Assembly (NCBI GenBank): GCA_018818165.1
Contig: JAHISP010000084.1
Span: forward strand, 248,001 to 312,000
Direction of reading: 5' to 3'
DNA: 64,000 nucleotides
From: Bacteroidota bacterium
GTDB taxonomy: Bacteria; Bacteroidota; Ignavibacteria; Ignavibacteriales; Melioribacteraceae
Positions within the stretch are counted from its first letter, which is position 1, and every line of letters starts with the position of its first letter. Shown here in pieces: positions 1 through 64,000 of the stretch. The translations under genes were made by a program, and so were the position numbers. The notes under the pieces were generated by a model that was given only the letters and a program-made list of their open reading frames with translations, had not been told where the DNA came from and ran no database searches.

Positions 1-227
1 TCATCATTACTCCAATATGGATTTCCATCATAAGCTTCGTGAATAGTTAAACGCGTTGCTTTTCCTCCATTTGTTGCTACTGACCAGATATCACCTTGAA
101 ATGAAAAAGCTAGCTGCGAGCCATTGCTGTTCAATGCTGGATATCGTACAAAGGGTGAGTTGTTTGCAAAAATGGTGAGTGAAATAAATAGTGTTAAAAA
201 TAATGTTAGAGTTGTTTTTTTCTTCAT
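1..227 (-). CDS. PD40/tricorn-type beta-propeller protein, 5' end only
   Basis: Reading the minus strand from the ATG at 227 gives 75 residues without a stop before the window edge. The N-terminus is a signal peptide (MKKKTTLTLFLTLFISLTIF, cleavage after ANN or nearby). It is followed by a stretch containing FVRYPALNSNGSQLAFSFQG and DIWSVATNGGKATRLT, the typical first blade of a PD40/WD40-like propeller as found at the start of tricorn-like S41 peptidases and TolB-like proteins. An AAAGG sequence sits a few bases upstream of the start. Because the catalytic part lies outside the window, the choice between a tricorn-type peptidase and another exported propeller protein cannot be made. The family call is an inference from the propeller motif. 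Confidence 0.7.
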   Translation of the reverse strand, partial: MKKKTTLTLFLTLFISLTIFANNSPFVRYPALNSNGSQLAFSFQGDIWSVATNGGKATRLTIHEAYDGNPYWSND

Positions 228-751
228 AACTAAGCCTTTTTATTAATTAATAACTTTGTTTTTGACGTTTTATTGACATAAAAGTTAGTCAATATTTTTA
301 TTAACTGAATATTATTTTATGGAATAAAATACGGATAGTTTTAAAGTTATTTGAAATAATGAGCAATCACTATAAAATAATAAGCTAATTAAAACTTTAT
401 TTTTGTATAGAAGGATAAAATTAACTATTATTGAACCCAATACTTTACAATTAAACAATATTTAGAGTGAATATAGAGCGCAATATAAATATAGCAAGTA
501 ACAACAAACCAAAACTCCTTTCGGAAATTTTTAATAAGATAAATATAAAATTAAATAACAAAATAGAAACCAGATTAAATATCCACAGCAGTATGCAAAA
601 GATGGTTTCGCACAAAACATTAACTGTAAATGAAATAAATAAATGTGATCTTATGTTTTTTTCTCATACTCAGACCTGTTCACTAGTTTTTATGGTGGAT
701 GAAATTCTTTAAAGTTATGTATTTAGTGCAATGTAAAAATATGGAGGTAGT
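228..751. other. Gene-poor intergenic stretch
   Basis: This very AT-rich gap separates the divergent propeller gene and the secreted hypothetical gene. It must hold promoters for both directions but I see no clear -35/-10 pair. An 81-codon reading frame with a GTG start at 467-712 is present. It has no ribosome binding site, is rich in Asn/Ile/Lys as expected from AT-rich noncoding DNA, and resembles no family I know, so I do not call it a gene. Confidence 0.5.
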
Positions 752-1708
752 GTGAAGCGAAAATTGTTACTAATATCTTTTATGCTTTTTTTAATTTCAT
801 CTCAAATATTTTCTATTGATTGGAACGTTTTTATTCTAAATGGGCATAAATATGTTAAAAAACAAATTGTTTTAGAAGGGGAAACAATTAGGGAAGTATA
901 TGCAAATGCGGTAAAGCAAGTTGGATATAATATGGACGAAGTTTATTTCTATACTTTCGGTGGGAAAAACAAACATATTGAAACTGTCGCATTTAAAATT
1001 TTCACACAAGAAGTCGCACTAATTATTACCGATTCATCTATAGAATTCATTACTAAAGAAATAGTAAGTAATCATTTATCTGACTTTGATTATTCGTTTT
1101 CATTTGGCGACTACGAAATAAAGAACAAATTAAATGATGGAATAAAAAACAGATCATTAGATTATGAATACCTGTCTAGTGTTTTTGAAATATCCAATAA
1201 TCTCGACAAAAGCATATTAACTATACCTAAAATTGGATATGATTTAATTTTCGAAAATGGTATTTTGGTTTCATATAAACCAAGTGATGGTTTAAATAAA
1301 TCAGCATTATATTGGAAAAATGATACTCCCCAAACCTTTGAACTATACAAAATTGTTGCACAAAAATATTGGAGAGAAAATTCTTCAATGGTTATCAATG
1401 AAATAAATATTCAAGCAGATGCCTGGGGCAGAATGCCTGTCTCCCTTAACAAAGATAAAATTATTGACCTTTTCCGTTCTCCAGAAGGGACTGTGAATTA
1501 TAAATTATTACAAGTAGTTTATAATAATGAAAAAATTACATTAGAAGAATTTAAACTTATAAATTATGGTCGCTATGAATTAATTAGTAATTTTTCAAGT
1601 GCTAATGGATACAAAGAAACAACATATCGAGTTGATAATACTTTTTATTCTTTTTCAAAGAATGGTAACTTCTTAAATAGTTATTCGAGTAAGACAATTG
1701 GTAAATAG
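752..1708 (+). CDS. Secreted hypothetical protein, 318 aa
   Basis: The start is a GTG at 752 preceded by a strong GGAGGT at 743, which decides the start. Residues 1-22 form a signal peptide (lysine-rich start, hydrophobic LLLISFMLFLISS, cleavage near IFS). The mature protein of about 295 residues has alternating strands with many aromatic residues and no cysteine cluster, repeat or catalytic motif that I recognise. It is not a T9SS cargo, since no NYPNPFNP tail is present. It is followed after 31 bases by the CoiA-like gene and may be co-transcribed with it. Function unknown; periplasmic or outer membrane location is inferred from the signal peptide. Confidence 0.7.
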   Translation: MKRKLLLISFMLFLISSQIFSIDWNVFILNGHKYVKKQIVLEGETIREVYANAVKQVGYNMDEVYFYTFGGKNKHIETVAFKIFTQEVALIITDSSIEFITKEIVSNHLSDFDYSFSFGDYEIKNKLNDGIKNRSLDYEYLSSVFEISNNLDKSILTIPKIGYDLIFENGILVSYKPSDGLNKSALYWKNDTPQTFELYKIVAQKYWRENSSMVINEINIQADAWGRMPVSLNKDKIIDLFRSPEGTVNYKLLQVVYNNEKITLEEFKLINYGRYELISNFSSANGYKETTYRVDNTFYSFSKNGNFLNSYSSKTIGK

Positions 1709-1739
1709 TAATAAATTAATTTTTAAACTGTAGGTAAAA

Positions 1740-2642
1740 ATGAAAATTGGTTACAGTCTTCTTTTAAGTGAATATATCAATGCAAACAGTATCAACTACA
1801 GTGATTGCATAAATTTTCAAATTGTGTGCCCTTCGTGCAAAGAACCTATTTTTAAAGTTGTGCGTGATAGTAATGGAAAAAAACTTCACTATCTTTCTCA
1901 CTTTGAAAAAGACAAGAGTTATACGGAAAATTGTGAGTTAAGGGTTTCCGAAATTTCTGTAAACCATATTAATTCTAAAAACATTGAATCTCGTAATCAA
2001 AGACTTAAATTTTTTCTCAATGTTTTTAAAAACACAATTTACAATACAGAATACTCTAATTCTAAAATTGCTAAAAAACAAATTGACAAAGTTAAAAACA
2101 CAAAATCATTAGATAAATATAGACAACATTTATATGAACATTCAAAAAAGATATATTCTCAAAACAATAAAAACGATCTTCTCGAACATTTTGAATTTTA
2201 TGTTAATGAAATAAAAGAATTAGTTGGTGAGTTTTATAAAACTTCTTTTTCAATTGAACAGCAAAAAAAAATAGCATTGGATATTTGGTATCATCTTTTG
2301 AGTCCAAAGGCAAAAGAAAACTATTATTTTTTACTAAATCATTCTTATTTGGTTTTAATTTCTCGAATCGAAAAAGCATCAAAAGATAGGACGCTTTTTG
2401 ATTGGGAAATATACTTGCATAATACGATGAATGAAATTACTATTAGTTCAAAAGACAGAGGAAATGAACTTATTAGTTCGCTGGGTTTATACAAAATCCC
2501 ACAAGAGACGGATTGGTCAGCAGATAATTTATATGACAAAATGTCAGCAGAAATTTCTTTTGAAATGCTTGGATGTTTATTACGTTTGCCATATTTTGAG
2601 ATATTAAAACGTGCAATAAAAAAGAACAAAAAAACTAATTAA
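1740..2642 (+). CDS. CoiA-like zinc-ribbon protein
   Basis: A 300-residue protein whose N-terminal part resembles the N-terminal region of competence protein CoiA-like proteins. A CPSC pair near residue 31 is followed by a YLSHFEKD segment (the HFAH position of CoiA), a further Cys (NCEL), a SVNHINSK segment and an ESRNQRLK motif. In CoiA-type proteins this region binds zinc and precedes a restriction-endonuclease-like fold. Here the remaining 200 residues are helical, lysine-rich and show no clear PD-(D/E)XK signature. It has no signal peptide, so it should be cytoplasmic. The next small gene begins 17 bases downstream, suggesting one operon. A role in processing foreign or single-stranded DNA is conceivable but only inferred; genes of this type often sit in accessory regions. 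Confidence 0.6.
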   Translation: MKIGYSLLLSEYINANSINYSDCINFQIVCPSCKEPIFKVVRDSNGKKLHYLSHFEKDKSYTENCELRVSEISVNHINSKNIESRNQRLKFFLNVFKNTIYNTEYSNSKIAKKQIDKVKNTKSLDKYRQHLYEHSKKIYSQNNKNDLLEHFEFYVNEIKELVGEFYKTSFSIEQQKKIALDIWYHLLSPKAKENYYFLLNHSYLVLISRIEKASKDRTLFDWEIYLHNTMNEITISSKDRGNELISSLGLYKIPQETDWSADNLYDKMSAEISFEMLGCLLRLPYFEILKRAIKKNKKTN

Positions 2643-2659
2643 AAACAACGATTTGCTTT

Positions 2660-2956
2660 ATGAAAAAAAACAAAAACCCTCTTGAATTACTTTGGACTGA
2701 TTTTGATGAAAAAACCATTAATGCAATCACTTCTTTTGTTGCTGGTAAATATAAAATAACAAAGGAAAATGGTTTGGCTTTGTATATATCTTCAATAGCA
2801 ATTTCACAATTCATACAAAATCACGAAGAATATTTACCTATAAAGTTTACGGAAAATTTCACCGACGAACTTACAGCAGAATTTGCCAACAAAGCTGAAA
2901 ATATTTTAGAGGAATTAATAGAGTTAGGTTTGCCAATTTATACAAATTATAGGTAG
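2660..2956 (+). CDS. Small hypothetical protein, 98 aa
   Basis: Short cytoplasmic protein with no recognised family. It is acidic and helical in its second half, with several Glu/Ala/Leu-rich turns (for example AEFANKAENILEELIELG). It starts 17 bases after the CoiA-like gene. No strong ribosome binding site is visible, so translation may be coupled to the upstream gene. Its stop is followed within 10 bases by the first of the recurring non-coding elements. It could be a partner or immunity-like protein for the upstream product, but nothing in the sequence shows this. Confidence 0.5.
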   Translation: MKKNKNPLELLWTDFDEKTINAITSFVAGKYKITKENGLALYISSIAISQFIQNHEEYLPIKFTENFTDELTAEFANKAENILEELIELGLPIYTNYR

Positions 2957-2965
2957 TTCACACAT

Positions 2966-3050
2966 AACGTTATAAAGGTTTGATACCGAACGGAGCTGAG
3001 ACATAATCCAGTGCTGAGCTAAGCCGCAACTACTCTTTGTAATTTGCTTT
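2966..3050. repeat. Post-gene element, copy A (cassette-end-like)
   Basis: Begins AACGTTATAAAGGTTTGATA, 9 bases after the stop of the upstream gene. It is homologous to copy B at 4866-4910: about 20 of the first 25 bases agree, and both end in a CCGC..ACT..TTGTAATTTGCT block. Copy A carries about 40 extra bases in the middle, with two GCTGAG motifs. Copies in the same relative position after unrelated genes suggest a cassette boundary. Confidence 0.5.
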
Positions 3051-3103
3051 AAGACTTTTTTATTGCTGTTTTATGTTATTGAGGTTATCTCACAGCAATA
3101 AAT

Positions 3104-3531
3104 ATCAAAAAGTAGAGCTTCGATTAAATGCTATAAGCAAGAAAATATGAAAGGTTGAGCTTCTATTAAATGCTTGAAGTAAGAAAATATAAAAAGTGGA
3201 GCAAATATCAACTGATAATTAAAAGAAATATCAAAATGGAACGAATTATCAAATGATAATTACGTGACTAACAGAAAGGTGAAGCAATTTATAAACGATA
3301 ATTGAGAGAAATATGAAAAAGGGAGCAATTATTAAATATAAAATATCTCACGGATTCAAAAGGAAGCGTTTTATAAATATAAAAAGGAAGAAAAAGCAAA
3401 AAGTGAAGCAATTATTAATTGATAATTACAAAACCAACTAAAAGATGGAGCTTTTACTAAACAGTCAAGGTAAGAAAAACAAAAAGTGAAGCTTTAAACA
3501 AATGCTACAAGTGTGAAATAGAAGGTGTAAT
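3104..3531 (+). repeat. Degenerate tandem array, ten ~42-nt units
   Basis: A core AAAGTGGAGC (variants AAAGTGAAGC, AAATGGAACG and similar) recurs with spacings of 42, 42, 40, 43, 41, 41, 42, 42 and 41 bases. The GAGC/AAGC tetramers begin at 3115, 3157, 3199, 3239, 3282, 3323, 3364, 3406, 3448 and 3489. Each unit continues with an AT-rich part resembling TTATTAAATGATAATTA. Spacing is not a multiple of three throughout and stops occur in all frames, so the array is not coding. Where an eleventh unit would begin lies GAAGGTG, the ribosome binding site of the next gene. A single further copy is at 6211-6257. Confidence 0.75.
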
Positions 3532-4815
3532 ATGCAAAGCAACTTTAACAAAGTAGTTTTCGTTATTTTTATTCTTATAAATTATTTAATAATCGCACAA
3601 GAATATGAATGGGAGTCTTTTAATAGTGATACTACGGTAAGTGGTTGGATATCGTCAATTAAAATTGATTCAGATGATACAAAATGGATATGCACATATG
3701 GGAATGGTTTAGCAAAATACAACAATGAGACCTGGACTATCTATAATGAATCAAATTCAGATATTCCAAATAATTTATGCTGGGCTGTAAACATTGATGT
3801 AGAAGGGATAAAGTGGGTGGGTAGTGGAACCAACAATGGTGGTTTAGTTAAAATAGATGGTGATAACTGGGAAATATTCAATAAAAACAATTCAGGGTTA
3901 CCAAATAATCATGTACATTCTATTTCTTTTGATAAAGATGGAAATAAGTGGATTGGAACATTACAAGGTGGTTTAGCTGTTTTTAACGATACTTCATGGA
4001 CAAACTATAATACACAAAACTCAGATATTCCAAGTAATGAAATTTTATGTGTTACAATAGATTCAGAAAATAAAAAATGGGTAGGTACTTGGCATAATGG
4101 TTTTGCCATTTTTGATGGGAGTGAATGGATAGTTTACAATACAGACAATTCACCTTTGCCTCATAATACTGTTATAGGTTTTGCAATTGATTCTGAGAAT
4201 AATAAATGGATTGCTACTGAAGGTGGTGGTTTAGTAAAATTTGATGGAATCAATTGGATAATATTTAACACTACAAATTCTAGTTTAGTGAGCGATGATC
4301 TAATATCAGTAGAAATTGACATTAATGGCAATTTGTGGATTGGTTCAACTTTTGGTGGATTAGCATTTTTTGATAAAACAGATTGGAGAATATTCAATAA
4401 ATCAAACTCTGGGATTAGTGATGATTCACCACTTTGTACTACATTTGATACAAATGGCGATGTTTGGATTGGGACTTGGAATGGTGGAGTTTCAGTATTC
4501 AAGAATGGCTTAAATATTGTCTCAGTTGATAAAGTTAGTGATGTTTTGCCACAAGAGTATTTTTTATATCAGAATTATCCAAATCCTTTTAATCCAACGA
4601 CAAGCATTAGTTATCAAATCCCAAAAGATTGTTTCGTGAATTTAATGGTTTACAATTCTCTTGGTCAAGAAGTTTCAACATTAGTAAATGAATATCAAAT
4701 AAGTGGGAAATATTCTGTTCAATTCAATGCGACTGGTTTATCAAGTAGTGTTTATTTCTATAAAATAGAGTATGAAAGCTTTACCAAAGTAAAAAAAATG
4801 TTACTGTTGAGATAA
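3532..4815 (+). CDS. Secreted Reg_prop beta-propeller protein with T9SS sorting domain
   Basis: 427 residues. A signal peptide (about residues 1-22, cleavage after LIIAQ) is followed by seven or so blades of the two-component-regulator-propeller type. Each contains a variant of D..GNKWIGT..GGLA.F....W..YN.. and covers about 40-45 residues up to residue ~335. The C-terminal ~80 residues are a type IX secretion sorting domain with YQNYPNPFNPTTSISYQI and the end KVKKMLLLR. The protein is therefore probably exported through T9SS and bound to the surface. In sensor kinases such propellers bind glycans or glycan-derived ligands; here no kinase is attached, so a surface-binding role is inferred. The start ATG follows an AAGGTG site inside the last repeat unit. 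It lies in the accessory region among cassette-like elements. Confidence 0.8.
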   Translation: MQSNFNKVVFVIFILINYLIIAQEYEWESFNSDTTVSGWISSIKIDSDDTKWICTYGNGLAKYNNETWTIYNESNSDIPNNLCWAVNIDVEGIKWVGSGTNNGGLVKIDGDNWEIFNKNNSGLPNNHVHSISFDKDGNKWIGTLQGGLAVFNDTSWTNYNTQNSDIPSNEILCVTIDSENKKWVGTWHNGFAIFDGSEWIVYNTDNSPLPHNTVIGFAIDSENNKWIATEGGGLVKFDGINWIIFNTTNSSLVSDDLISVEIDINGNLWIGSTFGGLAFFDKTDWRIFNKSNSGISDDSPLCTTFDTNGDVWIGTWNGGVSVFKNGLNIVSVDKVSDVLPQEYFLYQNYPNPFNPTTSISYQIPKDCFVNLMVYNSLGQEVSTLVNEYQISGKYSVQFNATGLSSSVYFYKIEYESFTKVKKMLLLR

Positions 4816-4865
4816 TTATTAAAACAATGGGATAATTTAAGGCTTGCCCCCTATAAAACATAAGT

Positions 4866-4910
4866 AACATTGTAAAGGATTTATGCCGCTACTTGTAATT
4901 TGCTATTAGG
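4866..4910. repeat. Post-gene element, copy B
   Basis: AACATTGTAAAGGATTTATG followed by CCGCTACTTGTAATTTGCT, about 50 bases after the stop of the propeller gene. It matches copy A (2966-3050) apart from the extra middle segment in A. The complement of its first bases also resembles the right arm of the attC-like structure at 5757-5780. Confidence 0.5.
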
Positions 4911-5032
4911 TTTTTAGTTGGAATTAATATTTGTTTTATCATTTCTGCTAAACCAAGAAGTTGTAAATCTTCTTCCATACGTGTGAGTAGGATATGTACA
5001 ATTAATACCTCCGTAATCGTTAAGCGCACAAT

Positions 5033-5242
5033 TTATTGCCAATGGATATTGGGTTTAACATTTTTTTCGGCACATTCTCTTAAATAAAGATTCATCAAAT
5101 TTTGATAAGGAATATCAATTTCAGAAGCTAATTTTTTAAAGTACTCAACTGTATCATTTTCAATTCTGATTGATATTTGTTTTTTTTGTTTCTTTAGGTA
5201 AGGATTTTTAATGGATTTCGAAAAATCATATTCTTTTTTCAT
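5033..5242 (-). CDS. brnA: BrnA-type antitoxin
   Basis: 69 residues. The centre KKQISIRIENDTVEYFKKLA and the following YQNLMNLYLRECAEKN match the ribbon-helix-helix DNA-binding fold of BrnA antitoxins, which neutralise BrnT and repress the brnTA promoter as a complex. The gene starts one base after the end of brnT, the usual toxin-first order of this family, so translation is probably coupled. The protein is somewhat shorter than many BrnA proteins, lacking a long N-terminal extension. Stabilisation of the surrounding accessory DNA is an inference. Confidence 0.85.
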   Translation of the reverse strand: MKKEYDFSKSIKNPYLKKQKKQISIRIENDTVEYFKKLASEIDIPYQNLMNLYLRECAEKNVKPNIHWQ

Positions 5243-5243
5243 T

Positions 5244-5534
5244 TTATTTCACCTCGTGATAATATTTACTTTCAGATTTTGTGGCTTTTCTAGCAGAAAT
5301 GATTCTAATAACTTCATCATTTCCTTTATAAGTGTGAACGACGATAAGGAGTTTTAACTTGGCAGAAAGTCCTAAAATAATAAACCTTTCTTCAGTTGCA
5401 GAATGTTCGGGATCTGGAATCAATCTTGCATTTTCATCAAAGAAAACAGTTTTAGCTTCTTCAAAAGAGATTTTATGCTTTGTTATATTTGCAAGGTTTT
5501 TACTTTCATCCCATTGAAATAAAATGTCGTTCAT
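5244..5534 (-). CDS. brnT: BrnT-type ribonuclease toxin
   Basis: About 96 residues, RelE-like fold. The diagnostic features are all present: FQWDESKN at the N-terminus, KHKISFEEAKTVFFDENA, then ERFIILGLS, and the C-terminal RIISARKATKSE block that carries catalytic residues in the family. I place the start at the ATG at 5534, preceded by GGA, rather than at the TTG nine bases upstream. BrnT proteins normally begin shortly before the F.WD motif. It is transcribed with brnA opposite to the surrounding genes, as is common for toxin-antitoxin cassettes. All key residues seem intact, so the module is probably active. Confidence 0.88.
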   Translation of the reverse strand: MNDILFQWDESKNLANITKHKISFEEAKTVFFDENARLIPDPEHSATEERFIILGLSAKLKLLIVVHTYKGNDEVIRIISARKATKSESKYYHEVK

Positions 5535-5584
5535 AAATTCCAAGTAATGATATTATAATTATGTGATAATTTATTAAAAATGCA

Positions 5585-5780
5585 ACTAACAAGCAAATCA
5601 ACACGAATGCCGTTTTCCAATGGTAGAAGTTGTAAACTTATTGGTGAACGTTTTAATTAAAAATTGTTTTTAATCATTCGTAAAGTGTTCTCAAATAATT
5701 TAGTTTAACTAAGCTTTGGCGAAAGTAAATAGCATAAGTTTGCAGTTTTGGGCATCGGGTTATTTGCCACGATGTTACTG
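5585..5780. repeat. attC-like imperfect inverted repeat
   Basis: Left arm GCAAATCAACACGAATGCC (5593-5611) pairs with right arm GGCATCGGGTTATTTGC (5751-5767). There are 16 pairs, two bases bulged out on the left strand and one mismatch. Both arms are flanked by AAC (5588-5590) and GTT (5774-5776). Unpaired bases on one arm plus AAC/GTT ends recall integron attC sites, but the ends do not match RYYYAAC/GTTRRRY exactly and the loop is long (about 140 bases). The right arm is repeated at 6732-6755. Confidence 0.45.
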
Positions 5781-5859
5781 TTTGTGGAAATATTAATATT
5801 ATGCACTTGAATTTATATTGTACCTTTTCTATAATTAAGTACATTTATAGTAGAAATAA

Positions 5860-6024
5860 ATGGATTCAAAAAATATAATTCAAAATGCACTTTCTTTAAG
5901 TCCTGCAGAAAGGATTTTTATAATTGAAGCACTTTCTGAAAATTTAAGTGAACCAAATCAAAATATTGAGACATTTTGGAAGGAAGAAGTTGAAAAAAGG
6001 TATAACGCTTTCAAGAAAGGTTAA
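5860..6024 (+). CDS. Addiction-module antitoxin, short
   Basis: 54 residues from the ATG at 5860. The sequence has the pattern of the putative addiction module component family (TIGR02574): ALSLSPAERIFIIEALSENL, then ETFWKEEVEKRYNAFKKG. Family members usually run another 15-20 residues past this glycine to bind their RelE/ParE toxin. Here a stop follows at once, so the protein is probably truncated. Immediately downstream is the remnant of such a toxin. The pair therefore looks like a decayed module; whether the short antitoxin is still made is uncertain. Confidence 0.6.
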   Translation: MDSKNIIQNALSLSPAERIFIIEALSENLSEPNQNIETFWKEEVEKRYNAFKKG

Positions 6025-6070
6025 GTATAAACTATTTCTTACGAAAATATATTGAACAAATGAACGTTAA

Positions 6071-6193
6071 TTTCTTGAACCTACGTACATAGAATATCAA
6101 GAAGCAATAGAATTTTACAATTTGCAAAGTGAAGGATTAGAGAAAAATTTTATTTTTGAAATTGATAAAACAGTTACTATAATAAAAAATTAA
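6071..6193 (+). pseudogene. RelE/ParE-type toxin remnant
   Basis: The frame 6077-6190 encodes EPTYIEYQEAIEFYNLQSEG and then LEKNFIFEIDKTVTIIKN, the conserved first half of RelE/ParE toxins (A..E...AI.FY....GL...F). No start codon precedes it, an in-frame TAA lies at 6068, and it stops at 6191 where the toxin core should continue. The next bases read in another frame look like a weak continuation (PKV..., then K.GII), suggesting a frameshift. The 3' end coincides with the solo copy of the 42-nt repeat. It belongs to the antitoxin gene at 5860-6024. Confidence 0.6.
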
Positions 6194-6210
6194 CCCAAAA
6201 GTACTCGATA

Positions 6211-6257
6211 GCAGAAAGAGGAGCTTCAATAAATTTTGTAAGTATGGAATAATTAAA
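6211..6257 (+). repeat. Solo copy of the 42-nt repeat
   Basis: Starts AGAAAGAGGAGCTTCAATAA and ends with AAAAGGTG, the ribosome binding site of the DUF3788 gene. Aligned with the last unit of the array at 3481-3527 it shares GAGCTT/AAGCTT, AAAT, AAGT.TG.AATA and AGGTGTA in the same order. In both places an ATG follows within about five bases. Confidence 0.55.
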
Positions 6258-6267
6258 AGGTGTATAT

Positions 6268-6687
6268 ATGGATCAGGTAATTCTTTCGGATGAAACTCAA
6301 TTTCCAACAGAAGAAATTATATTTTCTCATATTGGAAAAACTAAAAAACATTGGGATTCTATTTTCAATTACATACACGCAGAATACCCGCAATTTTCTG
6401 AATTATGGCAATATTATAACGATGGTAAGGGTTGGCTTCTTAAAGTAACTAAAAAATCTAAAACTATCTTTTGGCTTTCTATTATTCCTAATTCTTTCAG
6501 AATTACATTTTATTTTGGTGATAAAGCTGAATCAGAGATTATGAAAAGTGCAATTTCTGAAGCATTTAAAAACCAATTTAAGGAAGGAAAGAGATATGGG
6601 AAAATTCGGGGATTAACACTTTTAATGAACGAAGCGCAAAATGTTGAATTTGTTAAAGAATTAATTTCGATAAAATTAAAATACTAA
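6268..6687 (+). CDS. DUF3788 family protein
   Basis: 139 residues, cytoplasmic, full length for the DUF3788 family (about 130-145). Typical features are the LGxxxxxWxxI start (IGKTKKHWDSIFNYI), the ELWQYYNDGKGWLLKVTKKSK block, a hydrophobic strand IFWLSIIPNSFRITFYFGDKA and the C-terminal ending ELISIKLKY. Function of the family is unknown; the fold suggests ligand binding but no residue can be named as catalytic. It starts after AAAAGGTG in the solo 42-nt repeat and is followed by a 7-bp hairpin (ATTAGCA/TGCTAAT, 6704-6722) without a T-run. Its place among toxin-antitoxin remnants and cassette-like elements suggests recent acquisition. Confidence 0.8.
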   Translation: MDQVILSDETQFPTEEIIFSHIGKTKKHWDSIFNYIHAEYPQFSELWQYYNDGKGWLLKVTKKSKTIFWLSIIPNSFRITFYFGDKAESEIMKSAISEAFKNQFKEGKRYGKIRGLTLLMNEAQNVEFVKELISIKLKY

Positions 6688-7094
6688 ATAATAAATAATT
6701 GTGATTAGCAATCTGTGCTAATATGGGCTGTGGGCTATTTGCCAGTATGTATGTTTAATTTGGGAAATGCAATGGGATTAAAATTAACGATTTTAAAAAA
6801 TAGAGTAATCTCCAAAGGAGTCCTTCGGACAATATAGAAACGAACTTGCCCCGACATACTCGGTCTCACAAAGTGATCACTATGTTATAAGCGTTTGTAA
6901 CCCAAAAGGTTACTGAGAGCAGTCGAAGTATGGTTACTGAGCGTAGTCGAAGTAAGGTTGAACAAAGAATGGTATAAACACTTATAGAAGTTCTTTTTCT
7001 CAATGCTAAAAAAGCTTATGTTAAAGGTATTGCACCAAAAAGAATCGTATATTTGTGTCATAAAAGACACAAAGTCTTGTATAACCGAAAAACT
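6688..7094. other. Gene-free stretch with repeat fragments
   Basis: Contains the hairpin 6704-6722, a second copy of the attC-like right arm (GGGCTATTTGCCAGTATGT, 6732-6750; compare 5757-5775), and a palindromic AGTGATCACT near 6873. The 24-nt tandem repeat at 6908-6955 follows. A 61-codon minus-strand frame across the repeats is only their translation. No promoter for the downstream gene could be fixed. Confidence 0.5.
6908..6955. repeat. Two tandem 24-nt units (CTGAG..AGTCGAAG type)
   Basis: GGTTACTGAGAGCAGTCGAA plus GTAT is followed directly by GGTTACTGAGCGTAGTCGAA plus GTAA; 21 of 24 positions agree. The core CTGAGCG.AGTCGAAG is a widespread type of short intergenic repeat in many bacteria (established knowledge, from memory). 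Confidence 0.8.
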
Positions 7095-9284
7095 ATGATT
7101 AAAATATATAAACTATTTGTTGTTGCATTGTTTTTTATGGCAATCTTAAGCTGTGGAAAAAGCGACAAAACCGAAGGAATCAACAAAATGAATAATGAAT
7201 TTAATAAAGCAAATCATTTAATAGATGAAAAATCACCATATCTTTTGCAACATGCTTATAATCCCGTGGATTGGTATCCTTGGGGCGAGGAAGCATTTGA
7301 TAAAGCACAAAGAGAAAACAAACCAATATTTTTATCAATTGGATACTCAACTTGCCATTGGTGTCATGTTATGGAACATGAATCATTTGAGGATAGCACA
7401 GTTGCTGCAGAAATGAATAAAACATTTGTTTCTATTAAAGTGGATAGAGAAGAGCGTCCAGATATTGATAATATTTATATGTCCGTTTGCCAAATGCTTA
7501 CTGGAAGCGGCGGCTGGCCTCTTACAATTATTATGACTCAAGATAAAAAGCCATTTTTCGCAGGCACATATTTTCCAAAAGAAACCCGTTTTGGAAGAAT
7601 TGGAATGATTGAGCTTACACAAAAGATTGCTGAAAGTTGGATTGTTGATAGAGACAAAATTAATTCCTCCGCTGAGCAAATTACTGCCGAGGTTCAAAAT
7701 CAGCAGAGTGATGTTGGTAATTCCAGAATCACAGAAGAAGCAACGCACAATGCTTATGAGCAATTTAAATTGCGCTTCGATTCTAATTTTGGAGGATTTG
7801 GCTCATCTCCCAAATTCCCTTCGCCACATAATTTAACTTTTTTGCTCCGCTATTGGAAACAAACTGGCGATAATAATGCACTAAATATGGTTGAAAAAAC
7901 TCTTAAATCAATGCGTTTGGGTGGAATTTTTGATCATGTGGGATTTGGTTTCCACCGCTATTCAACTGATAAGGAATGGTTTTTGCCTCATTTTGAAAAA
8001 ATGCTTTACGATCAAGCAATGCTTACTTCTGCTTACATAGAAACTTATCAGGCAACACAGAATATTGAATATGCAAATGTTGCTAAAGAAATAATTGAGT
8101 ATGTTTTAAGGGATATGACTTCGTCCGAAGGTGCCTTTTATTCTGCGGAAGATGCTGATAGTGAAGGAATTGAAGGCAAATTTTATGTTTGGAGTGTTGA
8201 CGAAATTAGATCTATTCTGGATGAAAAAGAAGCTCAATTATTTATCACAACATATAATTTTACACAAGATGGAAATTTTACCGAAGAGGCTTCCAAAAGC
8301 GAAACTGGACAAAATATTCCTCATCTAAAAAATGATTTAAGCACCGTTGCAAAAAAAATTGTATTAGATGAATCTGAATTAAAAAAACGATTAGAAAGCA
8401 TCCGCCAAAAGCTTTTTGATGCTCGTGAAAAAAGAGTTCATCCATACAAAGATGATAAAATTCTAACGGATTGGAATGGGCTTATGATTGCAGCACTTAC
8501 TAAAACTGCACGAGTTTTGGATAATAATAATTTCAAAAGTGCCGCTATAAAAGCGATGGAGTTTGTTTTAACAAAAATGAAAGATGATGATAGTAGATTG
8601 TTGCATCGCTACCGAGATGGTGAGTTTTCTATACAAGCAACTCTTGATGATTATGCTTTTGTAATATGGGGATTATTGGAATTATACGAAACAACTTTTG
8701 ATATTTATTATCTTAAAACAGCCGTTGAGTTACAAGAAGTCCAAAACAAATATTTTTGGGATGAAACAAATTTTGGATATTTCTTAACTGCGAGCGATGC
8801 CGAAAAGCTTTTAACAAGAAGCAAAGATATATATGATGGCGCAATTCCTTCTGGCAATTCTGTTTCGTTTAATAATTTATTAAAACTTGGAAAACTTACA
8901 GCAAATAGTAATAATGAAAATATGGCTTCACAAATGAGCATATCTTTTTCAAACAGCGTAAATCGTGCACCGAGTGGAACAACAATGATGTTGCAAGGAA
9001 TTAATTTTGCTCTTGGAAATTCTGCCGAGGTTATTGTAGTTGCTGAAGAAGAAAATAACGCTACTAAAGAAATTATTCAAAAGTTAAATCAATTATTCAT
9101 TCCAAATAAAGTTGTTCTGTTCAAAACAAAAAGTAACCAAACAGAACTGGCTGAAATTGCTCCATTCACAAAAGATTACGAAATTGAAGCTGGAGAGCCT
9201 TTAATTTACGTTTGTAAAAATTATAATTGCAATCTTCCAACAAGTGAAATAAAAACCGCTCTGGAAATGTTAAATTATAAGTAG
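7095..9284 (+). CDS. DUF255 / YyaL-type thioredoxin-domain lipoprotein
   Basis: 729 residues from the ATG at 7095. I chose this start because it gives a lipoprotein signal (hydrophobic [17 protein letters not shown], lipobox cysteine 20); the open frame extends 14 codons further upstream without support. Residues ~40-200 are the DUF255 thioredoxin-like domain: [20 protein letters not shown], the CHWC pair at 87-90, then DREERPDI and a GGWPLTI segment. The rest is the six-hairpin (alpha/alpha toroid) glycosidase-like domain usual in YyaL/SPATA20 proteins, with [14 protein letters not shown] and [17 protein letters not shown]. Family length is about 670-720, so it is complete. The biochemical role is not established; redox-linked sugar or protein processing is speculation. 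Most relatives are cytoplasmic, so export as a lipoprotein is notable. Confidence 0.88.
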
Positions 9285-9417
9285 ATATTTTTATAAATCC
9301 TACTTTCTAAATATTGTGACCAATAAAAAGTTGTGTAAAAAAACAACTATTAGTTTTGGTTTTAAATCTTTACTTTTATTTCGAATATTATATATTAGAA
9401 ATAAAAATTATTGAAAT

Positions 9418-10245
9418 ATGCTAACAAAAGATAAATTACCACATATTATAAGTCTAGTTGACGATGAATCGGAAGAAGTTCGCGATTATGTGCTAAAGGA
9501 TTTGAACGATTACGGCACCGATTTAGAAAGTGATTTAGTAGAATTTTCCGATATACTCAATCGCAAAAATCTGCATGCAATAAAACCAATTATTGAAAAA
9601 AATCGCAGAGATTGGCTATTAGCGAACTGGAAAAATTGGTATACCGCTTTTTCTGAATTAGAAAAAATTGAAATTGCAATGAACATAATCTCCAAATTTC
9701 AGCTTGGAGTATTGCAGCCGTTTTCACTTAAATCAAAGCTTGATATAATTGCTGGAAATTTTTTGAACCTTTATCCATACGGTAATGAACTAGATCTTTC
9801 ATATTACCTTTTTCAAGTATTGGATTTAAAAGGCAATAAAGACGATTACTATAATCCTCTGAATTGCAATCTTTTTTATACATTTGAAAGTGGTTTAGCA
9901 CTTCCAATAACTCTTGTGTTAATTTATATTTTAGTAGCAGATCGTATTGGGCTAAGAGTTGTTGGGTGTAATTTTCCTGGTCACTTTTTAGCTAAAATTG
10001 ATATTGATGGTGAAATGCTATTAATTGACTGTTTCAACGAGGGTAGAATTGTATTTGAATCCGATTTGAACGAATTATCAGAAGAATCGCAGTTGGCACT
10101 AATTACAATTATTAATACTCCTCTTTCAGCTCGTTCTGTAATTAAGCGTGTATTAAGCAATTTAATAAATGCTTATAAAGAAAAAGGAGACGTTGTTCAT
10201 CAACAATTTTTTAAGGAGCTAATGCTCTCAACTCCTTTGCGATAA
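9418..10245 (+). CDS. SirB1-like transglutaminase-fold protein
   Basis: 275 residues, cytoplasmic. The middle and C-terminal half match the SirB1/YchA family (transglutaminase-like core plus TPR-like tail). The key pieces are YNPLNCNLFYTFESGLALPI, then TLVLIYILVADRIGLRVVG, and NFPGHFLAKIDIDGEMLLID. A residue pair equivalent to the transglutaminase Cys/His is seen as the Cys near VVGCNFPGHF and the His in it, but SirB1 proteins are thought not to be classical enzymes. The N-terminal 90 residues look like a HEAT-type helical repeat (VDDESEEVRDYVLKDLNDYG). There is no strong ribosome binding site before the ATG. The gene converges with the Sel1-repeat gene, with 22 bases between stops. Confidence 0.8.
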   Translation: MLTKDKLPHIISLVDDESEEVRDYVLKDLNDYGTDLESDLVEFSDILNRKNLHAIKPIIEKNRRDWLLANWKNWYTAFSELEKIEIAMNIISKFQLGVLQPFSLKSKLDIIAGNFLNLYPYGNELDLSYYLFQVLDLKGNKDDYYNPLNCNLFYTFESGLALPITLVLIYILVADRIGLRVVGCNFPGHFLAKIDIDGEMLLIDCFNEGRIVFESDLNELSEESQLALITIINTPLSARSVIKRVLSNLINAYKEKGDVVHQQFFKELMLSTPLR

Positions 10246-10267
10246 TCTAAACTTCTTATATTATTTT

Positions 10268-11833
10268 TTACTTTTCTTCATAAATATCAAATTCTGTATC
10301 ACTTGGACGAAGTTGGTCATACAATGAACTTAATGAATTAAATGCCGCTTGACTTCCCCTATGAGCAGCTCTACGATAATAATTTGCAGCTTCTGCTTTA
10401 TTCTGTTTTACATTTAATCCTTTTTCATAACAATAGGCAAGAGCAGCTTGTGCAGATACAGATCCTTCATCGGAAGCTTTTTCTAATATTTCAATATACT
10501 TTGAGTCCGAATCACCAAACTGTATTTTAGCAAATGCAATTCTAACTTTTGCTTCAACACTACCAAGTTCAGCAGCAATGTTCCAATATTCTATTGCTAA
10601 CTCTTTATCCTGCTTAACTAATGTTCCAGAATAATAACAAAGCCCTGTTTCAATTATTGAATAAATGTGTTTCTTTTCAACACCTTTTTTAAGCAATTCA
10701 AGTGCTTGTTCATCAGAAAGTTGATAATCGAGCCCAAGTGCTGTTAATCCTGCCCAAACGTAAGTAGCATCTGGATTTTCATTATCGGTTTCCTTTTTTA
10801 GCAAATCGAAAAATGATTTACTTTGACTCAATTTTATTAAATATTCTGCTGCCTTACGCGAACCTAGTCTGTATGCATGAATATAGTTTACAGCAGCTTT
10901 AATATTATTTTGGTCAACTATTACACCTTCTTGAAATGCACGTGCTGAAATTAAAAGTGCTTCAGGACTTCCTTTACTAACTGCATAATTAATAAGTCCT
11001 ATTCCTGAAGTATCGGAAGATTTAATTGAATCGGCAAATTTGTTAACGCCCAGCATTGCTTTTAGTTCTCTGTTATTTTTTTCTAAAATCATATTAAGGT
11101 ATTTACGAGTATCCTTTTTTGAAACCGTATCTTTTTCCAGATTTATAAAATCAAGTTCCCAATCCTTTCCCCAAACTGCTGTTTGCGAATTTGGTTCTAC
11201 GGAAGCAACCATTGCTGGCGAAGAAGAGTTAATTGTTTCATCACCTTCATGTGTTTTTTCAGGAAGTTCAATTCCCATTTTTTGAAATTCTTTAACAGTT
11301 TCCTTTGCTGGTTCAAAATTTTGATCGGCAGCTTTTTTTATCCAATAATATGCTTCTGTATAATTTCTATTAATAACTAAATTATCTGTTAAAAATATTC
11401 CATAAACAAATTGAGCCTCCGGCATTCCATTTTTTGCAGCAGCCTTAAAATAATTATATGCTTCAAACGGATTCCATTCAACACCGATACCATTGTTAAG
11501 CATAATAGCATAATTAAACCAAGCAACTGTTAAATTTCTTTTTACTGCCTGTTTAATAAAATGAATTGCGCGGGCTGTATCTTTAGGCATTCCTTGTCCA
11601 GTTAAATAACGTAACCCAAGTTCGTGTTGCGCAAATGGATCTCCACTATTAGCTTTATTTTGCAATATGTATGCTGTCATTAGTGGATATGTTTGATATT
11701 TAGGCATTAATAATGGATATGTGTGATTATAAGGCCATTTTTGCTTAATAGCTTTACTAATTGTAGTATCTTGGTTTTGTGCTGATACACTAGCAGAAAA
11801 AATAAAGATTAAAGATAAAAATATTATACGCAA
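10268..11833 (-). CDS. Secreted Sel1-repeat protein
   Basis: 521 residues from a TTG at 11833 preceded by AAGGA. This gives a clean signal peptide (RIIFLSLIFIFSASVSAQ). The frame is open to another TTG at 11896, but that start has no ribosome binding site. After the signal come Sel1-like (SLR) helical repeats of about 36 residues in two blocks, roughly residues 60-190 and 285-500. They carry the usual A...LG..Y..G.....D...A..W...AA..G pattern (for example AQHELGLRYLTGQGMPKD and AQAALAYCYEKGLNVKQNK). A non-repetitive linker lies between. Sel1 proteins are scaffolds for protein complexes; periplasmic location is inferred. It is followed in transcription by nothing on the same strand; upstream is the RsbW-like gene 78 bases away, possibly one operon. 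Confidence 0.82.
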   Translation of the reverse strand: MRIIFLSLIFIFSASVSAQNQDTTISKAIKQKWPYNHTYPLLMPKYQTYPLMTAYILQNKANSGDPFAQHELGLRYLTGQGMPKDTARAIHFIKQAVKRNLTVAWFNYAIMLNNGIGVEWNPFEAYNYFKAAAKNGMPEAQFVYGIFLTDNLVINRNYTEAYYWIKKAADQNFEPAKETVKEFQKMGIELPEKTHEGDETINSSSPAMVASVEPNSQTAVWGKDWELDFINLEKDTVSKKDTRKYLNMILEKNNRELKAMLGVNKFADSIKSSDTSGIGLINYAVSKGSPEALLISARAFQEGVIVDQNNIKAAVNYIHAYRLGSRKAAEYLIKLSQSKSFFDLLKKETDNENPDATYVWAGLTALGLDYQLSDEQALELLKKGVEKKHIYSIIETGLCYYSGTLVKQDKELAIEYWNIAAELGSVEAKVRIAFAKIQFGDSDSKYIEILEKASDEGSVSAQAALAYCYEKGLNVKQNKAEAANYYRRAAHRGSQAAFNSLSSLYDQLRPSDTEFDIYEEK

Positions 11834-11911
11834 AACTAATTCCTTGATAAATAAAAAAACCACTAGATATTTAATGATATAATTATCTATCCGCAAATTA
11901 TGATAGTGTAA

Positions 11912-12328
11912 TTATTTTAGCATTTTACAAAAAGAAGTTAAATTTACGCCATGGTTTGATGTGTATGAAATAGAATCCATAAGATTATCAATAATAAAAA
12001 GTCCCATTCCGCCTTCAGGTGCAGTTGATAAATCATCTGGGTCAAATTGAAGTTGAGGTTTATCAAAATTGGTTCTAGCTATTCCTGTTTCCAAAATACT
12101 GATTTCAACTTTTGATAGTGAAATGCTAACAATAATATCAATATTTTCACCAGCTTTTTCGAGGTAGGAATGCTCTATTGAATTGTTAAGCGCTTCCATT
12201 AAACATATAAGAATTGGGTCTATAATTTCCGAACCAATTCCTTCCTCAACCAAAAACATTTTAATTTTTCTTGATACTAGCGAAATGTTATGATACTCGC
12301 TGGTGATCGAAAATTTACTGATAGCCAT
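11912..12328 (-). CDS. RsbW/SpoIIAB-like anti-sigma kinase (HATPase_c_2)
   Basis: 138 residues, the normal size of the stand-alone ATPase. The N box is seen as LMEALNNSIEHSY, a G1-like segment as ILETGIARTNFD, and the G2-like box as GGMGLFIIDNLMDSISYTS. These define the GHKL fold of serine-protein kinases that bind sigma factors or anti-sigma antagonists. G1 is degenerate (ETGIA instead of D.G.G), so kinase activity may be altered. No anti-anti-sigma (STAS) gene or phosphatase lies next to it, so the partner is unknown. It shares strand with the Sel1 gene. The sigma factor controlled cannot be deduced. Confidence 0.8.
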   Translation of the reverse strand: MAISKFSITSEYHNISLVSRKIKMFLVEEGIGSEIIDPILICLMEALNNSIEHSYLEKAGENIDIIVSISLSKVEISILETGIARTNFDKPQLQFDPDDLSTAPEGGMGLFIIDNLMDSISYTSNHGVNLTSFCKMLK

Positions 12329-12503
12329 AATTCGATTATAATTTTTATTGAGTACTAAAATATAGATAATTGTTAATAGTTGAAAATATTAGTGAATATA
12401 TTTTAGGTCAAATGTACAAATTTCTCTACAGATTTAAATGGCATTAAAAATTTGAATAATTTAAAAATATTGTTTTAATGCCCAAAAATTACACTTTTCA
12501 TAA

Positions 12504-12519
12504 TGGCACTGTCTTTGAA
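12504..12519 (+). promoter_or_regulatory. Candidate sigma-54 -24/-12 promoter
   Basis: TGGCACTGTCTTTGAA: the TGGCA (-24) and TTGAA (-12) have exactly the six-base gap of sigma-54 promoters. The -12 box has GA instead of the usual GC, so this is one mismatch at an important position. Transcription would start near 12530, 20 bases before the ATG of the barrel gene, with GGAG in between. Confidence 0.4.
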
Positions 12520-12549
12520 TAGAAAGCGGACAACAAAAATGGAGTGAAA

Positions 12550-13188
12550 ATGAAAAAATTATTACTACTTATCTTTTTAGTTCCAATATTATTATTTGGG
12601 CAACACAATGGAGCTGCAATTAATTTTGGTTATTTTAATCCTTCCGCAACTGATGGTGGATTTATGCTTGGGTACAAAGGTGAAAAATTTGTTGATAGAA
12701 ATCTTAGTCTTGGTTGGAGTGTTGGTTGGTTTCACAAGCAATATGTTGACCAAGTTTTGCTTAGTGAAGCTGAAAAATATTATGGCGTTCTTGATGGCTC
12801 AATAACTGAGAAAAAGGCTACTTCAAACATGCATTCGGTTCCTATTATGGCTTCACTTACATCCTATTTTCCGTTATTGCCAATTGTAGATGCATTTGTA
12901 ACCGGAAGTCTCGGTTTTGAAGGTCTTTTAATTTCATACAATAATCTTCAAAACGAAAATGACAATGAATTGAAAACCGCTTGGGATTTTGCTTGGGAAA
13001 TAGGTACTGGAATTTCTTATAAGTTAGGAAACCGATCTGATTTTTATGGTGAAATTTCTTATCACAATTCTAACCCAAGTTGGAATTTCAAAGTAAATGA
13101 TCCAAATACTGGGGTGTCTAAATCTTTAGAACAATCATTTGACATGAGTGGTGTTGCAGTAAAATTTGGATTCAAATTTCTTTGGTAA
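12550..13188 (+). CDS. Outer membrane beta-barrel protein, ~212 aa
   Basis: I place the start at the ATG at 12550 (GGAG at 12541); a GTG two codons earlier is possible. A signal peptide (KKLLLLIFLVPILLFGQ) is followed by alternating amphipathic strands with glycine and aromatic residues (AAINFGYFNPSATDGGFMLG, LSLGWSVGWFHKQY, SDFYGEISYHNSN). It ends in an aromatic C-terminus, VAVKFGFKFLW. This is the pattern of an eight- to ten-stranded OMP beta-barrel (OmpW/outer membrane beta-barrel domain type). Precise function is unknown. A candidate sigma-54 promoter lies upstream and the nested repeat stack begins four bases after the stop. Confidence 0.75.
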   Translation: MKKLLLLIFLVPILLFGQHNGAAINFGYFNPSATDGGFMLGYKGEKFVDRNLSLGWSVGWFHKQYVDQVLLSEAEKYYGVLDGSITEKKATSNMHSVPIMASLTSYFPLLPIVDAFVTGSLGFEGLLISYNNLQNENDNELKTAWDFAWEIGTGISYKLGNRSDFYGEISYHNSNPSWNFKVNDPNTGVSKSLEQSFDMSGVAVKFGFKFLW

Positions 13189-13191
13189 TAT

Positions 13192-13562
13192 TGCCTTATA
13201 ACCCAATGTTGTCAACTTAAGAAAATAAATGTGGCTAAAGCCATTATAATTTTTGTTTTTCTAAAATCCGTTTACTAAAGAGGCTGTGTGAAAAATAAAG
13301 AACTCACCCTAAATCCCTCTCTTAAAAAGAGAGGGACTTTTAAAAAACTGTGAAAAACAATGATTTTCCACCCCTTCTCTTTATAAGAGAAGGGGCCGGG
13401 GGATGAGTTCTAGTGCTTGACTTAAAATTATCACACAGCCTCTAAAGTAAACGGCAATTACCGTCGCTTTTAAGCGACTGGATAAAAATAAATAGAGAGA
13501 AAATGGCTTTAGCCACATTTGAAATGATGAATAGTCTTAAGTTGACAGCACTGCCTTATAAC
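13192..13562. repeat. Nested stack of palindromic repeats with flanking 11-bp direct repeat
   Basis: TGCCTTATAAC occurs at 13192-13202 and 13552-13562. Inside are TGTTGTCAACTTAAG (13207-13221) and its complement (13536-13550, 14 of 15). Then AAATGTGGCTAAAGCCATT (13227-13245) pairs perfectly with 13502-13520. CCGTTTAC/GTAAACGG comes next. Within that is a unit with 12-bp ends GAGGCTGTGTGA (13280-13291) and TCACACAGCCTC (13431-13442), flanked on both sides by TAAA. The innermost part has AACTCA..CC / GG..TGAGTT arms around two hairpins (CCTCTC.../GAGAGG and CCCCTTCTC/GAGAAGGGG). A further hairpin, GTCGCTTTTAAGCGAC, lies at 13463-13478. No coding region. Confidence 0.85.
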
Positions 13563-13701
13563 TAGAGGGCTATCCGACACCGTGTACAATTATTGTGGGA
13601 ATTTGAAATGTGAGTTTCCACAATAATTTTTATTCAAAACAATAATCCCAGCATTTTATTATATTCCTCAATAAGAATTTAAAAAACAGAAAGGATATTT
13701 T

Positions 13702-14071
13702 ATGAAATATTTTATTATCATCTCATTATTTGTAAGCACTTTTATTTGTGCACAAGATATGGACAATATGAGAGAGTATTATTTTGTTGAATTATTACGA
13801 ATTCCAAATAGAGCAGTTCTTGATAGCACAACAATTGCAAATATTCAAACTGCTCATTTAAATAATATTGATAGTTTATATAAAGCTGGAAAACTTGTTC
13901 TTGCTGGTCCTTGGCGATAATAAAGGTGGTGGAATTTTTATTCTTAAAGCAAGTTCGTTGGAGGAAGCGACACAAATGTGCGAATCTGACCCAGCAATAA
14001 AAAATAAACGACTTAATTACACAATTAGACCTTGGTGGACCGATAAAACTTCGTTTACTGCTGAAAAATAA
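13702..14071 (+). pseudogene. YCII-domain exported protein, frameshifted
   Basis: Frame 1 (13702-13920) gives a signal peptide (KYFIIISLFVSTFICAQ) and the first half of a YCII domain up to LVLAGPW, then stops. A second frame continues from 13913 with GDNKGGGIFILKASSLEEAT, then DPAIKNKRLNYTIRPWW, and stops at 14071. The family motif at the junction is GPF.D..GG, so a Phe codon has lost two bases (or gained one) near 13912. Repaired, the protein would be about 122 residues, a normal exported YCII protein. YCII domains have a catalytic-looking His/Asp pair; a specific reaction is not known. The frameshift may be real or a sequencing error in the GGTCCTTGG context. A GAAAGGA ribosome binding site precedes the ATG. 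Confidence 0.75.
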
Positions 14072-14076
14072 TATTG

Positions 14077-14916
14077 CTATTTTTTTAATTCAAAATCAAT
14101 TGCCACAGGCATATGGTCTGAAGGATATTTTGAATCAATTTGTTCATCAATTATTGAGTGGTTAATTACTTTAATTTTATCAGAAACAAAGATGTAATCA
14201 ATTTTATCCCCAGATGTAATATTATTGTCAAATCCATTAAAAGTAATATTTGTTCCATAATTATTAGCAGTTTCAAATTGTGCATCTTTCAGCAAACCTG
14301 AATTAACCAAGGTTTTATAGCCTTCAAATTCAGACGTAAAATTAAAATCACCCAAAAGAATAATTGGTAGATTTATACTTAATTCCTCAATTTTGATTAA
14401 CAGCAACTTTACACTTTCATTACGAGCGACAATGCCTTCGTTATCTAAATGTGTGTTCATTACAAAGAGTGAATCCTTCAATTTTTTATCAATAATAATT
14501 GCCCAAGTTGCAACTCGTTTATAACTAGCATCCCACCCAAAAGATGAAGTATCTGGAGTTTCTGATAGCCAAAATGTTCCATTATTTAAAATGTTGTATC
14601 TATCTGAAACATATAACGTACTAAATTCACCTTCTTTAATGCCATCATCTCTTCCAACGCCAATTTGCTTATAATTAGTAAATTTCTCTGATAAAAATTC
14701 TACTTGTGATAGAAGTGCTTCTTGTACACCAAAAATATCTGGGTTTTGATTCAACATCACTTTTGCCAAATTTTCTTTTCTTAAATCCCATTCTTCACCG
14801 GGATTATTATTGGCATAACGAATATTATATGTCATAATACTTTTGCTATTGTTCTGAGCGGTTGAAAATGACATGGATGCCAAAACAAACAGGATTATAT
14901 ATCTAATTTTATGCAT
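14077..14916 (-). CDS. Secreted endonuclease/exonuclease/phosphatase-family protein
   Basis: 279 residues with signal peptide (about 1-20, ending SFSTAQ). All landmark motifs of the EEP (exonuclease III/DNase I/inositol phosphatase) fold are visible. They are SIMTYNIRYANNN, the metal-binding Glu in IFGVQEALLSQ, the NTHLDNEG His/Asp, LLGDFNFTS, and the terminal catalytic SDHMPVAIDF. Family relatives of this size in related bacteria are annotated as metal-dependent hydrolases or sphingomyelinase-like; the substrate could be a phosphodiester in a lipid head group or nucleic acid. It sits directly downstream of the secreted GDPD gene, which also cleaves phosphodiesters, so joint scavenging of phosphate or head groups is plausible. 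A terminator hairpin between the two suggests separate transcription. Confidence 0.85.
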   Translation of the reverse strand: MHKIRYIILFVLASMSFSTAQNNSKSIMTYNIRYANNNPGEEWDLRKENLAKVMLNQNPDIFGVQEALLSQVEFLSEKFTNYKQIGVGRDDGIKEGEFSTLYVSDRYNILNNGTFWLSETPDTSSFGWDASYKRVATWAIIIDKKLKDSLFVMNTHLDNEGIVARNESVKLLLIKIEELSINLPIILLGDFNFTSEFEGYKTLVNSGLLKDAQFETANNYGTNITFNGFDNNITSGDKIDYIFVSDKIKVINHSIIDEQIDSKYPSDHMPVAIDFELKK

Positions 14917-14941
14917 TTATTCCCAAAATATTATTGTTAAA

Positions 14942-14973
14942 AAAAGGGAGCCAGAAATTACCGACTCCCTTTT
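14942..14973 (-). terminator. Rho-independent terminator after the GDPD gene
   Basis: On the minus strand AAAAGGGAG and CTCCCTTTT form a nine-pair stem around a 14-base loop, followed by a run of seven T. It lies 13 bases past the stop of the GDPD/LamG gene. Confidence 0.8.
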
Positions 14974-14985
14974 ATAATTGCTTGA

Positions 14986-17900
14986 TTATTTAATTAAAAT
15001 CATTTTTTTACTTTCATTAAAGCTACCACTTTGCAAACGATAAAAATAGATTCCAGAAGTTAGATTGGAAGCATCAAACTTCACTTCATAATTTCCAGCT
15101 TTTTGTTGCTTGCTTATAAGTGTTGTAACTTCACGTCCAAGAATATCGTAAATTTTTAACTGTACATTTTGCATGGACATTCCATGGAATGTCTCTGCAG
15201 GAATTGAGTACTTTATGGTTGTACTTGGGTTAAATGGATTTGGATAATTTTGCGATAAACTATATGATGCAGGAATTGTTTCTTGTTTTTCACTAGCTGT
15301 AACAATATCCCCGTTATAAAGTGATTTAACTTCTTCTGGAGTTAATCCTCGATTATAAATTTGCACATTATCTATTGCGCCATTAAAATAATTACTTCCA
15401 TCTTGACCAATTCTTGCAACTTGACCATCTTTTACCAATCCAGTTATGCCTGTATGAACATCTTTTAATTCTCCATTAAGGTATATTAAAGCTTGTGTTC
15501 CATCATAAACACCAGTTATATTGAGCCACTCACCTTTTGTTAATGCAGCTTCTGGAATTCCAGGTCTTTCAGCACCGTTAGCAGTTGTAACTTTAAATCT
15601 TAGTTCTTTATTTCCTTTATCCTCGTACATTACATATCTATCTTGCGGTGCATCATAAATAGGTCCAACTCCAGTTGGCATCTCAGTTGGCAAGTAAGAA
15701 AGATTTACCCATAATGATATTGTAACTCCTTCCGAAGCCATATCTAAGGATGTACTTTGGGGTACTTCTACAAAGTCGCTAACTCCGTTGAAAAACAATG
15801 CATTTCCAAATTTTCCATCTGTAAAAGTTGGGTTTTTAACTTTACCATTATTTGTTCCAAAAACATCAAATGTGGTTGTGTCTTCAACTTCATCAAGTGG
15901 CCAGAAACTTACCAAAGATTCAAAATATGAGTTGAAAATAAAAGATTTTTGAGAATTGGCCTCAATAACATTACCAGCTATTGACATATCTTTAATATTA
16001 CTGATTGCTAAAGTATATGATTCACTTGGTGTTAAATCTGAAACAGTGAGAATAACATTTTTATTATCCGCTGATAGTTTAATTTCGTTTATTGTAATGC
16101 TATTATTTATGCTATAGTTATTTAATAAAAGAGCAGATTCACTTTCAACAACTTCATTAAAATTGATAAATACCTTATTTGGCTCTCCTGTTGTCCTCAT
16201 ACTTAATAATTCTGGAGAAGTTACATCAGTCTCTGTAGTAACCATAATATCATTGCTAAAATAAGGACTTGCATTTCCATTTCCATCAATAGCTTGTACT
16301 CTATAATAGAAAGTTGTCAACTCTTCTCTAGTTTGATCAGAATATCCTGTAGTGTCTTTTACAAAACTTAATAATGTTGTTGGAGATGCAGTTGTATCTC
16401 TATAAAGATTAAATCCTGATAATCCAAAAAGCGGATCATGAACATCATTCCAAGAAAGATTAACAGTGGTTTCATCAACACTTGAAACTGCAACTGTTGG
16501 AGTTTTTATCCCAGAATAAAGAAATGCAACTTCTTGGTCAGTTAAACCTCTATTGTAGATTTGAACATTATCGATTTGTCCACTAAAGTAATTAGTTCCG
16601 TCTTTTCCAATACTAGCAACTTGGCCAGGTTTAATATTTCCTGTAATGCTATGACTATCCATGAGCATACCATTTAGAAATATTTTTGCTTCCGATCCGT
16701 TATATACACCAGTAACATTAAGCCATTCACCTGTTGTTAATGCATCTGCTGGAATTCCAGGTCTCTCAGCTTTTACAGTTGTTGTTACTTTAAATCGTAA
16801 TTCTTTATTCCCTTTATCTACATATATAACATAATTATCAGTACCTGAGTCATACAATGGTCCAATACCATAAGGTTGATCAGCTGGTAAGAAATCGAGC
16901 ATAACCCAAAATGAAACAGTTACTGCATTAGTATCAATATCTAAACTAGCAGAATTTGGAATTTTCACATAATCATCTATAGCGTCAAATCTAAGACTAT
17001 TTCCACTTTTACCATTCGTCCATTCTGTACCATTTTTTACAAAACCATTGTTTAGATTATTCCAATCGTTTGCTAAAGTATCAATTCCTTCATCAAAGCT
17101 CCAATAACTTATTAGTCCTGATGGAAAGCTCTTGTGAGTTAACTCTATTTGTGTATTCTCAAGAATTTGGTTAGGAATGTCAGCCAGATCTTTTATTTCA
17201 TTTATTGTAACTGTATAAATTGTATTTTCTGCAAGAGGTGAAGTAGTTAGAATTACAGTTTTTCCATCTACTGATAATTGAGCCGATTGAATGGTAGTGC
17301 CATTATCGATATTATAATTACTTTTTACTTCAGCAGAAAGTTTTTCAATTTCTTCATTAAAATTGATAAATACATTATTATTTGCACCTAATGAATTCAC
17401 TCCTAAAACTTCAGGAGAAATATCATCTATGTATGAACTTATAAAACCAGTATGTAAATATTCAATTTCTTCAAGAGATAATGCTTTAGCAAACACTTGA
17501 ATATTATCAATTGAACCCTCAAAAAATGATCCAGAACTTTTACCAATAATTGCAACTTGACCAGTATTAACTGTTCCAGTCAAATTATGCGTATCTATTA
17601 ATACACCATCAAGATAAATTGATGCAGTAGCGCCATCATATACACCAACAATATTAATCCATTTGTCAGCAGATAATTGTGAAGAAGGGATACCTGGTCT
17701 TTCGGCACCAGCACTGGTAGCTACTTTAAATCTTAATTCATTATTTCCTCTATCTTCATAAATAACATAGTTATCTGTATCAGAATCAAATAGTGGACCA
17801 TAGCCAGTTGGTAAATCAGATGGCAAATAAGCTAATTTTGTCCAAAGTGAAACAGAAACTTTATCGCCATTTATATTAAGCGAAGTTGAAGCTGGAATTT

Positions 17901-19419
17901 CCACATAATCATCCACTCCATCAAATTTAAGTCCGTTACCTGTATAACCGGATGTCAATCCAATTTCACCAAACGTTGTTCCATTATTTGAGGAACCAGA
18001 ATTATCTGTGATTGTCGTACCAGATACTTCATCAAACTCCCATGCACCAACAACATTTCCTAAATAACTATTATATGTAAATTGAAAAAATAGAGTATCA
18101 ATTATCATATTCTGGTTTGCTGATAAATCCTTAATATTAACCAATGAAAGTGTGTATTCAGTTGCATGTGTTAAATCTGATGTGGTTAATATTACTGAGC
18201 TTGAATCAACAGATAACACAGCTTGATTAATAGTTATTCCATTTATGCCATAATTTGCAACATCTTCAGCAGATGTTTTGTCTAGTCTTTCATTAAAAGC
18301 AATAATTATCTTAGTTGCTAAACCATATGCTGATATTACTTTTACTTTTGGAGCTTTTAAGTCTGTACCAGTAACGGCAATAACTTCGTTACTAAAACTT
18401 TCACTCGAAATTCCGGCATAGTTAACAGCTTTAACTCTATAATAAAATGTTTCCTCTTCTTTAAGTGTTTCATCTATATAAGTTGTCTCACCTTTTACAG
18501 TTGTCAACAATTCAGATGCATCAGACAAATTACTTCTATAAATTTCATAATGAGATATTCCACTTTCATCATCAGTAGCTTCCGACCAACTTAATTTAAC
18601 TTTTGTATCAATTACTTCAGGTTCATTTAGGACTACTGATGAAGGAGCAGTTAAATCCAAAACTGAAAATGCAACAATTGGATTGTCTGTAGTTACAGCA
18701 TCATAATTGTTTGCAATAAGCGCCTGAATTTCCGCAGCACCGTTTAAGGTCCATCTGTTAACTTTAACATTTTTTGCATGCGCCAGATTTATCAAAGCAG
18801 GAGTTAAATCGCCGCCAGATCCAACCCATTCCGCATTCATTGCACCCATATTATTAATCATAGTTTCAGTAATACTTCCAGCAAATAATTGAACATCTAT
18901 TTCTGGAGCTATTGATATGGATTGAACAACCTGAGTAAAATTAAAACTACTTATTATTACTCTGTTTTCCATTTTTTTCTTTCTAACCAAATCTATAACC
19001 TTAGCAACAATTGTGGCCTCCGTAGATTTAATTTCAATAACTACTCCAATTTCATATGGAGCATTAATCGCAATGTCTAAAGCTTCTGATAGTAACGGAA
19101 TTTTTTCCCCTGCAAATAGAGGACTAAACCAAGATCCAGCGTCCCAAAGACTCAGTTGAGCATAAGTCATCGAATTAATACTTCCTGTTCCATTTGTAGT
19201 TCGATTGATTGTATCGTCATGCATAATTACTAATGAATCATCACTAGACAATCTAACATCAAGTTCATAATAATGAGCACCGATAGCAACTGAATTTTGG
19301 AAAGCCCCAAGAGTATTTTCAGGTGCTAATGCAGCTCCACCACGATGGCTTATAATTGAAAAATCTTGGGAAAATACTTGGATTGAAAATACCAAGATAA
19401 ATAATAATGTTTTTTTCAT
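14986..19419 (-). CDS. T9SS-secreted glycerophosphodiester phosphodiesterase with LamG and Fn3 domains
   Basis: 1477 residues. A signal peptide (1-18) precedes a GDPD domain (about 20-250) with the catalytic HRG (His25), APENT (Glu34), the metal pair in YELDVR (Glu52, Asp54) and His67 in MHDD. Then come Fn3 (~255-350), an Ig-like Big_5 domain, and three LamG/concanavalin-like domains (each with a WxFDE start, LxFDGVDDYVEIP and a KGNKELRFKV-type strand). Further Big_5 and Fn3 modules separate them. The last ~85 residues are a T9SS sorting domain (LSQNYPNPFNPSTTIKYSI, ending KKMILIK). GDPDs hydrolyse glycerophosphodiesters to glycerol 3-phosphate and an alcohol; the LamG modules suggest binding to a polymer or to cell surfaces. 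A strong GGAGT ribosome binding site precedes the ATG. The three LamG repeats are clearly paralogous to one another. Confidence 0.88.
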   Translation of the reverse strand: MKKTLLFILVFSIQVFSQDFSIISHRGGAALAPENTLGAFQNSVAIGAHYYELDVRLSSDDSLVIMHDDTINRTTNGTGSINSMTYAQLSLWDAGSWFSPLFAGEKIPLLSEALDIAINAPYEIGVVIEIKSTEATIVAKVIDLVRKKKMENRVIISSFNFTQVVQSISIAPEIDVQLFAGSITETMINNMGAMNAEWVGSGGDLTPALINLAHAKNVKVNRWTLNGAAEIQALIANNYDAVTTDNPIVAFSVLDLTAPSSVVLNEPEVIDTKVKLSWSEATDDESGISHYEIYRSNLSDASELLTTVKGETTYIDETLKEEETFYYRVKAVNYAGISSESFSNEVIAVTGTDLKAPKVKVISAYGLATKIIIAFNERLDKTSAEDVANYGINGITINQAVLSVDSSSVILTTSDLTHATEYTLSLVNIKDLSANQNMIIDTLFFQFTYNSYLGNVVGAWEFDEVSGTTITDNSGSSNNGTTFGEIGLTSGYTGNGLKFDGVDDYVEIPASTSLNINGDKVSVSLWTKLAYLPSDLPTGYGPLFDSDTDNYVIYEDRGNNELRFKVATSAGAERPGIPSSQLSADKWINIVGVYDGATASIYLDGVLIDTHNLTGTVNTGQVAIIGKSSGSFFEGSIDNIQVFAKALSLEEIEYLHTGFISSYIDDISPEVLGVNSLGANNNVFINFNEEIEKLSAEVKSNYNIDNGTTIQSAQLSVDGKTVILTTSPLAENTIYTVTINEIKDLADIPNQILENTQIELTHKSFPSGLISYWSFDEGIDTLANDWNNLNNGFVKNGTEWTNGKSGNSLRFDAIDDYVKIPNSASLDIDTNAVTVSFWVMLDFLPADQPYGIGPLYDSGTDNYVIYVDKGNKELRFKVTTTVKAERPGIPADALTTGEWLNVTGVYNGSEAKIFLNGMLMDSHSITGNIKPGQVASIGKDGTNYFSGQIDNVQIYNRGLTDQEVAFLYSGIKTPTVAVSSVDETTVNLSWNDVHDPLFGLSGFNLYRDTTASPTTLLSFVKDTTGYSDQTREELTTFYYRVQAIDGNGNASPYFSNDIMVTTETDVTSPELLSMRTTGEPNKVFINFNEVVESESALLLNNYSINNSITINEIKLSADNKNVILTVSDLTPSESYTLAISNIKDMSIAGNVIEANSQKSFIFNSYFESLVSFWPLDEVEDTTTFDVFGTNNGKVKNPTFTDGKFGNALFFNGVSDFVEVPQSTSLDMASEGVTISLWVNLSYLPTEMPTGVGPIYDAPQDRYVMYEDKGNKELRFKVTTANGAERPGIPEAALTKGEWLNITGVYDGTQALIYLNGELKDVHTGITGLVKDGQVARIGQDGSNYFNGAIDNVQIYNRGLTPEEVKSLYNGDIVTASEKQETIPASYSLSQNYPNPFNPSTTIKYSIPAETFHGMSMQNVQLKIYDILGREVTTLISKQQKAGNYEVKFDASNLTSGIYFYRLQSGSFNESKKMILIK

Positions 19420-19569
19420 TGTAACTCCTTTAAATGGGCAAAATAAGTTCTAACTATTAAAGTGTATTATTGACATTTTAATATAGAATGTGGTAAATTA
19501 CTTTAATAATTAAGGTTAATCAATCGCACGAATGTGGTATAATGCTATGGAGAAATTTGTTTTAATTTG

Positions 19570-20232
19570 CTAGATAATGTTTTCTTTGAATACTTTTGTA
19601 ACAACTCCTGATCTTGAATGAACGTGGAGTTTATTATAAATATTTTTTATATGTGTATTAACAGTATGAAAACTTAAAAATATTTTATCGGCTATCTGCT
19701 GCTTTGTTAATCCATCAACTATATATTGTAATATTTCACGTTCTCTATCAGTTAATCCATAATCACTTTTCGTTTGCTTAAAAGAAGAAAACATTTTAAG
19801 AACTTTGTTTGCAATTAACATGTTCATTGGAGCACCACCCATTTTTACTTCCTTAATTGAGGAAATTATTTTTTCTGGGGATGAATCCTTAAGAAGATAA
19901 CCAGAGGCACCTGAACATAGCGCATCGAATAATTTATCATTATCATCATAAACGGTTAATATTACAATTTGAATATCAGTAGAAATTTGTTTTAATTTTC
20001 CAATACATTGAATTCCGTTAATCCCGGGGAGTCCAATATCAAGTAATACTACATCAGGTAATTCTTCTGGACTGAAGTTTTTTATAGAATCTTCACACAT
20101 ACTAAAAACTTTTAAACATTTCATTCCAGATGTATTATTTATCAATTTAGATATAGTATTGCTGTAAGCTAAATTATCTTCAATTAACCAAACATTAATT
20201 GGAGAGTTTTGAATTTTTTTTTCTCTTTTCAA
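19570..20232 (-). CDS. NarL/LuxR-type response regulator
   Basis: 220 residues. The receiver domain (about 13-130) has the acidic pair in LIEDN, the phospho-acceptor Asp65 in VVLLDIGLPG, the Thr in VILTVYDDND and the Lys in GYLLKDSS. The output is a LuxR-type HTH (about 155-215): LTDREREILQYIVDGLTKQQ followed by the recognition part TVNTHIKNIYNKLHVHSRS. The start is a TTG with AGGT upstream; no better start exists nearby. It lies 14 bases after the sensor kinase, so the two form a pair. Its likely targets are the glucan genes on the same strand, which is inferred from position only. Confidence 0.9.
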   Translation of the reverse strand: MKREKKIQNSPINVWLIEDNLAYSNTISKLINNTSGMKCLKVFSMCEDSIKNFSPEELPDVVLLDIGLPGINGIQCIGKLKQISTDIQIVILTVYDDNDKLFDALCSGASGYLLKDSSPEKIISSIKEVKMGGAPMNMLIANKVLKMFSSFKQTKSDYGLTDREREILQYIVDGLTKQQIADKIFLSFHTVNTHIKNIYNKLHVHSRSGVVTKVFKENII

Positions 20233-20246
20233 TTATATACCTATAT

Positions 20247-23200
20247 CTATTTTTTAGCCATAAATTCTATTTTAGTTCCAGAGCCAATAACACTAATAAT
20301 TTCTGTTTTCCCACCTATTTGTTCAGCTCTTTTCTGAATATTAATTAATCCACTCCTTCTTTTTAGAGTTTTGTAATCAAAACCAATACCGTTATCAATA
20401 ATAATCATTTTGAATGTTTTAGGTAGAGTAATTATTTCAATTTTACAATTTGTTGCTTTTGAATGGATGCAAACATTTGTAAGAATTTCTTTATAAATTA
20501 AAAATATATTCCTTTTTGCCTCTAGATTTAGGCCTGAAAGATTTATTTCTTTTGTGCAATTAAAACTCCAATCAATTTCTAAAAGAGAATTTGCTGCAGT
20601 TTCTTTCATTTTTAATACGATGTCTTCACTCCACTCATTTTCAGGATTTATAAACCATATTATATCTCGCATTGCTTGCATAGTATCTAATGAAGTTTTC
20701 TTTATTATTGATAATTGCTCCCTCTCTTTCGGTTTTATTTGATCATTTTCCATTAATACTTGACTCTCTACACATATACTACTAAGACTACTTCCAATTT
20801 CATCGTGTAAATCTCGAGAAATATTTAGCCTTATCCTCTCTATCTTTAACAATTGATTTACTCGATATTTATAAATAGAAAATCCAATAGCACTAATTAT
20901 GAAAATCTGTAATACTCTGAACCACCAAGTCATCCACCAAGCTGGATTAATTACAATAGAAAGATTTGTTTCTTCACTCCAAATTCCATCTGCATTAGAT
21001 GCTTTTACAACAAATCTATATTCTCCAGGCTTAATATCTGTATAACTTGCAACATTACTTGGTTCCGACTTAATCCATTCATTATCCAATCCATTTAATT
21101 TGTATAAATAATTGTGCTTAATCGATGGGATAAAATCCAAAACTAAGAATTCAATTGAAAAAAAGTTTTCATAATATTCTAATTCAATAATTTCATTCTG
21201 GCTTAACAATTCCATATTTCTTATTTCTTTATTGTTTACCTTAAATGAAATAAATTTAGCAGGCATTGCAACTGAATCTACACTAATAGAATTTGGATAA
21301 AAAGAAACAAACCCATTTATACCTCCAAAATACATTTTACCGTTTCTATTTTGGAAATACGCATGCCAGTTTAACTGATTGTTTATTAATCCATCTAATT
21401 TATCATAAATCCTAAAGTGCTCGGTTAATGGATTAAATTTTACTAATCCTTTCATTGTACTTATCCATAAAAATCCATTTTCATCTTCCAGCATTCCGAA
21501 TACCACATCATTAGGTAACCCATTTTGGGTTGTGTAGTGAAAAAATATTCCTTTCTCAACATCCATTTTATTTAATCCACCACTATGAGTTCCAATCCAG
21601 ATGTTTTTCTGCGAATCTTCAAATATTGAAATCACTTTGTTAGAGCTTATGGAACTGCTATTCACTTTTTCAGGCAAGTAATGGTTTATTAGTTTACTTT
21701 TGGGATCATACATGTAAAGCCCATCTAACCATGTACCAATCCAAATATTATTGCGAGAATCTTTATAAAGTGCATTTACCGAAATTAATTCGGGCAATAG
21801 ATTAAGTTTTGAGTTTAATTCAGGTTTGAATCTTGAAAATCGTTCTCTTTTGCTATCAAATAACTCCAAAGATTCGTTAGTTCCAATTAAAAAAAAGTCA
21901 TCCTCAAGTTCAATAATTTGATGAACCCAATTAGATTTAATGCTAAATGAGTCAAGAGGATTAACTAAATAATGGTCAAATTTATTTAAATGTGGATTAT
22001 ATCTATTTAATCCGGCATTACTTGTACCAATCCAGAGATTACTTTTTTTATCTTCATATAATATCACTACATCATTAGAGCTAGGACTATTCTGTTTATT
22101 AGGATTATTTACAAAATGTTTGATCTGATTATTATTTAAATCAAAGCTATTAAAGCCACCTCCACCGTAACCAACCCACAAATTATTTTTCCCTTCAAAA
22201 ATACTGCTTACAACTCTTCCTCCTATTGAGGAATTTCTTAAAGGGAAATATTTATATTGAAAGAAATTCTTTGTTTCAGGTAGTTTATTTAATCCATCTT
22301 CCGTACCAACCCAAATATTATTTAGATTATCTTCGTAAATCCATCTTATTCTATTGTTTGTTAAAGTAAATGAGTCATCATCAGAATATTGCAAAATTAT
22401 TTTCTCAGAGTAAATATTGTTTTTCCCAGTAAATAAATATATCCCATTATAGCTATATGTCCCTGCCCAAATTCTTCCCCTTGAATCCGTAATAATTTTC
22501 CTAAAAGTAAGATCATTAAAATATTTGGTATATGATTTATTCTCAATATTAAATTCAATAATTCCACTATTTGTACTTAACAAATATATTCCATTTGTTT
22601 TTTTATGAATGTCCCAGATAAGAGTTGAATTAGCATCATTTTTCTTTTCAATATCAAATAAATATTGCTCAAATAAATTAGTTTTTAAATTATATTGGAA
22701 AAGCCCTTTTTCCCATGTCCCAATCCATAGAAAATCTCCTAATTGTGTTATATATGTAATATTATCTGAAGGGAAATATATATCAGCATTTGGAAGAGTG
22801 CTGAAATTAGTTAGTACCTTTCTGTCTGCACTTAATTTATTCATGCCTCCTGTTAATGTTCCAATCCAAATGTTTTTAGAGTTATCTTCAAATAAACATT
22901 GAACATAATCATCATTTTTATTTGGAAAATCAAAGCTGGTAAAATTTTCGTATTTAGAATTGTACATACAAAGACCACCACCCCAAGTGCCAACCCAAAG
23001 CTGCTTTTCTCTATCTTCGTAAAGTGACATAACATAATTTTGAGGAAGTGATGTTGTATCAGAAAAAACATGTTTAAAAACCTTAAATGTCTTTCCATCA
23101 AATCTATTAAGTCCATCCTTTGTAGCTATCCACAAAAAGCCATCACCAGTCTGTAGAATAGAATTTATACTATTGTTAGATAATCCCTGATCAATAGATA

Positions 23201-23294
23201 TCCTTTCAAACTCTAGTGAAGTAACTTGAGAAAAAAGAGACGTACTAAAAAATAGAAAAATGAAGAATATTATTTTAACTTTTGTTTTTCTCAC
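20247..23294 (-). CDS. Reg_prop/Y_Y_Y sensor histidine kinase
   Basis: 1015 residues. Signal peptide (~1-23), then about fourteen Reg_prop propeller repeats (~30-660). These are blades with DN.KNIWIGT..GGLN.., forming the periplasmic double propeller known from hybrid two-component polysaccharide sensors. Y_Y_Y domain ~685-770 (YKLNGLDNEWIKS, VVKASNADGIWSEE), one membrane helix (~778-800), then the HisKA_3 phospho-acceptor His830 in RDLHDEIGSS. The HATPase has the N box EILTNVCIHSKA, IIDNGIGFD and GSGTKIEF. Unlike the classical Bacteroides hybrid sensors it lacks a fused receiver and AraC domain; the regulator is a separate NarL-type protein. Its ligand is presumably an oligosaccharide released by the enzymes of this locus. 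Start is a GTG. Confidence 0.9.
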   Translation of the reverse strand: MRKTKVKIIFFIFLFFSTSLFSQVTSLEFERISIDQGLSNNSINSILQTGDGFLWIATKDGLNRFDGKTFKVFKHVFSDTTSLPQNYVMSLYEDREKQLWVGTWGGGLCMYNSKYENFTSFDFPNKNDDYVQCLFEDNSKNIWIGTLTGGMNKLSADRKVLTNFSTLPNADIYFPSDNITYITQLGDFLWIGTWEKGLFQYNLKTNLFEQYLFDIEKKNDANSTLIWDIHKKTNGIYLLSTNSGIIEFNIENKSYTKYFNDLTFRKIITDSRGRIWAGTYSYNGIYLFTGKNNIYSEKIILQYSDDDSFTLTNNRIRWIYEDNLNNIWVGTEDGLNKLPETKNFFQYKYFPLRNSSIGGRVVSSIFEGKNNLWVGYGGGGFNSFDLNNNQIKHFVNNPNKQNSPSSNDVVILYEDKKSNLWIGTSNAGLNRYNPHLNKFDHYLVNPLDSFSIKSNWVHQIIELEDDFFLIGTNESLELFDSKRERFSRFKPELNSKLNLLPELISVNALYKDSRNNIWIGTWLDGLYMYDPKSKLINHYLPEKVNSSSISSNKVISIFEDSQKNIWIGTHSGGLNKMDVEKGIFFHYTTQNGLPNDVVFGMLEDENGFLWISTMKGLVKFNPLTEHFRIYDKLDGLINNQLNWHAYFQNRNGKMYFGGINGFVSFYPNSISVDSVAMPAKFISFKVNNKEIRNMELLSQNEIIELEYYENFFSIEFLVLDFIPSIKHNYLYKLNGLDNEWIKSEPSNVASYTDIKPGEYRFVVKASNADGIWSEETNLSIVINPAWWMTWWFRVLQIFIISAIGFSIYKYRVNQLLKIERIRLNISRDLHDEIGSSLSSICVESQVLMENDQIKPKEREQLSIIKKTSLDTMQAMRDIIWFINPENEWSEDIVLKMKETAANSLLEIDWSFNCTKEINLSGLNLEAKRNIFLIYKEILTNVCIHSKATNCKIEIITLPKTFKMIIIDNGIGFDYKTLKRRSGLINIQKRAEQIGGKTEIISVIGSGTKIEFMAKK

Positions 23295-23306
23295 TCTATA
23301 TAAATA

Positions 23307-23516
23307 TTAAATTTGATTAAATAAATACTCTACAAATTTATGTGTCCCGACGAGCAATGCTGCATAAATTATCATGCTGGAATGAAGTTTTTCTTTCAGA
23401 TCATAGTATCCATACTTTTTTAATGTTTTTATACCAAGTATTAACGGAATCCTTATTATCACATAAGAGTAAAAAATACATAGATTGTAATAGCTTTGAC
23501 TATCTTCAAAATGCAC
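23307..23516 (-). CDS. Doubtful small membrane protein, 69 aa
   Basis: An open frame fills most of the 251-base gap between the GH16 laminarinase and the sensor kinase. It has two hydrophobic stretches (FYSYVIIRIPLILGI and SMIIYAALLVGTHKF) and a GTG start without a ribosome binding site. I recognise no family. A competing 65-codon frame exists on the other strand. It may be a real small membrane protein or chance; if it is not a gene, the gap is the promoter region of the sensor. Confidence 0.25.
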   Translation of the reverse strand: MHFEDSQSYYNLCIFYSYVIIRIPLILGIKTLKKYGYYDLKEKLHSSMIIYAALLVGTHKFVEYLFNQI

Positions 23517-23545
23517 CTAATTATAAAATTATTTTATAAAAAAGT

Positions 23546-24385
23546 TTATTTCTTTTCATAAACTCTTACATATTCCACTTCCATTTTTGCTGGAAGACAT
23601 GAATTATCGATACCTTGAGCGCCACCCCAAGCACCGCCGAAAGCTAGATTTAATAATAAATGAAATCTTTTATCAAAAGGCCATTCAGCCGAAGTTTTGT
23701 GTTCATTGGAAAAGCTAAAATACTTTTCATTATCAACCAAGAAATCAATTTTTGTTGAATCCCAATCTATTGAATAAACATGAAATTCAGTTGACGCAGT
23801 AGGAATTATAATCTGATTTGATTTTTGAGTACCGATTTTGTGATTATATGCTTCAGTATGAATTGAACCATGAATTCTATTTTGGTCATATCCTACATGT
23901 TCCATAATATCAATTTCACCACTTGCAGGCCAACTGCCATATTGCCAATCGGTTGAAAGCATCCAAATTGCAGGCCAAGTACCTAATCCAGTAGGTATTT
24001 TAGCTTTAACGTCTATTTTTCCATAAAGCCAATCGCCTTTTTGGCGTGTAACTAAGCGGGCAGAAGTATATTTTATTGCAGCATCTTTATAATAATGAGC
24101 TTCAATTTCAAGTTTACCATCTTTAACTCTTACATTAACTGGATCGGAAGTATAATACTGAAGTTCATCATTTCCCCAACCACCTCCGCCAGTTTCATAA
24201 CTCCATTTGGCTTCATCAAGCATTCCATTTACATCAAATTCATCATTCCAAACTAAATTATAACCTTCAATACTTGTTGAATCTTTTACTTCTGTTTTGG
24301 GCACATTTACGCTATTGTCATTATTGCAACCAAATACAAAAGTGGAAAGAAATATTAATACTAAAGCTATGTTTTTTGATTTCAT
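23546..24385 (-). CDS. GH16 laminarinase-type endo-beta-1,3-glucanase lipoprotein
   Basis: 279 residues with a lipoprotein signal (lipobox FVFGC, Cys20), so probably attached to a membrane and, in this group, possibly exposed on the surface. The GH16 domain (about 40-279) starts GYNLVWNDEFDVNGMLDEAK and has the catalytic block GEIDIMEHVG. In it Glu157 is the nucleophile, Asp159 the helper and Glu162 the acid/base, with the extra residue between Asp and Glu that marks laminarinase-type (GH16_3) enzymes. Conserved surroundings such as GTWPAIWMLS and LLLNLAFGGAWGG fit. It would cut beta-1,3-glucan endo-wise. It lies first after the repeat-filled gap, upstream of the sensor-regulator pair. It is single-domain with no CBM. 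Confidence 0.92.
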   Translation of the reverse strand: MKSKNIALVLIFLSTFVFGCNNDNSVNVPKTEVKDSTSIEGYNLVWNDEFDVNGMLDEAKWSYETGGGGWGNDELQYYTSDPVNVRVKDGKLEIEAHYYKDAAIKYTSARLVTRQKGDWLYGKIDVKAKIPTGLGTWPAIWMLSTDWQYGSWPASGEIDIMEHVGYDQNRIHGSIHTEAYNHKIGTQKSNQIIIPTASTEFHVYSIDWDSTKIDFLVDNEKYFSFSNEHKTSAEWPFDKRFHLLLNLAFGGAWGGAQGIDNSCLPAKMEVEYVRVYEKK

Positions 24386-24430
24386 TTTTATCTCTTTTAA
24401 TTTAATATTTAATATTTAATATTACCCCAA

Positions 24431-24449
24431 GTTGTAAAAATAATACAAC
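24431..24449 (-). promoter_or_regulatory. Candidate operator upstream of the GH16 gene
   Basis: GTTGTA-N7-TACAAC is a perfect 6-bp inverted repeat in the 5' region of the laminarinase gene, embedded in a wider imperfect palindrome (CCCCAA ... GTTGGG). A regulator dimer such as the nearby NarL-type protein could bind it, but no second copy was found in the other glucan promoters, so this is weak. Confidence 0.3.
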
Positions 24450-24501
24450 AAGTGTTGGGTTAATTAAGTATAATTTCTACAAAAATAAGGATTTTTGTCT
24501 T

Positions 24502-24596
24502 TGTCATTTCTCCTCCAACATCTTTTGTTAGAGGACAAATCTCGCACAATTTGAAAGATTTCTCTTCCGACAAAAAAAGTCGGAAGAGAAATGACA
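24502..24596. repeat. Palindromic element, TGTCATTTC family, copy 1
   Basis: Terminal inverted repeats TGTCATTTCT (24502-24511) and AGAAATGACA (24587-24596). Inside is a perfect 12-bp hairpin TTCTCTTCCGAC/GTCGGAAGAGAA at 24560-24590. It is non-coding and too short for a transposase, so it is a MITE or REP-like element. Confidence 0.75.
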
Positions 24597-24644
24597 GATT
24601 CATTAATTTGCAGAAACTCTAGTAAAGTAAGTAAATACTAATAT

Positions 24645-24744
24645 TGTCATTTCGAAGGAGCACTTTGTGCAACTGAGAAATCTAATTATGTGCGGAGTTA
24701 AGATTTCTCACCCCAACAAATTACGTTGGGGGTTAGAAATGACA
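24645..24744. repeat. Palindromic element, TGTCATTTC family, copy 2
   Basis: TGTCATTTC (24645-24653) and GAAATGACA (24736-24744) frame a 9-bp inverted repeat GAGAAATCT/AGATTTCTC and a hairpin CCCCAAC/GTTGGGG (24711-24731). The same terminal sequence occurs in copy 1 and, as GTCATTCC/GGAATGAC, inside the element at 30020-30186. Confidence 0.75.
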
Positions 24745-24774
24745 TTACAAACGTAAAGCAACACTAAAAAATTA

Positions 24775-26412
24775 TTACCAAAAAATTGAATAAAGAACTA
24801 CAAGCAGAACTAATATTGCGTATGCGCTAATATTAAAAACAGAATCTGTAACAAATAATTTACCTTCCAATTGAATGCCTTTTGGATCATCAACTGAAAC
24901 AGACGTAGTCATGCTAACACCAGCAATTATTGCAAGAGTAATTAAAAATGTATACATCATTTGATCTAAAAATGGAAGGTTGGCACCTGGCAATTTTAAC
25001 AAGAATGCTACAACAATTGATAAAATAATTCCAACAATTGCAGCTTTGTTTGTGGTTTTCTTCCAGAATAGACCCATAATAAATACAGCCAAAACTCCAG
25101 GACTCACTAAACCAGTGTATTCTTGAATATATTGAAACATTTGTGGAATACTTCCTAAAAATGGCGCTAACGCAACCGCGACTACTAAAGCAACTGCCGC
25201 AGTAATTCTTCCAACATTGACCAATTTTGTTTCATTGGTTTTTTTACCGATATAAGGTTTGTAAATATCCATTGTAAAAATTGTAGAAGTTGAGTTTAGC
25301 ATTGAAGCAAGTGATGAAACAATTGCAGCAACTAAAGCAGCTAAAACAAAGCCTTTTAATCCAATAGGAATAAAAACAGATATTAACCAAGGATAAGCTT
25401 TATCGTAGTTAATTGCACCATTGCCGTTAGAAAATGCTTCTTTAACTCCAGGAATTATAGTAGTTCCTTCAGGTTGCATGAACATAACATAAGCCACAAT
25501 TCCAGGAATAACAACAATAAAAGGAACAATCATTTTTAGGAAAGCTGCAAAAGCGATTCCGCGTTGAGCTTCTTTTAATGATTTTGCAGCCAAAGTTCTT
25601 TGAATAATATATTGGTTGAAACCCCAATAATAAAGATTTGCAACCCACATTCCACCAATTAGAACAGCAATACCAGGCAGATTAAAAAATTCGGGATTAT
25701 CCCTTGTTAAAATCATGTGAAATTTATCGCCAGCAGTTTCATAAATATGTGCAAGTCCATTAAAAATTCCACCATCAGGAGTAACGGCATTAAGTGCAAT
25801 TATTGATGTAACTAAACCACCAATAATTAGAAGAGCAACTTGCACAACATCAGTCCAAGCAACTGCCGCTAAGCCACCGTAAAGGGAATAAGCCGCAGCA
25901 ATTAATGCCAATCCAACAATTGCATACATTAATAAACTTCCGTCGCCAGTTCCAATAATGGTATCAATTGCCTTTCCACCAAGGAAAAGAACAGAAGTAA
26001 GATTTACAAAAACAAAAAGTGCAACCCAAAATACTGCAAGAATTGTTTTTAGATTTGTACTAAAACGTTTTTCAATAAATTCTGGAATTGTGTAAAGTCC
26101 CTTCTCAATAAAAATTGGAAGGAAAAATTTACCCACAATAATTAAAGTAATAGCAGCCATCCACTCATAAGATGCTATTGCAAGTCCGATGGCAAAACCA
26201 GAACCAGACATTGCAATAAATTGTTCTGCTGAAATATTTGCAGCAATTAAAGATGAGCCAATTGCCCACCATGGTAAGGATTTACTTGCGAGGAAATAAT
26301 CTTTTGTGTCCTTTTGATGTCCCTTTTTGCTTCGGGAAACATACAAGCCCATAAAGATAATTGACGCAATGTACAGTATAAAAACTACGTAATCAATTGT
26401 TGAGAATGTCAT
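24775..26412 (-). CDS. Sodium:solute symporter (SSS/SGLT type)
   Basis: 545 residues with about fourteen transmembrane helices, the normal topology of SSS family sugar symporters. Recognisable parts are the first helix DYVVFILYIASIIFMGLYVS, the loop DYFLASKSLPWWAIGSSLIA, the sodium-site helix SLYGGLAAVAWTDVVQVALL, the AANLYYWGFNQYIIQRTLAAK-type segment (here MWVANLYYWGFNQYIIQR), and LVSPGVLAVFIMGLFWKK. It should move glucose or a gluco-oligosaccharide with Na+ across the inner membrane. It lies directly downstream of the cytoplasmic phosphorylase, which fits delivery of its substrate. A second paralogue is at 53392-54912. GAAGAGCG precedes the ATG. Confidence 0.9.
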   Translation of the reverse strand: MTFSTIDYVVFILYIASIIFMGLYVSRSKKGHQKDTKDYFLASKSLPWWAIGSSLIAANISAEQFIAMSGSGFAIGLAIASYEWMAAITLIIVGKFFLPIFIEKGLYTIPEFIEKRFSTNLKTILAVFWVALFVFVNLTSVLFLGGKAIDTIIGTGDGSLLMYAIVGLALIAAAYSLYGGLAAVAWTDVVQVALLIIGGLVTSIIALNAVTPDGGIFNGLAHIYETAGDKFHMILTRDNPEFFNLPGIAVLIGGMWVANLYYWGFNQYIIQRTLAAKSLKEAQRGIAFAAFLKMIVPFIVVIPGIVAYVMFMQPEGTTIIPGVKEAFSNGNGAINYDKAYPWLISVFIPIGLKGFVLAALVAAIVSSLASMLNSTSTIFTMDIYKPYIGKKTNETKLVNVGRITAAVALVVAVALAPFLGSIPQMFQYIQEYTGLVSPGVLAVFIMGLFWKKTTNKAAIVGIILSIVVAFLLKLPGANLPFLDQMMYTFLITLAIIAGVSMTTSVSVDDPKGIQLEGKLFVTDSVFNISAYAILVLLVVLYSIFW

Positions 26413-26465
26413 TTTTCGCTCTTCTTTTTATTAAATATACTTTTGAATTACTAAGTAAACTTTTC

Positions 26466-26495
26466 TTTCAGTTATGATTAAAATGTTAACTGAAA
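26466..26495 (-). promoter_or_regulatory. Inverted repeat between phosphorylase and symporter genes
   Basis: TTTCAGTTA (26466-26474) and TAACTGAAA (26487-26495) form a perfect 9-bp inverted repeat. It lies 31 bases past the phosphorylase stop and about 54 bases before the symporter start. No T-run follows, so it is more likely an operator or mRNA-processing hairpin than a terminator. Confidence 0.4.
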
Positions 26496-26526
26496 TATTT
26501 TATTTTTTATTATTAAGTAAAATTAC

Positions 26527-29500
26527 TTATTTATTAAATAATACTACAATTTTTTCAATGTTTCCATCTCTAGTAAAAATGGAGTTACTCAAATCTTCAT
26601 CTAAAACTAGTGTATTTAGTTCTATTTGCTCGTTATTTTTTTTGTGAACGGTTATTTTACTTTTATCTGATTGTGAATAAACAAATGGAACTTGACAATA
26701 AGTAAAAGCTAGTGAATTTGCGGGTATTGTTAAGTTATTCTTCTTTCCATAAACATCGTAATAAATAAAATTCATTTCGGTCGATAAAAATTCTTCAGTT
26801 TTAAGCAAATCATTATTAATTATAATTTTATTATTGACTACTTTAATGCCAAGTTCACCAAATCTAGAAATTACATCTTCTTTGACTTGACCTGTCATTC
26901 CAGGTTGTTGAACACCCGAAAAACTTGGAGTATGTGAATATGGATCAGTTGGAAAAGCACCATAATTTTCAGGTGATTTATTTACTCCAATTCCCTCTTT
27001 AATCTCATAATAGAAATCTTTCAACTTTGCTAAATCGGATTGACTTGCATTGTTTTCCTTAGCGTTCAAAAATGTTTCTTGAACGGCAAGAACCAATTTG
27101 GAAACCATATGCCAATAGATAGAACCTAATCCTTCGTATTTATAGAACGTGCCGGATCTTCCAGTAAAATATTTGTGATTAAAAACAGATTCATAAATAC
27201 ATAATGCTTTATCTATTTCTTTCTCGTTCAACTCGGGAATATTTTGGATTTCAATTTCTTTCAATTTTGATTTAAGAATCTTGGAATTTTTAATTTCTCC
27301 ATTAAAATGGACTTTGCCATTTATATCTTTAATCACAATATTATTATTACCTAACTCAACAAGTTTTTGGAATAAATAAGATGACTTAAAATCATTATCA
27401 GAAATAATATTTTTTTCGATAAATAAAGGTAATTCTCTATTTGGATATAGGATATAGCTATTTTGATCTTCTCTATAAAGCGGACTTTCTCTAAGGACTT
27501 TTAGAAGTTCTATTGCTTCTTCTGTTTGTAAAGATCCTGAACTTAACACTGCAACTTGTCCTTCAAGCATTTCATACAAATTTGTTATTTTTATTTCATC
27601 ATTATTTTCTACCGACATCAAATTGTACGAATTATAAAGTCCATCACTCCTTCTATTTGATTTTATAGTACTATCAACAAACTTTTCAGCATCTTTTAGA
27701 AAGCTTATAATTTCAACAGTTCTTTTGTAATTTTTCTTTGCAGTAAATCCCTTTTCATAAATAGTTGAACGGAAAACGGATGCAGCTTTGCCAAGTCCAT
27801 CCAAAATTAATTTTCTTTCTTTGTCAGATATTCCTTTCTCAAGCTTGTTTTCATTTTCTGACAATACTTTTGAAATGCCATCAAATAGCATAATGACTTC
27901 GTTGGAAAGTAAAATTTGCTCAGAATTAATGCTCAAAAATAACTCAATTAAATATGCCAAATATCTTCTAATGTAGTATAGCGTTACCATCGAAACGCCA
28001 TAACCTACTAAGGCATTGTTGGCATCATTCCATTCTGGTCTTTGAGTATTCATCCAAATTCCAGCATCTGGAATAAAGTTGGACAATTTTGAAAGAAGTG
28101 TTGCCAATAATTTTTCTGCTAAATTAACTTGAATTAATTTATCATCTATTGATAAAAATCTTGCATCAGAGCCTATTATTTTCTCACGGCTGCTAATTTT
28201 TTTGTGGAGCTCAAAATCAAAATCAATAGTGTTATGTGGGTCCGATAATAGCGCGTTGTAATCTTTAATTCTGTATGGAATATTTGCATAAGCAAAAATA
28301 TCATCCGAAATCATGTCCAATAATTTGGAAGGATTGTGCTTTGAGGATAACTCCAACAACTTTAGCAAATAGATTATTTGATGATCACCCCAATAACCGA
28401 TATTTGACCAAGCCATATCTGGTTCGGGAGCTTCCCAATCGAAACCATCCCGAGTAACTCTATAGGGATTATATCCATCAGCAGTTGACGCGTTCAAAAA
28501 TTTTGTTAGCATTGATTCAATATATCCTGGATAAGATAATGCCAAAGCTTCCCAATTTTGAAATATATCCCGCCAGTTTCCTTGATAATTTAACACTTTT
28601 TCATTTTTATCATTTTTAATATCAATAGAAAAACGATTCCACGGACGACTTGGGTCACCATGTCTTCTGCTAAAAGTTAATGGCAAATATTCCAGCGAAA
28701 GCTTAATAAGTTCGCTGTCATTAAGATCCTTTATTTTAGCGACTAAATTTGAATGAGTAATTTTTTTATTAAGTAATTCAATAAATTCTTTATGCATTTT
28801 TAACACAATTTTATTGGTGGCATTTAAAAACAAAATAAAATCATCTCTATCAATTAAATAAGAATCATCAAATATTCCACCTCGCATAACATTAAAAAGC
28901 ACATTTGCAAAATGCCTTGAAGTACCAAGCTTATTATTTGTTAATTGAAGTCCATCCGATTTTGAAACTATTTTGATTAATTTTTCAGTTCCATCCTCAA
29001 CATCTTCAATTACATTTTGAAAAATATTTTTGTCATTTTCTAAACTATTAGCTAAGCTATTCAAAGCCGACGAATCTTGATTGATATCAGCAACTATAAT
29101 CCATTCCTCTGATTTATTACTTCCGAGTGTCAATTCACCATTAATGAAATATGCTCCTCGTGCTGCTTTAATATTGGTTTCATTTTCAATTGTTTTACAA
29201 GCCCGATAATCATTTAATTGACGTGACGATAACAGATACTTATCCGCTTTTACTCCATTTGACCAAACGGTAGTTGCTTTTAATGCTTCGCTCGGTTCAG
29301 CTTTATCCGAAGGAATTGAGCTTAAAGAAAATACACCTATTCCCAAACTGGGAATTAATTCGTTCTTTTTATATCCATCAGTGAGTGTACTAAATTCTGT
29401 TTGGAATTGTTGGTAAATTCCAAATGGAAGAATATTTTGAATACCATCCAAATATTCAACTTTAACTTCAAAGCTATTAATATTTTTAATTTTTGATTTC

Positions 29501-29982
29501 TTTACAAAGCCAAATTTTTCACTATTTAGCCAATAGTAGGAAAAAGATATTCCCAAATCATTATTTATTTCCTCAAACAGAATTTTATTTCCGGGAATAT
29601 TCTTATAAATATTGCGTTCTATATCATAAATATTTTGGTAATTGTTTGAAAATGGTTCCCACAGAAAAATGTCCTCCCCAATCTCAATTTTAAAAATAGA
29701 TTTACTTCCAGTTTTTTCATTTGAATCGTGAATAATATCATCATTAGCATATGGGAAAAGCGCGTTATCTGGATTCTTTCTTCCAGCGGTTAATCCACCA
29801 TTACTTGAAATGAATAGCCAATGGTCCGAACTACTTACAATACTCATAAAGAACGGATTCATTTTGTTGTAATTAGAAATCTTATAAAACGTTTCTCCAT
29901 CTATTTCGTGATAATCCCCTTTTACAAATTTATCATTCTTAGTGATTTTATTTTTTCCTATATATATATGTTTATCTAACAT
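26527..29982 (-). CDS. GH94-related beta-glucan phosphorylase (GH149/GH161-like)
   Basis: 1151 residues without a signal peptide, so cytoplasmic. The architecture follows GH94-type phosphorylases: an N-terminal beta-sandwich (~40-330), a linker, then an alpha/alpha-barrel. Key blocks are RHGDPSRPWNRFSI, GNWRDIFQNWEAL, NPYRVTRDGFDWEAPEPDMA, and MNTQRPEWNDANNALVGYG. Asp653 in EWND corresponds to the general acid in the (D)WND motif of cellobiose phosphorylase. At ~1150 residues it is much longer than GH94 cellobiose phosphorylase (~810) and matches the size of beta-1,3-glucan phosphorylases of families GH149 and GH161. In a locus of beta-1,3-glucanases this predicts phosphorolysis of laminari-oligosaccharides to glucose 1-phosphate. 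I cannot decide between the two families by eye. It is followed by the SSS symporter and preceded by a repeat element. AAGGA lies upstream of the ATG. Confidence 0.75.
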   Translation of the reverse strand: MLDKHIYIGKNKITKNDKFVKGDYHEIDGETFYKISNYNKMNPFFMSIVSSSDHWLFISSNGGLTAGRKNPDNALFPYANDDIIHDSNEKTGSKSIFKIEIGEDIFLWEPFSNNYQNIYDIERNIYKNIPGNKILFEEINNDLGISFSYYWLNSEKFGFVKKSKIKNINSFEVKVEYLDGIQNILPFGIYQQFQTEFSTLTDGYKKNELIPSLGIGVFSLSSIPSDKAEPSEALKATTVWSNGVKADKYLLSSRQLNDYRACKTIENETNIKAARGAYFINGELTLGSNKSEEWIIVADINQDSSALNSLANSLENDKNIFQNVIEDVEDGTEKLIKIVSKSDGLQLTNNKLGTSRHFANVLFNVMRGGIFDDSYLIDRDDFILFLNATNKIVLKMHKEFIELLNKKITHSNLVAKIKDLNDSELIKLSLEYLPLTFSRRHGDPSRPWNRFSIDIKNDKNEKVLNYQGNWRDIFQNWEALALSYPGYIESMLTKFLNASTADGYNPYRVTRDGFDWEAPEPDMAWSNIGYWGDHQIIYLLKLLELSSKHNPSKLLDMISDDIFAYANIPYRIKDYNALLSDPHNTIDFDFELHKKISSREKIIGSDARFLSIDDKLIQVNLAEKLLATLLSKLSNFIPDAGIWMNTQRPEWNDANNALVGYGVSMVTLYYIRRYLAYLIELFLSINSEQILLSNEVIMLFDGISKVLSENENKLEKGISDKERKLILDGLGKAASVFRSTIYEKGFTAKKNYKRTVEIISFLKDAEKFVDSTIKSNRRSDGLYNSYNLMSVENNDEIKITNLYEMLEGQVAVLSSGSLQTEEAIELLKVLRESPLYREDQNSYILYPNRELPLFIEKNIISDNDFKSSYLFQKLVELGNNNIVIKDINGKVHFNGEIKNSKILKSKLKEIEIQNIPELNEKEIDKALCIYESVFNHKYFTGRSGTFYKYEGLGSIYWHMVSKLVLAVQETFLNAKENNASQSDLAKLKDFYYEIKEGIGVNKSPENYGAFPTDPYSHTPSFSGVQQPGMTGQVKEDVISRFGELGIKVVNNKIIINNDLLKTEEFLSTEMNFIYYDVYGKKNNLTIPANSLAFTYCQVPFVYSQSDKSKITVHKKNNEQIELNTLVLDEDLSNSIFTRDGNIEKIVVLFNK

Positions 29983-30019
29983 TTTTTCGTAAAAATCCTT
30001 TATAAATTTAAAATATTTC

Positions 30020-30186
30020 TTACTTCAATAACCAATTTTGTCAACTTAATGTAATATTTTTTAAAAGTGTCATTCCCAAATCCTGTCCCCGAATGTTTCT
30101 ATCGGGAATCTTTTCGATTAAAAAGATTCCGTGTAAGAACATCACGGAATGACAAGAGCTTAAGTTGACAACATTACTTCATTAAC
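30020..30186. repeat. Palindromic insertion between phosphorylase and GH17 genes
   Basis: TTGTCAACTTAA (30038-30049) and TTAAGTTGACAA (30160-30171) form perfect terminal repeats. These are the same ends as the outermost layer at 13207-13550. Flanking direct repeats TTACTTCAATAAC (30020-30032) and TTACTTCATTAAC (30174-30186) agree in 12 of 13; the right one is the 3' end of the GH17 gene. Inside is GTCATTCC ... GGAATGAC, a hairpin CCCGA/TCGGG and a 10-bp stem GGAATCTTTT/AAAAGATTCC. Confidence 0.8.
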
Positions 30187-31262
30187 TCGGGGTATAATTT
30201 CTGCATCACTAATTTAGGAGTACGATCTACATTAAAAATACCCCAGTGCTTTTCAGCACCCAACATATTATTTGGATCGCCTTTCCAGGGCTCATCAAAT
30301 GCTTCGAAGAAAAATATTGTATAATTCATTTCTTCTGCCCAAGAATTTATTTCGTTAAAATAGCGTTCTTGTTTTTCCTCACTAGCTCTTTCACCAAATT
30401 CAGAAGCAACGGTTGCCCAACCAGCTTCTGTTATAACCAAGCTTACTCCTGGAAGTGAATCTCTAACTTCTTGAACATTGCCAATACTATATGCTAAAGC
30501 AGTGTCAATATCTTGTCCTTCCCAAAGTGGGTAAGTATGAATCGAGGCAAAATCAACAACTTTTGATAATTCTTTTCCATGCAAAGCCCACCATTTGAAA
30601 AAATCTGCAACAGTCACTTTTTGTTTAATTTCTTTTTTAACTTTTTGAACATACGATATTACTGTTTCAACTGGTACCATGTGATCATTCCAATCTACCA
30701 AAGCTTCGTTACCAACGGCAACAGAAACTATTATATCAGAATATTCGTTTGCTAATTTTATTCCTTGCTCTAATTCTTTTAGATTTTCTTTTTTATTTGC
30801 TTCCAAATCTTTTTCTGAAATTGGCCATTGTAACCACGGACATCTTTCGTGGTTGCTCAATTCAGCTTTTAACCATAATCCTAACATCATTTTTATATCA
30901 AGATTATTTTCTTTGATAACTTTCAAAATTGTTTGAGTGTTTTCTCCTGCATCATATACACGAATTAAATTGAAGTTAGAATCTTTGGATAGAATTTGTA
31001 AATCCTCAAGTGTTTGATCGTATGTTGGATTTACTGCTCCATCTCCTCTATCTGGATGCTGCCCTTCTCGAAAACCTGAATAACAAATTGCTTTTGAAAC
31101 TCCGTTTAGTAAATCACTTTTTTTCTGTTTCAAACTATTGCTTTTTTGATTCTCTTCATTGCCAATTGCATAATTGTTTGTTTTGCTGCCTAATATCAAT
31201 AATGATAAAATTACTATCAATCCAAGATTAGCATTCTTAATTTTTTTAAAAGTATTTTCCAA
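30174..31262 (-). CDS. GH17 beta-1,3-glucanase/transglycosidase
   Basis: 362 residues from a TTG at 31262, chosen because GGAGG lies five bases upstream; the frame continues four codons to a GTG. A hydrophobic segment (~12-30, LGLIVILSLLILGS) is a signal peptide or anchor. The GH17 barrel follows: CYSGFREGQHPDRG, IRVYDAGENT, the acid/base Glu186 in VAVGNEALVDW, SIHTYPLWEG, and the nucleophile Glu279 in LVITEAGWAT. GH17 enzymes cut or transfer beta-1,3-glucan. The second GH17 at 33813 is a paralogue but quite different in sequence. Its 3' end carries one copy of the direct repeat made by the adjacent insertion, and the last codons are intact. Confidence 0.9.
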   Translation of the reverse strand: MENTFKKIKNANLGLIVILSLLILGSKTNNYAIGNEENQKSNSLKQKKSDLLNGVSKAICYSGFREGQHPDRGDGAVNPTYDQTLEDLQILSKDSNFNLIRVYDAGENTQTILKVIKENNLDIKMMLGLWLKAELSNHERCPWLQWPISEKDLEANKKENLKELEQGIKLANEYSDIIVSVAVGNEALVDWNDHMVPVETVISYVQKVKKEIKQKVTVADFFKWWALHGKELSKVVDFASIHTYPLWEGQDIDTALAYSIGNVQEVRDSLPGVSLVITEAGWATVASEFGERASEEKQERYFNEINSWAEEMNYTIFFFEAFDEPWKGDPNNMLGAEKHWGIFNVDRTPKLVMQKLYPELMK

Positions 31263-31310
31263 AATTTCCTCCACATTTTATAAAATATCTAGTCTATTGT
31301 TATAACTCAA

Positions 31311-32252
31311 TTACCAAGGTATTCTAAGTTTTTCAATTTCTTGGCTATATAAGTTTTCAAGTTTTATTAGAAGTTCATTGGAAATAGTTTTTTTAGTACT
31401 ATCTATATTTTGTATTAATTGATTTATGTTTTTATTTCCAGGAATGACTGTCGATACAGCATCATAAGCTAAACAAAATGAAATTGCAGTTTGAGATATT
31501 TCGTCATCTTCAATTAATAAATCTTTAACTTTATCGACTAAACTTGCTCTAATTTTTATATCCTCGCTAGACCAACGTTTTCTTATATCATTAAACTTAC
31601 TATCGGCAGTGTATTTGCCAGATAGCCAACCTGAGTCAAGAGGAATTTTAACAACAATACTAACACCTTTTTCTTTTGCCATACTAAATGCTTTCCCAGC
31701 ATCCTGATGAAAAATATTAAAAAATGCCTCAATAACTTCACAATTAGTTGTGCTCATAAATTTCTGCATTTCTTCATAAGTATCCAACGAAGCGCCATAA
31801 GCCTTAATTTTTCCTTCTTCTTTTAATTGCTCAAGAATTTCATAATGAGAATTGTTATTTCCATCAAGATAGCTAAAAGGAGGATTGTGCAATATAATAG
31901 AATCTAGATAATCAGTTTTTAATCTTCTGAGACTACCTTCTAAAGATTTTCTAATATTGTCTGCTTCAAAATTTGTTTTCCCGTCAGCATCGTGCCCAAA
32001 CTTAGTATTAATTACAATTTTGCTTCTATCTGTTTCACTTAATGCTATTCCAAGTCTTTCTTCACTAGAACCATAACCATAATTAGGTGCTGTGTCAAAA
32101 TAATTAATACCAAGTTCCAGAGCTTTCTGAACCAATGCAACAGCTTCCTTATCCGACATTGTTTCCCAATCAGAACTCTTTCCAACTTGCCACGCGCCAA
32201 ATCCAACTTCCGAAACCTTTGGGCTTCCTTTTATATAGTTATTATATTTCAA
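31311..32252 (-). CDS. Aldo/keto reductase
   Basis: 313 residues, usual length, cytoplasmic. The AKR tetrad is visible: Asp in YFDTAPNYGYGSSEERLG, Tyr five residues later, Lys in VINTKFGHD and His in SIILHNPPFS. The NADP-binding C-terminal part includes the VSTVIPGNKNINQL segment. The start is a TTG with AGGA upstream. It lies between GH17 and GH30 with gaps of about 27-50 bases, so it is part of the glucan operon. It may reduce or oxidise a sugar released there (AKR11/D-threo-aldose-dehydrogenase-like proteins are the closest style), but the substrate is unknown. An oxidoreductase in such a locus is not standard. Confidence 0.88.
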   Translation of the reverse strand: MKYNNYIKGSPKVSEVGFGAWQVGKSSDWETMSDKEAVALVQKALELGINYFDTAPNYGYGSSEERLGIALSETDRSKIVINTKFGHDADGKTNFEADNIRKSLEGSLRRLKTDYLDSIILHNPPFSYLDGNNNSHYEILEQLKEEGKIKAYGASLDTYEEMQKFMSTTNCEVIEAFFNIFHQDAGKAFSMAKEKGVSIVVKIPLDSGWLSGKYTADSKFNDIRKRWSSEDIKIRASLVDKVKDLLIEDDEISQTAISFCLAYDAVSTVIPGNKNINQLIQNIDSTKKTISNELLIKLENLYSQEIEKLRIPW

Positions 32253-32278
32253 ATTAAATCCTAATATTCTATTTCTAG

Positions 32279-33739
32279 TTAATACACAAGCGTTTGCATT
32301 GAATGAGGCAAGCTCACTTGTTCGATAGCATTTTGACCGATGTATAATTTATACTTAATTTCTAAATCAGACTGATTCATAACAACTGTAACCATTTTTC
32401 CATCCTCGTTAATGAAAGAAGAACTTAACAAATGGCTTCTACTGCTTACTGTGCTTACTCTTTTAGCGTTTGGACGAATAAATTTTGAAAAATGACCAAT
32501 ATAATAATATGATGGAGTATAAATTAGTTCACCAGTTCTGGTATCCGCGTGAACAGGAGCAAAACAAAAATTACCCACATGATTTGGTCCGCCAGTTTCG
32601 TCTAATAAAATATTCCAATCAGTCCAGCCAACAGTTCCATTATTAAAATCATTAATCATCGATCTACCATAGCGTTCCGCATTTTTCCATGTTTGGTATC
32701 CATCAGGTCTAAAACTTTCGGCGCAACCTTCAGTGAAGAGTAAATGTTTATCAGGGTAAGATTCATGAACTTTGCCAATATTATTATACATCTCTTCACC
32801 GCCAGCCCATGATTCATACCAATGGAAACCAATTCCCCAAGCATATTTGGAGGCTTCAGGATCATCAAATATTGTGTTAGCTCTATCATTAATTAAATCT
32901 CTGTTGTGATCCCAAACTACAATTTTTTTATCTCCAAGCCCTTCTTTATTCATTATTGGACCAAGATAGTTTTTCAAAAAATCTCGCTCTTCAACAGCAG
33001 TATATATACATGATTCCCATATTTGTGTTGCCATAGGTTCATTTTGCAAAGTTATACCCCAAATTGGAATTCCCTCTTTTTCATATTCCTTAATAAATTT
33101 AGTGTAATATAATGCCCATGCTTCATAAAACTCTGGCAATAATTTTCCACCGTGCAACATATCGTTATTGCTTTTCATAAACGCTGGTGGACTCCATGGA
33201 CTTGCATACATTAGAAGTTTTCCACCTGCACTTTGAATTGCCTTTTTAATCAATGGCAACCGAAAATCTTTATCATGGTCTATTGTGAAAGACTTTAAAT
33301 CCTTATCCTCATCTGATACATAAGTAAAACTCCCACTACTGAAATCGCAACTATGTATTGATGTTCTTGCTAAAGTGTATCCGATACCTTTATCTAAATC
33401 GTAATATGCTTTCATAAATTCGGCTTGCTTATCGCTTGGTAATTTTGCGAATACTTCTGCAGATGCGTCAGTAATGGCGCCACCAATTCCTAAAAATGTT
33501 TGAAATGTTTTGTTTGGATTAACAAAAACTGAAACTTCCGATTCAATAGCTTGGGCAGAAGGTTCAAATTTTTTTGTGTCCATTTTAGTTAATCTTAAAT
33601 TAGAGTTTTCAGCTGTAGTGTAGATAACAACTTCCTTGCCTTCAGTAGTAAATTTTTCAATCATAATTTTTTCTTCCTTTTCCAATGCACATCCGAAAAC
33701 GAATAGCCCTAAAATCAAAGCACTAAAAATATTTTTCAT
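32279..33739 (-). CDS. GH30 glucanase lipoprotein (beta-1,6-glucanase-like)
   Basis: 486 residues. Lipoprotein signal with FVFGC (Cys17). The GH30 barrel plus side beta-domain is complete. The start block is QTFLGIGGAITDASAEVF, followed by RTSIHSCDFSSGSFTY and SPWSPPAFMKSN. The acid/base is Glu234 in ITLQNEPMATQIWESC, and the nucleophile is Glu337 in LLFTEGCAES. A TGWTDWNILLDETGGPNH segment follows. Family members with these motifs (GH30_1/GH30_3 type) include glucosylceramidases and endo-beta-1,6-glucanases. In a beta-1,3-glucan locus removal of beta-1,6 branches of laminarin is the most likely task. Location at the outer or inner membrane facing outward is inferred from the lipobox. Confidence 0.92.
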   Translation of the reverse strand: MKNIFSALILGLFVFGCALEKEEKIMIEKFTTEGKEVVIYTTAENSNLRLTKMDTKKFEPSAQAIESEVSVFVNPNKTFQTFLGIGGAITDASAEVFAKLPSDKQAEFMKAYYDLDKGIGYTLARTSIHSCDFSSGSFTYVSDEDKDLKSFTIDHDKDFRLPLIKKAIQSAGGKLLMYASPWSPPAFMKSNNDMLHGGKLLPEFYEAWALYYTKFIKEYEKEGIPIWGITLQNEPMATQIWESCIYTAVEERDFLKNYLGPIMNKEGLGDKKIVVWDHNRDLINDRANTIFDDPEASKYAWGIGFHWYESWAGGEEMYNNIGKVHESYPDKHLLFTEGCAESFRPDGYQTWKNAERYGRSMINDFNNGTVGWTDWNILLDETGGPNHVGNFCFAPVHADTRTGELIYTPSYYYIGHFSKFIRPNAKRVSTVSSRSHLLSSSFINEDGKMVTVVMNQSDLEIKYKLYIGQNAIEQVSLPHSMQTLVY

Positions 33740-33812
33740 CTATTTATTCCAGTTAAAATTGTTAAGATAATTCAACATATTTTTATTTGAATCGGTTAAT
33801 AATAATCTCATT

Positions 33813-34820
33813 TTATTTATAATCTGGTGAAGTTGGTTCATCGGATATCAGTTCTGGATATAATTTTTTCATCACCAATTTAGCTTTTCGATTTTCAGAA
33901 AATAATCCCCAGTGTCCTTCAGTTCCAGTGCCTTTCCAAGATTCATCAAATGACGCAAAATTAAAAACTATAACATTGCTTTCCTTTGACCATTTCATTA
34001 ACTGATTAAAATATATATTTTGTTTTACTTCATCACCAGCCTTTGGAACGTGAAGATCGCCTTCAGTATAAGTGGGCCAACCAGCTTCAGTGATAATAAT
34101 TTTCTTGTTAGGAATTACTGATTTTAAACTATCATAAATATGCTCTGTAAATTCCATTGCTTTATCAATATCTATTTTTCCCCAAACTGGATAAATATGA
34201 GTGGCAACAAAATCAACAGCATCAATTACTTTTTGACTTTCCGCTAAATTAGCCCAATAGTCCCAAGTATCGGCTGTTGTTACGGGGACAGTAGTTTTTG
34301 ATTGAACCTCTTTGATGTAGGCAATTAATTTTTCTTGAGGAACTTTATGGTCACTCCAAAATACTTGTGATTCATTTCCAACATTTATTGCAATCACAAT
34401 GTCTTTATATTTATTAGCTAATTCAATCCCAAGTTTTATTTGATTTACATTATCTTCCACATATTTTGGTTCGCCATCCATCCAAATTCCAAGTAAAACT
34501 TTAAGATTAATGTTTTCGTTTTTTATCACTTCTAAAACATCAATGAGATGTTGGTCCGCACCATAAGTTCGTATAATTTTCCAGTTCTTCTCCAAAATTT
34601 TCATATCTTCCCAAACTTCTTCTTTAGTTGGAAATATTTTACTTCGTGGATCATCACCCTGGCGATAACCCGAGTAAGATATTGCCCAGCCTGGAAACTC
34701 ATTGCTTAGTAAATCAATTTTTGATTCTTTTATTTTAACGTCAGAATCCATAGTTGAACATCCGTAAAGAGAAAGAACAAAAAATAACGGAACAAATAAA
34801 TATTTTCTTTGCAACTTCAT
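33813..34820 (-). CDS. GH17 beta-1,3-glucanase lipoprotein
   Basis: 335 residues with lipobox LYGC (Cys21). GH17 landmarks are WAISYSGYRQGDDPRS, IIRTYGADQH, acid/base Glu150 in INVGNESQVFWSDH, ATHIYPVWGK, nucleophile Glu245 in IIITEAGWPTY and the ending HWGLFSENRKAKLVMKKLYP. It starts one base after the stop of the GPH symporter, with GGAGAAAG inside the symporter's last codons, so translation is coupled. It differs from the other GH17 in lacking the insert after LGLWLKAE. As a membrane-bound enzyme it probably trims glucan or oligosaccharides near the transporter or on the surface. Confidence 0.92.
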   Translation of the reverse strand: MKLQRKYLFVPLFFVLSLYGCSTMDSDVKIKESKIDLLSNEFPGWAISYSGYRQGDDPRSKIFPTKEEVWEDMKILEKNWKIIRTYGADQHLIDVLEVIKNENINLKVLLGIWMDGEPKYVEDNVNQIKLGIELANKYKDIVIAINVGNESQVFWSDHKVPQEKLIAYIKEVQSKTTVPVTTADTWDYWANLAESQKVIDAVDFVATHIYPVWGKIDIDKAMEFTEHIYDSLKSVIPNKKIIITEAGWPTYTEGDLHVPKAGDEVKQNIYFNQLMKWSKESNVIVFNFASFDESWKGTGTEGHWGLFSENRKAKLVMKKLYPELISDEPTSPDYK

Positions 34821-34821
34821 T

Positions 34822-36168
34822 TTACTTTCTCCTATCAGAAAGTTCTGCTTGAACTTTTTCCATAAATGGTTCTGTTAAATTATAGAAAAATAATACACCC
34901 GCTGATAAGATCATCAAAACACCAGGTATAACACTCAACATCATTTTAATACCCCAAATTGCATCAGGAGTTTGCACAGCGTTTGGCACATAATTAAATA
35001 GCGCGAGTAACCAACCAGTTATTGCACCACCAATACCCCAACCAAATTTTTGACCAAATGTAGCTGCTGAAAAAACAATTCCTGTAGCTCTCCTTCCAAA
35101 TTTCCACTCAGCATAATCCGCTGTATCGGCATACATTGCCCAAAGTATTGGAACACCAGGTCCATTCAAAAATCCAACAAGAGCCGAAAGACCATAAGCT
35201 ATATAATATTGATCAGGGCCTGGAAAAAAGAGAGCTAAAACAGCAAGACCTGAAAGCACATTACTGGCTATATATGTGTTTCTCTTGCCAAACTTCTTTG
35301 TTAAAGGTTTAGATAATGGAATTCCAATAATTAAACCAATTGTTCCTAAAACAGCAAACATTGAGAATAATCCTTCATCGCCTACATAGTATTGAAAATA
35401 ATAAAGCCCAACAGCAATTCTTAAAGAAAGGAAAATGAAAGTAACTAATCCCATAACGAATAATATTACCCAAGGACGATTGTGCATTAAATCTTTTAAA
35501 TCTTCCTTTAATGGGGTAGCTTCTGTTTGAACTGGTTCTATTCTTTCTTTCGTTGAATAAAATGTTACGTAAAACATTCCAATTGCGATGACGGCAAAGA
35601 GTGCCATTGTTAACTGATAACCAAGTGCTTTATCACCAGCGCCAAAAAATGCAATTAATGGAAGCGTTAGTGCTTGCACCATTAAAGCTGCACTTTGTCC
35701 AAGCACAAATCTGTAAGAATTAAGACTTGTACGTTCAACAGAATTAGATGTCATAACTCCAGACAATGCACCATAAGGAATGTTATTTGCTGTATAGACC
35801 ATCATCATTAAAATGTATGTAACGTATGCATAAATTATTTTTCCGTTTAAACTAAAATCCGGAGTTGTGAACATAAGCACTGCCAAAATTCCAAATGGAA
35901 ATGCAGTCCATTTAATCCAAGGTCTAAATCTTCCATGTTTAGATTTAGTTCTATCAGCCAACGCACCCATCATAGGATCATTAATTGCATCCCAAATTCG
36001 AGATAATAAAAACAGAGTACCAACTGCAGCCGCTGGTATTCCAAAAATATCGGTGTAATAATACATTAGGAAAATCATAACTGTTTGGAAGACTATATTA
36101 GCTGCAAAATCTCCAAGTCCATAACCAACCTTTTCTTTAAATGATAATTTTTGATCCAACTGTGTCAT
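34822..36168 (-). CDS. GPH-family sugar:cation symporter (MFS)
   Basis: 448 residues with twelve transmembrane helices, standard size for GPH (MelB-like) carriers. Typical pieces are KVGYGLGDFAANIVFQTVM at the start, the cation-site loop with RIWDAINDPMMGALADRTKS, and HGRFRPWIKW. The central loop (~195-225) and LWAMYADTADYAEWKFGRRA also fit. It would import mono- or oligosaccharides with Na+ or H+. Tight coupling to GH17 downstream and GH3 upstream fits import of gluco-oligosaccharides. It gives this locus three inner membrane sugar carriers in total. Confidence 0.92.
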   Translation of the reverse strand: MTQLDQKLSFKEKVGYGLGDFAANIVFQTVMIFLMYYYTDIFGIPAAAVGTLFLLSRIWDAINDPMMGALADRTKSKHGRFRPWIKWTAFPFGILAVLMFTTPDFSLNGKIIYAYVTYILMMMVYTANNIPYGALSGVMTSNSVERTSLNSYRFVLGQSAALMVQALTLPLIAFFGAGDKALGYQLTMALFAVIAIGMFYVTFYSTKERIEPVQTEATPLKEDLKDLMHNRPWVILFVMGLVTFIFLSLRIAVGLYYFQYYVGDEGLFSMFAVLGTIGLIIGIPLSKPLTKKFGKRNTYIASNVLSGLAVLALFFPGPDQYYIAYGLSALVGFLNGPGVPILWAMYADTADYAEWKFGRRATGIVFSAATFGQKFGWGIGGAITGWLLALFNYVPNAVQTPDAIWGIKMMLSVIPGVLMILSAGVLFFYNLTEPFMEKVQAELSDRRK

Positions 36169-36188
36169 TCAACAATCCTTTTTTGATT

Positions 36189-38399
36189 TTAATTTTCTTT
36201 AACTAATTCAAACTCTTTTGTTAGTCTTATATCATCTGAAGCACTACCAATGTGAATAATAAATTTACCTAGCTCAGCTTTGAATTTTTTTGATTCTACA
36301 TCATAAAATGATAACATACTTTCATCAACTTGAAACTTCACTTCTTTTGTTTCGCCAACTTCCAAAAATATTTTTTCAAATCCTTTCAATTCTTTCTTAG
36401 GTCTTTTAACCGAAGAAGCTACATCTTCAATGTAGAGCTGAACTACTTCACTACCAGCAATGGCGCCGTTATTTTCAATAGATACAACAACTTCTATATT
36501 ATTACCTGCTGTGAGAATACTTCCACTTAGTTTTACATCTTTATATTTAAATGTTGTATAAGATAACCCATGTCCAAATGCAAATTGTGGCTCAACATTA
36601 TAACTATCAAAATATCTATAGCCAACAAAGACACCTTCTTTGTATTCAACTTCAAGTCCATTACCAGGAAAATCACCTAATTTATAATCTGGTGAATCCT
36701 CTAACTTTTTAGGAAATGTAAAAGGAAGTTTCCCTGAAGGATTAATATCTCCAAATAGAATTTCGGCAAAAACATTTCCAGCTTCTGAACCGGCATACCA
36801 TCCTTGAACAATTGCGGGTGCGATATCAACCCATTTACTTATATCAATTGGAGAACCACCAATTAAAAAAACAATTGTATTTTTATTGGCTTCAAGCACT
36901 TCCTTTATAAGTTTATCTTGTCCATAAGGTAAGTTCATATCAACACGATCAGCACTTTCTAAATCTTGGTGATGATTCAATCCAACAAACATTATAACAC
37001 AATCAGCATTTTTAGCTAAATCAACAGCTTCATCCTTCAATTCTATTTTGTAGTTAGCATTAACTTCACTGGTATCTATTACACCCTTTGCCCAGTCAAA
37101 AGTTGAAGTGCTTTTATTTCCTTGCGCAAATTTTAAATTAACCTTATCGCCAAGTTTATTTTGCAATCCTTCAAGTGGAGTAATTTCATATTTTGTTTTT
37201 ACTCCACAGCTTCCTCCACCTTGTGCATGTTTTGTGATTGCATTCTCACCAATAACAGCAAGGGTTTTAATGTTTTCTAATTTTAATGGTAATGTTTTAT
37301 TTTCATTTTTTAATAGAACAACCGCTTCTTCTGCAACTTTCTTTGCCGTCGCGAAATTTCTTTCGCTAATGAATTCTCCCTTAGATCTATTTTCATCAAA
37401 AACTTTTGATTTAAACATTGAAGTTAATATTCTTCTAACCTTATCGTTAATTACTTCAATATCAACTTCTCCATTTTCCACAACATCTTTTAGGGCATCA
37501 GCAAAATAATAGTCATCATAGTTATCTTTATTTGTACCCATCTCAATATCAAGCCCTGCTAATGCTGCGTCTTTGGTGGAATGTACTCCATCCCAATCAG
37601 ATATTACTGCCCCGTTAAAACCCCATTCATTCTTTAAAATATCAGTTAAAAGATATGTGTTTTCACTGCACCATTTACCTCGGAATTTATTATAGGCACT
37701 CATTACGGTTAAAGCATTTCCTTCTTGTACCGCCGCTTTAAATCCTGGCAAATAAATTTCTCGTATTGTTCTTTCATCAATTTCTACATTTACTTTAAAG
37801 CGCTCATATTCTTGATTATTAAAAGCATAATGTTTTACACAAGCTGCTACATCTTGTTCTTGAACGCCTTGAATATAAGGCACAACCATTTTGCTTATTA
37901 AGTATGGGTCTTCTGACATGTATTCAAAATTTCTTCCGCATAAAGGTGAACGGTGAACATTAATTCCAGGTCCTAAAATAATGTCTTTTCCTCTAGCACG
38001 TGCTTCTCTGCCAAGTACAGTGCCATATTCGTGAGCTAAATTAATGTTCCATGTAGCAGCCAAAGCTGTACCCCTTGGCAAATAAGTTGAAAAATCGTTA
38101 TCCCAACCAGCAACATCCCAACTGTCTCTTTTAATTTCTTCACGAACACCATTGGGTCCATCTGACATTTTCCATTCTGGAATTCCTAATCTTTCAACAC
38201 CTGCATTCGTAAATTTTGAATTGCCATGCAGCATTGAAATTTTTTCATCTAAAGTAAGTTGTGACATCAATTTTTCAACTTTATCACGTACTGAATCATT
38301 AGATTGAGCAAATACATTATTTGTAAATTTTGTTGACATAATTATTACCATTAAAATTAGAGCTATGGATTTAGCTATTATTCGATTCTTTTTTACCAT
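36189..38399 (-). CDS. GH3 beta-glucosidase, periplasmic (BglB type)
   Basis: 736 residues with a signal peptide (~1-32, ending NNVFAQ). N-terminal TIM barrel ~40-340 with LGIPEWKMSDGPNGVREE and the nucleophile Asp268 in AVISDWDGVHS. The alpha/beta sandwich is ~370-590, starting KVAEEAVVLLKNENKTLPL. The Fn3-like C-terminal domain is ~620-735 (QFAFGHGLSYTTFKY is the usual link). The barrel-first order is normal for exported GH3 of this type. It releases glucose from the non-reducing end of beta-gluco-oligosaccharides. The neighbour at 38419 is a second, different GH3, so the two probably split linkages (beta-1,3 and beta-1,4 or beta-1,6); which is which cannot be read from the sequence. Confidence 0.92.
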   Translation of the reverse strand: MVKKNRIIAKSIALILMVIIMSTKFTNNVFAQSNDSVRDKVEKLMSQLTLDEKISMLHGNSKFTNAGVERLGIPEWKMSDGPNGVREEIKRDSWDVAGWDNDFSTYLPRGTALAATWNINLAHEYGTVLGREARARGKDIILGPGINVHRSPLCGRNFEYMSEDPYLISKMVVPYIQGVQEQDVAACVKHYAFNNQEYERFKVNVEIDERTIREIYLPGFKAAVQEGNALTVMSAYNKFRGKWCSENTYLLTDILKNEWGFNGAVISDWDGVHSTKDAALAGLDIEMGTNKDNYDDYYFADALKDVVENGEVDIEVINDKVRRILTSMFKSKVFDENRSKGEFISERNFATAKKVAEEAVVLLKNENKTLPLKLENIKTLAVIGENAITKHAQGGGSCGVKTKYEITPLEGLQNKLGDKVNLKFAQGNKSTSTFDWAKGVIDTSEVNANYKIELKDEAVDLAKNADCVIMFVGLNHHQDLESADRVDMNLPYGQDKLIKEVLEANKNTIVFLIGGSPIDISKWVDIAPAIVQGWYAGSEAGNVFAEILFGDINPSGKLPFTFPKKLEDSPDYKLGDFPGNGLEVEYKEGVFVGYRYFDSYNVEPQFAFGHGLSYTTFKYKDVKLSGSILTAGNNIEVVVSIENNGAIAGSEVVQLYIEDVASSVKRPKKELKGFEKIFLEVGETKEVKFQVDESMLSFYDVESKKFKAELGKFIIHIGSASDDIRLTKEFELVKEN

Positions 38400-38418
38400 T
38401 TACCGTTTCTCACTAATA

Positions 38419-40665
38419 CTATTTGATAAATTGTTTTAAGCTAATTGTTTTTGAAAGATTATCAATTTGAAAAGCAAATTCGCCTGGCTCAACAACTTTT
38501 TTATTCTCACGATTATGAAATGAAAGATTTTCTGGAGTAATTATAAATTTCACTTTTTTCTCTTCGCCAGGTTTGAGATTAACTTTATCAAATCCTTTTA
38601 ATTGCCTTGTTGGTCTTGAAACACTTCCAAATTTGTCCGTTACATATAATTCTACAGATTCTTTACCTTCAACATCGCCAATGTTTTTAACAGTAACTGA
38701 AATATGTATTTCATCATTTATTGTTTGTGCATTAGACACAACTAAATCAATATACTCAAATGATGTGTAGCTTAACCCATGACCAAATTGCCACTGTGGT
38801 TTATAATGATTGTCTTCACTTTCTTCAATTGGTTTGTAGTCATAAGTAGTGTTTCCAGAAACTGTTTTAGGATAACTGAACGGTAATTTACCAGATGGAT
38901 TTATTTTACCTAAAAGTATGTCAACTGTTGCGTCTCCACCTTCTAATCCAGGCAAATAACCCAGAACAACAGCCTCAACCTTATCAACAATTTTACTTAT
39001 TACTCTGGGTCTACCTTCAAATAAAACTAGAATTATTGGTTTACCGGTTTTAGCTAATTCGTCTACTAGTTTTAACTGAGCTTCTTCAAGTGTTAAATCA
39101 AAAATATTACCAGGTGTTTCGCAATAAGGTGCTTCACCAAGACTTGCAATTATCACATCACTTTCTTTAGCAGCATCAACCGCAGCTTGAATATTTATAA
39201 CGCTGTCTATTCCAACACCCTCAACATATTTTACATTTTCTTTCCCAAACCCAACTTGTAATGCTTCGTAAAAAGTATTTTTCTCTTTAGGATAAAGGGC
39301 TTCGTTATTACCTTGCCAAACATACGACCACCCACCGTTTAAATACATCATTTTATTTGCAGTAGGACCAGTCAATAATATTTTTGTATTCCTATTTAGT
39401 GGAAGTATTGAATTATTATTTTTTAATAACGTAATTGATTCACTTGCAGCTTGTTTGTTAATTTCTGCTGATTCTTTTGATGCAAACTTAGATGCCAAGC
39501 TTTTATCTGGATATGGATTGTTAAATAAACCTAATGCAAATTTAACTCTAAGAATTCTTCTAACTGCATCGTCTATTCTTGATTCTGGAACTTCACCGTC
39601 TTCTACTAATTCTTTCAGAAGAATAGCAAAATCAACATTAAGTGGAACCATACTCATATCAATACCAGCCATTACAGCCAATTTAACAGCTTCTTTAGGA
39701 GATTCAGAAATTCCATCTCTTGTATGCAATCTTTCAACATCCATCCAATCAGAAACGATGAATCCTGAAAATCCAAGTTCTTCCTTCAATACTTTTGTAA
39801 GTAAATTATAATCAGAATGAACTGGAATACCATTTATCTCAGCAGAATTTGCCATTACTGTTAAAGCACCTGCTTTTACTCCTGCTGCAAATGGTGGCAA
39901 TAACAAATCTCTTAAAACTCGTTCTGGAATCCATGCTGGAGTTCTATCAAGACCGTTATTAGGTAGACTATAACCGATATAATGTTTTAAGCAAGCAGCA
40001 CCTGATGTAGGGTTTGACAAATCATCCCCTTGCATTCCTTCAACATATTCTTTAGCAAATTCGGTGGTTAAGTAAGAATCTTCACCAAAAGTTTCCCAAA
40101 ATCTTGGCCAGTAAGGCTCACGTGCTAAACCAAGAACTGGATTAAAATTCCAAGGAATGCCAGAAGCACGCATTTCTAGAGCAGTAATTTCTGCTGATTT
40201 TCTTACTAGCTCTCTATTTCTTGATGCTGCTATAGTAAAACCTTGTGGAAATAAAGTTGAACCTAAAGTATAGGTTGCTCCATGAATAGCATCAATTCCA
40301 TATAGAATGGGAATTTTTAATCTACTTTCTTTTGTGGCAACATCTTGAATGGTGGTAATAATTTCATGCCAACTTTCTAATGGATTTGCGGCTTGTCCAG
40401 TATTAAGCAGTGACCCAACTTTATATTTTAAGATTAGCTCTCTTAACTTTTTAATGTCAATGTGAAGTGGTTCTGTTTGAACTCTGTTTTTTCCCTCAAT
40501 TGAAAAACTTTGAAGAGCAATCTGAGTCATTTGACCAACTTTTTCCTCAATAGTCATTTGAGAAATGAGCGAGTCAATTTTGCCTTCATTTTCCATTACA
40601 TTCTTAACTTGAGCATTACCTTTTACAATAAACACAAAAAGAATAAGTAGAATTTTAAATTTCAT
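38419..40665 (-). CDS. GH3 beta-glucosidase, periplasmic (BglX type)
   Basis: 748 residues with a signal peptide (1-18, ending GNAQ). It follows the BglX pattern: IDSLISQMTIEEKVGQMTQI, PILYGIDAIHGATYT, NFNPVLGLAREPYWPRFWET, and CLKHYIGYSLP. The nucleophile is Asp306 in FIVSDWMDVERL. The alpha/beta sandwich starts QAASESITLLKNNNSILPL, and an Fn3-like tail follows FGHGLSYTSFEY. It would hydrolyse terminal glucose from beta-linked oligosaccharides in the periplasm. GGAGAAAT lies before the ATG and the next GH3 starts 20 bases after the stop; one operon with GH16 upstream. Confidence 0.92.
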   Translation of the reverse strand: MKFKILLILFVFIVKGNAQVKNVMENEGKIDSLISQMTIEEKVGQMTQIALQSFSIEGKNRVQTEPLHIDIKKLRELILKYKVGSLLNTGQAANPLESWHEIITTIQDVATKESRLKIPILYGIDAIHGATYTLGSTLFPQGFTIAASRNRELVRKSAEITALEMRASGIPWNFNPVLGLAREPYWPRFWETFGEDSYLTTEFAKEYVEGMQGDDLSNPTSGAACLKHYIGYSLPNNGLDRTPAWIPERVLRDLLLPPFAAGVKAGALTVMANSAEINGIPVHSDYNLLTKVLKEELGFSGFIVSDWMDVERLHTRDGISESPKEAVKLAVMAGIDMSMVPLNVDFAILLKELVEDGEVPESRIDDAVRRILRVKFALGLFNNPYPDKSLASKFASKESAEINKQAASESITLLKNNNSILPLNRNTKILLTGPTANKMMYLNGGWSYVWQGNNEALYPKEKNTFYEALQVGFGKENVKYVEGVGIDSVINIQAAVDAAKESDVIIASLGEAPYCETPGNIFDLTLEEAQLKLVDELAKTGKPIILVLFEGRPRVISKIVDKVEAVVLGYLPGLEGGDATVDILLGKINPSGKLPFSYPKTVSGNTTYDYKPIEESEDNHYKPQWQFGHGLSYTSFEYIDLVVSNAQTINDEIHISVTVKNIGDVEGKESVELYVTDKFGSVSRPTRQLKGFDKVNLKPGEEKKVKFIITPENLSFHNRENKKVVEPGEFAFQIDNLSKTISLKQFIK

Positions 40666-40675
40666 ATTTCTCCAT

Positions 40676-42487
40676 TTACTTAAGAAGTAACATTTTTTTA
40701 GTTTTAATAAAATCTTCGGTTTGAAGTTGGTAAAAATAAACTCCGCTCACTAAATTTTTTCCTAAGTCCTTAAAATTTAATGTTTGAGTATGTTTACCAG
40801 CTTCTTGGGTTTGATTAACTAGTAAACCAACTTCGTTGCCAAGTATATCAAATATTTTAAGTTTAACTTTACTTTTGCTTTGTAATATATATTCAATTTT
40901 AGTTGAAGGGTTAAACGGATTAGGGTAATTTTGAAGCAGCTCATATTTATTCAATGGATTGCTATTGTATCCAACAGAATTTGGAATTGGATTAATTTTT
41001 ATTCCACTTAAAACAACTCTATTTATTTCTGGTGAAAGTATTATTTCAAGCAGCTCATCGTTAACACTAATCTTTGTGGTAAAATCGTATGCAGCATTTT
41101 TACCAACTTCCGCAAAAATATCCAAATTATCCAATAGCAATTTATCTTCAATTGTAACATCAAAGACTCTATTGCCAGAAGAAGAAAAATATTTTTCCGC
41201 AAACATTAAAGTTACATCATATTCATTATTAGGTAATTTAATATTATATTTTCTTGTTGCCTCGCCATCAGTAAGATAAATTAAATCCTCATTGGTATTT
41301 GCAATTTGTGTATTGCTTGGCCAAGCACCATCACCACTATCAATAAAACCATATTTTAGAGATTCGTCCCATTCTTGATCAGCTAGAAAGTCATTAACCA
41401 AAAGCCCCCCAACATTAATGTGCAAAGGAAATTCTGGAATATAAGTTGGAATAATTGTTTTAACAGATGTAGAAATTATATTTCCCCAAATATCATTTAT
41501 GTTCATAACAATAAGGTTTGTTGCAACTGAAGAAATAAAATTATTTGTAGTTAAAGTAACCTTGGTTAAATCTTTTGAAAGCACAGCTGAACCTAATGTT
41601 GCACCAGAAATAATATAATTTGAAACCGTTTCTGCAGACGATTTATTTAATTCTTCAGAAAACTTTATTTCAATATTTCCATTTTCAAATGCTTTTGCAC
41701 ATACTAATGTTGGTTTTGCAACATCTGTATATCCAGTATTTACAGCGTTAGTTAAGCATAAAATTAATTTTCCATCATTAAAAACAACATTTTCTGGAAG
41801 GAAATCGCACATATTGCCTTGGAAGGTGTGGGTAGCCTTTCCCCAGCGAGTTGCATCATATGAATCAAAATTATCTCGCCATTGAGGAGTGAAATTATTA
41901 TCAGTTCCATAATTACCAGCACCTGGAGTATAAGATGAGTAGCTAACCCAGTCGTATTGTGCAAAAGTTGGAAGTGAATAATCATTCCACTCACCAACCC
42001 AATTAGCATATTCTGGATTCCAAATGTTCATCATTATTTTTTGTGACAAATTTAGTCCATTAATATGTTCACCAGTTTGTCTATGAACTTCAATGGAATC
42101 AACAAACCATGCAACATAATCTGGAGTCCACTCAAAAGCATAAGTATGAAATTCTTCATATTGATTAAACGAAATTGGGTGATTTCTCTCGTGCCCAACT
42201 TGATTACGAGTTATAGGATTAAATTGCATCATATCATCGTAGCGACCCACGTTTTCAATATCTATTTCATTCCAATCAGCCGTAGAAGTTATCTCGTGAT
42301 AAGTGAAGAATGAAGAAATAACACCAACACGGTTGGCGGGCTTCATATTAACTTCAAATCTACCATAAAGAAATGCGTCATGTGTTCTATACTCTGCCCC
42401 TTTATAGTTTTTAGCTATACTAGTTTGCAAAAATATGAAAACTATGAACCCAATTATTAAAAAAGAATACTTTATGTTTTTAGTCAT
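40676..42487 (-). CDS. Circularly permuted GH16 lichenase with Ig-like, malectin and T9SS domains
   Basis: 603 residues; signal peptide 1-25. Residues ~27-187 start AKNYKGAEYRTHDAFLYGRF, contain the catalytic DWNEIDIENVG (Glu74 nucleophile, Asp76, Glu78 acid/base) and end AQYDWVSYSSYTPG. Residues ~203-246 (RDNFDSYDATRWGKATHTFQ, then VVFNDGKLILCLT) correspond to the strand that in Bacillus lichenase is at the N-terminus (..FNSYNSGTWEKADG..). The domain is thus circularly permuted, exactly as in the known Fibrobacter succinogenes 1,3-1,4-beta-glucanase. Then follow a Big_5-type Ig domain (~258-350), a malectin-like domain (~353-500) and a T9SS sorting domain (LLQNYPNPFNPSTKIEYIL, end KKMLLLK). 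It is predicted to cut mixed-linkage beta-glucan or lichenan at the cell surface. Confidence 0.9.
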   Translation of the reverse strand: MTKNIKYSFLIIGFIVFIFLQTSIAKNYKGAEYRTHDAFLYGRFEVNMKPANRVGVISSFFTYHEITSTADWNEIDIENVGRYDDMMQFNPITRNQVGHERNHPISFNQYEEFHTYAFEWTPDYVAWFVDSIEVHRQTGEHINGLNLSQKIMMNIWNPEYANWVGEWNDYSLPTFAQYDWVSYSSYTPGAGNYGTDNNFTPQWRDNFDSYDATRWGKATHTFQGNMCDFLPENVVFNDGKLILCLTNAVNTGYTDVAKPTLVCAKAFENGNIEIKFSEELNKSSAETVSNYIISGATLGSAVLSKDLTKVTLTTNNFISSVATNLIVMNINDIWGNIISTSVKTIIPTYIPEFPLHINVGGLLVNDFLADQEWDESLKYGFIDSGDGAWPSNTQIANTNEDLIYLTDGEATRKYNIKLPNNEYDVTLMFAEKYFSSSGNRVFDVTIEDKLLLDNLDIFAEVGKNAAYDFTTKISVNDELLEIILSPEINRVVLSGIKINPIPNSVGYNSNPLNKYELLQNYPNPFNPSTKIEYILQSKSKVKLKIFDILGNEVGLLVNQTQEAGKHTQTLNFKDLGKNLVSGVYFYQLQTEDFIKTKKMLLLK

Positions 42488-42560
42488 TGTTCTCTTTAAT
42501 TTTTAATGTTAAAAATATTATCACTACTTTTTAATAAACATTTATAATGTAGCACGGTAT

Positions 42561-43823
42561 TTATTTAAGTAACATCATTTTTTTTGATTCTCTATGTGTA
42601 CCAACTTGTAAAGTATAGAAATAAAATCCAGAACTTAAATTTTGAGCATTAAATGTTGTGCTGTGCAACCCAGCGTTTTCAAAATTGTCAACAATTGTTT
42701 CAACCTCTTGACCTAAAGTATTATAAACTATTAGTTTTACAAATCCACTTTCTTGCAAATTATACTGAATTTTTGTTGCTGGATTAAATGGGTTTGGAAA
42801 ATTTTGTTCCAACTTAAAGCTTGTTGGTTGGTAAGCAATTATATCGTTTGTTGATGTAATTGTTATAGGAATATTTTCATTCACAACTCTATTAAATAAA
42901 ATACGGTGTCCAGCATTATTTAGATGAATACCATCACCACTACCATAAGTAGAAACGATTTTTCCACTTTCATCTGCTATTGTAGACCAAAAATCGATAG
43001 CAGAATCACCCCAAATTGAATAAGTAGAATCTCTTACATCCATTAATGATTGTCGCTGGATGTCAGTTAAATTTCGAGGTTGAGTTGTTGCAACCCAAAC
43101 TGGAACATTTGCTGAATCGGCTTTATTCATAACTACACTATAATTAAATAATTGTTCTTCAACAGAATAATTATATGCCGCATCGTTTGAAGGAAGATTA
43201 ATAATAATTGCAATTGGTGAATATGATAAGGCTTTTGTTATATTGTGCCCAATTGCTGGTGATGGTCTATTTGCTGGTGTAACATAACCATTAGGAAGTA
43301 TTTCATAAGTTGTATAACCGCCAACAGCTAAATTAATTACATTTACAGCAGTATTTCTTTGTTGTACATATTTTTTATATCTAGTAACCCAAGCACTATC
43401 GTTCGTTGTTACCCCAACACCTGCAGCTGTTGAAGAACCTAAAACAAGAATGAACTTACTTTCAGATTGCTCTCTAATTGTAAAAGAATTTGAACTCATT
43501 GCATAAACAGAATCATTTGAAGTATCAGTAATTTTTATTTTGCATTCACTTGAAATAGAATCTGGAACATACCATGTATATTCACGTGCCGCTGATGGCC
43601 AGATCAGTGATATATTTTCCCAATCAACACCATCATTAAATGAGATATCTATTCTAATCAAACTAACCTTATCGCTTGTCCAAATTATTTTAGGTGAGCT
43701 TTTGTGCTCCCATATTTCTCCTCCATTTGGAGAAATAAGATTTAAAGATTGGGAAAACAATAAAGTATTAATCGAAAATAAAAATAGAATTAGAATTTTG
43801 TTTTGCTTCAATATTTTACTCAT
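42561..43823 (-). CDS. SGNH/GDSL hydrolase with T9SS sorting domain
   Basis: About 420 residues from the ATG at 43823; the frame is open six codons upstream to a TTG. Signal peptide (KQNKILILFLFSINTLLFSQ). Residues ~25-115 form an Ig-like domain of the type starting SPNGGEIWEHKSSPKIIW. Residues ~120-325 are an SGNH hydrolase: block I FILVLGSSTAAGVG (nucleophile Ser), block III-like NLPSNDAAYNYS, and block V DGIHLNNAGHRILF with the Asp-His pair. The tail is a T9SS domain (LEQNFPNPFNPATKIQYNL, end KKMMLLK). These enzymes remove acetyl or other esters from glycans; an esterase in a beta-glucan locus would help with acetylated cell-wall material. No precise substrate can be given. Confidence 0.85.
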   Translation of the reverse strand: MSKILKQNKILILFLFSINTLLFSQSLNLISPNGGEIWEHKSSPKIIWTSDKVSLIRIDISFNDGVDWENISLIWPSAAREYTWYVPDSISSECKIKITDTSNDSVYAMSSNSFTIREQSESKFILVLGSSTAAGVGVTTNDSAWVTRYKKYVQQRNTAVNVINLAVGGYTTYEILPNGYVTPANRPSPAIGHNITKALSYSPIAIIINLPSNDAAYNYSVEEQLFNYSVVMNKADSANVPVWVATTQPRNLTDIQRQSLMDVRDSTYSIWGDSAIDFWSTIADESGKIVSTYGSGDGIHLNNAGHRILFNRVVNENIPITITSTNDIIAYQPTSFKLEQNFPNPFNPATKIQYNLQESGFVKLIVYNTLGQEVETIVDNFENAGLHSTTFNAQNLSSGFYFYTLQVGTHRESKKMMLLK

Positions 43824-43886
43824 ATCAACTAATATTAACAATTATAATTAAAAAGCTAAGGGTTTATTTTCCCTAATATTTTAGAT

Positions 43887-43927
43887 GAATTAAAAGACGT
43901 TCCCAAAATAAGAGCATCTTTTAATTC
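43887..43927 (-). promoter_or_regulatory. AT-rich hairpin after the PorV-like gene
   Basis: GAATTAAAAGA (43887-43897) and TCTTTTAATTC (43917-43927) form an 11-pair stem with a 19-base loop, just past the stop of the PorV-like gene and before the SGNH gene. No T-run follows on the minus strand; it may be a weak terminator or a processing site dividing the operon. Confidence 0.4.
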
Positions 43928-43935
43928 AATTATTT

Positions 43936-44964
43936 TTAAAAATCAATTCCAACAGAGACTTTATGGATTGATGTTAGAATTCCAAAGTCTTGATAAGCAT
44001 AATCAATATGGAATGCTAAATTTCCTAATAATTTTTGTTTAAACCCAGCACCAAGAGCAAATGATTCTTGCGATTGATCAAGGAACAAAGACTTATAACC
44101 ACCTCGTAGTGCAATCACATCATTAAAAACATATTCTGCACCAACGTTTACACTTTCATAATTATCATTTGGATGTCTTGCATCAACATCAACAATTAAT
44201 TTGTGCATATCAGTTTTAATTACATCATAGGAAAGTCCAAGTACAAAGGTAAGTGGCAAAGACCAGTTTCCAGTAGTATATTCTCCAGGAATTCTATCAT
44301 TGTTTCCAGTAGTTTCTTCATCTTGATCAATTAATACAACAGCGGAATTTCCAGTAAGTTGTAATTTTGTGCCAAGATTCGTTATAGCCATTCCTATTTT
44401 TAAGCCATTAAATGGAGTATCGTAAAGAATTCCCATATCAATTGCAAAAGCTGTACCTGATGTATTCCAAATTGATTGTTGAATTACTTTTGGATTAAAC
44501 CCAATTGAAAATTCTTGAGTTAAGTTAATTGCCCATCCAAGACTTACAGCAACATCTGAAACAGAAAAAACAGATCCCGTTCCATCTGGTTCATCAACTG
44601 TTGTAACATTCATTTCGCCATAATTGGAACCAATAAAACTAATACCAATTACACCAAAATCTCCAAGATTTATACTTCCAGCAATAAAATTGTAACTTAA
44701 ATCAGCAATCCATTGAGTATGATCGAACACAACTGAATTACCATTTTGTCTAGCAATACCGGCAACATTCCAAAACATTGATGATGCATCATCAGAAACA
44801 GCAACAAAAGCACTTCCCATTCCGGTACCTCTAGCACCTTGACTCACTTTTAGAAATTGTGCCGCAGTTGTACCTCTTTTAGAAACATTATCAACATATT
44901 GTGCGTTAATGCTAAAAGCGACAAAAATAAAAACGAGTAAAGTTTTAATAACTAATTTATTCAT
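43936..44964 (-). CDS. PorV/PorQ-family outer membrane barrel
   Basis: 342 residues from the ATG at 44964, chosen because AAGGAT precedes it; the frame opens two codons earlier at a TTG. Signal peptide (NKLVIKTLLVFIFVAFSINAQ). The mature start has AAQFLKVSQGARGTGMGSAF and AVSDDASSMFWNVAGIA, the N-terminal signature of the PorV/PorQ (UPF0164) family. Long FadL-like strands follow, ending HKVSVGIDF. PorV shuttles T9SS cargo to the cell surface; dedicated paralogues next to surface proteins may act on particular partners. It lies five to eleven bases after the large FlgD-tailed gene and close to the TonB receptor, suggesting the three make one outer membrane assembly. Confidence 0.88.
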   Translation of the reverse strand: MNKLVIKTLLVFIFVAFSINAQYVDNVSKRGTTAAQFLKVSQGARGTGMGSAFVAVSDDASSMFWNVAGIARQNGNSVVFDHTQWIADLSYNFIAGSINLGDFGVIGISFIGSNYGEMNVTTVDEPDGTGSVFSVSDVAVSLGWAINLTQEFSIGFNPKVIQQSIWNTSGTAFAIDMGILYDTPFNGLKIGMAITNLGTKLQLTGNSAVVLIDQDEETTGNNDRIPGEYTTGNWSLPLTFVLGLSYDVIKTDMHKLIVDVDARHPNDNYESVNVGAEYVFNDVIALRGGYKSLFLDQSQESFALGAGFKQKLLGNLAFHIDYAYQDFGILTSIHKVSVGIDF

Positions 44965-44975
44965 TTTCAAAATCC

Positions 44976-47900
44976 TTATTTAATTAACGCAAACTTATTA
45001 ATATATTCCCCAACATTAGGAGCTTTTACATGGTAAATATAGAGTCCACTAGCAACATCCATTCCGTCCTCTGAAACTAAATTCCATTCTAGCGAGCCAT
45101 TTGTAGGTGAATATTCCTTAACCAATTCTTTAACCAAATCTCCAGAAACAGTATATATTGAAACTGTACATTCTGCTGGAAGATTAATAAAATTTATCTT
45201 CCTTTCGCCACGTCCAGTTTGGTTGAGGTTTCTTCTTTCCCAAGTAGTGGCAGCAATATATGGATTAGGAACAACGGATATTTTTTTAAGTTTGTCCTTA
45301 ACTAATTCGTCATCAATTGATGCTGATTGGGTATTAAATGTAAAGTAGTCACCGGTTGCAAACTGTTTTGTAGTTTTGAATTGGAAAATATCTCCAGCAA
45401 CAGGTTCTTTTGGTTGAACATTTGCAATTCCAGGAGCATGATAATTTATTCTCCAAGTAAGTTTATAGAGTGTTCCAGCATATTCAATAATTACTATTTC
45501 ATCCCCGTATGATAAATCGGCAGAACCATCATTGTCAAATATTTCCGCAGCTGATGTATCACCAGTAGTTGTATTTATAACCAAAAAGTTTGCATCAAGT
45601 TTGAAGAAAGGTGTTTTCGCAACAACTTCATCGCCATAAAATCTTATTTCATAATCAGCAGGCCATGCTACATTTTTAGCAGGAGAAGTAGCGTCAGGAT
45701 TGACTTCCATAGTTAAATTGCTGCTACCAACTAACCAACCAGTTTCATTTAAATTAACAGAAACAGCTGTATCATTCAAAACACTAAATACTAAACCATC
45801 AAAAGGTTGTGTAAATGAATTTTTTCCAAAATCTGTGCTTTTAGTAATTAAAGTATCGGTTGCTCCGTTACTTGTTTTAATTAGGTTATACGAACTAGTA
45901 ATGTAATTTGGCAAATTACCTTCTGCAGTAAATTCAACTTTATAAGAGGCATCATTTACAACCAATTCTTCATTTAGTACAACAACATTCAATTGTCCAG
46001 TTCCAATACCTTCTGCAACCTTAGTTATATCCCCAGATAATTGTGGAGGAAGATATCCGGCAGCAGGTGCATTAGGAACAATTACAGCACAGTTATAGTC
46101 AACGAATTTAACATTACCAGAATTGTCCTCAGTTATTATTTTTGTACATTCAGAAGGCACTAAACCTTTAGTTCCAAAACTTGGGTCACCCATGTCATAA
46201 GAAACCAATGCGTAATAATATTTTTTACCATTAGTAACCGTAGTATCAATAAATGAGTGTTGCAAACCAGTATCTTTTCCTCTATTAAAGCTAGCTCCGT
46301 TAATCCCAATTGGATCTGGACCAAGAATTCCATCAATTAAATCAAATTGAGCAATAGGTCTTGAGTACTTTGCATTTCCACGTGTATCTGTAATTACTTT
46401 AATATCATTAAATTCTGGCTCTTGACTTCTATAAACCAAGTAACCTTCAAAATCCTTTTTATATCCAAGTGTTGGATTGCCTTGTTCGAAACCTAAAAAT
46501 GGATCGCGAGATTGTTCTGCAGCATTATCCCAATAAAGAAATACTTTTTTATCACCAGGAACAGCCGTAAGTTTTGGCTTATCCGGTGGTCTAGAAAAAT
46601 TGTAGTTTGCATTATAAATTTGTTGTACAGTTTCTTTATTAAAGAATAAATCTTCTAAATCTTCACCAAATAATAATGCCATTGAAAATCTTTCACGAGC
46701 ATTTAGTCTTAATGGAAAAGCACCAGAAGCAAAAACCATACTAATGTTTGCTTTTTGAAGCGATGTATCAAAATTGGCTGTTTGCATTTTTAACCACATT
46801 GATTCATCATCTTTTGGCCAACCACCACCAGTTCCCCCATCGCCCAAGCGGTAAATTGATAAACTTGTTAAACCAATCTGGTCAGATTCATCTTTATCTG
46901 TTTTGTCAAAATTTGGCTCACCATCAGTAGGTATTCCATCCCCTTCACCAGCATCGGGAGCAATATATTGAGAGTCAAATGGACCAACACCATCTTGACC
47001 AACATCATTATTTAATGGCTCATTTTCATCAGCATCCCATTTACCGTTACCATTTAAATCACTATATGCTAACCAATCGCCGTCGTTATCAATTCCATCC
47101 GCACGACTTTCATCAACCATTCCATCATCATCATTATCAAAACTATCAAATGAGTTACCAGGACTTTCGAGATAAGCATAACCCAAATAACCAGTTTTCC
47201 ATCTACCAGGTGCTCCGTAACCATCATCATCAAAAGCATAAGCAAGATCAAGAAGGATATTGTATGAAGCGTTATCATCTGAGTTATCGCCTGAACCACC
47301 AACCCCAGTATCGGTATAAAAACCAAAGTAAGTTTTTTCGTAATCGTTATCAGAAAGATTCACAATGTCGTAATGCCAAAATATAATATCTTCAGCTAAT
47401 ACGTGCGACCATTGAAAGCCTCTGGTTTCAACGCGAAGACCAATTCCTTGTCTTTCGTGATCATTCTCTACAGGATGGAAATTATAAGGAGGTCCAGCAA
47501 ATTCACCATCTTTAGAATCATCCATAACAAAAAATGTTTCAAAGTCAGCATTTTTAACGCCTCGCCCAAAATAACCATACCAGTATCCATTCCAATTATC
47601 ATCTAGATTTGGAAGAGCGCTTGGCCAAGCATCTGGCCATGAGTCAGGATTTGTACTAATAGCTGGATCTTCTGATGATGCATTAGCATAACCAGGCACT
47701 GCTTCCAATCCCCAAATAGTTCCATTTACAGGATCTCTATCCATCCATTCACGATATGAAGTTTCTAGTGGATGAACTATTCCTGCATCAGTAGTTATTT
47801 CGGATGCAATTAAAACGGCAACACCATCAAGATAGTTGTGGCCTGTACCTTTAAGCCACTCACCAGAAGGAGAAAATGGCCACTGACCAACTTCACCATT

Positions 47901-48065
47901 ATTATAGAATAAAGTTCTAACAAGATTTCCATCCATTAAACCTTCTCTTCTATATTGTATATTCCCATAAGGATCATTTCTGTATGCTTCAATTTGTTCA
48001 TTAACTTGTGCAAAAGCACTTGAAATGAACAGTAACAATAGAAATGGAATTTTTTTGAATAACAT
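44976..48065 (-). CDS. Large surface protein with Ca-binding repeats and FlgD-like tail
   Basis: 1029 residues; signal peptide 1-19 (PFLLLLFISSAFAQ). The first ~330 residues have many Trp/Tyr/Gly/Asp and no family I can name. Residues ~310-400 are a run of acidic Ca-binding-like motifs (DNDDDGMVDESRADGIDNDG, then DLNGNGKWDADENEPLNND), similar to thrombospondin type 3/EF-hand loops. An Fn3-like stretch with YLVYRSQEPEFND follows (~545-650). The end is a FlgD-type Ig domain (VSIYTVSGDLVKELVKEY, NLVSEDGMDVASGLYIYHVK). It sits 23 bases after the TonB receptor gene and just before PorV. In this position SusD would be expected, so it is a candidate glycan-binding partner of the receptor. That role is inference. 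AAGAGGT precedes the ATG. Confidence 0.75.
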   Translation of the reverse strand: MLFKKIPFLLLLFISSAFAQVNEQIEAYRNDPYGNIQYRREGLMDGNLVRTLFYNNGEVGQWPFSPSGEWLKGTGHNYLDGVAVLIASEITTDAGIVHPLETSYREWMDRDPVNGTIWGLEAVPGYANASSEDPAISTNPDSWPDAWPSALPNLDDNWNGYWYGYFGRGVKNADFETFFVMDDSKDGEFAGPPYNFHPVENDHERQGIGLRVETRGFQWSHVLAEDIIFWHYDIVNLSDNDYEKTYFGFYTDTGVGGSGDNSDDNASYNILLDLAYAFDDDGYGAPGRWKTGYLGYAYLESPGNSFDSFDNDDDGMVDESRADGIDNDGDWLAYSDLNGNGKWDADENEPLNNDVGQDGVGPFDSQYIAPDAGEGDGIPTDGEPNFDKTDKDESDQIGLTSLSIYRLGDGGTGGGWPKDDESMWLKMQTANFDTSLQKANISMVFASGAFPLRLNARERFSMALLFGEDLEDLFFNKETVQQIYNANYNFSRPPDKPKLTAVPGDKKVFLYWDNAAEQSRDPFLGFEQGNPTLGYKKDFEGYLVYRSQEPEFNDIKVITDTRGNAKYSRPIAQFDLIDGILGPDPIGINGASFNRGKDTGLQHSFIDTTVTNGKKYYYALVSYDMGDPSFGTKGLVPSECTKIITEDNSGNVKFVDYNCAVIVPNAPAAGYLPPQLSGDITKVAEGIGTGQLNVVVLNEELVVNDASYKVEFTAEGNLPNYITSSYNLIKTSNGATDTLITKSTDFGKNSFTQPFDGLVFSVLNDTAVSVNLNETGWLVGSSNLTMEVNPDATSPAKNVAWPADYEIRFYGDEVVAKTPFFKLDANFLVINTTTGDTSAAEIFDNDGSADLSYGDEIVIIEYAGTLYKLTWRINYHAPGIANVQPKEPVAGDIFQFKTTKQFATGDYFTFNTQSASIDDELVKDKLKKISVVPNPYIAATTWERRNLNQTGRGERKINFINLPAECTVSIYTVSGDLVKELVKEYSPTNGSLEWNLVSEDGMDVASGLYIYHVKAPNVGEYINKFALIK

Positions 48066-48088
48066 TTTTACCTCTTAATCAAACATTT

Positions 48089-50761
48089 TTAGAATACAAC
48101 GCTTAAACCAAGCTTAATTTGTCTTGGAGATGAATACATGCCTGGATTATTAACAAATTCGTCAATTGTATTTAATCCATTAATTTCACCAGCATATTTA
48201 ACATTTAAATCAGTTCCAGCACGTCCAGTAGTTGAATAAACACCATTTTCATTGAGAATATCAAATAAGTTATAAACAAGAAGAATAGCGTGAAAATCAA
48301 TTCCTAAAAGATTGAAGTTTTTATCTGCTTTTAAATCGAAATATACTGAAGAAGGTTTACGACCACCATTTTCAAAAGTTACAGAATTACTTACTTTTGT
48401 ATCCTCAGTATAAGGTGTTCCAGAACCATATCGCGCTATAAAACCAACAATCCAATCGCCTGGTACACCAACATTTGCACTTAAATTTACAGTATGTCGC
48501 TGATCCCAATTTAATGGAACAACAACTTTTTCAGGTTCAACGTTATTCTTAGTATCGTTATAAACAGACATAGGGTCAGAAGAGTTTCCTTCTACAATTT
48601 GCAATGTGTAGTCAACTTTCATACTAAAATTGTCTGAAAATCGTTTATCCAAACTAATAATTGCACCAGTTACGTTTGCATAATCTTTATTTGTAAATCG
48701 CGCATACTTAAATCCTTCGTAAGTACTAAGAATTTCAGTAGCCAAAAGATTTCTAATATCGCTATAGTAAACTGAAAAATCGACAGCAACATTTGGGAAT
48801 ATTACTTGCTGAATACCCAATTCGTATTTAACTGTTTTTTGGGCTTTTAAGTCTGGATTACCTGTTACACTATTAAGCGCTGATTGATCAATAATATAAT
48901 CGTTGTTTTGATATAAATACTGCATTGTTGGCATTTGGAAAAAATGTCCATAAGAAAAATGAATTGCACCTTTATCAGAAATAGGGAATGACAAGCCTAA
49001 TCTTGGGCTAATTTGAGATTTAGCTTTAACGGCAACGGTTTGTCCAGCACCAGGAAAATTAGGATTTCCAAAAACAGTATTTGTTTGTTCAAGCAAATAT
49101 TGATAAGGATTACGCATATCAATAGGCATGCTTGTATTTGCATTAAAATAATCAAAACGGACACCGAGATTAACAATCATTATGTCATATTCCATTTTGT
49201 CTTGTATGTAAGAAGAAATGCTATAAGGGTTTGCATCATAAAACTGATTACCAGAAGTGCCAAGCGCTCTATATCCAAGAGTAAAAATTTCTTGGTTGTT
49301 CAAATCTAGTTCACCTTCGGTAAGGTTAACAATATCTTTTCCATGATTATATATTTCATATTTATTGACTTCAATTCCTAATTTAATTTTGTGTCCTTTA
49401 GATATTTGGGATTCAAAAGCTAATTGTGCAATTGAAGTATATGTGTGTCGTTCGTATCTGCTTGTTTGCTGTCCACCTTGTCTAAAAGTATAATCAGAAT
49501 TTGGAAGCCCATGTTTTGGGTCTAAGTATCTAGAATCATATTCATCTTCATATAAATAACCTTTATAATTACTCATGTTATAAGCAAGTTTTATTGAAGC
49601 AAATGAACTTTGATTAGGTATAAAAGAAAATTGAAAAGAGTTTAATAAATTGTCTCTATAATGGTTCATTAATCCATCTGGAGCCCATTCGAAAGCATGA
49701 TCGAAATATTTGTTTTCATTATCATCAAATATCGTATTCCAACTAGCTTTCCAACTTGAACCTTGGTAAGTAAGTTTTCCATTTACTGATTTTCTTGAAG
49801 CAGGACTCATTTTAACGTATTCTCCATCTCCTGTAGGGAAAAATGGATTTGTGTCGGTCATATTATATACTCTTTTCCCATAATAAAGACCGTCTTCTTG
49901 AACGTATCTTCCACTAACAAAAAATCCAAGATTCTTAATTAGTTTTGTTGGTCCATCAAAAGAAAACTGAATATCTGCAGATTTTGCAGAAGTAAAATTA
50001 TCCAAGTTTGAGTAAATATTTGTGTTGGAATAATATTTACCAACATAAGCTGTAGCGCTACCAGAATAATTTTGGCCAGCATCTTTTGTAATAATATTAA
50101 CAATACCAGACATTGCGTTACCGTACTCTGCATTAAAAGTACCACTAATAACTTCTAATTGTCTAATAGAATTGTTTTCCACTTCTATTGAAACACCGCC
50201 ATCGTAGGCATCATTAACAGCAATACCATCAACCAAATACGAGACTTCCCCACCACGTCCACCGCGGAAGTGACCATCAACAACCCCAGCTTGAATATTT
50301 ACAACTTGGTGCATGTTTTCAACAGGCATCATTTTAATTTCCTCAGCTGATACAGTAGATGAAGAAGATGTTAAATCTTTTGTAATAAGAGGTTTTTGTG
50401 CAACAACCACAACCTCTTCATCTAATGTAATTGATTCGCCGCTTAAACTAACATCAATTTGAGTAGTTCTATCAACATTAACAATAACATCTTGAATTAT
50501 GGTTCTGTTATATCCCATAGAACTAACAATCATTTTATGCTTGCCTGGTGGAACATTTATAATAAAATAGTATCCATCCAAATCAGTTGCACCACCTAAG
50601 TAGGTTCCGTCAACAATAACATTAGCACCAATTAGAGGTTCTCCAGTTGATTTATCAACTACATAACCAGATATTTTGCCAGTTTCACCAGCAAAAAGAT
50701 TCATTGAAAGCAAAAGCATCAATGAAAATAAAATTGCAATTTTTTTAAGAGGTGATTTCAA
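48089..50761 (-). CDS. TonB-dependent receptor with carboxypeptidase-D-like N-domain
   Basis: About 890 residues. I favour the TTG at 50761 with GGGGA eight bases upstream; the frame opens five codons earlier at another TTG. The signal peptide is ILFSLMLLLSMNLFAG. N-terminal CarboxypepD_reg-like domain ~28-110 (GKISGYVVDKSTGEPLIGAN, GGATDLDGYYFIINVPPG). The plug is ~125-235 (VENMHQVVNIQAGVVDGHFR, SYLVDGIAVNDAYDGG, EYGNAMSGIVNIITK). A 22-strand-type barrel follows, ending MYSSPRQIKLGLSVVF. It should import oligosaccharides across the outer membrane using TonB energy. It resembles SusC in having the N-terminal domain, but is shorter and no SusD follows. A strong hairpin upstream separates it from the CBM protein gene. 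Confidence 0.92.
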   Translation of the reverse strand: MKSPLKKIAILFSLMLLLSMNLFAGETGKISGYVVDKSTGEPLIGANVIVDGTYLGGATDLDGYYFIINVPPGKHKMIVSSMGYNRTIIQDVIVNVDRTTQIDVSLSGESITLDEEVVVVAQKPLITKDLTSSSSTVSAEEIKMMPVENMHQVVNIQAGVVDGHFRGGRGGEVSYLVDGIAVNDAYDGGVSIEVENNSIRQLEVISGTFNAEYGNAMSGIVNIITKDAGQNYSGSATAYVGKYYSNTNIYSNLDNFTSAKSADIQFSFDGPTKLIKNLGFFVSGRYVQEDGLYYGKRVYNMTDTNPFFPTGDGEYVKMSPASRKSVNGKLTYQGSSWKASWNTIFDDNENKYFDHAFEWAPDGLMNHYRDNLLNSFQFSFIPNQSSFASIKLAYNMSNYKGYLYEDEYDSRYLDPKHGLPNSDYTFRQGGQQTSRYERHTYTSIAQLAFESQISKGHKIKLGIEVNKYEIYNHGKDIVNLTEGELDLNNQEIFTLGYRALGTSGNQFYDANPYSISSYIQDKMEYDIMIVNLGVRFDYFNANTSMPIDMRNPYQYLLEQTNTVFGNPNFPGAGQTVAVKAKSQISPRLGLSFPISDKGAIHFSYGHFFQMPTMQYLYQNNDYIIDQSALNSVTGNPDLKAQKTVKYELGIQQVIFPNVAVDFSVYYSDIRNLLATEILSTYEGFKYARFTNKDYANVTGAIISLDKRFSDNFSMKVDYTLQIVEGNSSDPMSVYNDTKNNVEPEKVVVPLNWDQRHTVNLSANVGVPGDWIVGFIARYGSGTPYTEDTKVSNSVTFENGGRKPSSVYFDLKADKNFNLLGIDFHAILLVYNLFDILNENGVYSTTGRAGTDLNVKYAGEINGLNTIDEFVNNPGMYSSPRQIKLGLSVVF

Positions 50762-50805
50762 TTTATCATTCCCCAATATTTTGAATATCGTTTAGTTTAT
50801 TTAAT

Positions 50806-50839
50806 TAGCGGCTATCAGGAGGTACAGTGATAGCCGCTA
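50806..50839. promoter_or_regulatory. Strong 12-bp hairpin between the CBM-protein and TonB-receptor genes
   Basis: TAGCGGCTATCA (50806-50817) and TGATAGCCGCTA (50828-50839) pair perfectly around a ten-base loop, 17 bases past the CBM-protein stop and about 45 bases before the receptor start. It is the most G+C-rich hairpin in the operon. Without a T-run it probably protects or processes the mRNA, or attenuates transcription. Confidence 0.6.
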
Positions 50840-50855
50840 TAGAATTTGATGTTAA

Positions 50856-53324
50856 TTACTTAAGTAACATCATTTTTTTAGAGTCTACGAAATTACCAGA
50901 TTGAATTCTATAAATATAAAGTCCAGTACTCAATTGGCTAGCATCAAATTTAACTTGATATTGACCAGCGTTTTGTGTTGCATTTACAAGTGACATTACT
51001 TCTTGTCCCAGAATATTGTATATCTTCAAAGAAACCATTCCACTTTTTTCAAGTGAATAACTAATAACTGTTGAAGGGTTAAATGGATTAGGATAGTTTT
51101 GTGATAATTCATAAGAATTTACAGAAAGTTTATTATCATCAACATCTGTCATTTTATCGCCAATCCAAGTGTATGTCCAGAGAGAAACATTTGAATACGA
51201 TTTATCTTGGTTATTGATTGAATATGTTAAAATACCTTCTCTTTCGCCAGTCGCGTCAGCATCATTAACAGAAAAATCGATAGGAATTCTCATACCAACT
51301 TCAGGATTGAATCTTGCATCACCTCTTTCTGTTAAATCATCTAAAGAGATTCTACCTTCAATTACGTATCCAGATGGGAATTTTTCTGACCAGTGATAGT
51401 CATCACTAGTTGGGCGTAATATAACGACACCCCAGTTATCAACACGTACTGCATTTGAATTAAATCTGAAATGATAATCTGGCTCATCACCTGTCTTATA
51501 GCCCGTATGAGAAGGACCATGCCAATCGTAAAGACCAATATATAAATCTGGTGAATCAATTAAATAAGAAGATTTAGTTGAATCAATAGCAATTACATCA
51601 TCTTCAACATCAATTGCGAAGTATAAATAATTTTCATCAAAAGCTACATAGGCGTTAACTGATAAGTCAGCATCACCATCAATAACAGTATTGTTAACAA
51701 TAGTACCACTTCCATCAGATGGGAACATTCTAAAAGGAGCAATTGCTGACCATTCGCTTAAATTACCATCTGCGGCAAAATTAGCAGGAGCAGTAGGATG
51801 AATTGCTGTAACACCTTTTGCTGTGTTAACAACTGCATCTGTTGCAGTTAAAGCACCAACATTACCTGCTGCGTCTGTTGCATAAACAGCATAATAATAA
51901 GTCAATTCAGTATCTTTTACAGGAGCAATAATAGTATGTGAAGCTATTTGAGTTCCGACTGCAATTTTGCTTGCAACAGCTTCTATACCAGCATCTTCAA
52001 GAGAAACTATTGGGCTCATAGAATACAAAACAGTATAAGTACTTTTTGATTCATTCGGAACATCAAGCCATGTAATTAAGTTTTGATAAGTACCAACAAC
52101 TGGAATAACACCTGTTGGAGCTTCTGGAGCTACAACATCAATTGGTGGGTTACCAGTCCATAGGAAGTCTATCCATAATTTTTTACCAGCAGAAGCATTT
52201 CCTTCACCCATCATTTGAAAAACGGTAATGCTTGATGAGTCAAAATCAGCTTTGCCATCAATTACATAGAAATCAGCTAAAGCAAGTGAATAATCGTGCC
52301 ATTGGTCATCAGCAACTATATCAAAAGCAAAACCAACTGATCCATTAGCTCCCGATTCAAATTGTAATCTGATAGGAGAATTTGTTCCGGCTTCTGCTTT
52401 TAAAGCAAATTTAAGAGAATCTAAAGCCCATCTATAACCTAAATCGTGAGCAGGACTTACATTCCAACCAGCACCAGACCAACCATTAGCCCATTCGTCA
52501 CCTTGTGTCCAAAGAAGAGCATTAGTTTTTGGATCAATTCCAGCACCGTCAACTATTTCAAGACCAGATTGTCCCCAAGTAAATTGAGCTAATGCAGGGT
52601 CTAAAGATTTACCATTAAAAATAATCCAAGGGTTTTCTGCAACTCCGGTTAAATGAAGGTCATCAAAAATTACTTGACCACTTGAATAATCGCCTTCACC
52701 AGCACCACTTATTGAAAATTCAAAAGCATAGCCTTTAATTTTGTTAGCATCAAGTTGATTGTTTCCAACAACTCCAGCCCAACCAGTTCTGTTAAAACCT
52801 TCACCATTCCAAAAATTTGCGTCAGCTTTTAATGGAAGTGTAATTGTTTGCCATTGGCTTGAAGAATCGTCACAAACATTATATTCGAATGAATAATAAA
52901 ATTCTGTGCTTCCTGCGCCACTTGTTGTATCATCTACATCTGAAACATCATATAATTCAAATCTTAAATGAATACGACCAACTAATGATTGAGGTGTTAG
53001 AGTATAAAATGAAAATGACACGGAATCGAAAGCACTCCAATCGTAAACTTGTGAGTCAGGTGCCATGTGGAATATTTTAGAATAACCACCCCATCCTTCT
53101 ATATTGTGTGCACTATAATCAATTGACATAGCATTGCCTGAAACTGCTATACCACTTTGGTAAGAATCTTTTACATAACCAAGTAAAGAATCAGCATTTA
53201 CGCTAGTCTCATATTTCCAGTAAGTAGATTCTTGAGGCTCTTCGAAATTGTTAATAACTTGTGTCTGTGCAATGACAAAGCTACTTAAAGCAAGGAATAA
53301 AAAAAGAAAAGTAAATTTTCTCAT
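50856..53324 (-). CDS. Multi-CBM surface protein with CBM9-like and T9SS domains
   Basis: 822 residues; signal peptide 1-19 (LFLALSSFVIAQ). Two CIA30/CBM11-like jelly-roll domains follow (~22-230 from TQVINNFEEPQESTYWKYET; ~232-395 with DQWHDYSLALADFYVIDG and a KLWIDFLW end). An Fn3-like domain is ~400-500. A CBM9/DOMON-like domain is ~505-720 (NFAADGNLSEWSAIAPF, NAYVAFDENYLYFAIDVEDD, GYVIEGRISLDDL). The C-terminus is T9SS sorting (LSQNYPNPFNPSTVISYSL, end KKMMLLK). No catalytic motif is visible. It is probably a surface glycan-binding protein, the functional counterpart of SusE/SusF/SGBPs, upstream of the receptor. AGGAG precedes the ATG. Confidence 0.82.
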   Translation of the reverse strand: MRKFTFLFLFLALSSFVIAQTQVINNFEEPQESTYWKYETSVNADSLLGYVKDSYQSGIAVSGNAMSIDYSAHNIEGWGGYSKIFHMAPDSQVYDWSAFDSVSFSFYTLTPQSLVGRIHLRFELYDVSDVDDTTSGAGSTEFYYSFEYNVCDDSSSQWQTITLPLKADANFWNGEGFNRTGWAGVVGNNQLDANKIKGYAFEFSISGAGEGDYSSGQVIFDDLHLTGVAENPWIIFNGKSLDPALAQFTWGQSGLEIVDGAGIDPKTNALLWTQGDEWANGWSGAGWNVSPAHDLGYRWALDSLKFALKAEAGTNSPIRLQFESGANGSVGFAFDIVADDQWHDYSLALADFYVIDGKADFDSSSITVFQMMGEGNASAGKKLWIDFLWTGNPPIDVVAPEAPTGVIPVVGTYQNLITWLDVPNESKSTYTVLYSMSPIVSLEDAGIEAVASKIAVGTQIASHTIIAPVKDTELTYYYAVYATDAAGNVGALTATDAVVNTAKGVTAIHPTAPANFAADGNLSEWSAIAPFRMFPSDGSGTIVNNTVIDGDADLSVNAYVAFDENYLYFAIDVEDDVIAIDSTKSSYLIDSPDLYIGLYDWHGPSHTGYKTGDEPDYHFRFNSNAVRVDNWGVVILRPTSDDYHWSEKFPSGYVIEGRISLDDLTERGDARFNPEVGMRIPIDFSVNDADATGEREGILTYSINNQDKSYSNVSLWTYTWIGDKMTDVDDNKLSVNSYELSQNYPNPFNPSTVISYSLEKSGMVSLKIYNILGQEVMSLVNATQNAGQYQVKFDASQLSTGLYIYRIQSGNFVDSKKMMLLK

Positions 53325-53391
53325 GGTTTTTCTCCTAATTAAAGAATGAATTAATGAATTAATGTAAATAGTTAATAAATTAGTTAATAAA

Positions 53392-54912
53392 TCAGTTGTT
53401 TAGCTTATCAATATTTAACGCCATCTTATTTAAACTATATAATTTTTCCCCTTTCTCAGCAGTAACAAAAGCAATAACAACAAAAACAAGAGTTGAAAAT
53501 GAGAAAAGAATTCCAGCAAAATATAGATAGTTTAATGAAGCAAAGGTAACAATAATAGTGTTTGATGTTGTATCTGTAACTAGAAAATCAGCAGCTAGCC
53601 TTAAAAGTCCAAAAATTTCCCCAATTATTAAAGTCCATATTAAAGCATGAGATGTAGCTTTTTTCCAGAATAGACCCAACAAAAATATAACAACAATTGG
53701 TGGACTGATATAAGCTTGCATGCTTTGTAAATTAACATACATTCCATTACTAAAAAGTTTTAACAATGGGATAAACATAATTGAACCAATTACAATAAAA
53801 ATAGTTGATAATCTACCAACTAAAACTAATTGTTCATCATTTGCTTCTGGATTACTTCCTTTAACAAAATCATAAGCAATTAAAGTAGCTGTTGAATTAA
53901 ATGCACTAGCAAGTGAAGACATAAGTGCAGCAAAAAATCCACTTAAAATAATTCCTCTAATTCCAACTGGAAAAATGCCTGAATTAAAAAGTGAAGCATA
54001 GGCTTCATTGGGTGAAATTGAAGCATTTAATTGAATTGCAACCATTCCTGGAATAATAAATAATAAAAATGGAAACAATTTTAAGCCCGCTGCAAATAAA
54101 GTACCTTTTTTTGCCTCAGTTAAATTTCTTGCACTCAAAATTCTCTGAACAATATATTGATCTGCAAACCAGTACCATGCTGCAAGAATAGGAGCACCAA
54201 CTAAAATTCCTAGCCAAGGAAAATCTGGGTCTGATATTGGCTTAAAAACTTCCCAATGACCAATTGGAAGGTCATTAAAGAGAGCTTCAAAACCACCAAT
54301 AGCCTCTATTCCAAAGAATAGAACAAAAAAACCGCCAACTAGGAAAACAACTGCTTGAAATATTTGAGTATACATAACCGAGCGAAGCCCGCCGATTATT
54401 GTATAAATTCCAGTGAAGAGAAGGATAATTACAGTTGATGTAACAAAATTCCAACCGAGAATTTCTTTTAATAAAATTCCACCAGCAAGCAATGTAATTG
54501 CAATTTTTGTGAAAATGTAAGTAAATATTGATAATCCAGAAAAGATTTTACGAGCAGAATTTCCAAATTTTTTACCAATTAGTTCTGGAATTGTATGAAC
54601 TTGGGATTTCAAAAATATTGGAGCAAAAATCCAACCAAGCATAATTATAAAAATTACTGCCAACCATTCAAAATGCCCAACAGCAATTCCCCTTTCGGCG
54701 CCAGAACTTGCCAAACCAACCAAATGTTCACTAGAAATATTTGTTGCAAAAATTGAAAATCCGATAACTAACCAGCCCATATTTCTATTTGCCAGAAAGT
54801 AATCCTCCGCAGTTGGTTTTTCTCGTTTCGAAAAATAAAACCCAATTGCTAATACTATTACAAAGTAAAGTAAAATTATTGCGTTATCGTATGTGCTTAA
54901 TGAATCTATCAA
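53392..54912 (-). CDS. Sodium:solute symporter (SSS), second copy
   Basis: 506 residues, about thirteen to fourteen helices. Typical motifs are AIILLYFVIVLAIGFYFSKR, EDYFLANRNMGWLVIGFSIF, the sodium-site helix IIGGLRSVMYTQIFQAVVF, AAWYWFADQYIVQRILSAR and SPPIVVIFLLGLFWKKA. It is shorter than and only moderately similar to the symporter at 24775, so it may carry a different sugar. Start is a TTG with AAGAAAAA before it, the only candidate near the first helix. It is the first gene of the stretch containing the CBM protein, receptor and barrel genes, with a 350-base upstream region. Confidence 0.9.
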   Translation of the reverse strand: MIDSLSTYDNAIILLYFVIVLAIGFYFSKREKPTAEDYFLANRNMGWLVIGFSIFATNISSEHLVGLASSGAERGIAVGHFEWLAVIFIIMLGWIFAPIFLKSQVHTIPELIGKKFGNSARKIFSGLSIFTYIFTKIAITLLAGGILLKEILGWNFVTSTVIILLFTGIYTIIGGLRSVMYTQIFQAVVFLVGGFFVLFFGIEAIGGFEALFNDLPIGHWEVFKPISDPDFPWLGILVGAPILAAWYWFADQYIVQRILSARNLTEAKKGTLFAAGLKLFPFLLFIIPGMVAIQLNASISPNEAYASLFNSGIFPVGIRGIILSGFFAALMSSLASAFNSTATLIAYDFVKGSNPEANDEQLVLVGRLSTIFIVIGSIMFIPLLKLFSNGMYVNLQSMQAYISPPIVVIFLLGLFWKKATSHALIWTLIIGEIFGLLRLAADFLVTDTTSNTIIVTFASLNYLYFAGILFSFSTLVFVVIAFVTAEKGEKLYSLNKMALNIDKLNN

Positions 54913-55262
54913 TTTTTCTTATATTTAATTTTACCTACACTATCAGAATTTGTGCCAGCGTTATTAGTTTGAAAAATTGATAAAAGCAAAGCAAATTTAC
55001 CAAGCAAACTAACTTATAAAAGTGATTAATTGTGAAATTACATATTTAAGATTATGGATTTGGTTGAAGTACTTTTGTTTCAAAATAACTTAAAAATAAG
55101 GTTTTTCTATCTCTGATTAGATAAGGTATGTATTAAATAATAAATAATACTATTTAGTAAAGCATGTGTGGAATTTTTAAAGAACAAAAACTTGTTTCTA
55201 AAAAGTATTCATTTGCTTACGAGTGATTATTATTTTAATAATTTAACTTGACTAAATAATAA
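54913..55262. other. Gene-free promoter region of the second symporter operon
   Basis: No open frame of note. On the minus strand TGGCACAAATTCTGAT (complement of 54945-54960) has a perfect sigma-54 -24 box, but the -12 box is CTGAT instead of TTGCW, so it is not called. It would place transcription about 30 bases before the TTG. No terminator for the upstream SurA-like gene was seen. The rest is AT-rich without repeats. Confidence 0.45.
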
Positions 55263-56804
55263 CTAAGGAAGCAATTCTTTTAATGATTTTGGCAGCCAAT
55301 ATTTCCATTTATAAAATGACTGAGAATAAGGAACTGCTGTTATTTGACCACCAAAGCCTAAAGTACGATAAACCATCATTTCAATATTAGTTACTTTAAT
55401 AGAATTTAATAGTTCAGTATTAACCGAAATTCCATACTTTTTTGCTAAACTAACAGTTTTATCAATATACAAATTTTCTAATTCCTTAAAATACAATCCA
55501 CTTTTAATCTTTTCTTTAACTTCATCATAAGTTCTATTTGCACTATCAGGATTTTCGGAAATAATCTTATTATAATAATCCTTTGCTTGCATTTCATCTG
55601 TTTCAACTGAATCAAGTAGTGAATATCTATAATAGCTTGCTAAAAAACTATCTTTCCAAGTTATTAATTCATTTTGTATCTCTGGTAAGTTTTGTAACCC
55701 GCGAGAATATCCTTCACGAAAAAGTATTTCCTCAAAAATATAAGCTTTTATATCACTACTTAATGCTTGTGCAATTCCCCATTTACTCATTTTATCAGTA
55801 ACTAATCCATTTAATTCTAAATTTGTTAAATATTTTTCTAGACTAATTGGTGATACTTCAAATTTAATAAAATTACTAGCTAACCATGTTTCGTGTATAT
55901 TATTTTTAACCATTCTTATTTGATATTCATCAAGCTGGTATTTTTTTGTGTTTTCGTTAAAAAGAGTTTCATATTTATCTTCAAAGCTATTAAAAATTGC
56001 ATCACCTAAAACACTAAAAAGTTTTTTATCCGTATTTACAACCACACTTTTAACATACTTTGCAAAAAACTCATTATAAAATATTTTAGCTTTTCTATCA
56101 AAAATTGTCTCTTCCACTTTTTTTCTATTTGCAGTAATTTGGCTTTCATCAGTTGGTTGATTAAACTCAATGTTTTTTAAGTAATAAATTACCCAACCGA
56201 TATTTATTGGAACAGGTTTGGAAAATTGACTTAGTTTAAGTGAATAAATTTCCGACTCAAGCTCCTTAACCATTTGTCCATAAATTACAGAAATACCATT
56301 TGTTTGCTCTCTTTGCTCAACTCTATTAACTAATATAGAGTTAAATAGTTCGCCAGCGACAAGTCTATTATATAAAGAATCTATTTCACTTTTCCGTTTG
56401 GAAAAAAGGAAATTAACAATTCGTTTTTCGTTTGTTTTGGGCAAATCTTCAGCTATTTCGGTTTCACTTATTTTAACTTTACTTTCAATTTCTATTTTAT
56501 AAAGTTTGTCTTTTACTAATTTCCTTTCAATATTTTTTACGGAATTATAAACGTATGGAATTGTATCCAACGATAACGATTGAGCTTCCAACGCCCATAA
56601 TTTTTCGGCAATAATTGAATACAAAAAATTTACTTTGCTGCTATCGTGGTCGTTATTTTCTTTTGGAGTAAATTCAAATCTTTTTTTGAATTCAATAGCG
56701 GATATTTCTTCATTTCCAACTTTAGCAAGAAATTTTTCTTGTGCAAAAACTAATGCCGTTGGAATTAAAACAACTAATAATATTATATAAATTTTATTTT
56801 TCAT
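55263..56804 (-). CDS. SurA/PpiD-like periplasmic chaperone (parvulin-type)
   Basis: 513 residues with signal peptide (1-21, ending ALVFAQ). The start of the mature protein, KFLAKVGNEEISAIEFKKRF, and the helical N-terminal region are typical of SurA_N. The parvulin-like section (~125-210: KRIVNFLFSKRKSEIDSLYN, LVAGELFNSILVNRVEQRE, PVPINIGWVIYYLKNIEF) is recognisable. The His/Cys/Asp pocket of active isomerases is not clear, so chaperone rather than isomerase activity is likely. A second helical half (~240-513) resembles another such module with DSANRTYDEVKEKIKSGLYF. Members help outer membrane proteins fold; next to T9SS cargo and barrels that fits. It lies 150 bases downstream of the GH2 gene, with a terminator between. 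Confidence 0.75.
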   Translation of the reverse strand: MKNKIYIILLVVLIPTALVFAQEKFLAKVGNEEISAIEFKKRFEFTPKENNDHDSSKVNFLYSIIAEKLWALEAQSLSLDTIPYVYNSVKNIERKLVKDKLYKIEIESKVKISETEIAEDLPKTNEKRIVNFLFSKRKSEIDSLYNRLVAGELFNSILVNRVEQREQTNGISVIYGQMVKELESEIYSLKLSQFSKPVPINIGWVIYYLKNIEFNQPTDESQITANRKKVEETIFDRKAKIFYNEFFAKYVKSVVVNTDKKLFSVLGDAIFNSFEDKYETLFNENTKKYQLDEYQIRMVKNNIHETWLASNFIKFEVSPISLEKYLTNLELNGLVTDKMSKWGIAQALSSDIKAYIFEEILFREGYSRGLQNLPEIQNELITWKDSFLASYYRYSLLDSVETDEMQAKDYYNKIISENPDSANRTYDEVKEKIKSGLYFKELENLYIDKTVSLAKKYGISVNTELLNSIKVTNIEMMVYRTLGFGGQITAVPYSQSFYKWKYWLPKSLKELLP

Positions 56805-56910
56805 ATTGCAATATTACATTTTTTGATTGAAAAATGTTCTGTAAAACTTAATTTGGGATAATTATAATTGAAAAGGGAAAATTTATCCAAAATTTAATTA
56901 CTTAAAAAGA

Positions 56911-56944
56911 TGTTGAAAAAGCCAGAATTATGACGTTTTCAACA
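56911..56944 (-). terminator. Terminator-like hairpin after the GH2 gene
   Basis: On the minus strand TGTTGAAAA and TTTTCAACA form a nine-pair stem (56936-56944 with 56911-56919) around a 16-base loop. It is followed by ATCTTTTTAAG. It begins 11 bases past the GH2 stop. Confidence 0.6.
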
Positions 56945-56954
56945 TACAATTAAA

Positions 56955-59270
56955 TCATCTAAGAAGTACCATTTTATTTGTGGAAACAAATTCATTTGAA
57001 ACTAACTGATAAAAATAAACTCCGCTTGTAAGATTTGATGCGTCAAAATTTATGTCATATTTTCCAGCTTTTTTGTTTTCATAAACCAAAGTTGAAATTA
57101 CATTTCCGAGTAAATCGTAAACTTTTAGCGAAACAAATCCATCTTTTGGAATTTTGTAACCAATATTTGTAGTTGGATTAAACGGATTTGGGAAGTTTTG
57201 ATTTAATCCAAAATCAGTTGGAATTGATGATTTATTTTCATCTTTCAAATCTGTTAAAACCATTCCCCCATTATTAAAATATGGAAAATATCCTTTTTTA
57301 AGTGATTCATAAACTGGCTTTTTAGTTTGTCTATCCATCGAAATTAGCCCCATGCTTTGAAAACCGCCAGAATGTTGGTGCGAATACCAATCAAAAATGC
57401 ACCACCAAGTTGAAGCCATTAACATTCCATTTGGATTTAATGTGCCATTTTCATTTAACGGACTAAAAAATTTAAATGCTTTAAAAGTTTCATCAAAAAC
57501 TTCCACTTGCTCACCTAAAGAGCTACCATTTTCACTTGACCAATAACCAAATTCTGTATCAATTATAGGCTTGTTAGGAAAAGCACTTTTTGCATTTACA
57601 AGAAATAAAAGCGTTCCATTATAATAAGTGCTTCCGTGGAAAATTCCAAAATAAAGAGTCCAACCAGCAACATCTAAAGGAATTTGAGTTGAATCGGAAT
57701 ATCCTGGTCTATCCGCAGCTGAAGATTGGCTAATTAATCTAAAATCGTTATAATTTGATGAAATATCGTCTTTTATCATTTTGTTGTAAAGCAATCTATT
57801 ATCGGTTTCCTTACATTCGTTTGAAGTACTCCACATAATAATTGATGGTCTGTTAAATCCTTTAAAAACCATTTCGCGAAACATTTGTTGGTGAATGTGT
57901 CTTTCGTTATTTTGAATTAGCCAAGGTTCTGCAGTATCAAACCACCAAACTGGAATTTCTTCCATAATTGCAAGCCCAATTCTATCGCTAATTAAATATG
58001 TGTAAAGATTGTTCGGATAATGAGCTGTTCGTAAAAAATTAACATTTGCGTCTTTTACTTTAATTAAATCGTCATAAATTATTTGCTTCGGCAAAGCTCG
58101 TCCATAATCGGGATGATCTTCGTGTCTAGCAGTTCCCGTAAAAAAGACAACATGTTTGTTTAGCATCACTTTGTTGCCACTTGTTTCAATTGTTCTAACA
58201 CCAAATTGTGTAAATATTTCATCAACAACAATATTGTTTGAAAGAATCGTAGCTTTTAAAATGTACAAATTTGGATTTGCTGGCGACCATAAATTTGGAT
58301 TACTAATTTGAAATTGCGATTCTAAAGCAATAACTGAATCAGCTAAAATTGTTATATTTTGAGAGGAATTTCCACTAAAAGCAACTTGAGCTCCAACCAA
58401 ATCGCCAGCAAATTCCGATTGGATATTCGATTCGTTCACATCCGCATTATAAATTGCATAATTAATTGTAACATTTTGCTCGTTACTATTTCGGTTGGCA
58501 ACAACAACTTTTGTCGAAATATCACCTTCTATTGAAAATGGAGTAACATCCGCACGTGAAATTGAGATTTTATCCGAAATTTCAAAATAAATATCGTGAA
58601 TTACTCCAGCATAATTAAACCAATCGCATTTGAAAAAAGGCACAATATCTTTTCGCGTTCCCCATTTTGGATTGTCAATTCTAATTGCGATTGTGTTTTC
58701 TTCGCCAGAAATTATTTTATTGGAAACATCAAAAGCAAAAGGAGTATAACCGCCTTCGTGATAACCGCAATATTGTCCATTTATCCAAATATCGGCAACA
58801 TAATTCATTGCATAACACTTAAGCAAAACTTGTTTATTTGCAACTTCAGTTGGAATTTGGACTTTTTTTCGGTACCAAACGCCATCTTCATAATATTCTG
58901 GTACTGTTGGAAAAGGATAAATTTCGTTTTCAACCGCTGGAAGAATTTTAACTTCCCAAGCTGAATCGTCAAAATTTTGCAAATGTCGGTCGGTAGATTC
59001 GGATAAAAGATTTGCATAACCGTCATTATTTCTTTCCGCAAGTGAAATTGCATCCGAAGCTAAAATTCTCTCTTTTTTCCACTCGCCAGTTAAATCAATT
59101 GTTGTTCTATTTTGCTTTTCAAATGTTGGCAACGGAATTCCATTTTGATATGGAATATTAGTTCCATTAACATTTTCCAAAGAAAGAGTAGCTTTTAAAG
59201 TTGCAGTTTGCGAAAATACCGTTGACGCAAGTAGAAATAAAATTGTTATTGCTTTAATTAAAGATTTCAA
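56955..59270 (-). CDS. T9SS-secreted GH2 glycosidase
   Basis: 771 residues from the TTG at 59270, preceded by GGAG with a six-base spacer. This gives the signal peptide SLIKAITILFLLASTVFSQ. The frame opens four codons earlier at another TTG. Domain order is that of GH2: jelly-roll (~55-235, DLTGEWKKER, YVADIWINGQYCGYHEGGYT), Ig-like domain (~240-360), then a TIM barrel with RTAHYPNN. The acid/base is Glu485 in IIMWSTSNECKE, and the nucleophile is Glu573 in KPIIDTEFGYW. The C-terminal ~80 residues are T9SS sorting (LNQNFPNPFNPTTNIGYKI, end NKMVLLR). Specificity (beta-galactosidase, -glucuronidase or -mannosidase) cannot be fixed. A sigma-54 promoter lies directly upstream, and the divergent genes encode a sensor system with a sigma-54 activator, its likely regulator. 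Confidence 0.9.
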   Translation of the reverse strand: MKSLIKAITILFLLASTVFSQTATLKATLSLENVNGTNIPYQNGIPLPTFEKQNRTTIDLTGEWKKERILASDAISLAERNNDGYANLLSESTDRHLQNFDDSAWEVKILPAVENEIYPFPTVPEYYEDGVWYRKKVQIPTEVANKQVLLKCYAMNYVADIWINGQYCGYHEGGYTPFAFDVSNKIISGEENTIAIRIDNPKWGTRKDIVPFFKCDWFNYAGVIHDIYFEISDKISISRADVTPFSIEGDISTKVVVANRNSNEQNVTINYAIYNADVNESNIQSEFAGDLVGAQVAFSGNSSQNITILADSVIALESQFQISNPNLWSPANPNLYILKATILSNNIVVDEIFTQFGVRTIETSGNKVMLNKHVVFFTGTARHEDHPDYGRALPKQIIYDDLIKVKDANVNFLRTAHYPNNLYTYLISDRIGLAIMEEIPVWWFDTAEPWLIQNNERHIHQQMFREMVFKGFNRPSIIMWSTSNECKETDNRLLYNKMIKDDISSNYNDFRLISQSSAADRPGYSDSTQIPLDVAGWTLYFGIFHGSTYYNGTLLFLVNAKSAFPNKPIIDTEFGYWSSENGSSLGEQVEVFDETFKAFKFFSPLNENGTLNPNGMLMASTWWCIFDWYSHQHSGGFQSMGLISMDRQTKKPVYESLKKGYFPYFNNGGMVLTDLKDENKSSIPTDFGLNQNFPNPFNPTTNIGYKIPKDGFVSLKVYDLLGNVISTLVYENKKAGKYDINFDASNLTSGVYFYQLVSNEFVSTNKMVLLR

Positions 59271-59311
59271 GAAATACTCCAAAGATTAAAATTCAAAACG
59301 ATTATTAGAAT

Positions 59312-59327
59312 AGCAATAATCTTGCCA
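59312..59327 (-). promoter_or_regulatory. Sigma-54 promoter of the GH2 gene
   Basis: On the minus strand the sequence is TGGCAAGATTATTGCT: TGGCA, six bases, TTGCT, with GG and GC separated by exactly ten bases as sigma-54 requires. Transcription would start near 59301, giving a leader of about 30 bases that contains the GGAG before the TTG start. An inverted repeat GATTATT/AATAATC (59300-59321) overlaps the -12 side. Confidence 0.8.
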
Positions 59328-59576
59328 TAAATGGACAAATAATCTTCTATAAATATTTGCATTTTTATTTATGAAAACAGCATTTGTCGAGTGTATAATC
59401 AAAATTTGCAATTACTTCATCAAGAAATATTATTTTCTTAATAATAGTCACTTATAGTTTTAATAATACTTTTAACAATTTAATAATATTTCAAAATTTT
59501 TTAACTATATTTTAAAATAATATTCCTTAAATTGACATATAATTATTGATTTAATAAGTCGCAAATAAAAGTAAAT

Positions 59577-60875
59577 ATGAAAATAAACTACTCTCTCATT
59601 TTGGTCGCAATTTTAGTTGGTGTTTTTTTACTGATTTTTTCAATTACCCTGCTAAATTTTGGGTCATCGGAAGAACCAGAAGTTACTAAAATTTATTATG
59701 TTGATAATATTTCAAAAACACATCAAAAAATAATTGACAATTTTAATAAAATAAACGAAGGTAAAATTGAAGTAATTCCAATAGATATTCCATTCTTTAA
59801 ATTTAGCACAAATGAGCGGAAAGAGTTATTAATAAGAGCATTACGCGGCAAGTCGGAACGTCTTGATATTTTTTCTGCCGATTTGATTTGGGTAAGCAGA
59901 TTTGCCAAATGGACAGAAAATTTGGACAAGTATTTTACCAACGAAGAAAAAAACAAATTAACTCCTATGGCAATTTCTACTGGGTTAATAGATAATAAAT
60001 TTTTAGCGTCTCCTTTATACTTAGATGTAAGCGTATTGTTTTATAGAAAGGATTTAATATCAAAATTTAATAACTCAAAAGAAATTGAAAAGAAATTACA
60101 CGAATCCATTACTTGGAAGGAGTTTATTGAGTTAGGTAAAAAATATAAACCCCAAAACAGATTTTATACTTTTCCAGCAGATGCTTATGAAGGTCTTATT
60201 TGTTCATTCACAGAATTACTTCTCACACAAAATAAAGAGTTCTTCAAAAATGGAATAGATTTCACAAATTCAAATTCTGAAAAAGCTCTAACTCTATTAG
60301 TTGATTTAGTAAATAAATATGGAATATCCCCAAAACAAGTTGTTAATTACCGAGAAAAAGACGCTTATTTTGATTTTGTAACTAATAATTGTCTTTCTCT
60401 ACGAGGATGGCAAAGCTTTATACATGATAATAAAAATTTGGAAAAAAATTCAAAAATTGAAAAATTCATTACTTTAGCTCAATTACCACATTTTGAAGGA
60501 CATGAAACCGGCGCAACAATTGGTGGTTGGAACTTGATGTTAGCACAAAATAGCCAGCATAAAGAAGAGGCAATTAAATTTATAAAATATACTTTAACTG
60601 AGGAAGCCCAAAAAATTCTGTATTCGGAAGGGGCATATTTACCAGTAATTAAATCTCTTTATAGCGATTCTTCATACTGTGCAGAAAATCCAGACCTAAA
60701 ATATGCAAAAGCAATTTTGGATAATGGCGAATTAAGACCAAAAATGGAAGATTACACTAAGATTTCCGATATTCTTTCAAACTATATTAGAGCAGCAATT
60801 AACAATGAAATTTCAGTAAGTGATGCACTAAAATCAGCCGAAAAAGAAATTAACAACACAAGAAGAATTCAATAA
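59577..60875 (+). CDS. Membrane-anchored sugar-type solute-binding protein
   Basis: 432 residues. The N-terminal hydrophobic segment (~6-28, ILVAILVGVFLLIFSITLL) has no lipobox cysteine or clear cleavage site, so it probably stays as an anchor. The rest is a family 1 extracellular solute-binding protein: DNISKTHQKIIDNFNKINEG, RLDIFSADLIWVSRFAKW, LYLDVSVLFYRKDL, and GATIGGWNLMLAQNSQHKEE. The usual C-terminal IKFIKYTLTEEAQKILYSEG block follows. No ABC permease or ATPase gene is near. The stop abuts the ATG of the histidine kinase (zero gap), which suggests the protein presents a bound sugar to that kinase instead of to a transporter. It is divergent from the GH2 gene. Confidence 0.88.
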   Translation: MKINYSLILVAILVGVFLLIFSITLLNFGSSEEPEVTKIYYVDNISKTHQKIIDNFNKINEGKIEVIPIDIPFFKFSTNERKELLIRALRGKSERLDIFSADLIWVSRFAKWTENLDKYFTNEEKNKLTPMAISTGLIDNKFLASPLYLDVSVLFYRKDLISKFNNSKEIEKKLHESITWKEFIELGKKYKPQNRFYTFPADAYEGLICSFTELLLTQNKEFFKNGIDFTNSNSEKALTLLVDLVNKYGISPKQVVNYREKDAYFDFVTNNCLSLRGWQSFIHDNKNLEKNSKIEKFITLAQLPHFEGHETGATIGGWNLMLAQNSQHKEEAIKFIKYTLTEEAQKILYSEGAYLPVIKSLYSDSSYCAENPDLKYAKAILDNGELRPKMEDYTKISDILSNYIRAAINNEISVSDALKSAEKEINNTRRIQ

Positions 60876-62351
60876 ATGCTAAAAAATAGAATCGAAAATA
60901 ATTACCATAAATATAGGTTGGAGTTAAGGCACATTACTGTGCTTGCTTTCATTTTAATTTCATTCCAAGTTATTTTAACTTTAGTACAGCGTTCTTCTTT
61001 TCATGAACTAATTACGGAAACGCAACATTGGTATCAACGAAACTCCGCCGAACGGTTGGCAAATAGTAATTCCACTGCTCTTGAACTGCTTATTGAAAAT
61101 ATGGGAACTTTGGAAACAAGGTCTTCTGCTGATATTCAACAAATAATTCAATCGTTTAACATAATTCTCACGCAGCAAATTTTAGAACAAAATATTGAGG
61201 ACGTTGCAATTTTTGTAATTCAAAATGGCAAAATAATCTCAATTGATGAAGGAATTGAACTTTTTAACTTTTTGGAAAAACAAATTATTGCCGATTCTTC
61301 AAACTCCAGACATGCAAACGGTGTTGCTTTATTTAAGGATAATTATACAAAAATTAATAATGAAGAAAGAATTATTAGCTTTTTAAGAGATGCATCTATT
61401 TTTGAAGTTCTTGTTCCACTTGCTCCAAATGGTGAGTTAATTGGAGCTTTCTATATGAAAAATATTCCAGACTTTTCAAGAATTACTTCCGAACTTTTAA
61501 CAAGCTATAACCAAATTGCTATAATATATGTCTCTTTAATTCTGTTGGGATTATTAACCATGTATTATATTTCTTCTTACACAATGAAGGAAAGAGATAT
61601 TGCAAATCAAAAATTGTTTGACGAACAGCAAAAACATTTGAAAGAGCAAATTGAGCACGAAAAAGAAACTCTTTTTACAAAACGCATTTACCACACGCAT
61701 CATAAAGCTGAAAAAGTAATGGGTTTTATTAAGGATGATTTAAGAAATCTTTCAACCGAAAATATTAATGAGACAAAGCAAAAAGTTACAAAGTATGCAA
61801 ATTTTGTTGCTAGAGCCATTTATGACATGAAATGGTATGACCCTCCTTTGCAGACAATTAGAAATCAATTATTTAATACTGATATAAATGAAGCAATTAG
61901 ATTTATTGTTGATAATATATTTTTGCGGATTTCCTCCAAAATTGAAAAAATTAATTTCAATTTAAATCTTGACCCAAATATTCCAAGAATTAAAATTAAT
62001 GAGTTTGTGGTTTGGGAAATTATTGAGCCTCTTGTTCAAAATAGTATTGACCATGCACCCGATTATAGCATAATAATTTCCATTACAACTAAATTTTTAA
62101 AAGAAACCAATGAAACACTTATTTTAATTGAAGATGATGGAAAGGGAATTTTGCAATCGCTTTTAGAAACCAATGAAATAGGATTGCAAAAAATATTCAT
62201 GGAAAATATAACCACAAAAAAAGTTGTGGAAAGAAGTGCGGGATATGGCTGCTACATTGCCCATCAACTAGCTACCAAAAGATGTGGTTGGAACTTAACC
62301 AGCGAAAATTTAGAGAAAGGTTGTCGCTTTACAATTAGAATGAAGAACTAA
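60876..62351 (+). CDS. Histidine kinase with periplasmic sensor loop
   Basis: 491 residues. TM1 ~19-37 (ITVLAFILISFQVILTLV), a periplasmic loop of ~170 residues, and TM2 ~208-230 (IAIIYVSLILLGLLTMYYIS). A coiled linker (~235-270) leads to the dimerisation segment with TKRIYHTHHKAEKVMGFIKD; the phospho-acceptor is one of these His residues and the H-box is unusual. The HATPase has WEIIEPLVQNSIDHAP (N box), LILIEDDGKGI (G1) and GYGCYIAHQLATKRC (G2). It starts directly at the stop of the binding-protein gene and is followed nine bases later by the sigma-54 regulator. Signal input is presumably the binding protein in the periplasm. Confidence 0.88.
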   Translation: MLKNRIENNYHKYRLELRHITVLAFILISFQVILTLVQRSSFHELITETQHWYQRNSAERLANSNSTALELLIENMGTLETRSSADIQQIIQSFNIILTQQILEQNIEDVAIFVIQNGKIISIDEGIELFNFLEKQIIADSSNSRHANGVALFKDNYTKINNEERIISFLRDASIFEVLVPLAPNGELIGAFYMKNIPDFSRITSELLTSYNQIAIIYVSLILLGLLTMYYISSYTMKERDIANQKLFDEQQKHLKEQIEHEKETLFTKRIYHTHHKAEKVMGFIKDDLRNLSTENINETKQKVTKYANFVARAIYDMKWYDPPLQTIRNQLFNTDINEAIRFIVDNIFLRISSKIEKINFNLNLDPNIPRIKINEFVVWEIIEPLVQNSIDHAPDYSIIISITTKFLKETNETLILIEDDGKGILQSLLETNEIGLQKIFMENITTKKVVERSAGYGCYIAHQLATKRCGWNLTSENLEKGCRFTIRMKN

Positions 62352-62360
62352 AGGAATAAA

Positions 62361-63806
62361 ATGAGCCAAAATTTGATACGCATATTACTTATAGAAGATG
62401 AAGAATTTGATGCCCGAAGAGTTAAAAACACAATACAATACTTTGAAGATAAAATTAAAATAGTTTCGGTAGTTTCTAACGGAGATGCTGCTCTAAAATT
62501 GCTTCAAAACGCAGCCGGCGAATATGATTTAATTGTAATGGATTATCAAATTGCTGGCACTTTGCACGGCGTTGAGCTAATTAAAAGAATCAAAGAAGTT
62601 GAAAACACTATTCAAATTATTGTTATTACAAAACTTACAATTGATTTAACCGACCTTAATTTTGCCAGAACGCTTATGGATGCTGGTGCATTTTGGTATT
62701 GCACAAAATATCCAAATGATATTGAGGATTATATTTACCAACCTACAGATTTTATTATAAGTATTTTTAATGCATATGAACGCAAAAAGTTAGAAGAGCA
62801 GAGAAATAAATCGCAAAAAAAATTAAGAACAAAAATTGAAGAAATTTTAGGAAGTAAACAGATTATTTCTAATTCCGCCGAAATGGAAAAAGTTAAATAT
62901 GACATTGAAAGACTTACAAACAATGAAGCAACTGTCCTAATTACTGGTGCATCAGGAACTGGAAAAGAATTGGTTGCCTATAATATTCACTATAAAAGCA
63001 AACGGAAATATGAAAACTTTGTGCCAATAAATTGCGGAAGTCTTCCAAACGATTTAATTGAAAGCGAACTTTTTGGATATGAAAAGGGTTCATTTACCGG
63101 TGCTGCAAATCAGAAAGATGGACTTTTTCAGATTGCCGACAACGGCACAATATTCCTAGACGAAATTGCGGAATTACCTCTTTCTGCACAAGTAAAATTG
63201 TTGCGTGTTATACAAGATGGCGAAATAGATAAAATTGGTAGAACTAAAACTATTAAAGTTAATGTTAGAGTAATTGCTGCAACAAATAAAGATTTGCGAA
63301 AGGAAGTAATAGATGGACGCTTTAGGGAGGATCTTTATTACCGCCTAAATGTTTTATTAATTTCGCTTCTTCCCCTTTCCAAAAGAAGGGATGATATTCC
63401 AGTTTTAACCGCTCACTTTTTGAAACAATTTAGTTTTCAGATGGGAATCGAAACTCCTACGCTACCACAAAATGTTATTGATTTTATGACACAATACGAT
63501 TGGCCTGGTAATGTTAGAGAAATGAAAAATGTAATACAGAGACTATTGTTTATCTCTACAAACAAAATAGAACTTGAACACATCCAGCGATCAATTATTC
63601 CTGCACTTAAAAAAGAAGATAAAAATGGAATGATTGATTTTGACGAAAACAACATAATGCCTTGGAAGGAATTGGAACGCGAAATTAAATATAAGTATTT
63701 TAAGTTTGTGCGTGATAAATCTTCTTCTGACGCTGAAACAGCTTCAAAACTTGGTCTTGCACCTCCAAATTATTTTAGAATGAGTAAAGAATTGGGATTA
63801 AAATAA
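62361..63806 (+). CDS. Sigma-54-dependent response regulator (NtrC family)
   Basis: 481 residues. Receiver (~6-135): acidic pair in LLIEDEEFD, phospho-acceptor Asp61 in LIVMDYQIAG, and the conserved Thr/Ser and Lys near VITKLTIDLT and YCTKYP. AAA+ domain (~165-400): Walker A GASGTGKELVA, the sigma-54 contact loop as GSFTGA (Ser instead of the usual Ala), Walker B GTIFLDEIAEL, arginine-finger region FREDLYYRLNVL and sensor II WPGNVREMKNV. The C-terminal helices (ASKLGLAPPNYFRMSKELGL) form a Fis-type HTH. It should activate a -24/-12 promoter after phosphorylation. The clear example of such a promoter nearby is that of the divergent GH2 gene, about 3 kb away. AAGGA lies before the ATG. Confidence 0.93.
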   Translation: MSQNLIRILLIEDEEFDARRVKNTIQYFEDKIKIVSVVSNGDAALKLLQNAAGEYDLIVMDYQIAGTLHGVELIKRIKEVENTIQIIVITKLTIDLTDLNFARTLMDAGAFWYCTKYPNDIEDYIYQPTDFIISIFNAYERKKLEEQRNKSQKKLRTKIEEILGSKQIISNSAEMEKVKYDIERLTNNEATVLITGASGTGKELVAYNIHYKSKRKYENFVPINCGSLPNDLIESELFGYEKGSFTGAANQKDGLFQIADNGTIFLDEIAELPLSAQVKLLRVIQDGEIDKIGRTKTIKVNVRVIAATNKDLRKEVIDGRFREDLYYRLNVLLISLLPLSKRRDDIPVLTAHFLKQFSFQMGIETPTLPQNVIDFMTQYDWPGNVREMKNVIQRLLFISTNKIELEHIQRSIIPALKKEDKNGMIDFDENNIMPWKELEREIKYKYFKFVRDKSSSDAETASKLGLAPPNYFRMSKELGLK

Positions 63807-63936
63807 TCATTTTAATAACTGACTTATTACTTAAATAAAAATCTTACAAATACATTGTTATGATTTAACTGGAAATGACATTTTACTTTTCGGCATAATT
63901 ATTGAGCTAAAAACAATTTAATTTTTAGGTAAAATA

Positions 63937-64000
63937 ATGTTTCTCAAAGGTGTTTTTAGGCTCAATAAAACTTTCATAATTCTACTACTTATCTCGTCCT
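63937..64000 (+). CDS. Start of an exported protein, cut by the window end
   Basis: An ATG at 63937 with TTAGGT ten bases upstream opens a frame of 21 codons to the window edge. The translation (MFLKGVFRLNKTF, then IILLLISSS) is a typical signal peptide. Upstream CGGCATAATTATTGAG (63891-63906) has sigma-54-like spacing but two deviations, so it is only a hint. Confidence 0.45.
   Translation, partial: MFLKGVFRLNKTFIILLLISS

Follow-up and report, generated by a model that had tools for sequence, protein, structure and literature searches.

A SusD-less set of TonB receptor, large beta-rich T9SS-type protein and PorV-family barrel as a proposed module for glycan uptake in Ignavibacteria

In many Ignavibacteria-type bacteria three adjacent genes, encoding a TonB-dependent receptor, a large beta-rich protein that we call BIG and a barrel of the PorV family, likely capture and import glycans in place of SusC/SusD; this reading draws on the sequences, on how the genes are ordered and on a structure model. 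We conclude that the trio is real and widespread, and that it probably stands for a new form of TonB-dependent glycan uptake. With a probability of about 0.55, we regard it as a SusD-less outer-membrane module for glycan capture and uptake, in which a barrel-anchored BIG would feed the receptor; in doing so we infer the formation of the complex, the binding of glycans and the retention of the C-terminal domain (CTD) of BIG.

In Bacteroidota, glycan uptake is generally interpreted in terms of SusC/SusD pairs, which are also what loci are commonly predicted from. Of the 75 genomes of the class, 55 gave no SusD, and the 20 others hold matches in at most 3 copies each. With most class genomes tested thus devoid of a detectable SusD, uptake loci in them would escape notice or receive wrong annotations; as a marker for such loci the trio could serve in Ignavibacteria and also in records labelled Calditrichota, Neomarinimicrobiota and others.

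The gene set of the window and the BIG protein

The window, i.e. the whole stretch of 64,000 nucleotides analysed, corresponds to C35:248001-312000 within a genome of 4.88 Mb. The four open reading frames announced at 43936-53324 on its minus strand are all present. The CBM protein (822 aa, 50856..53324) carries a CBM9_1 domain (Pfam, 50.2 bits, 3.8e-13) and a canonical type A T9SS tail (Por_Secre_tail, 46.0 bits), and clears the NCBIfam type A cargo model TIGR04183 (47.9 bits, 9.8e-13); some 20 loci have a homologue of it immediately before the receptor, and we propose for it a SusE/F-like role. The TonB-dependent receptor (895 aa, 48089..50776) consists, according to Pfam, of a CarboxypepD_reg-like domain, a plug and a barrel, and displays a TonB-box-like motif, DEEVVVV. 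It falls outside the NCBI SusC/RagA subfamily TIGR04056 (86.8 bits versus a cut-off of 368.25, the best stretch being N-terminal only). BIG (1029 aa, 44976..48065), known here from its sequence and an AlphaFold2 model, is followed by a PorV/PorQ-family barrel (344 aa, 43936..44970; NF033709, 224 bits for a cut-off of 90), its proposed cognate shuttle or anchor.

The same strand carries, further on, a GDSL lipase/esterase with a T9SS tail (42561..43841, Pfam), a GH16 beta-glucanase with a malectin domain and a T9SS tail (40676..42487, Pfam), which is the linked surface enzyme, and two GH3 glycoside hydrolases (38419..40665 and 36189..38399, Pfam PF00933/PF01915), the homologues of which both adjoin the trio in related loci. 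On the other side of the CBM gene, and again on the minus strand, lies an inner-membrane sodium:solute symporter (53392..54912, Pfam SSF 261 bits), which beta-glucan loci keep in this upstream position relative to the CBM protein. A TonB receptor beside a GH16 and two GH3 genes (Pfam), repeated in related genomes, is the composition of a polysaccharide utilisation locus.

The absence of SusD, which the original prediction had pointed out, holds for this set: a genome-wide search (PF07980) returned two SusD-like matches only, on contigs C12 and C52 and none on the contig of the window, so that “SusD-less” is correct. One of these matches is above the cut-off and the other weak, and each lies a few kb from its own receptor. 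The SusD fold is mainly alpha-helical. The model of BIG obtained with 61 homologues is good (pLDDT 85.7, pTM 0.74; an earlier one with 16 sequences was mediocre, pLDDT 69) and comprises 37.5% strand and 8.1% helix. This beta-rich composition firmly argues against a SusD fold inside BIG, and SusD is also absent from the 50 best PDB fold matches; we thus ruled it out. A SusD fold in the 1029-residue protein or in a neighbouring gene would have spoken against the original prediction, and what we found instead is a beta-rich protein that is not SusD-like.

From the strand pattern of the model and the sequence we read the following layout, with borders that are our own: a signal peptide, an N-terminal beta domain (~40-485) with an Asp-rich Ca-type insert (~305-400), a FnIII-like domain (~495-660), a further beta domain (~685-915) and a T9SS-type CTD (~929-1029). 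The body belongs to no family of Pfam or NCBIfam, and by sequence the PDB offers no credible relative. By fold, PorZ, a surface protein of the T9SS, is the top PDB match of the model and PorU is also among the matches; the superposition on PorZ is poor overall, so that the match supports the CTD and the Ig-like parts and not the whole of BIG. A weak similarity of the N-terminal domain to the beta-sandwich part of GH94/GH149/GH116 enzymes was kept as a lead only (Foldseek probability 1.0, but with a TM of ~0.2, some 7% identity and an rmsd of 7-15 A); the matches of two BIG paralogues to a phage tail tube model, and those to a yeast protein, were taken as chance. A possible Ca-binding-type loop, DxDxDG, occurs in 63 of 73 BIGs. 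Anchoring by a lipid was discarded: the lipobox is absent at the end of the signal peptide, and the pattern was matched in 3 of 73 BIGs, each time within the hydrophobic stretch.

The FlgD-type end that had been proposed for BIG calls for a correction: Pfam FlgD_ig stays below its cut-off and a divergent T9SS-type CTD is a better description. In BIG this domain matches PorU, PorZ and the type A tail below the thresholds (Pfam/NCBIfam), with 17.1 bits for TIGR04183 against a cut-off of 23. Several paralogues match PorU, PorZ and Por_Secre_tail weakly but consistently, so that a T9SS CTD in the broad sense is recognised. The features of type B cargo, a TIGR04131 CTD and a barrel of the PorP/SprF family, are absent among the NCBIfam matches of BIG and of the barrel. 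One paralogue (L072:10951-14058, G000:C22), 71% identical to the BIG of the window over residues 4-491, ends with a canonical T9SS tail of type A, and no PorV gene adjoins it; perhaps nature has swapped the tail here. It counts among the few BIG copies that have neither receptor nor PorV as neighbours.

Recurrence of the trio and partnership of its members

We assembled 14 complete receptor-BIG-PorV trios in the genome of the window, versus two SusD-like matches, and counted about 20 BIG paralogues. Both partners are adjacent for 73 of the 91 BIG copies gathered, most exceptions being located at contig ends. The median gaps within the trio, 19 and 16 nt, suggest a single operon. Other genomes contributed 67 loci, some of them from records that bear the labels Calditrichota, KSB1, Delongbacteria and Neomarinimicrobiota, and most show the order receptor-BIG-PorV; such a repetition, inside one genome and in foreign loci, is well beyond chance. 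BIG relatives are present in 181 of 296 genomes sampled across the phylum and, within the class, in nearly every genome listed, where the match of several families is weak and covers maybe little beyond the CTD. The order is altered to receptor-PorV-BIG at L080:5050-12486 (G000:C10), near an alpha-N-acetylglucosaminidase gene.

A PPIC-type prolyl isomerase family (~510 aa) accompanies 41 of 72 trio loci. Of its 5 copies in the genome of the window, 4 are beside trios; the copy in the window itself (513 aa, 55263-56804, minus strand) was recognised through weak Rotamase matches (Pfam), and others are at L073:8323-9840, L075:3600-5297 and L080:3523-5040. The isomerase is possibly a dedicated chaperone for the proteins of the trio.

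Over the 14 trios of this one genome, the distances between BIG bodies follow those between receptors (r=0.88, p=0.0002), and still do so when PorV is controlled (partial r=0.70). The distances of the CTD and of PorV are also correlated (r=0.68, p=0.0002); with the receptor controlled, the partial r of 0.33 (p=0.017) is no better than that of the CTD and the receptor with PorV controlled (0.34). Because of these partial correlations, we consider that the sequences support well a partnership of body and receptor and support weakly a specificity of CTD and barrel, the latter being inseparable from the correlation of CTD and receptor.

The barrel of the window is homologous to the solved PorV 6h3i (phmmer, 2.1e-11), and is below the equivalog cut-offs of the housekeeping PorV and PorQ, NF033710 and NF033711 (83 versus 250 and 96 versus 220 bits). 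As the housekeeping PorV is located elsewhere, beside PorU on contig C9, the barrel is a paralogue, in agreement with the original prediction; about 30 PorV-family matches exist in this genome. The T9SS machinery is there as well: the genome has SprA and a PorU next to PorV, and its type A tails number at least 150. In P. gingivalis, PorV and PorQ hold PorU and PorZ at the surface (PMC5562754), and the CTDs of PorZ and PorU are retained (PMC10202324); cognate PorP-type barrels hold type B cargo (PMC9143113, PMC12618676), and FadL-family barrels carry the surface canopy of the Bacteroidota BAM complex (PMC12611786).

With such a machinery at hand, BIG could be an ordinary T9SS cargo, whose CTD would be removed by PorU and which would end up LPS-attached or released, as a free surface glycan binder having no receptor partner, the PorV paralogue being a mere shuttle. 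PorU, PorV and the many type A tails of the genome agree with this, and the CTD of BIG is recognisably related to the type A tail. We nevertheless hold it as unlikely: this CTD is under the type A cut-off and also recalls those of PorU and PorZ, which are retained; a PorV paralogue of its own goes with most BIGs despite the housekeeping one; and BIG co-diversifies with the receptor. It is more likely, in our view, that the PorV homologue of the window acts as a retained anchor than only as a shuttle.

Neighbourhoods of the trio and proposed route of uptake

The orthologues of the trio of the window belong to a conserved succession of genes: symporter, CBM protein, receptor, BIG, PorV, GH16, GH3, the GH16 coming after the trio in most beta-glucan-type loci. 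The most likely substrate in the window would be a beta-glucan such as laminarin. A second lineage is neighboured by the prolyl isomerase, an extracellular sugar-binding protein, two ABC permeases and two GH130 phosphorylases, which we read as a beta-mannan-type locus. The trees of BIG, of the receptor and of PorV each part the GH16/GH3 loci (18 of 19 together) from the GH130/ABC loci (32 of 32), across phyla, and the intruders are solely loci without marker genes. The sample was drawn by similarity to BIG, so that two BIG clades are not surprising; what is informative is that the receptor, PorV and the enzymes follow. The parallel trees reflect in part the joint inheritance of one operon.

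Two observations touch on the mannan-type loci. Second BIG copies, with the usual CTD, occur at L158:9887-13126 and L184:9965-13219, where their neighbours are a glycosidase-like lipoprotein and a GH2 gene and not a receptor and PorV. In the window itself an SBP_bac_1 extracellular sugar-binding protein (59577-60875, plus strand, opposite to the trio) clusters with the ABC binding proteins of these loci.

Other trios of the same genome are near GH53/GH5 (L075), GH20 (L076) or alpha-N-acetylglucosaminidase (L080). The conservation of the trio beside varying glycan enzymes, which the original prediction had named as its own check, is observed for beta-glucan, beta-mannan-type, galactan and N-acetylhexosamine-linked loci. 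There are also trios with no glycan enzyme nearby: L082 is beside an M14 peptidase, and L081 and L085 have nothing relevant. The trio of L074 (G000:C89:1-18500) adjoins a D-Ala-D-Ala carboxypeptidase S13, an AmiA-like amidase, an amino-acid permease and a ROK gene; these peptidoglycan-recycling neighbours suggest a muropeptide-linked version.

A trio without any tie to glycan loci would also have spoken against the original prediction, and the tie is observed. In view of the trios lacking a nearby glycan enzyme, the module looks nonetheless like one for nutrient uptake in general and less like one strictly for glycans. One may go further and propose that the ligand varies among glycans, muropeptides, peptides and others, BIG being a scaffold or cover of the receptor and not a glycan binder, for which its FnIII- and Ig-like domains, of scaffold type, would be suited and with which the neighbours of L074, L082, L081 and L085 comply. 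We find this improbable, as the two best-sampled lineages follow specific glycan enzymes across phyla and several other trios of this genome also have a glycan enzyme near. That the barrel be a FadL-like transporter of small molecules, the three genes being adjacent for co-regulation only, is hardly credible: PorV-family barrels are indeed relatives of FadL (PMC9143113, PMC12578637), but order and spacing are fixed over many loci and phyla, all three genes co-diversify, and PorV, PorQ, PorP and BamG are known to work in protein complexes.

BIG and its own PorV-type barrel fit the pattern of PorU/PorZ, of type B cargo and of the BAM canopy, to which they add a TonB receptor, and the host has a T9SS; we therefore propose anchoring by the CTD together with glycan capture. 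BIG would be exported by Sec to the periplasm and then by the T9SS across the outer membrane. Its PorZ/PorU-like CTD, caught by the adjacent barrel, would stay uncleaved, the barrel serving as the anchor of BIG where SusD would use a lipid. The body, placed over or beside the co-encoded receptor, would bind the oligosaccharides freed by surface enzymes (GH16 in the window) and hand them over to the receptor, which would import them with TonB energy; the GH3 enzymes and the inner-membrane symporter would complete the uptake. The alternative glycan-capture complex imagined at the outset, with BIG as a putative lid, is supported in part, by the lack of SusD and the conservation of the trio beside glycan enzymes.

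A wider claim can be made, tentatively and with slightly less than even confidence: the trio could be a second, independent solution to the role of SusD, forming a TonB uptake family that crosses phyla. The place of the SusD lipoprotein would be taken there by a beta-rich capture protein, exported by the T9SS and keeping its CTD, along with a PorV-type barrel of its own, and in many loci a dedicated prolyl isomerase would be added. If true, PorV-family barrels would gain a new role, the anchoring of nutrient-uptake proteins, and T9SS and TonB transport would be joined in one module.

Comparison with known systems

Our literature searches, whose coverage leaves out many subscription papers, found no paper describing the trio as a system. 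A precedent is the alginate PUL of Rhodothermus marinus, where a 2022 paper on alginate lyases shows three consecutive genes next to the lyases: tonB, a T9SS-tailed hypothetical gene, hypA (2181 nt), and a gene of the PorV/PorQ family; the authors labelled these genes only and did not propose a function (PMC9530828). The gene order is that of the trio, a likeness read from order and labels, and hypA may correspond to BIG. This locus supports the generality of the trio, which is testable in cultured R. marinus, Melioribacter and Stygiobacter.

Like SusC/SusD of Bacteroidota, the trio associates a TonB receptor having an N-terminal carboxypeptidase-like domain with a large partner at the surface that is encoded together with it; CAZymes lie next to both, and there is one more binding protein for the surface. 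It differs by the lack of SusD, by a receptor far under the SusC subfamily cut-off, and by BIG, which is beta-rich, about twice the length of SusD, not a lipoprotein, provided with a T9SS-type CTD and accompanied by a PorV-type barrel. The PorZ-PorQ and PorU-PorV pairs of the P. gingivalis T9SS attachment complex likewise unite a surface protein with a related CTD and a PorV/PorQ family barrel, and offer a precedent for CTD retention and barrel anchoring; those pairs, however, process T9SS cargo, whereas in the trios the pairs are paralogous and numerous, and go together each time with a TonB receptor and a locus for nutrients. With type B CTD cargo (SprB-SprF, PG1035-PorP-PorE) the trio shares one barrel per CTD protein, often side by side, the barrel fixing the final location, but the type of CTD and the barrel family are others, and a TonB receptor is not described in those operons. 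Finally, the BamG/BamH canopy of the Bacteroidota BAM also uses a FadL-family barrel as the pillar of a large extracellular structure above another barrel; there BamA takes the place of the TonB receptor, BamH is a lipoprotein, and the function is an essential one, in assembly.
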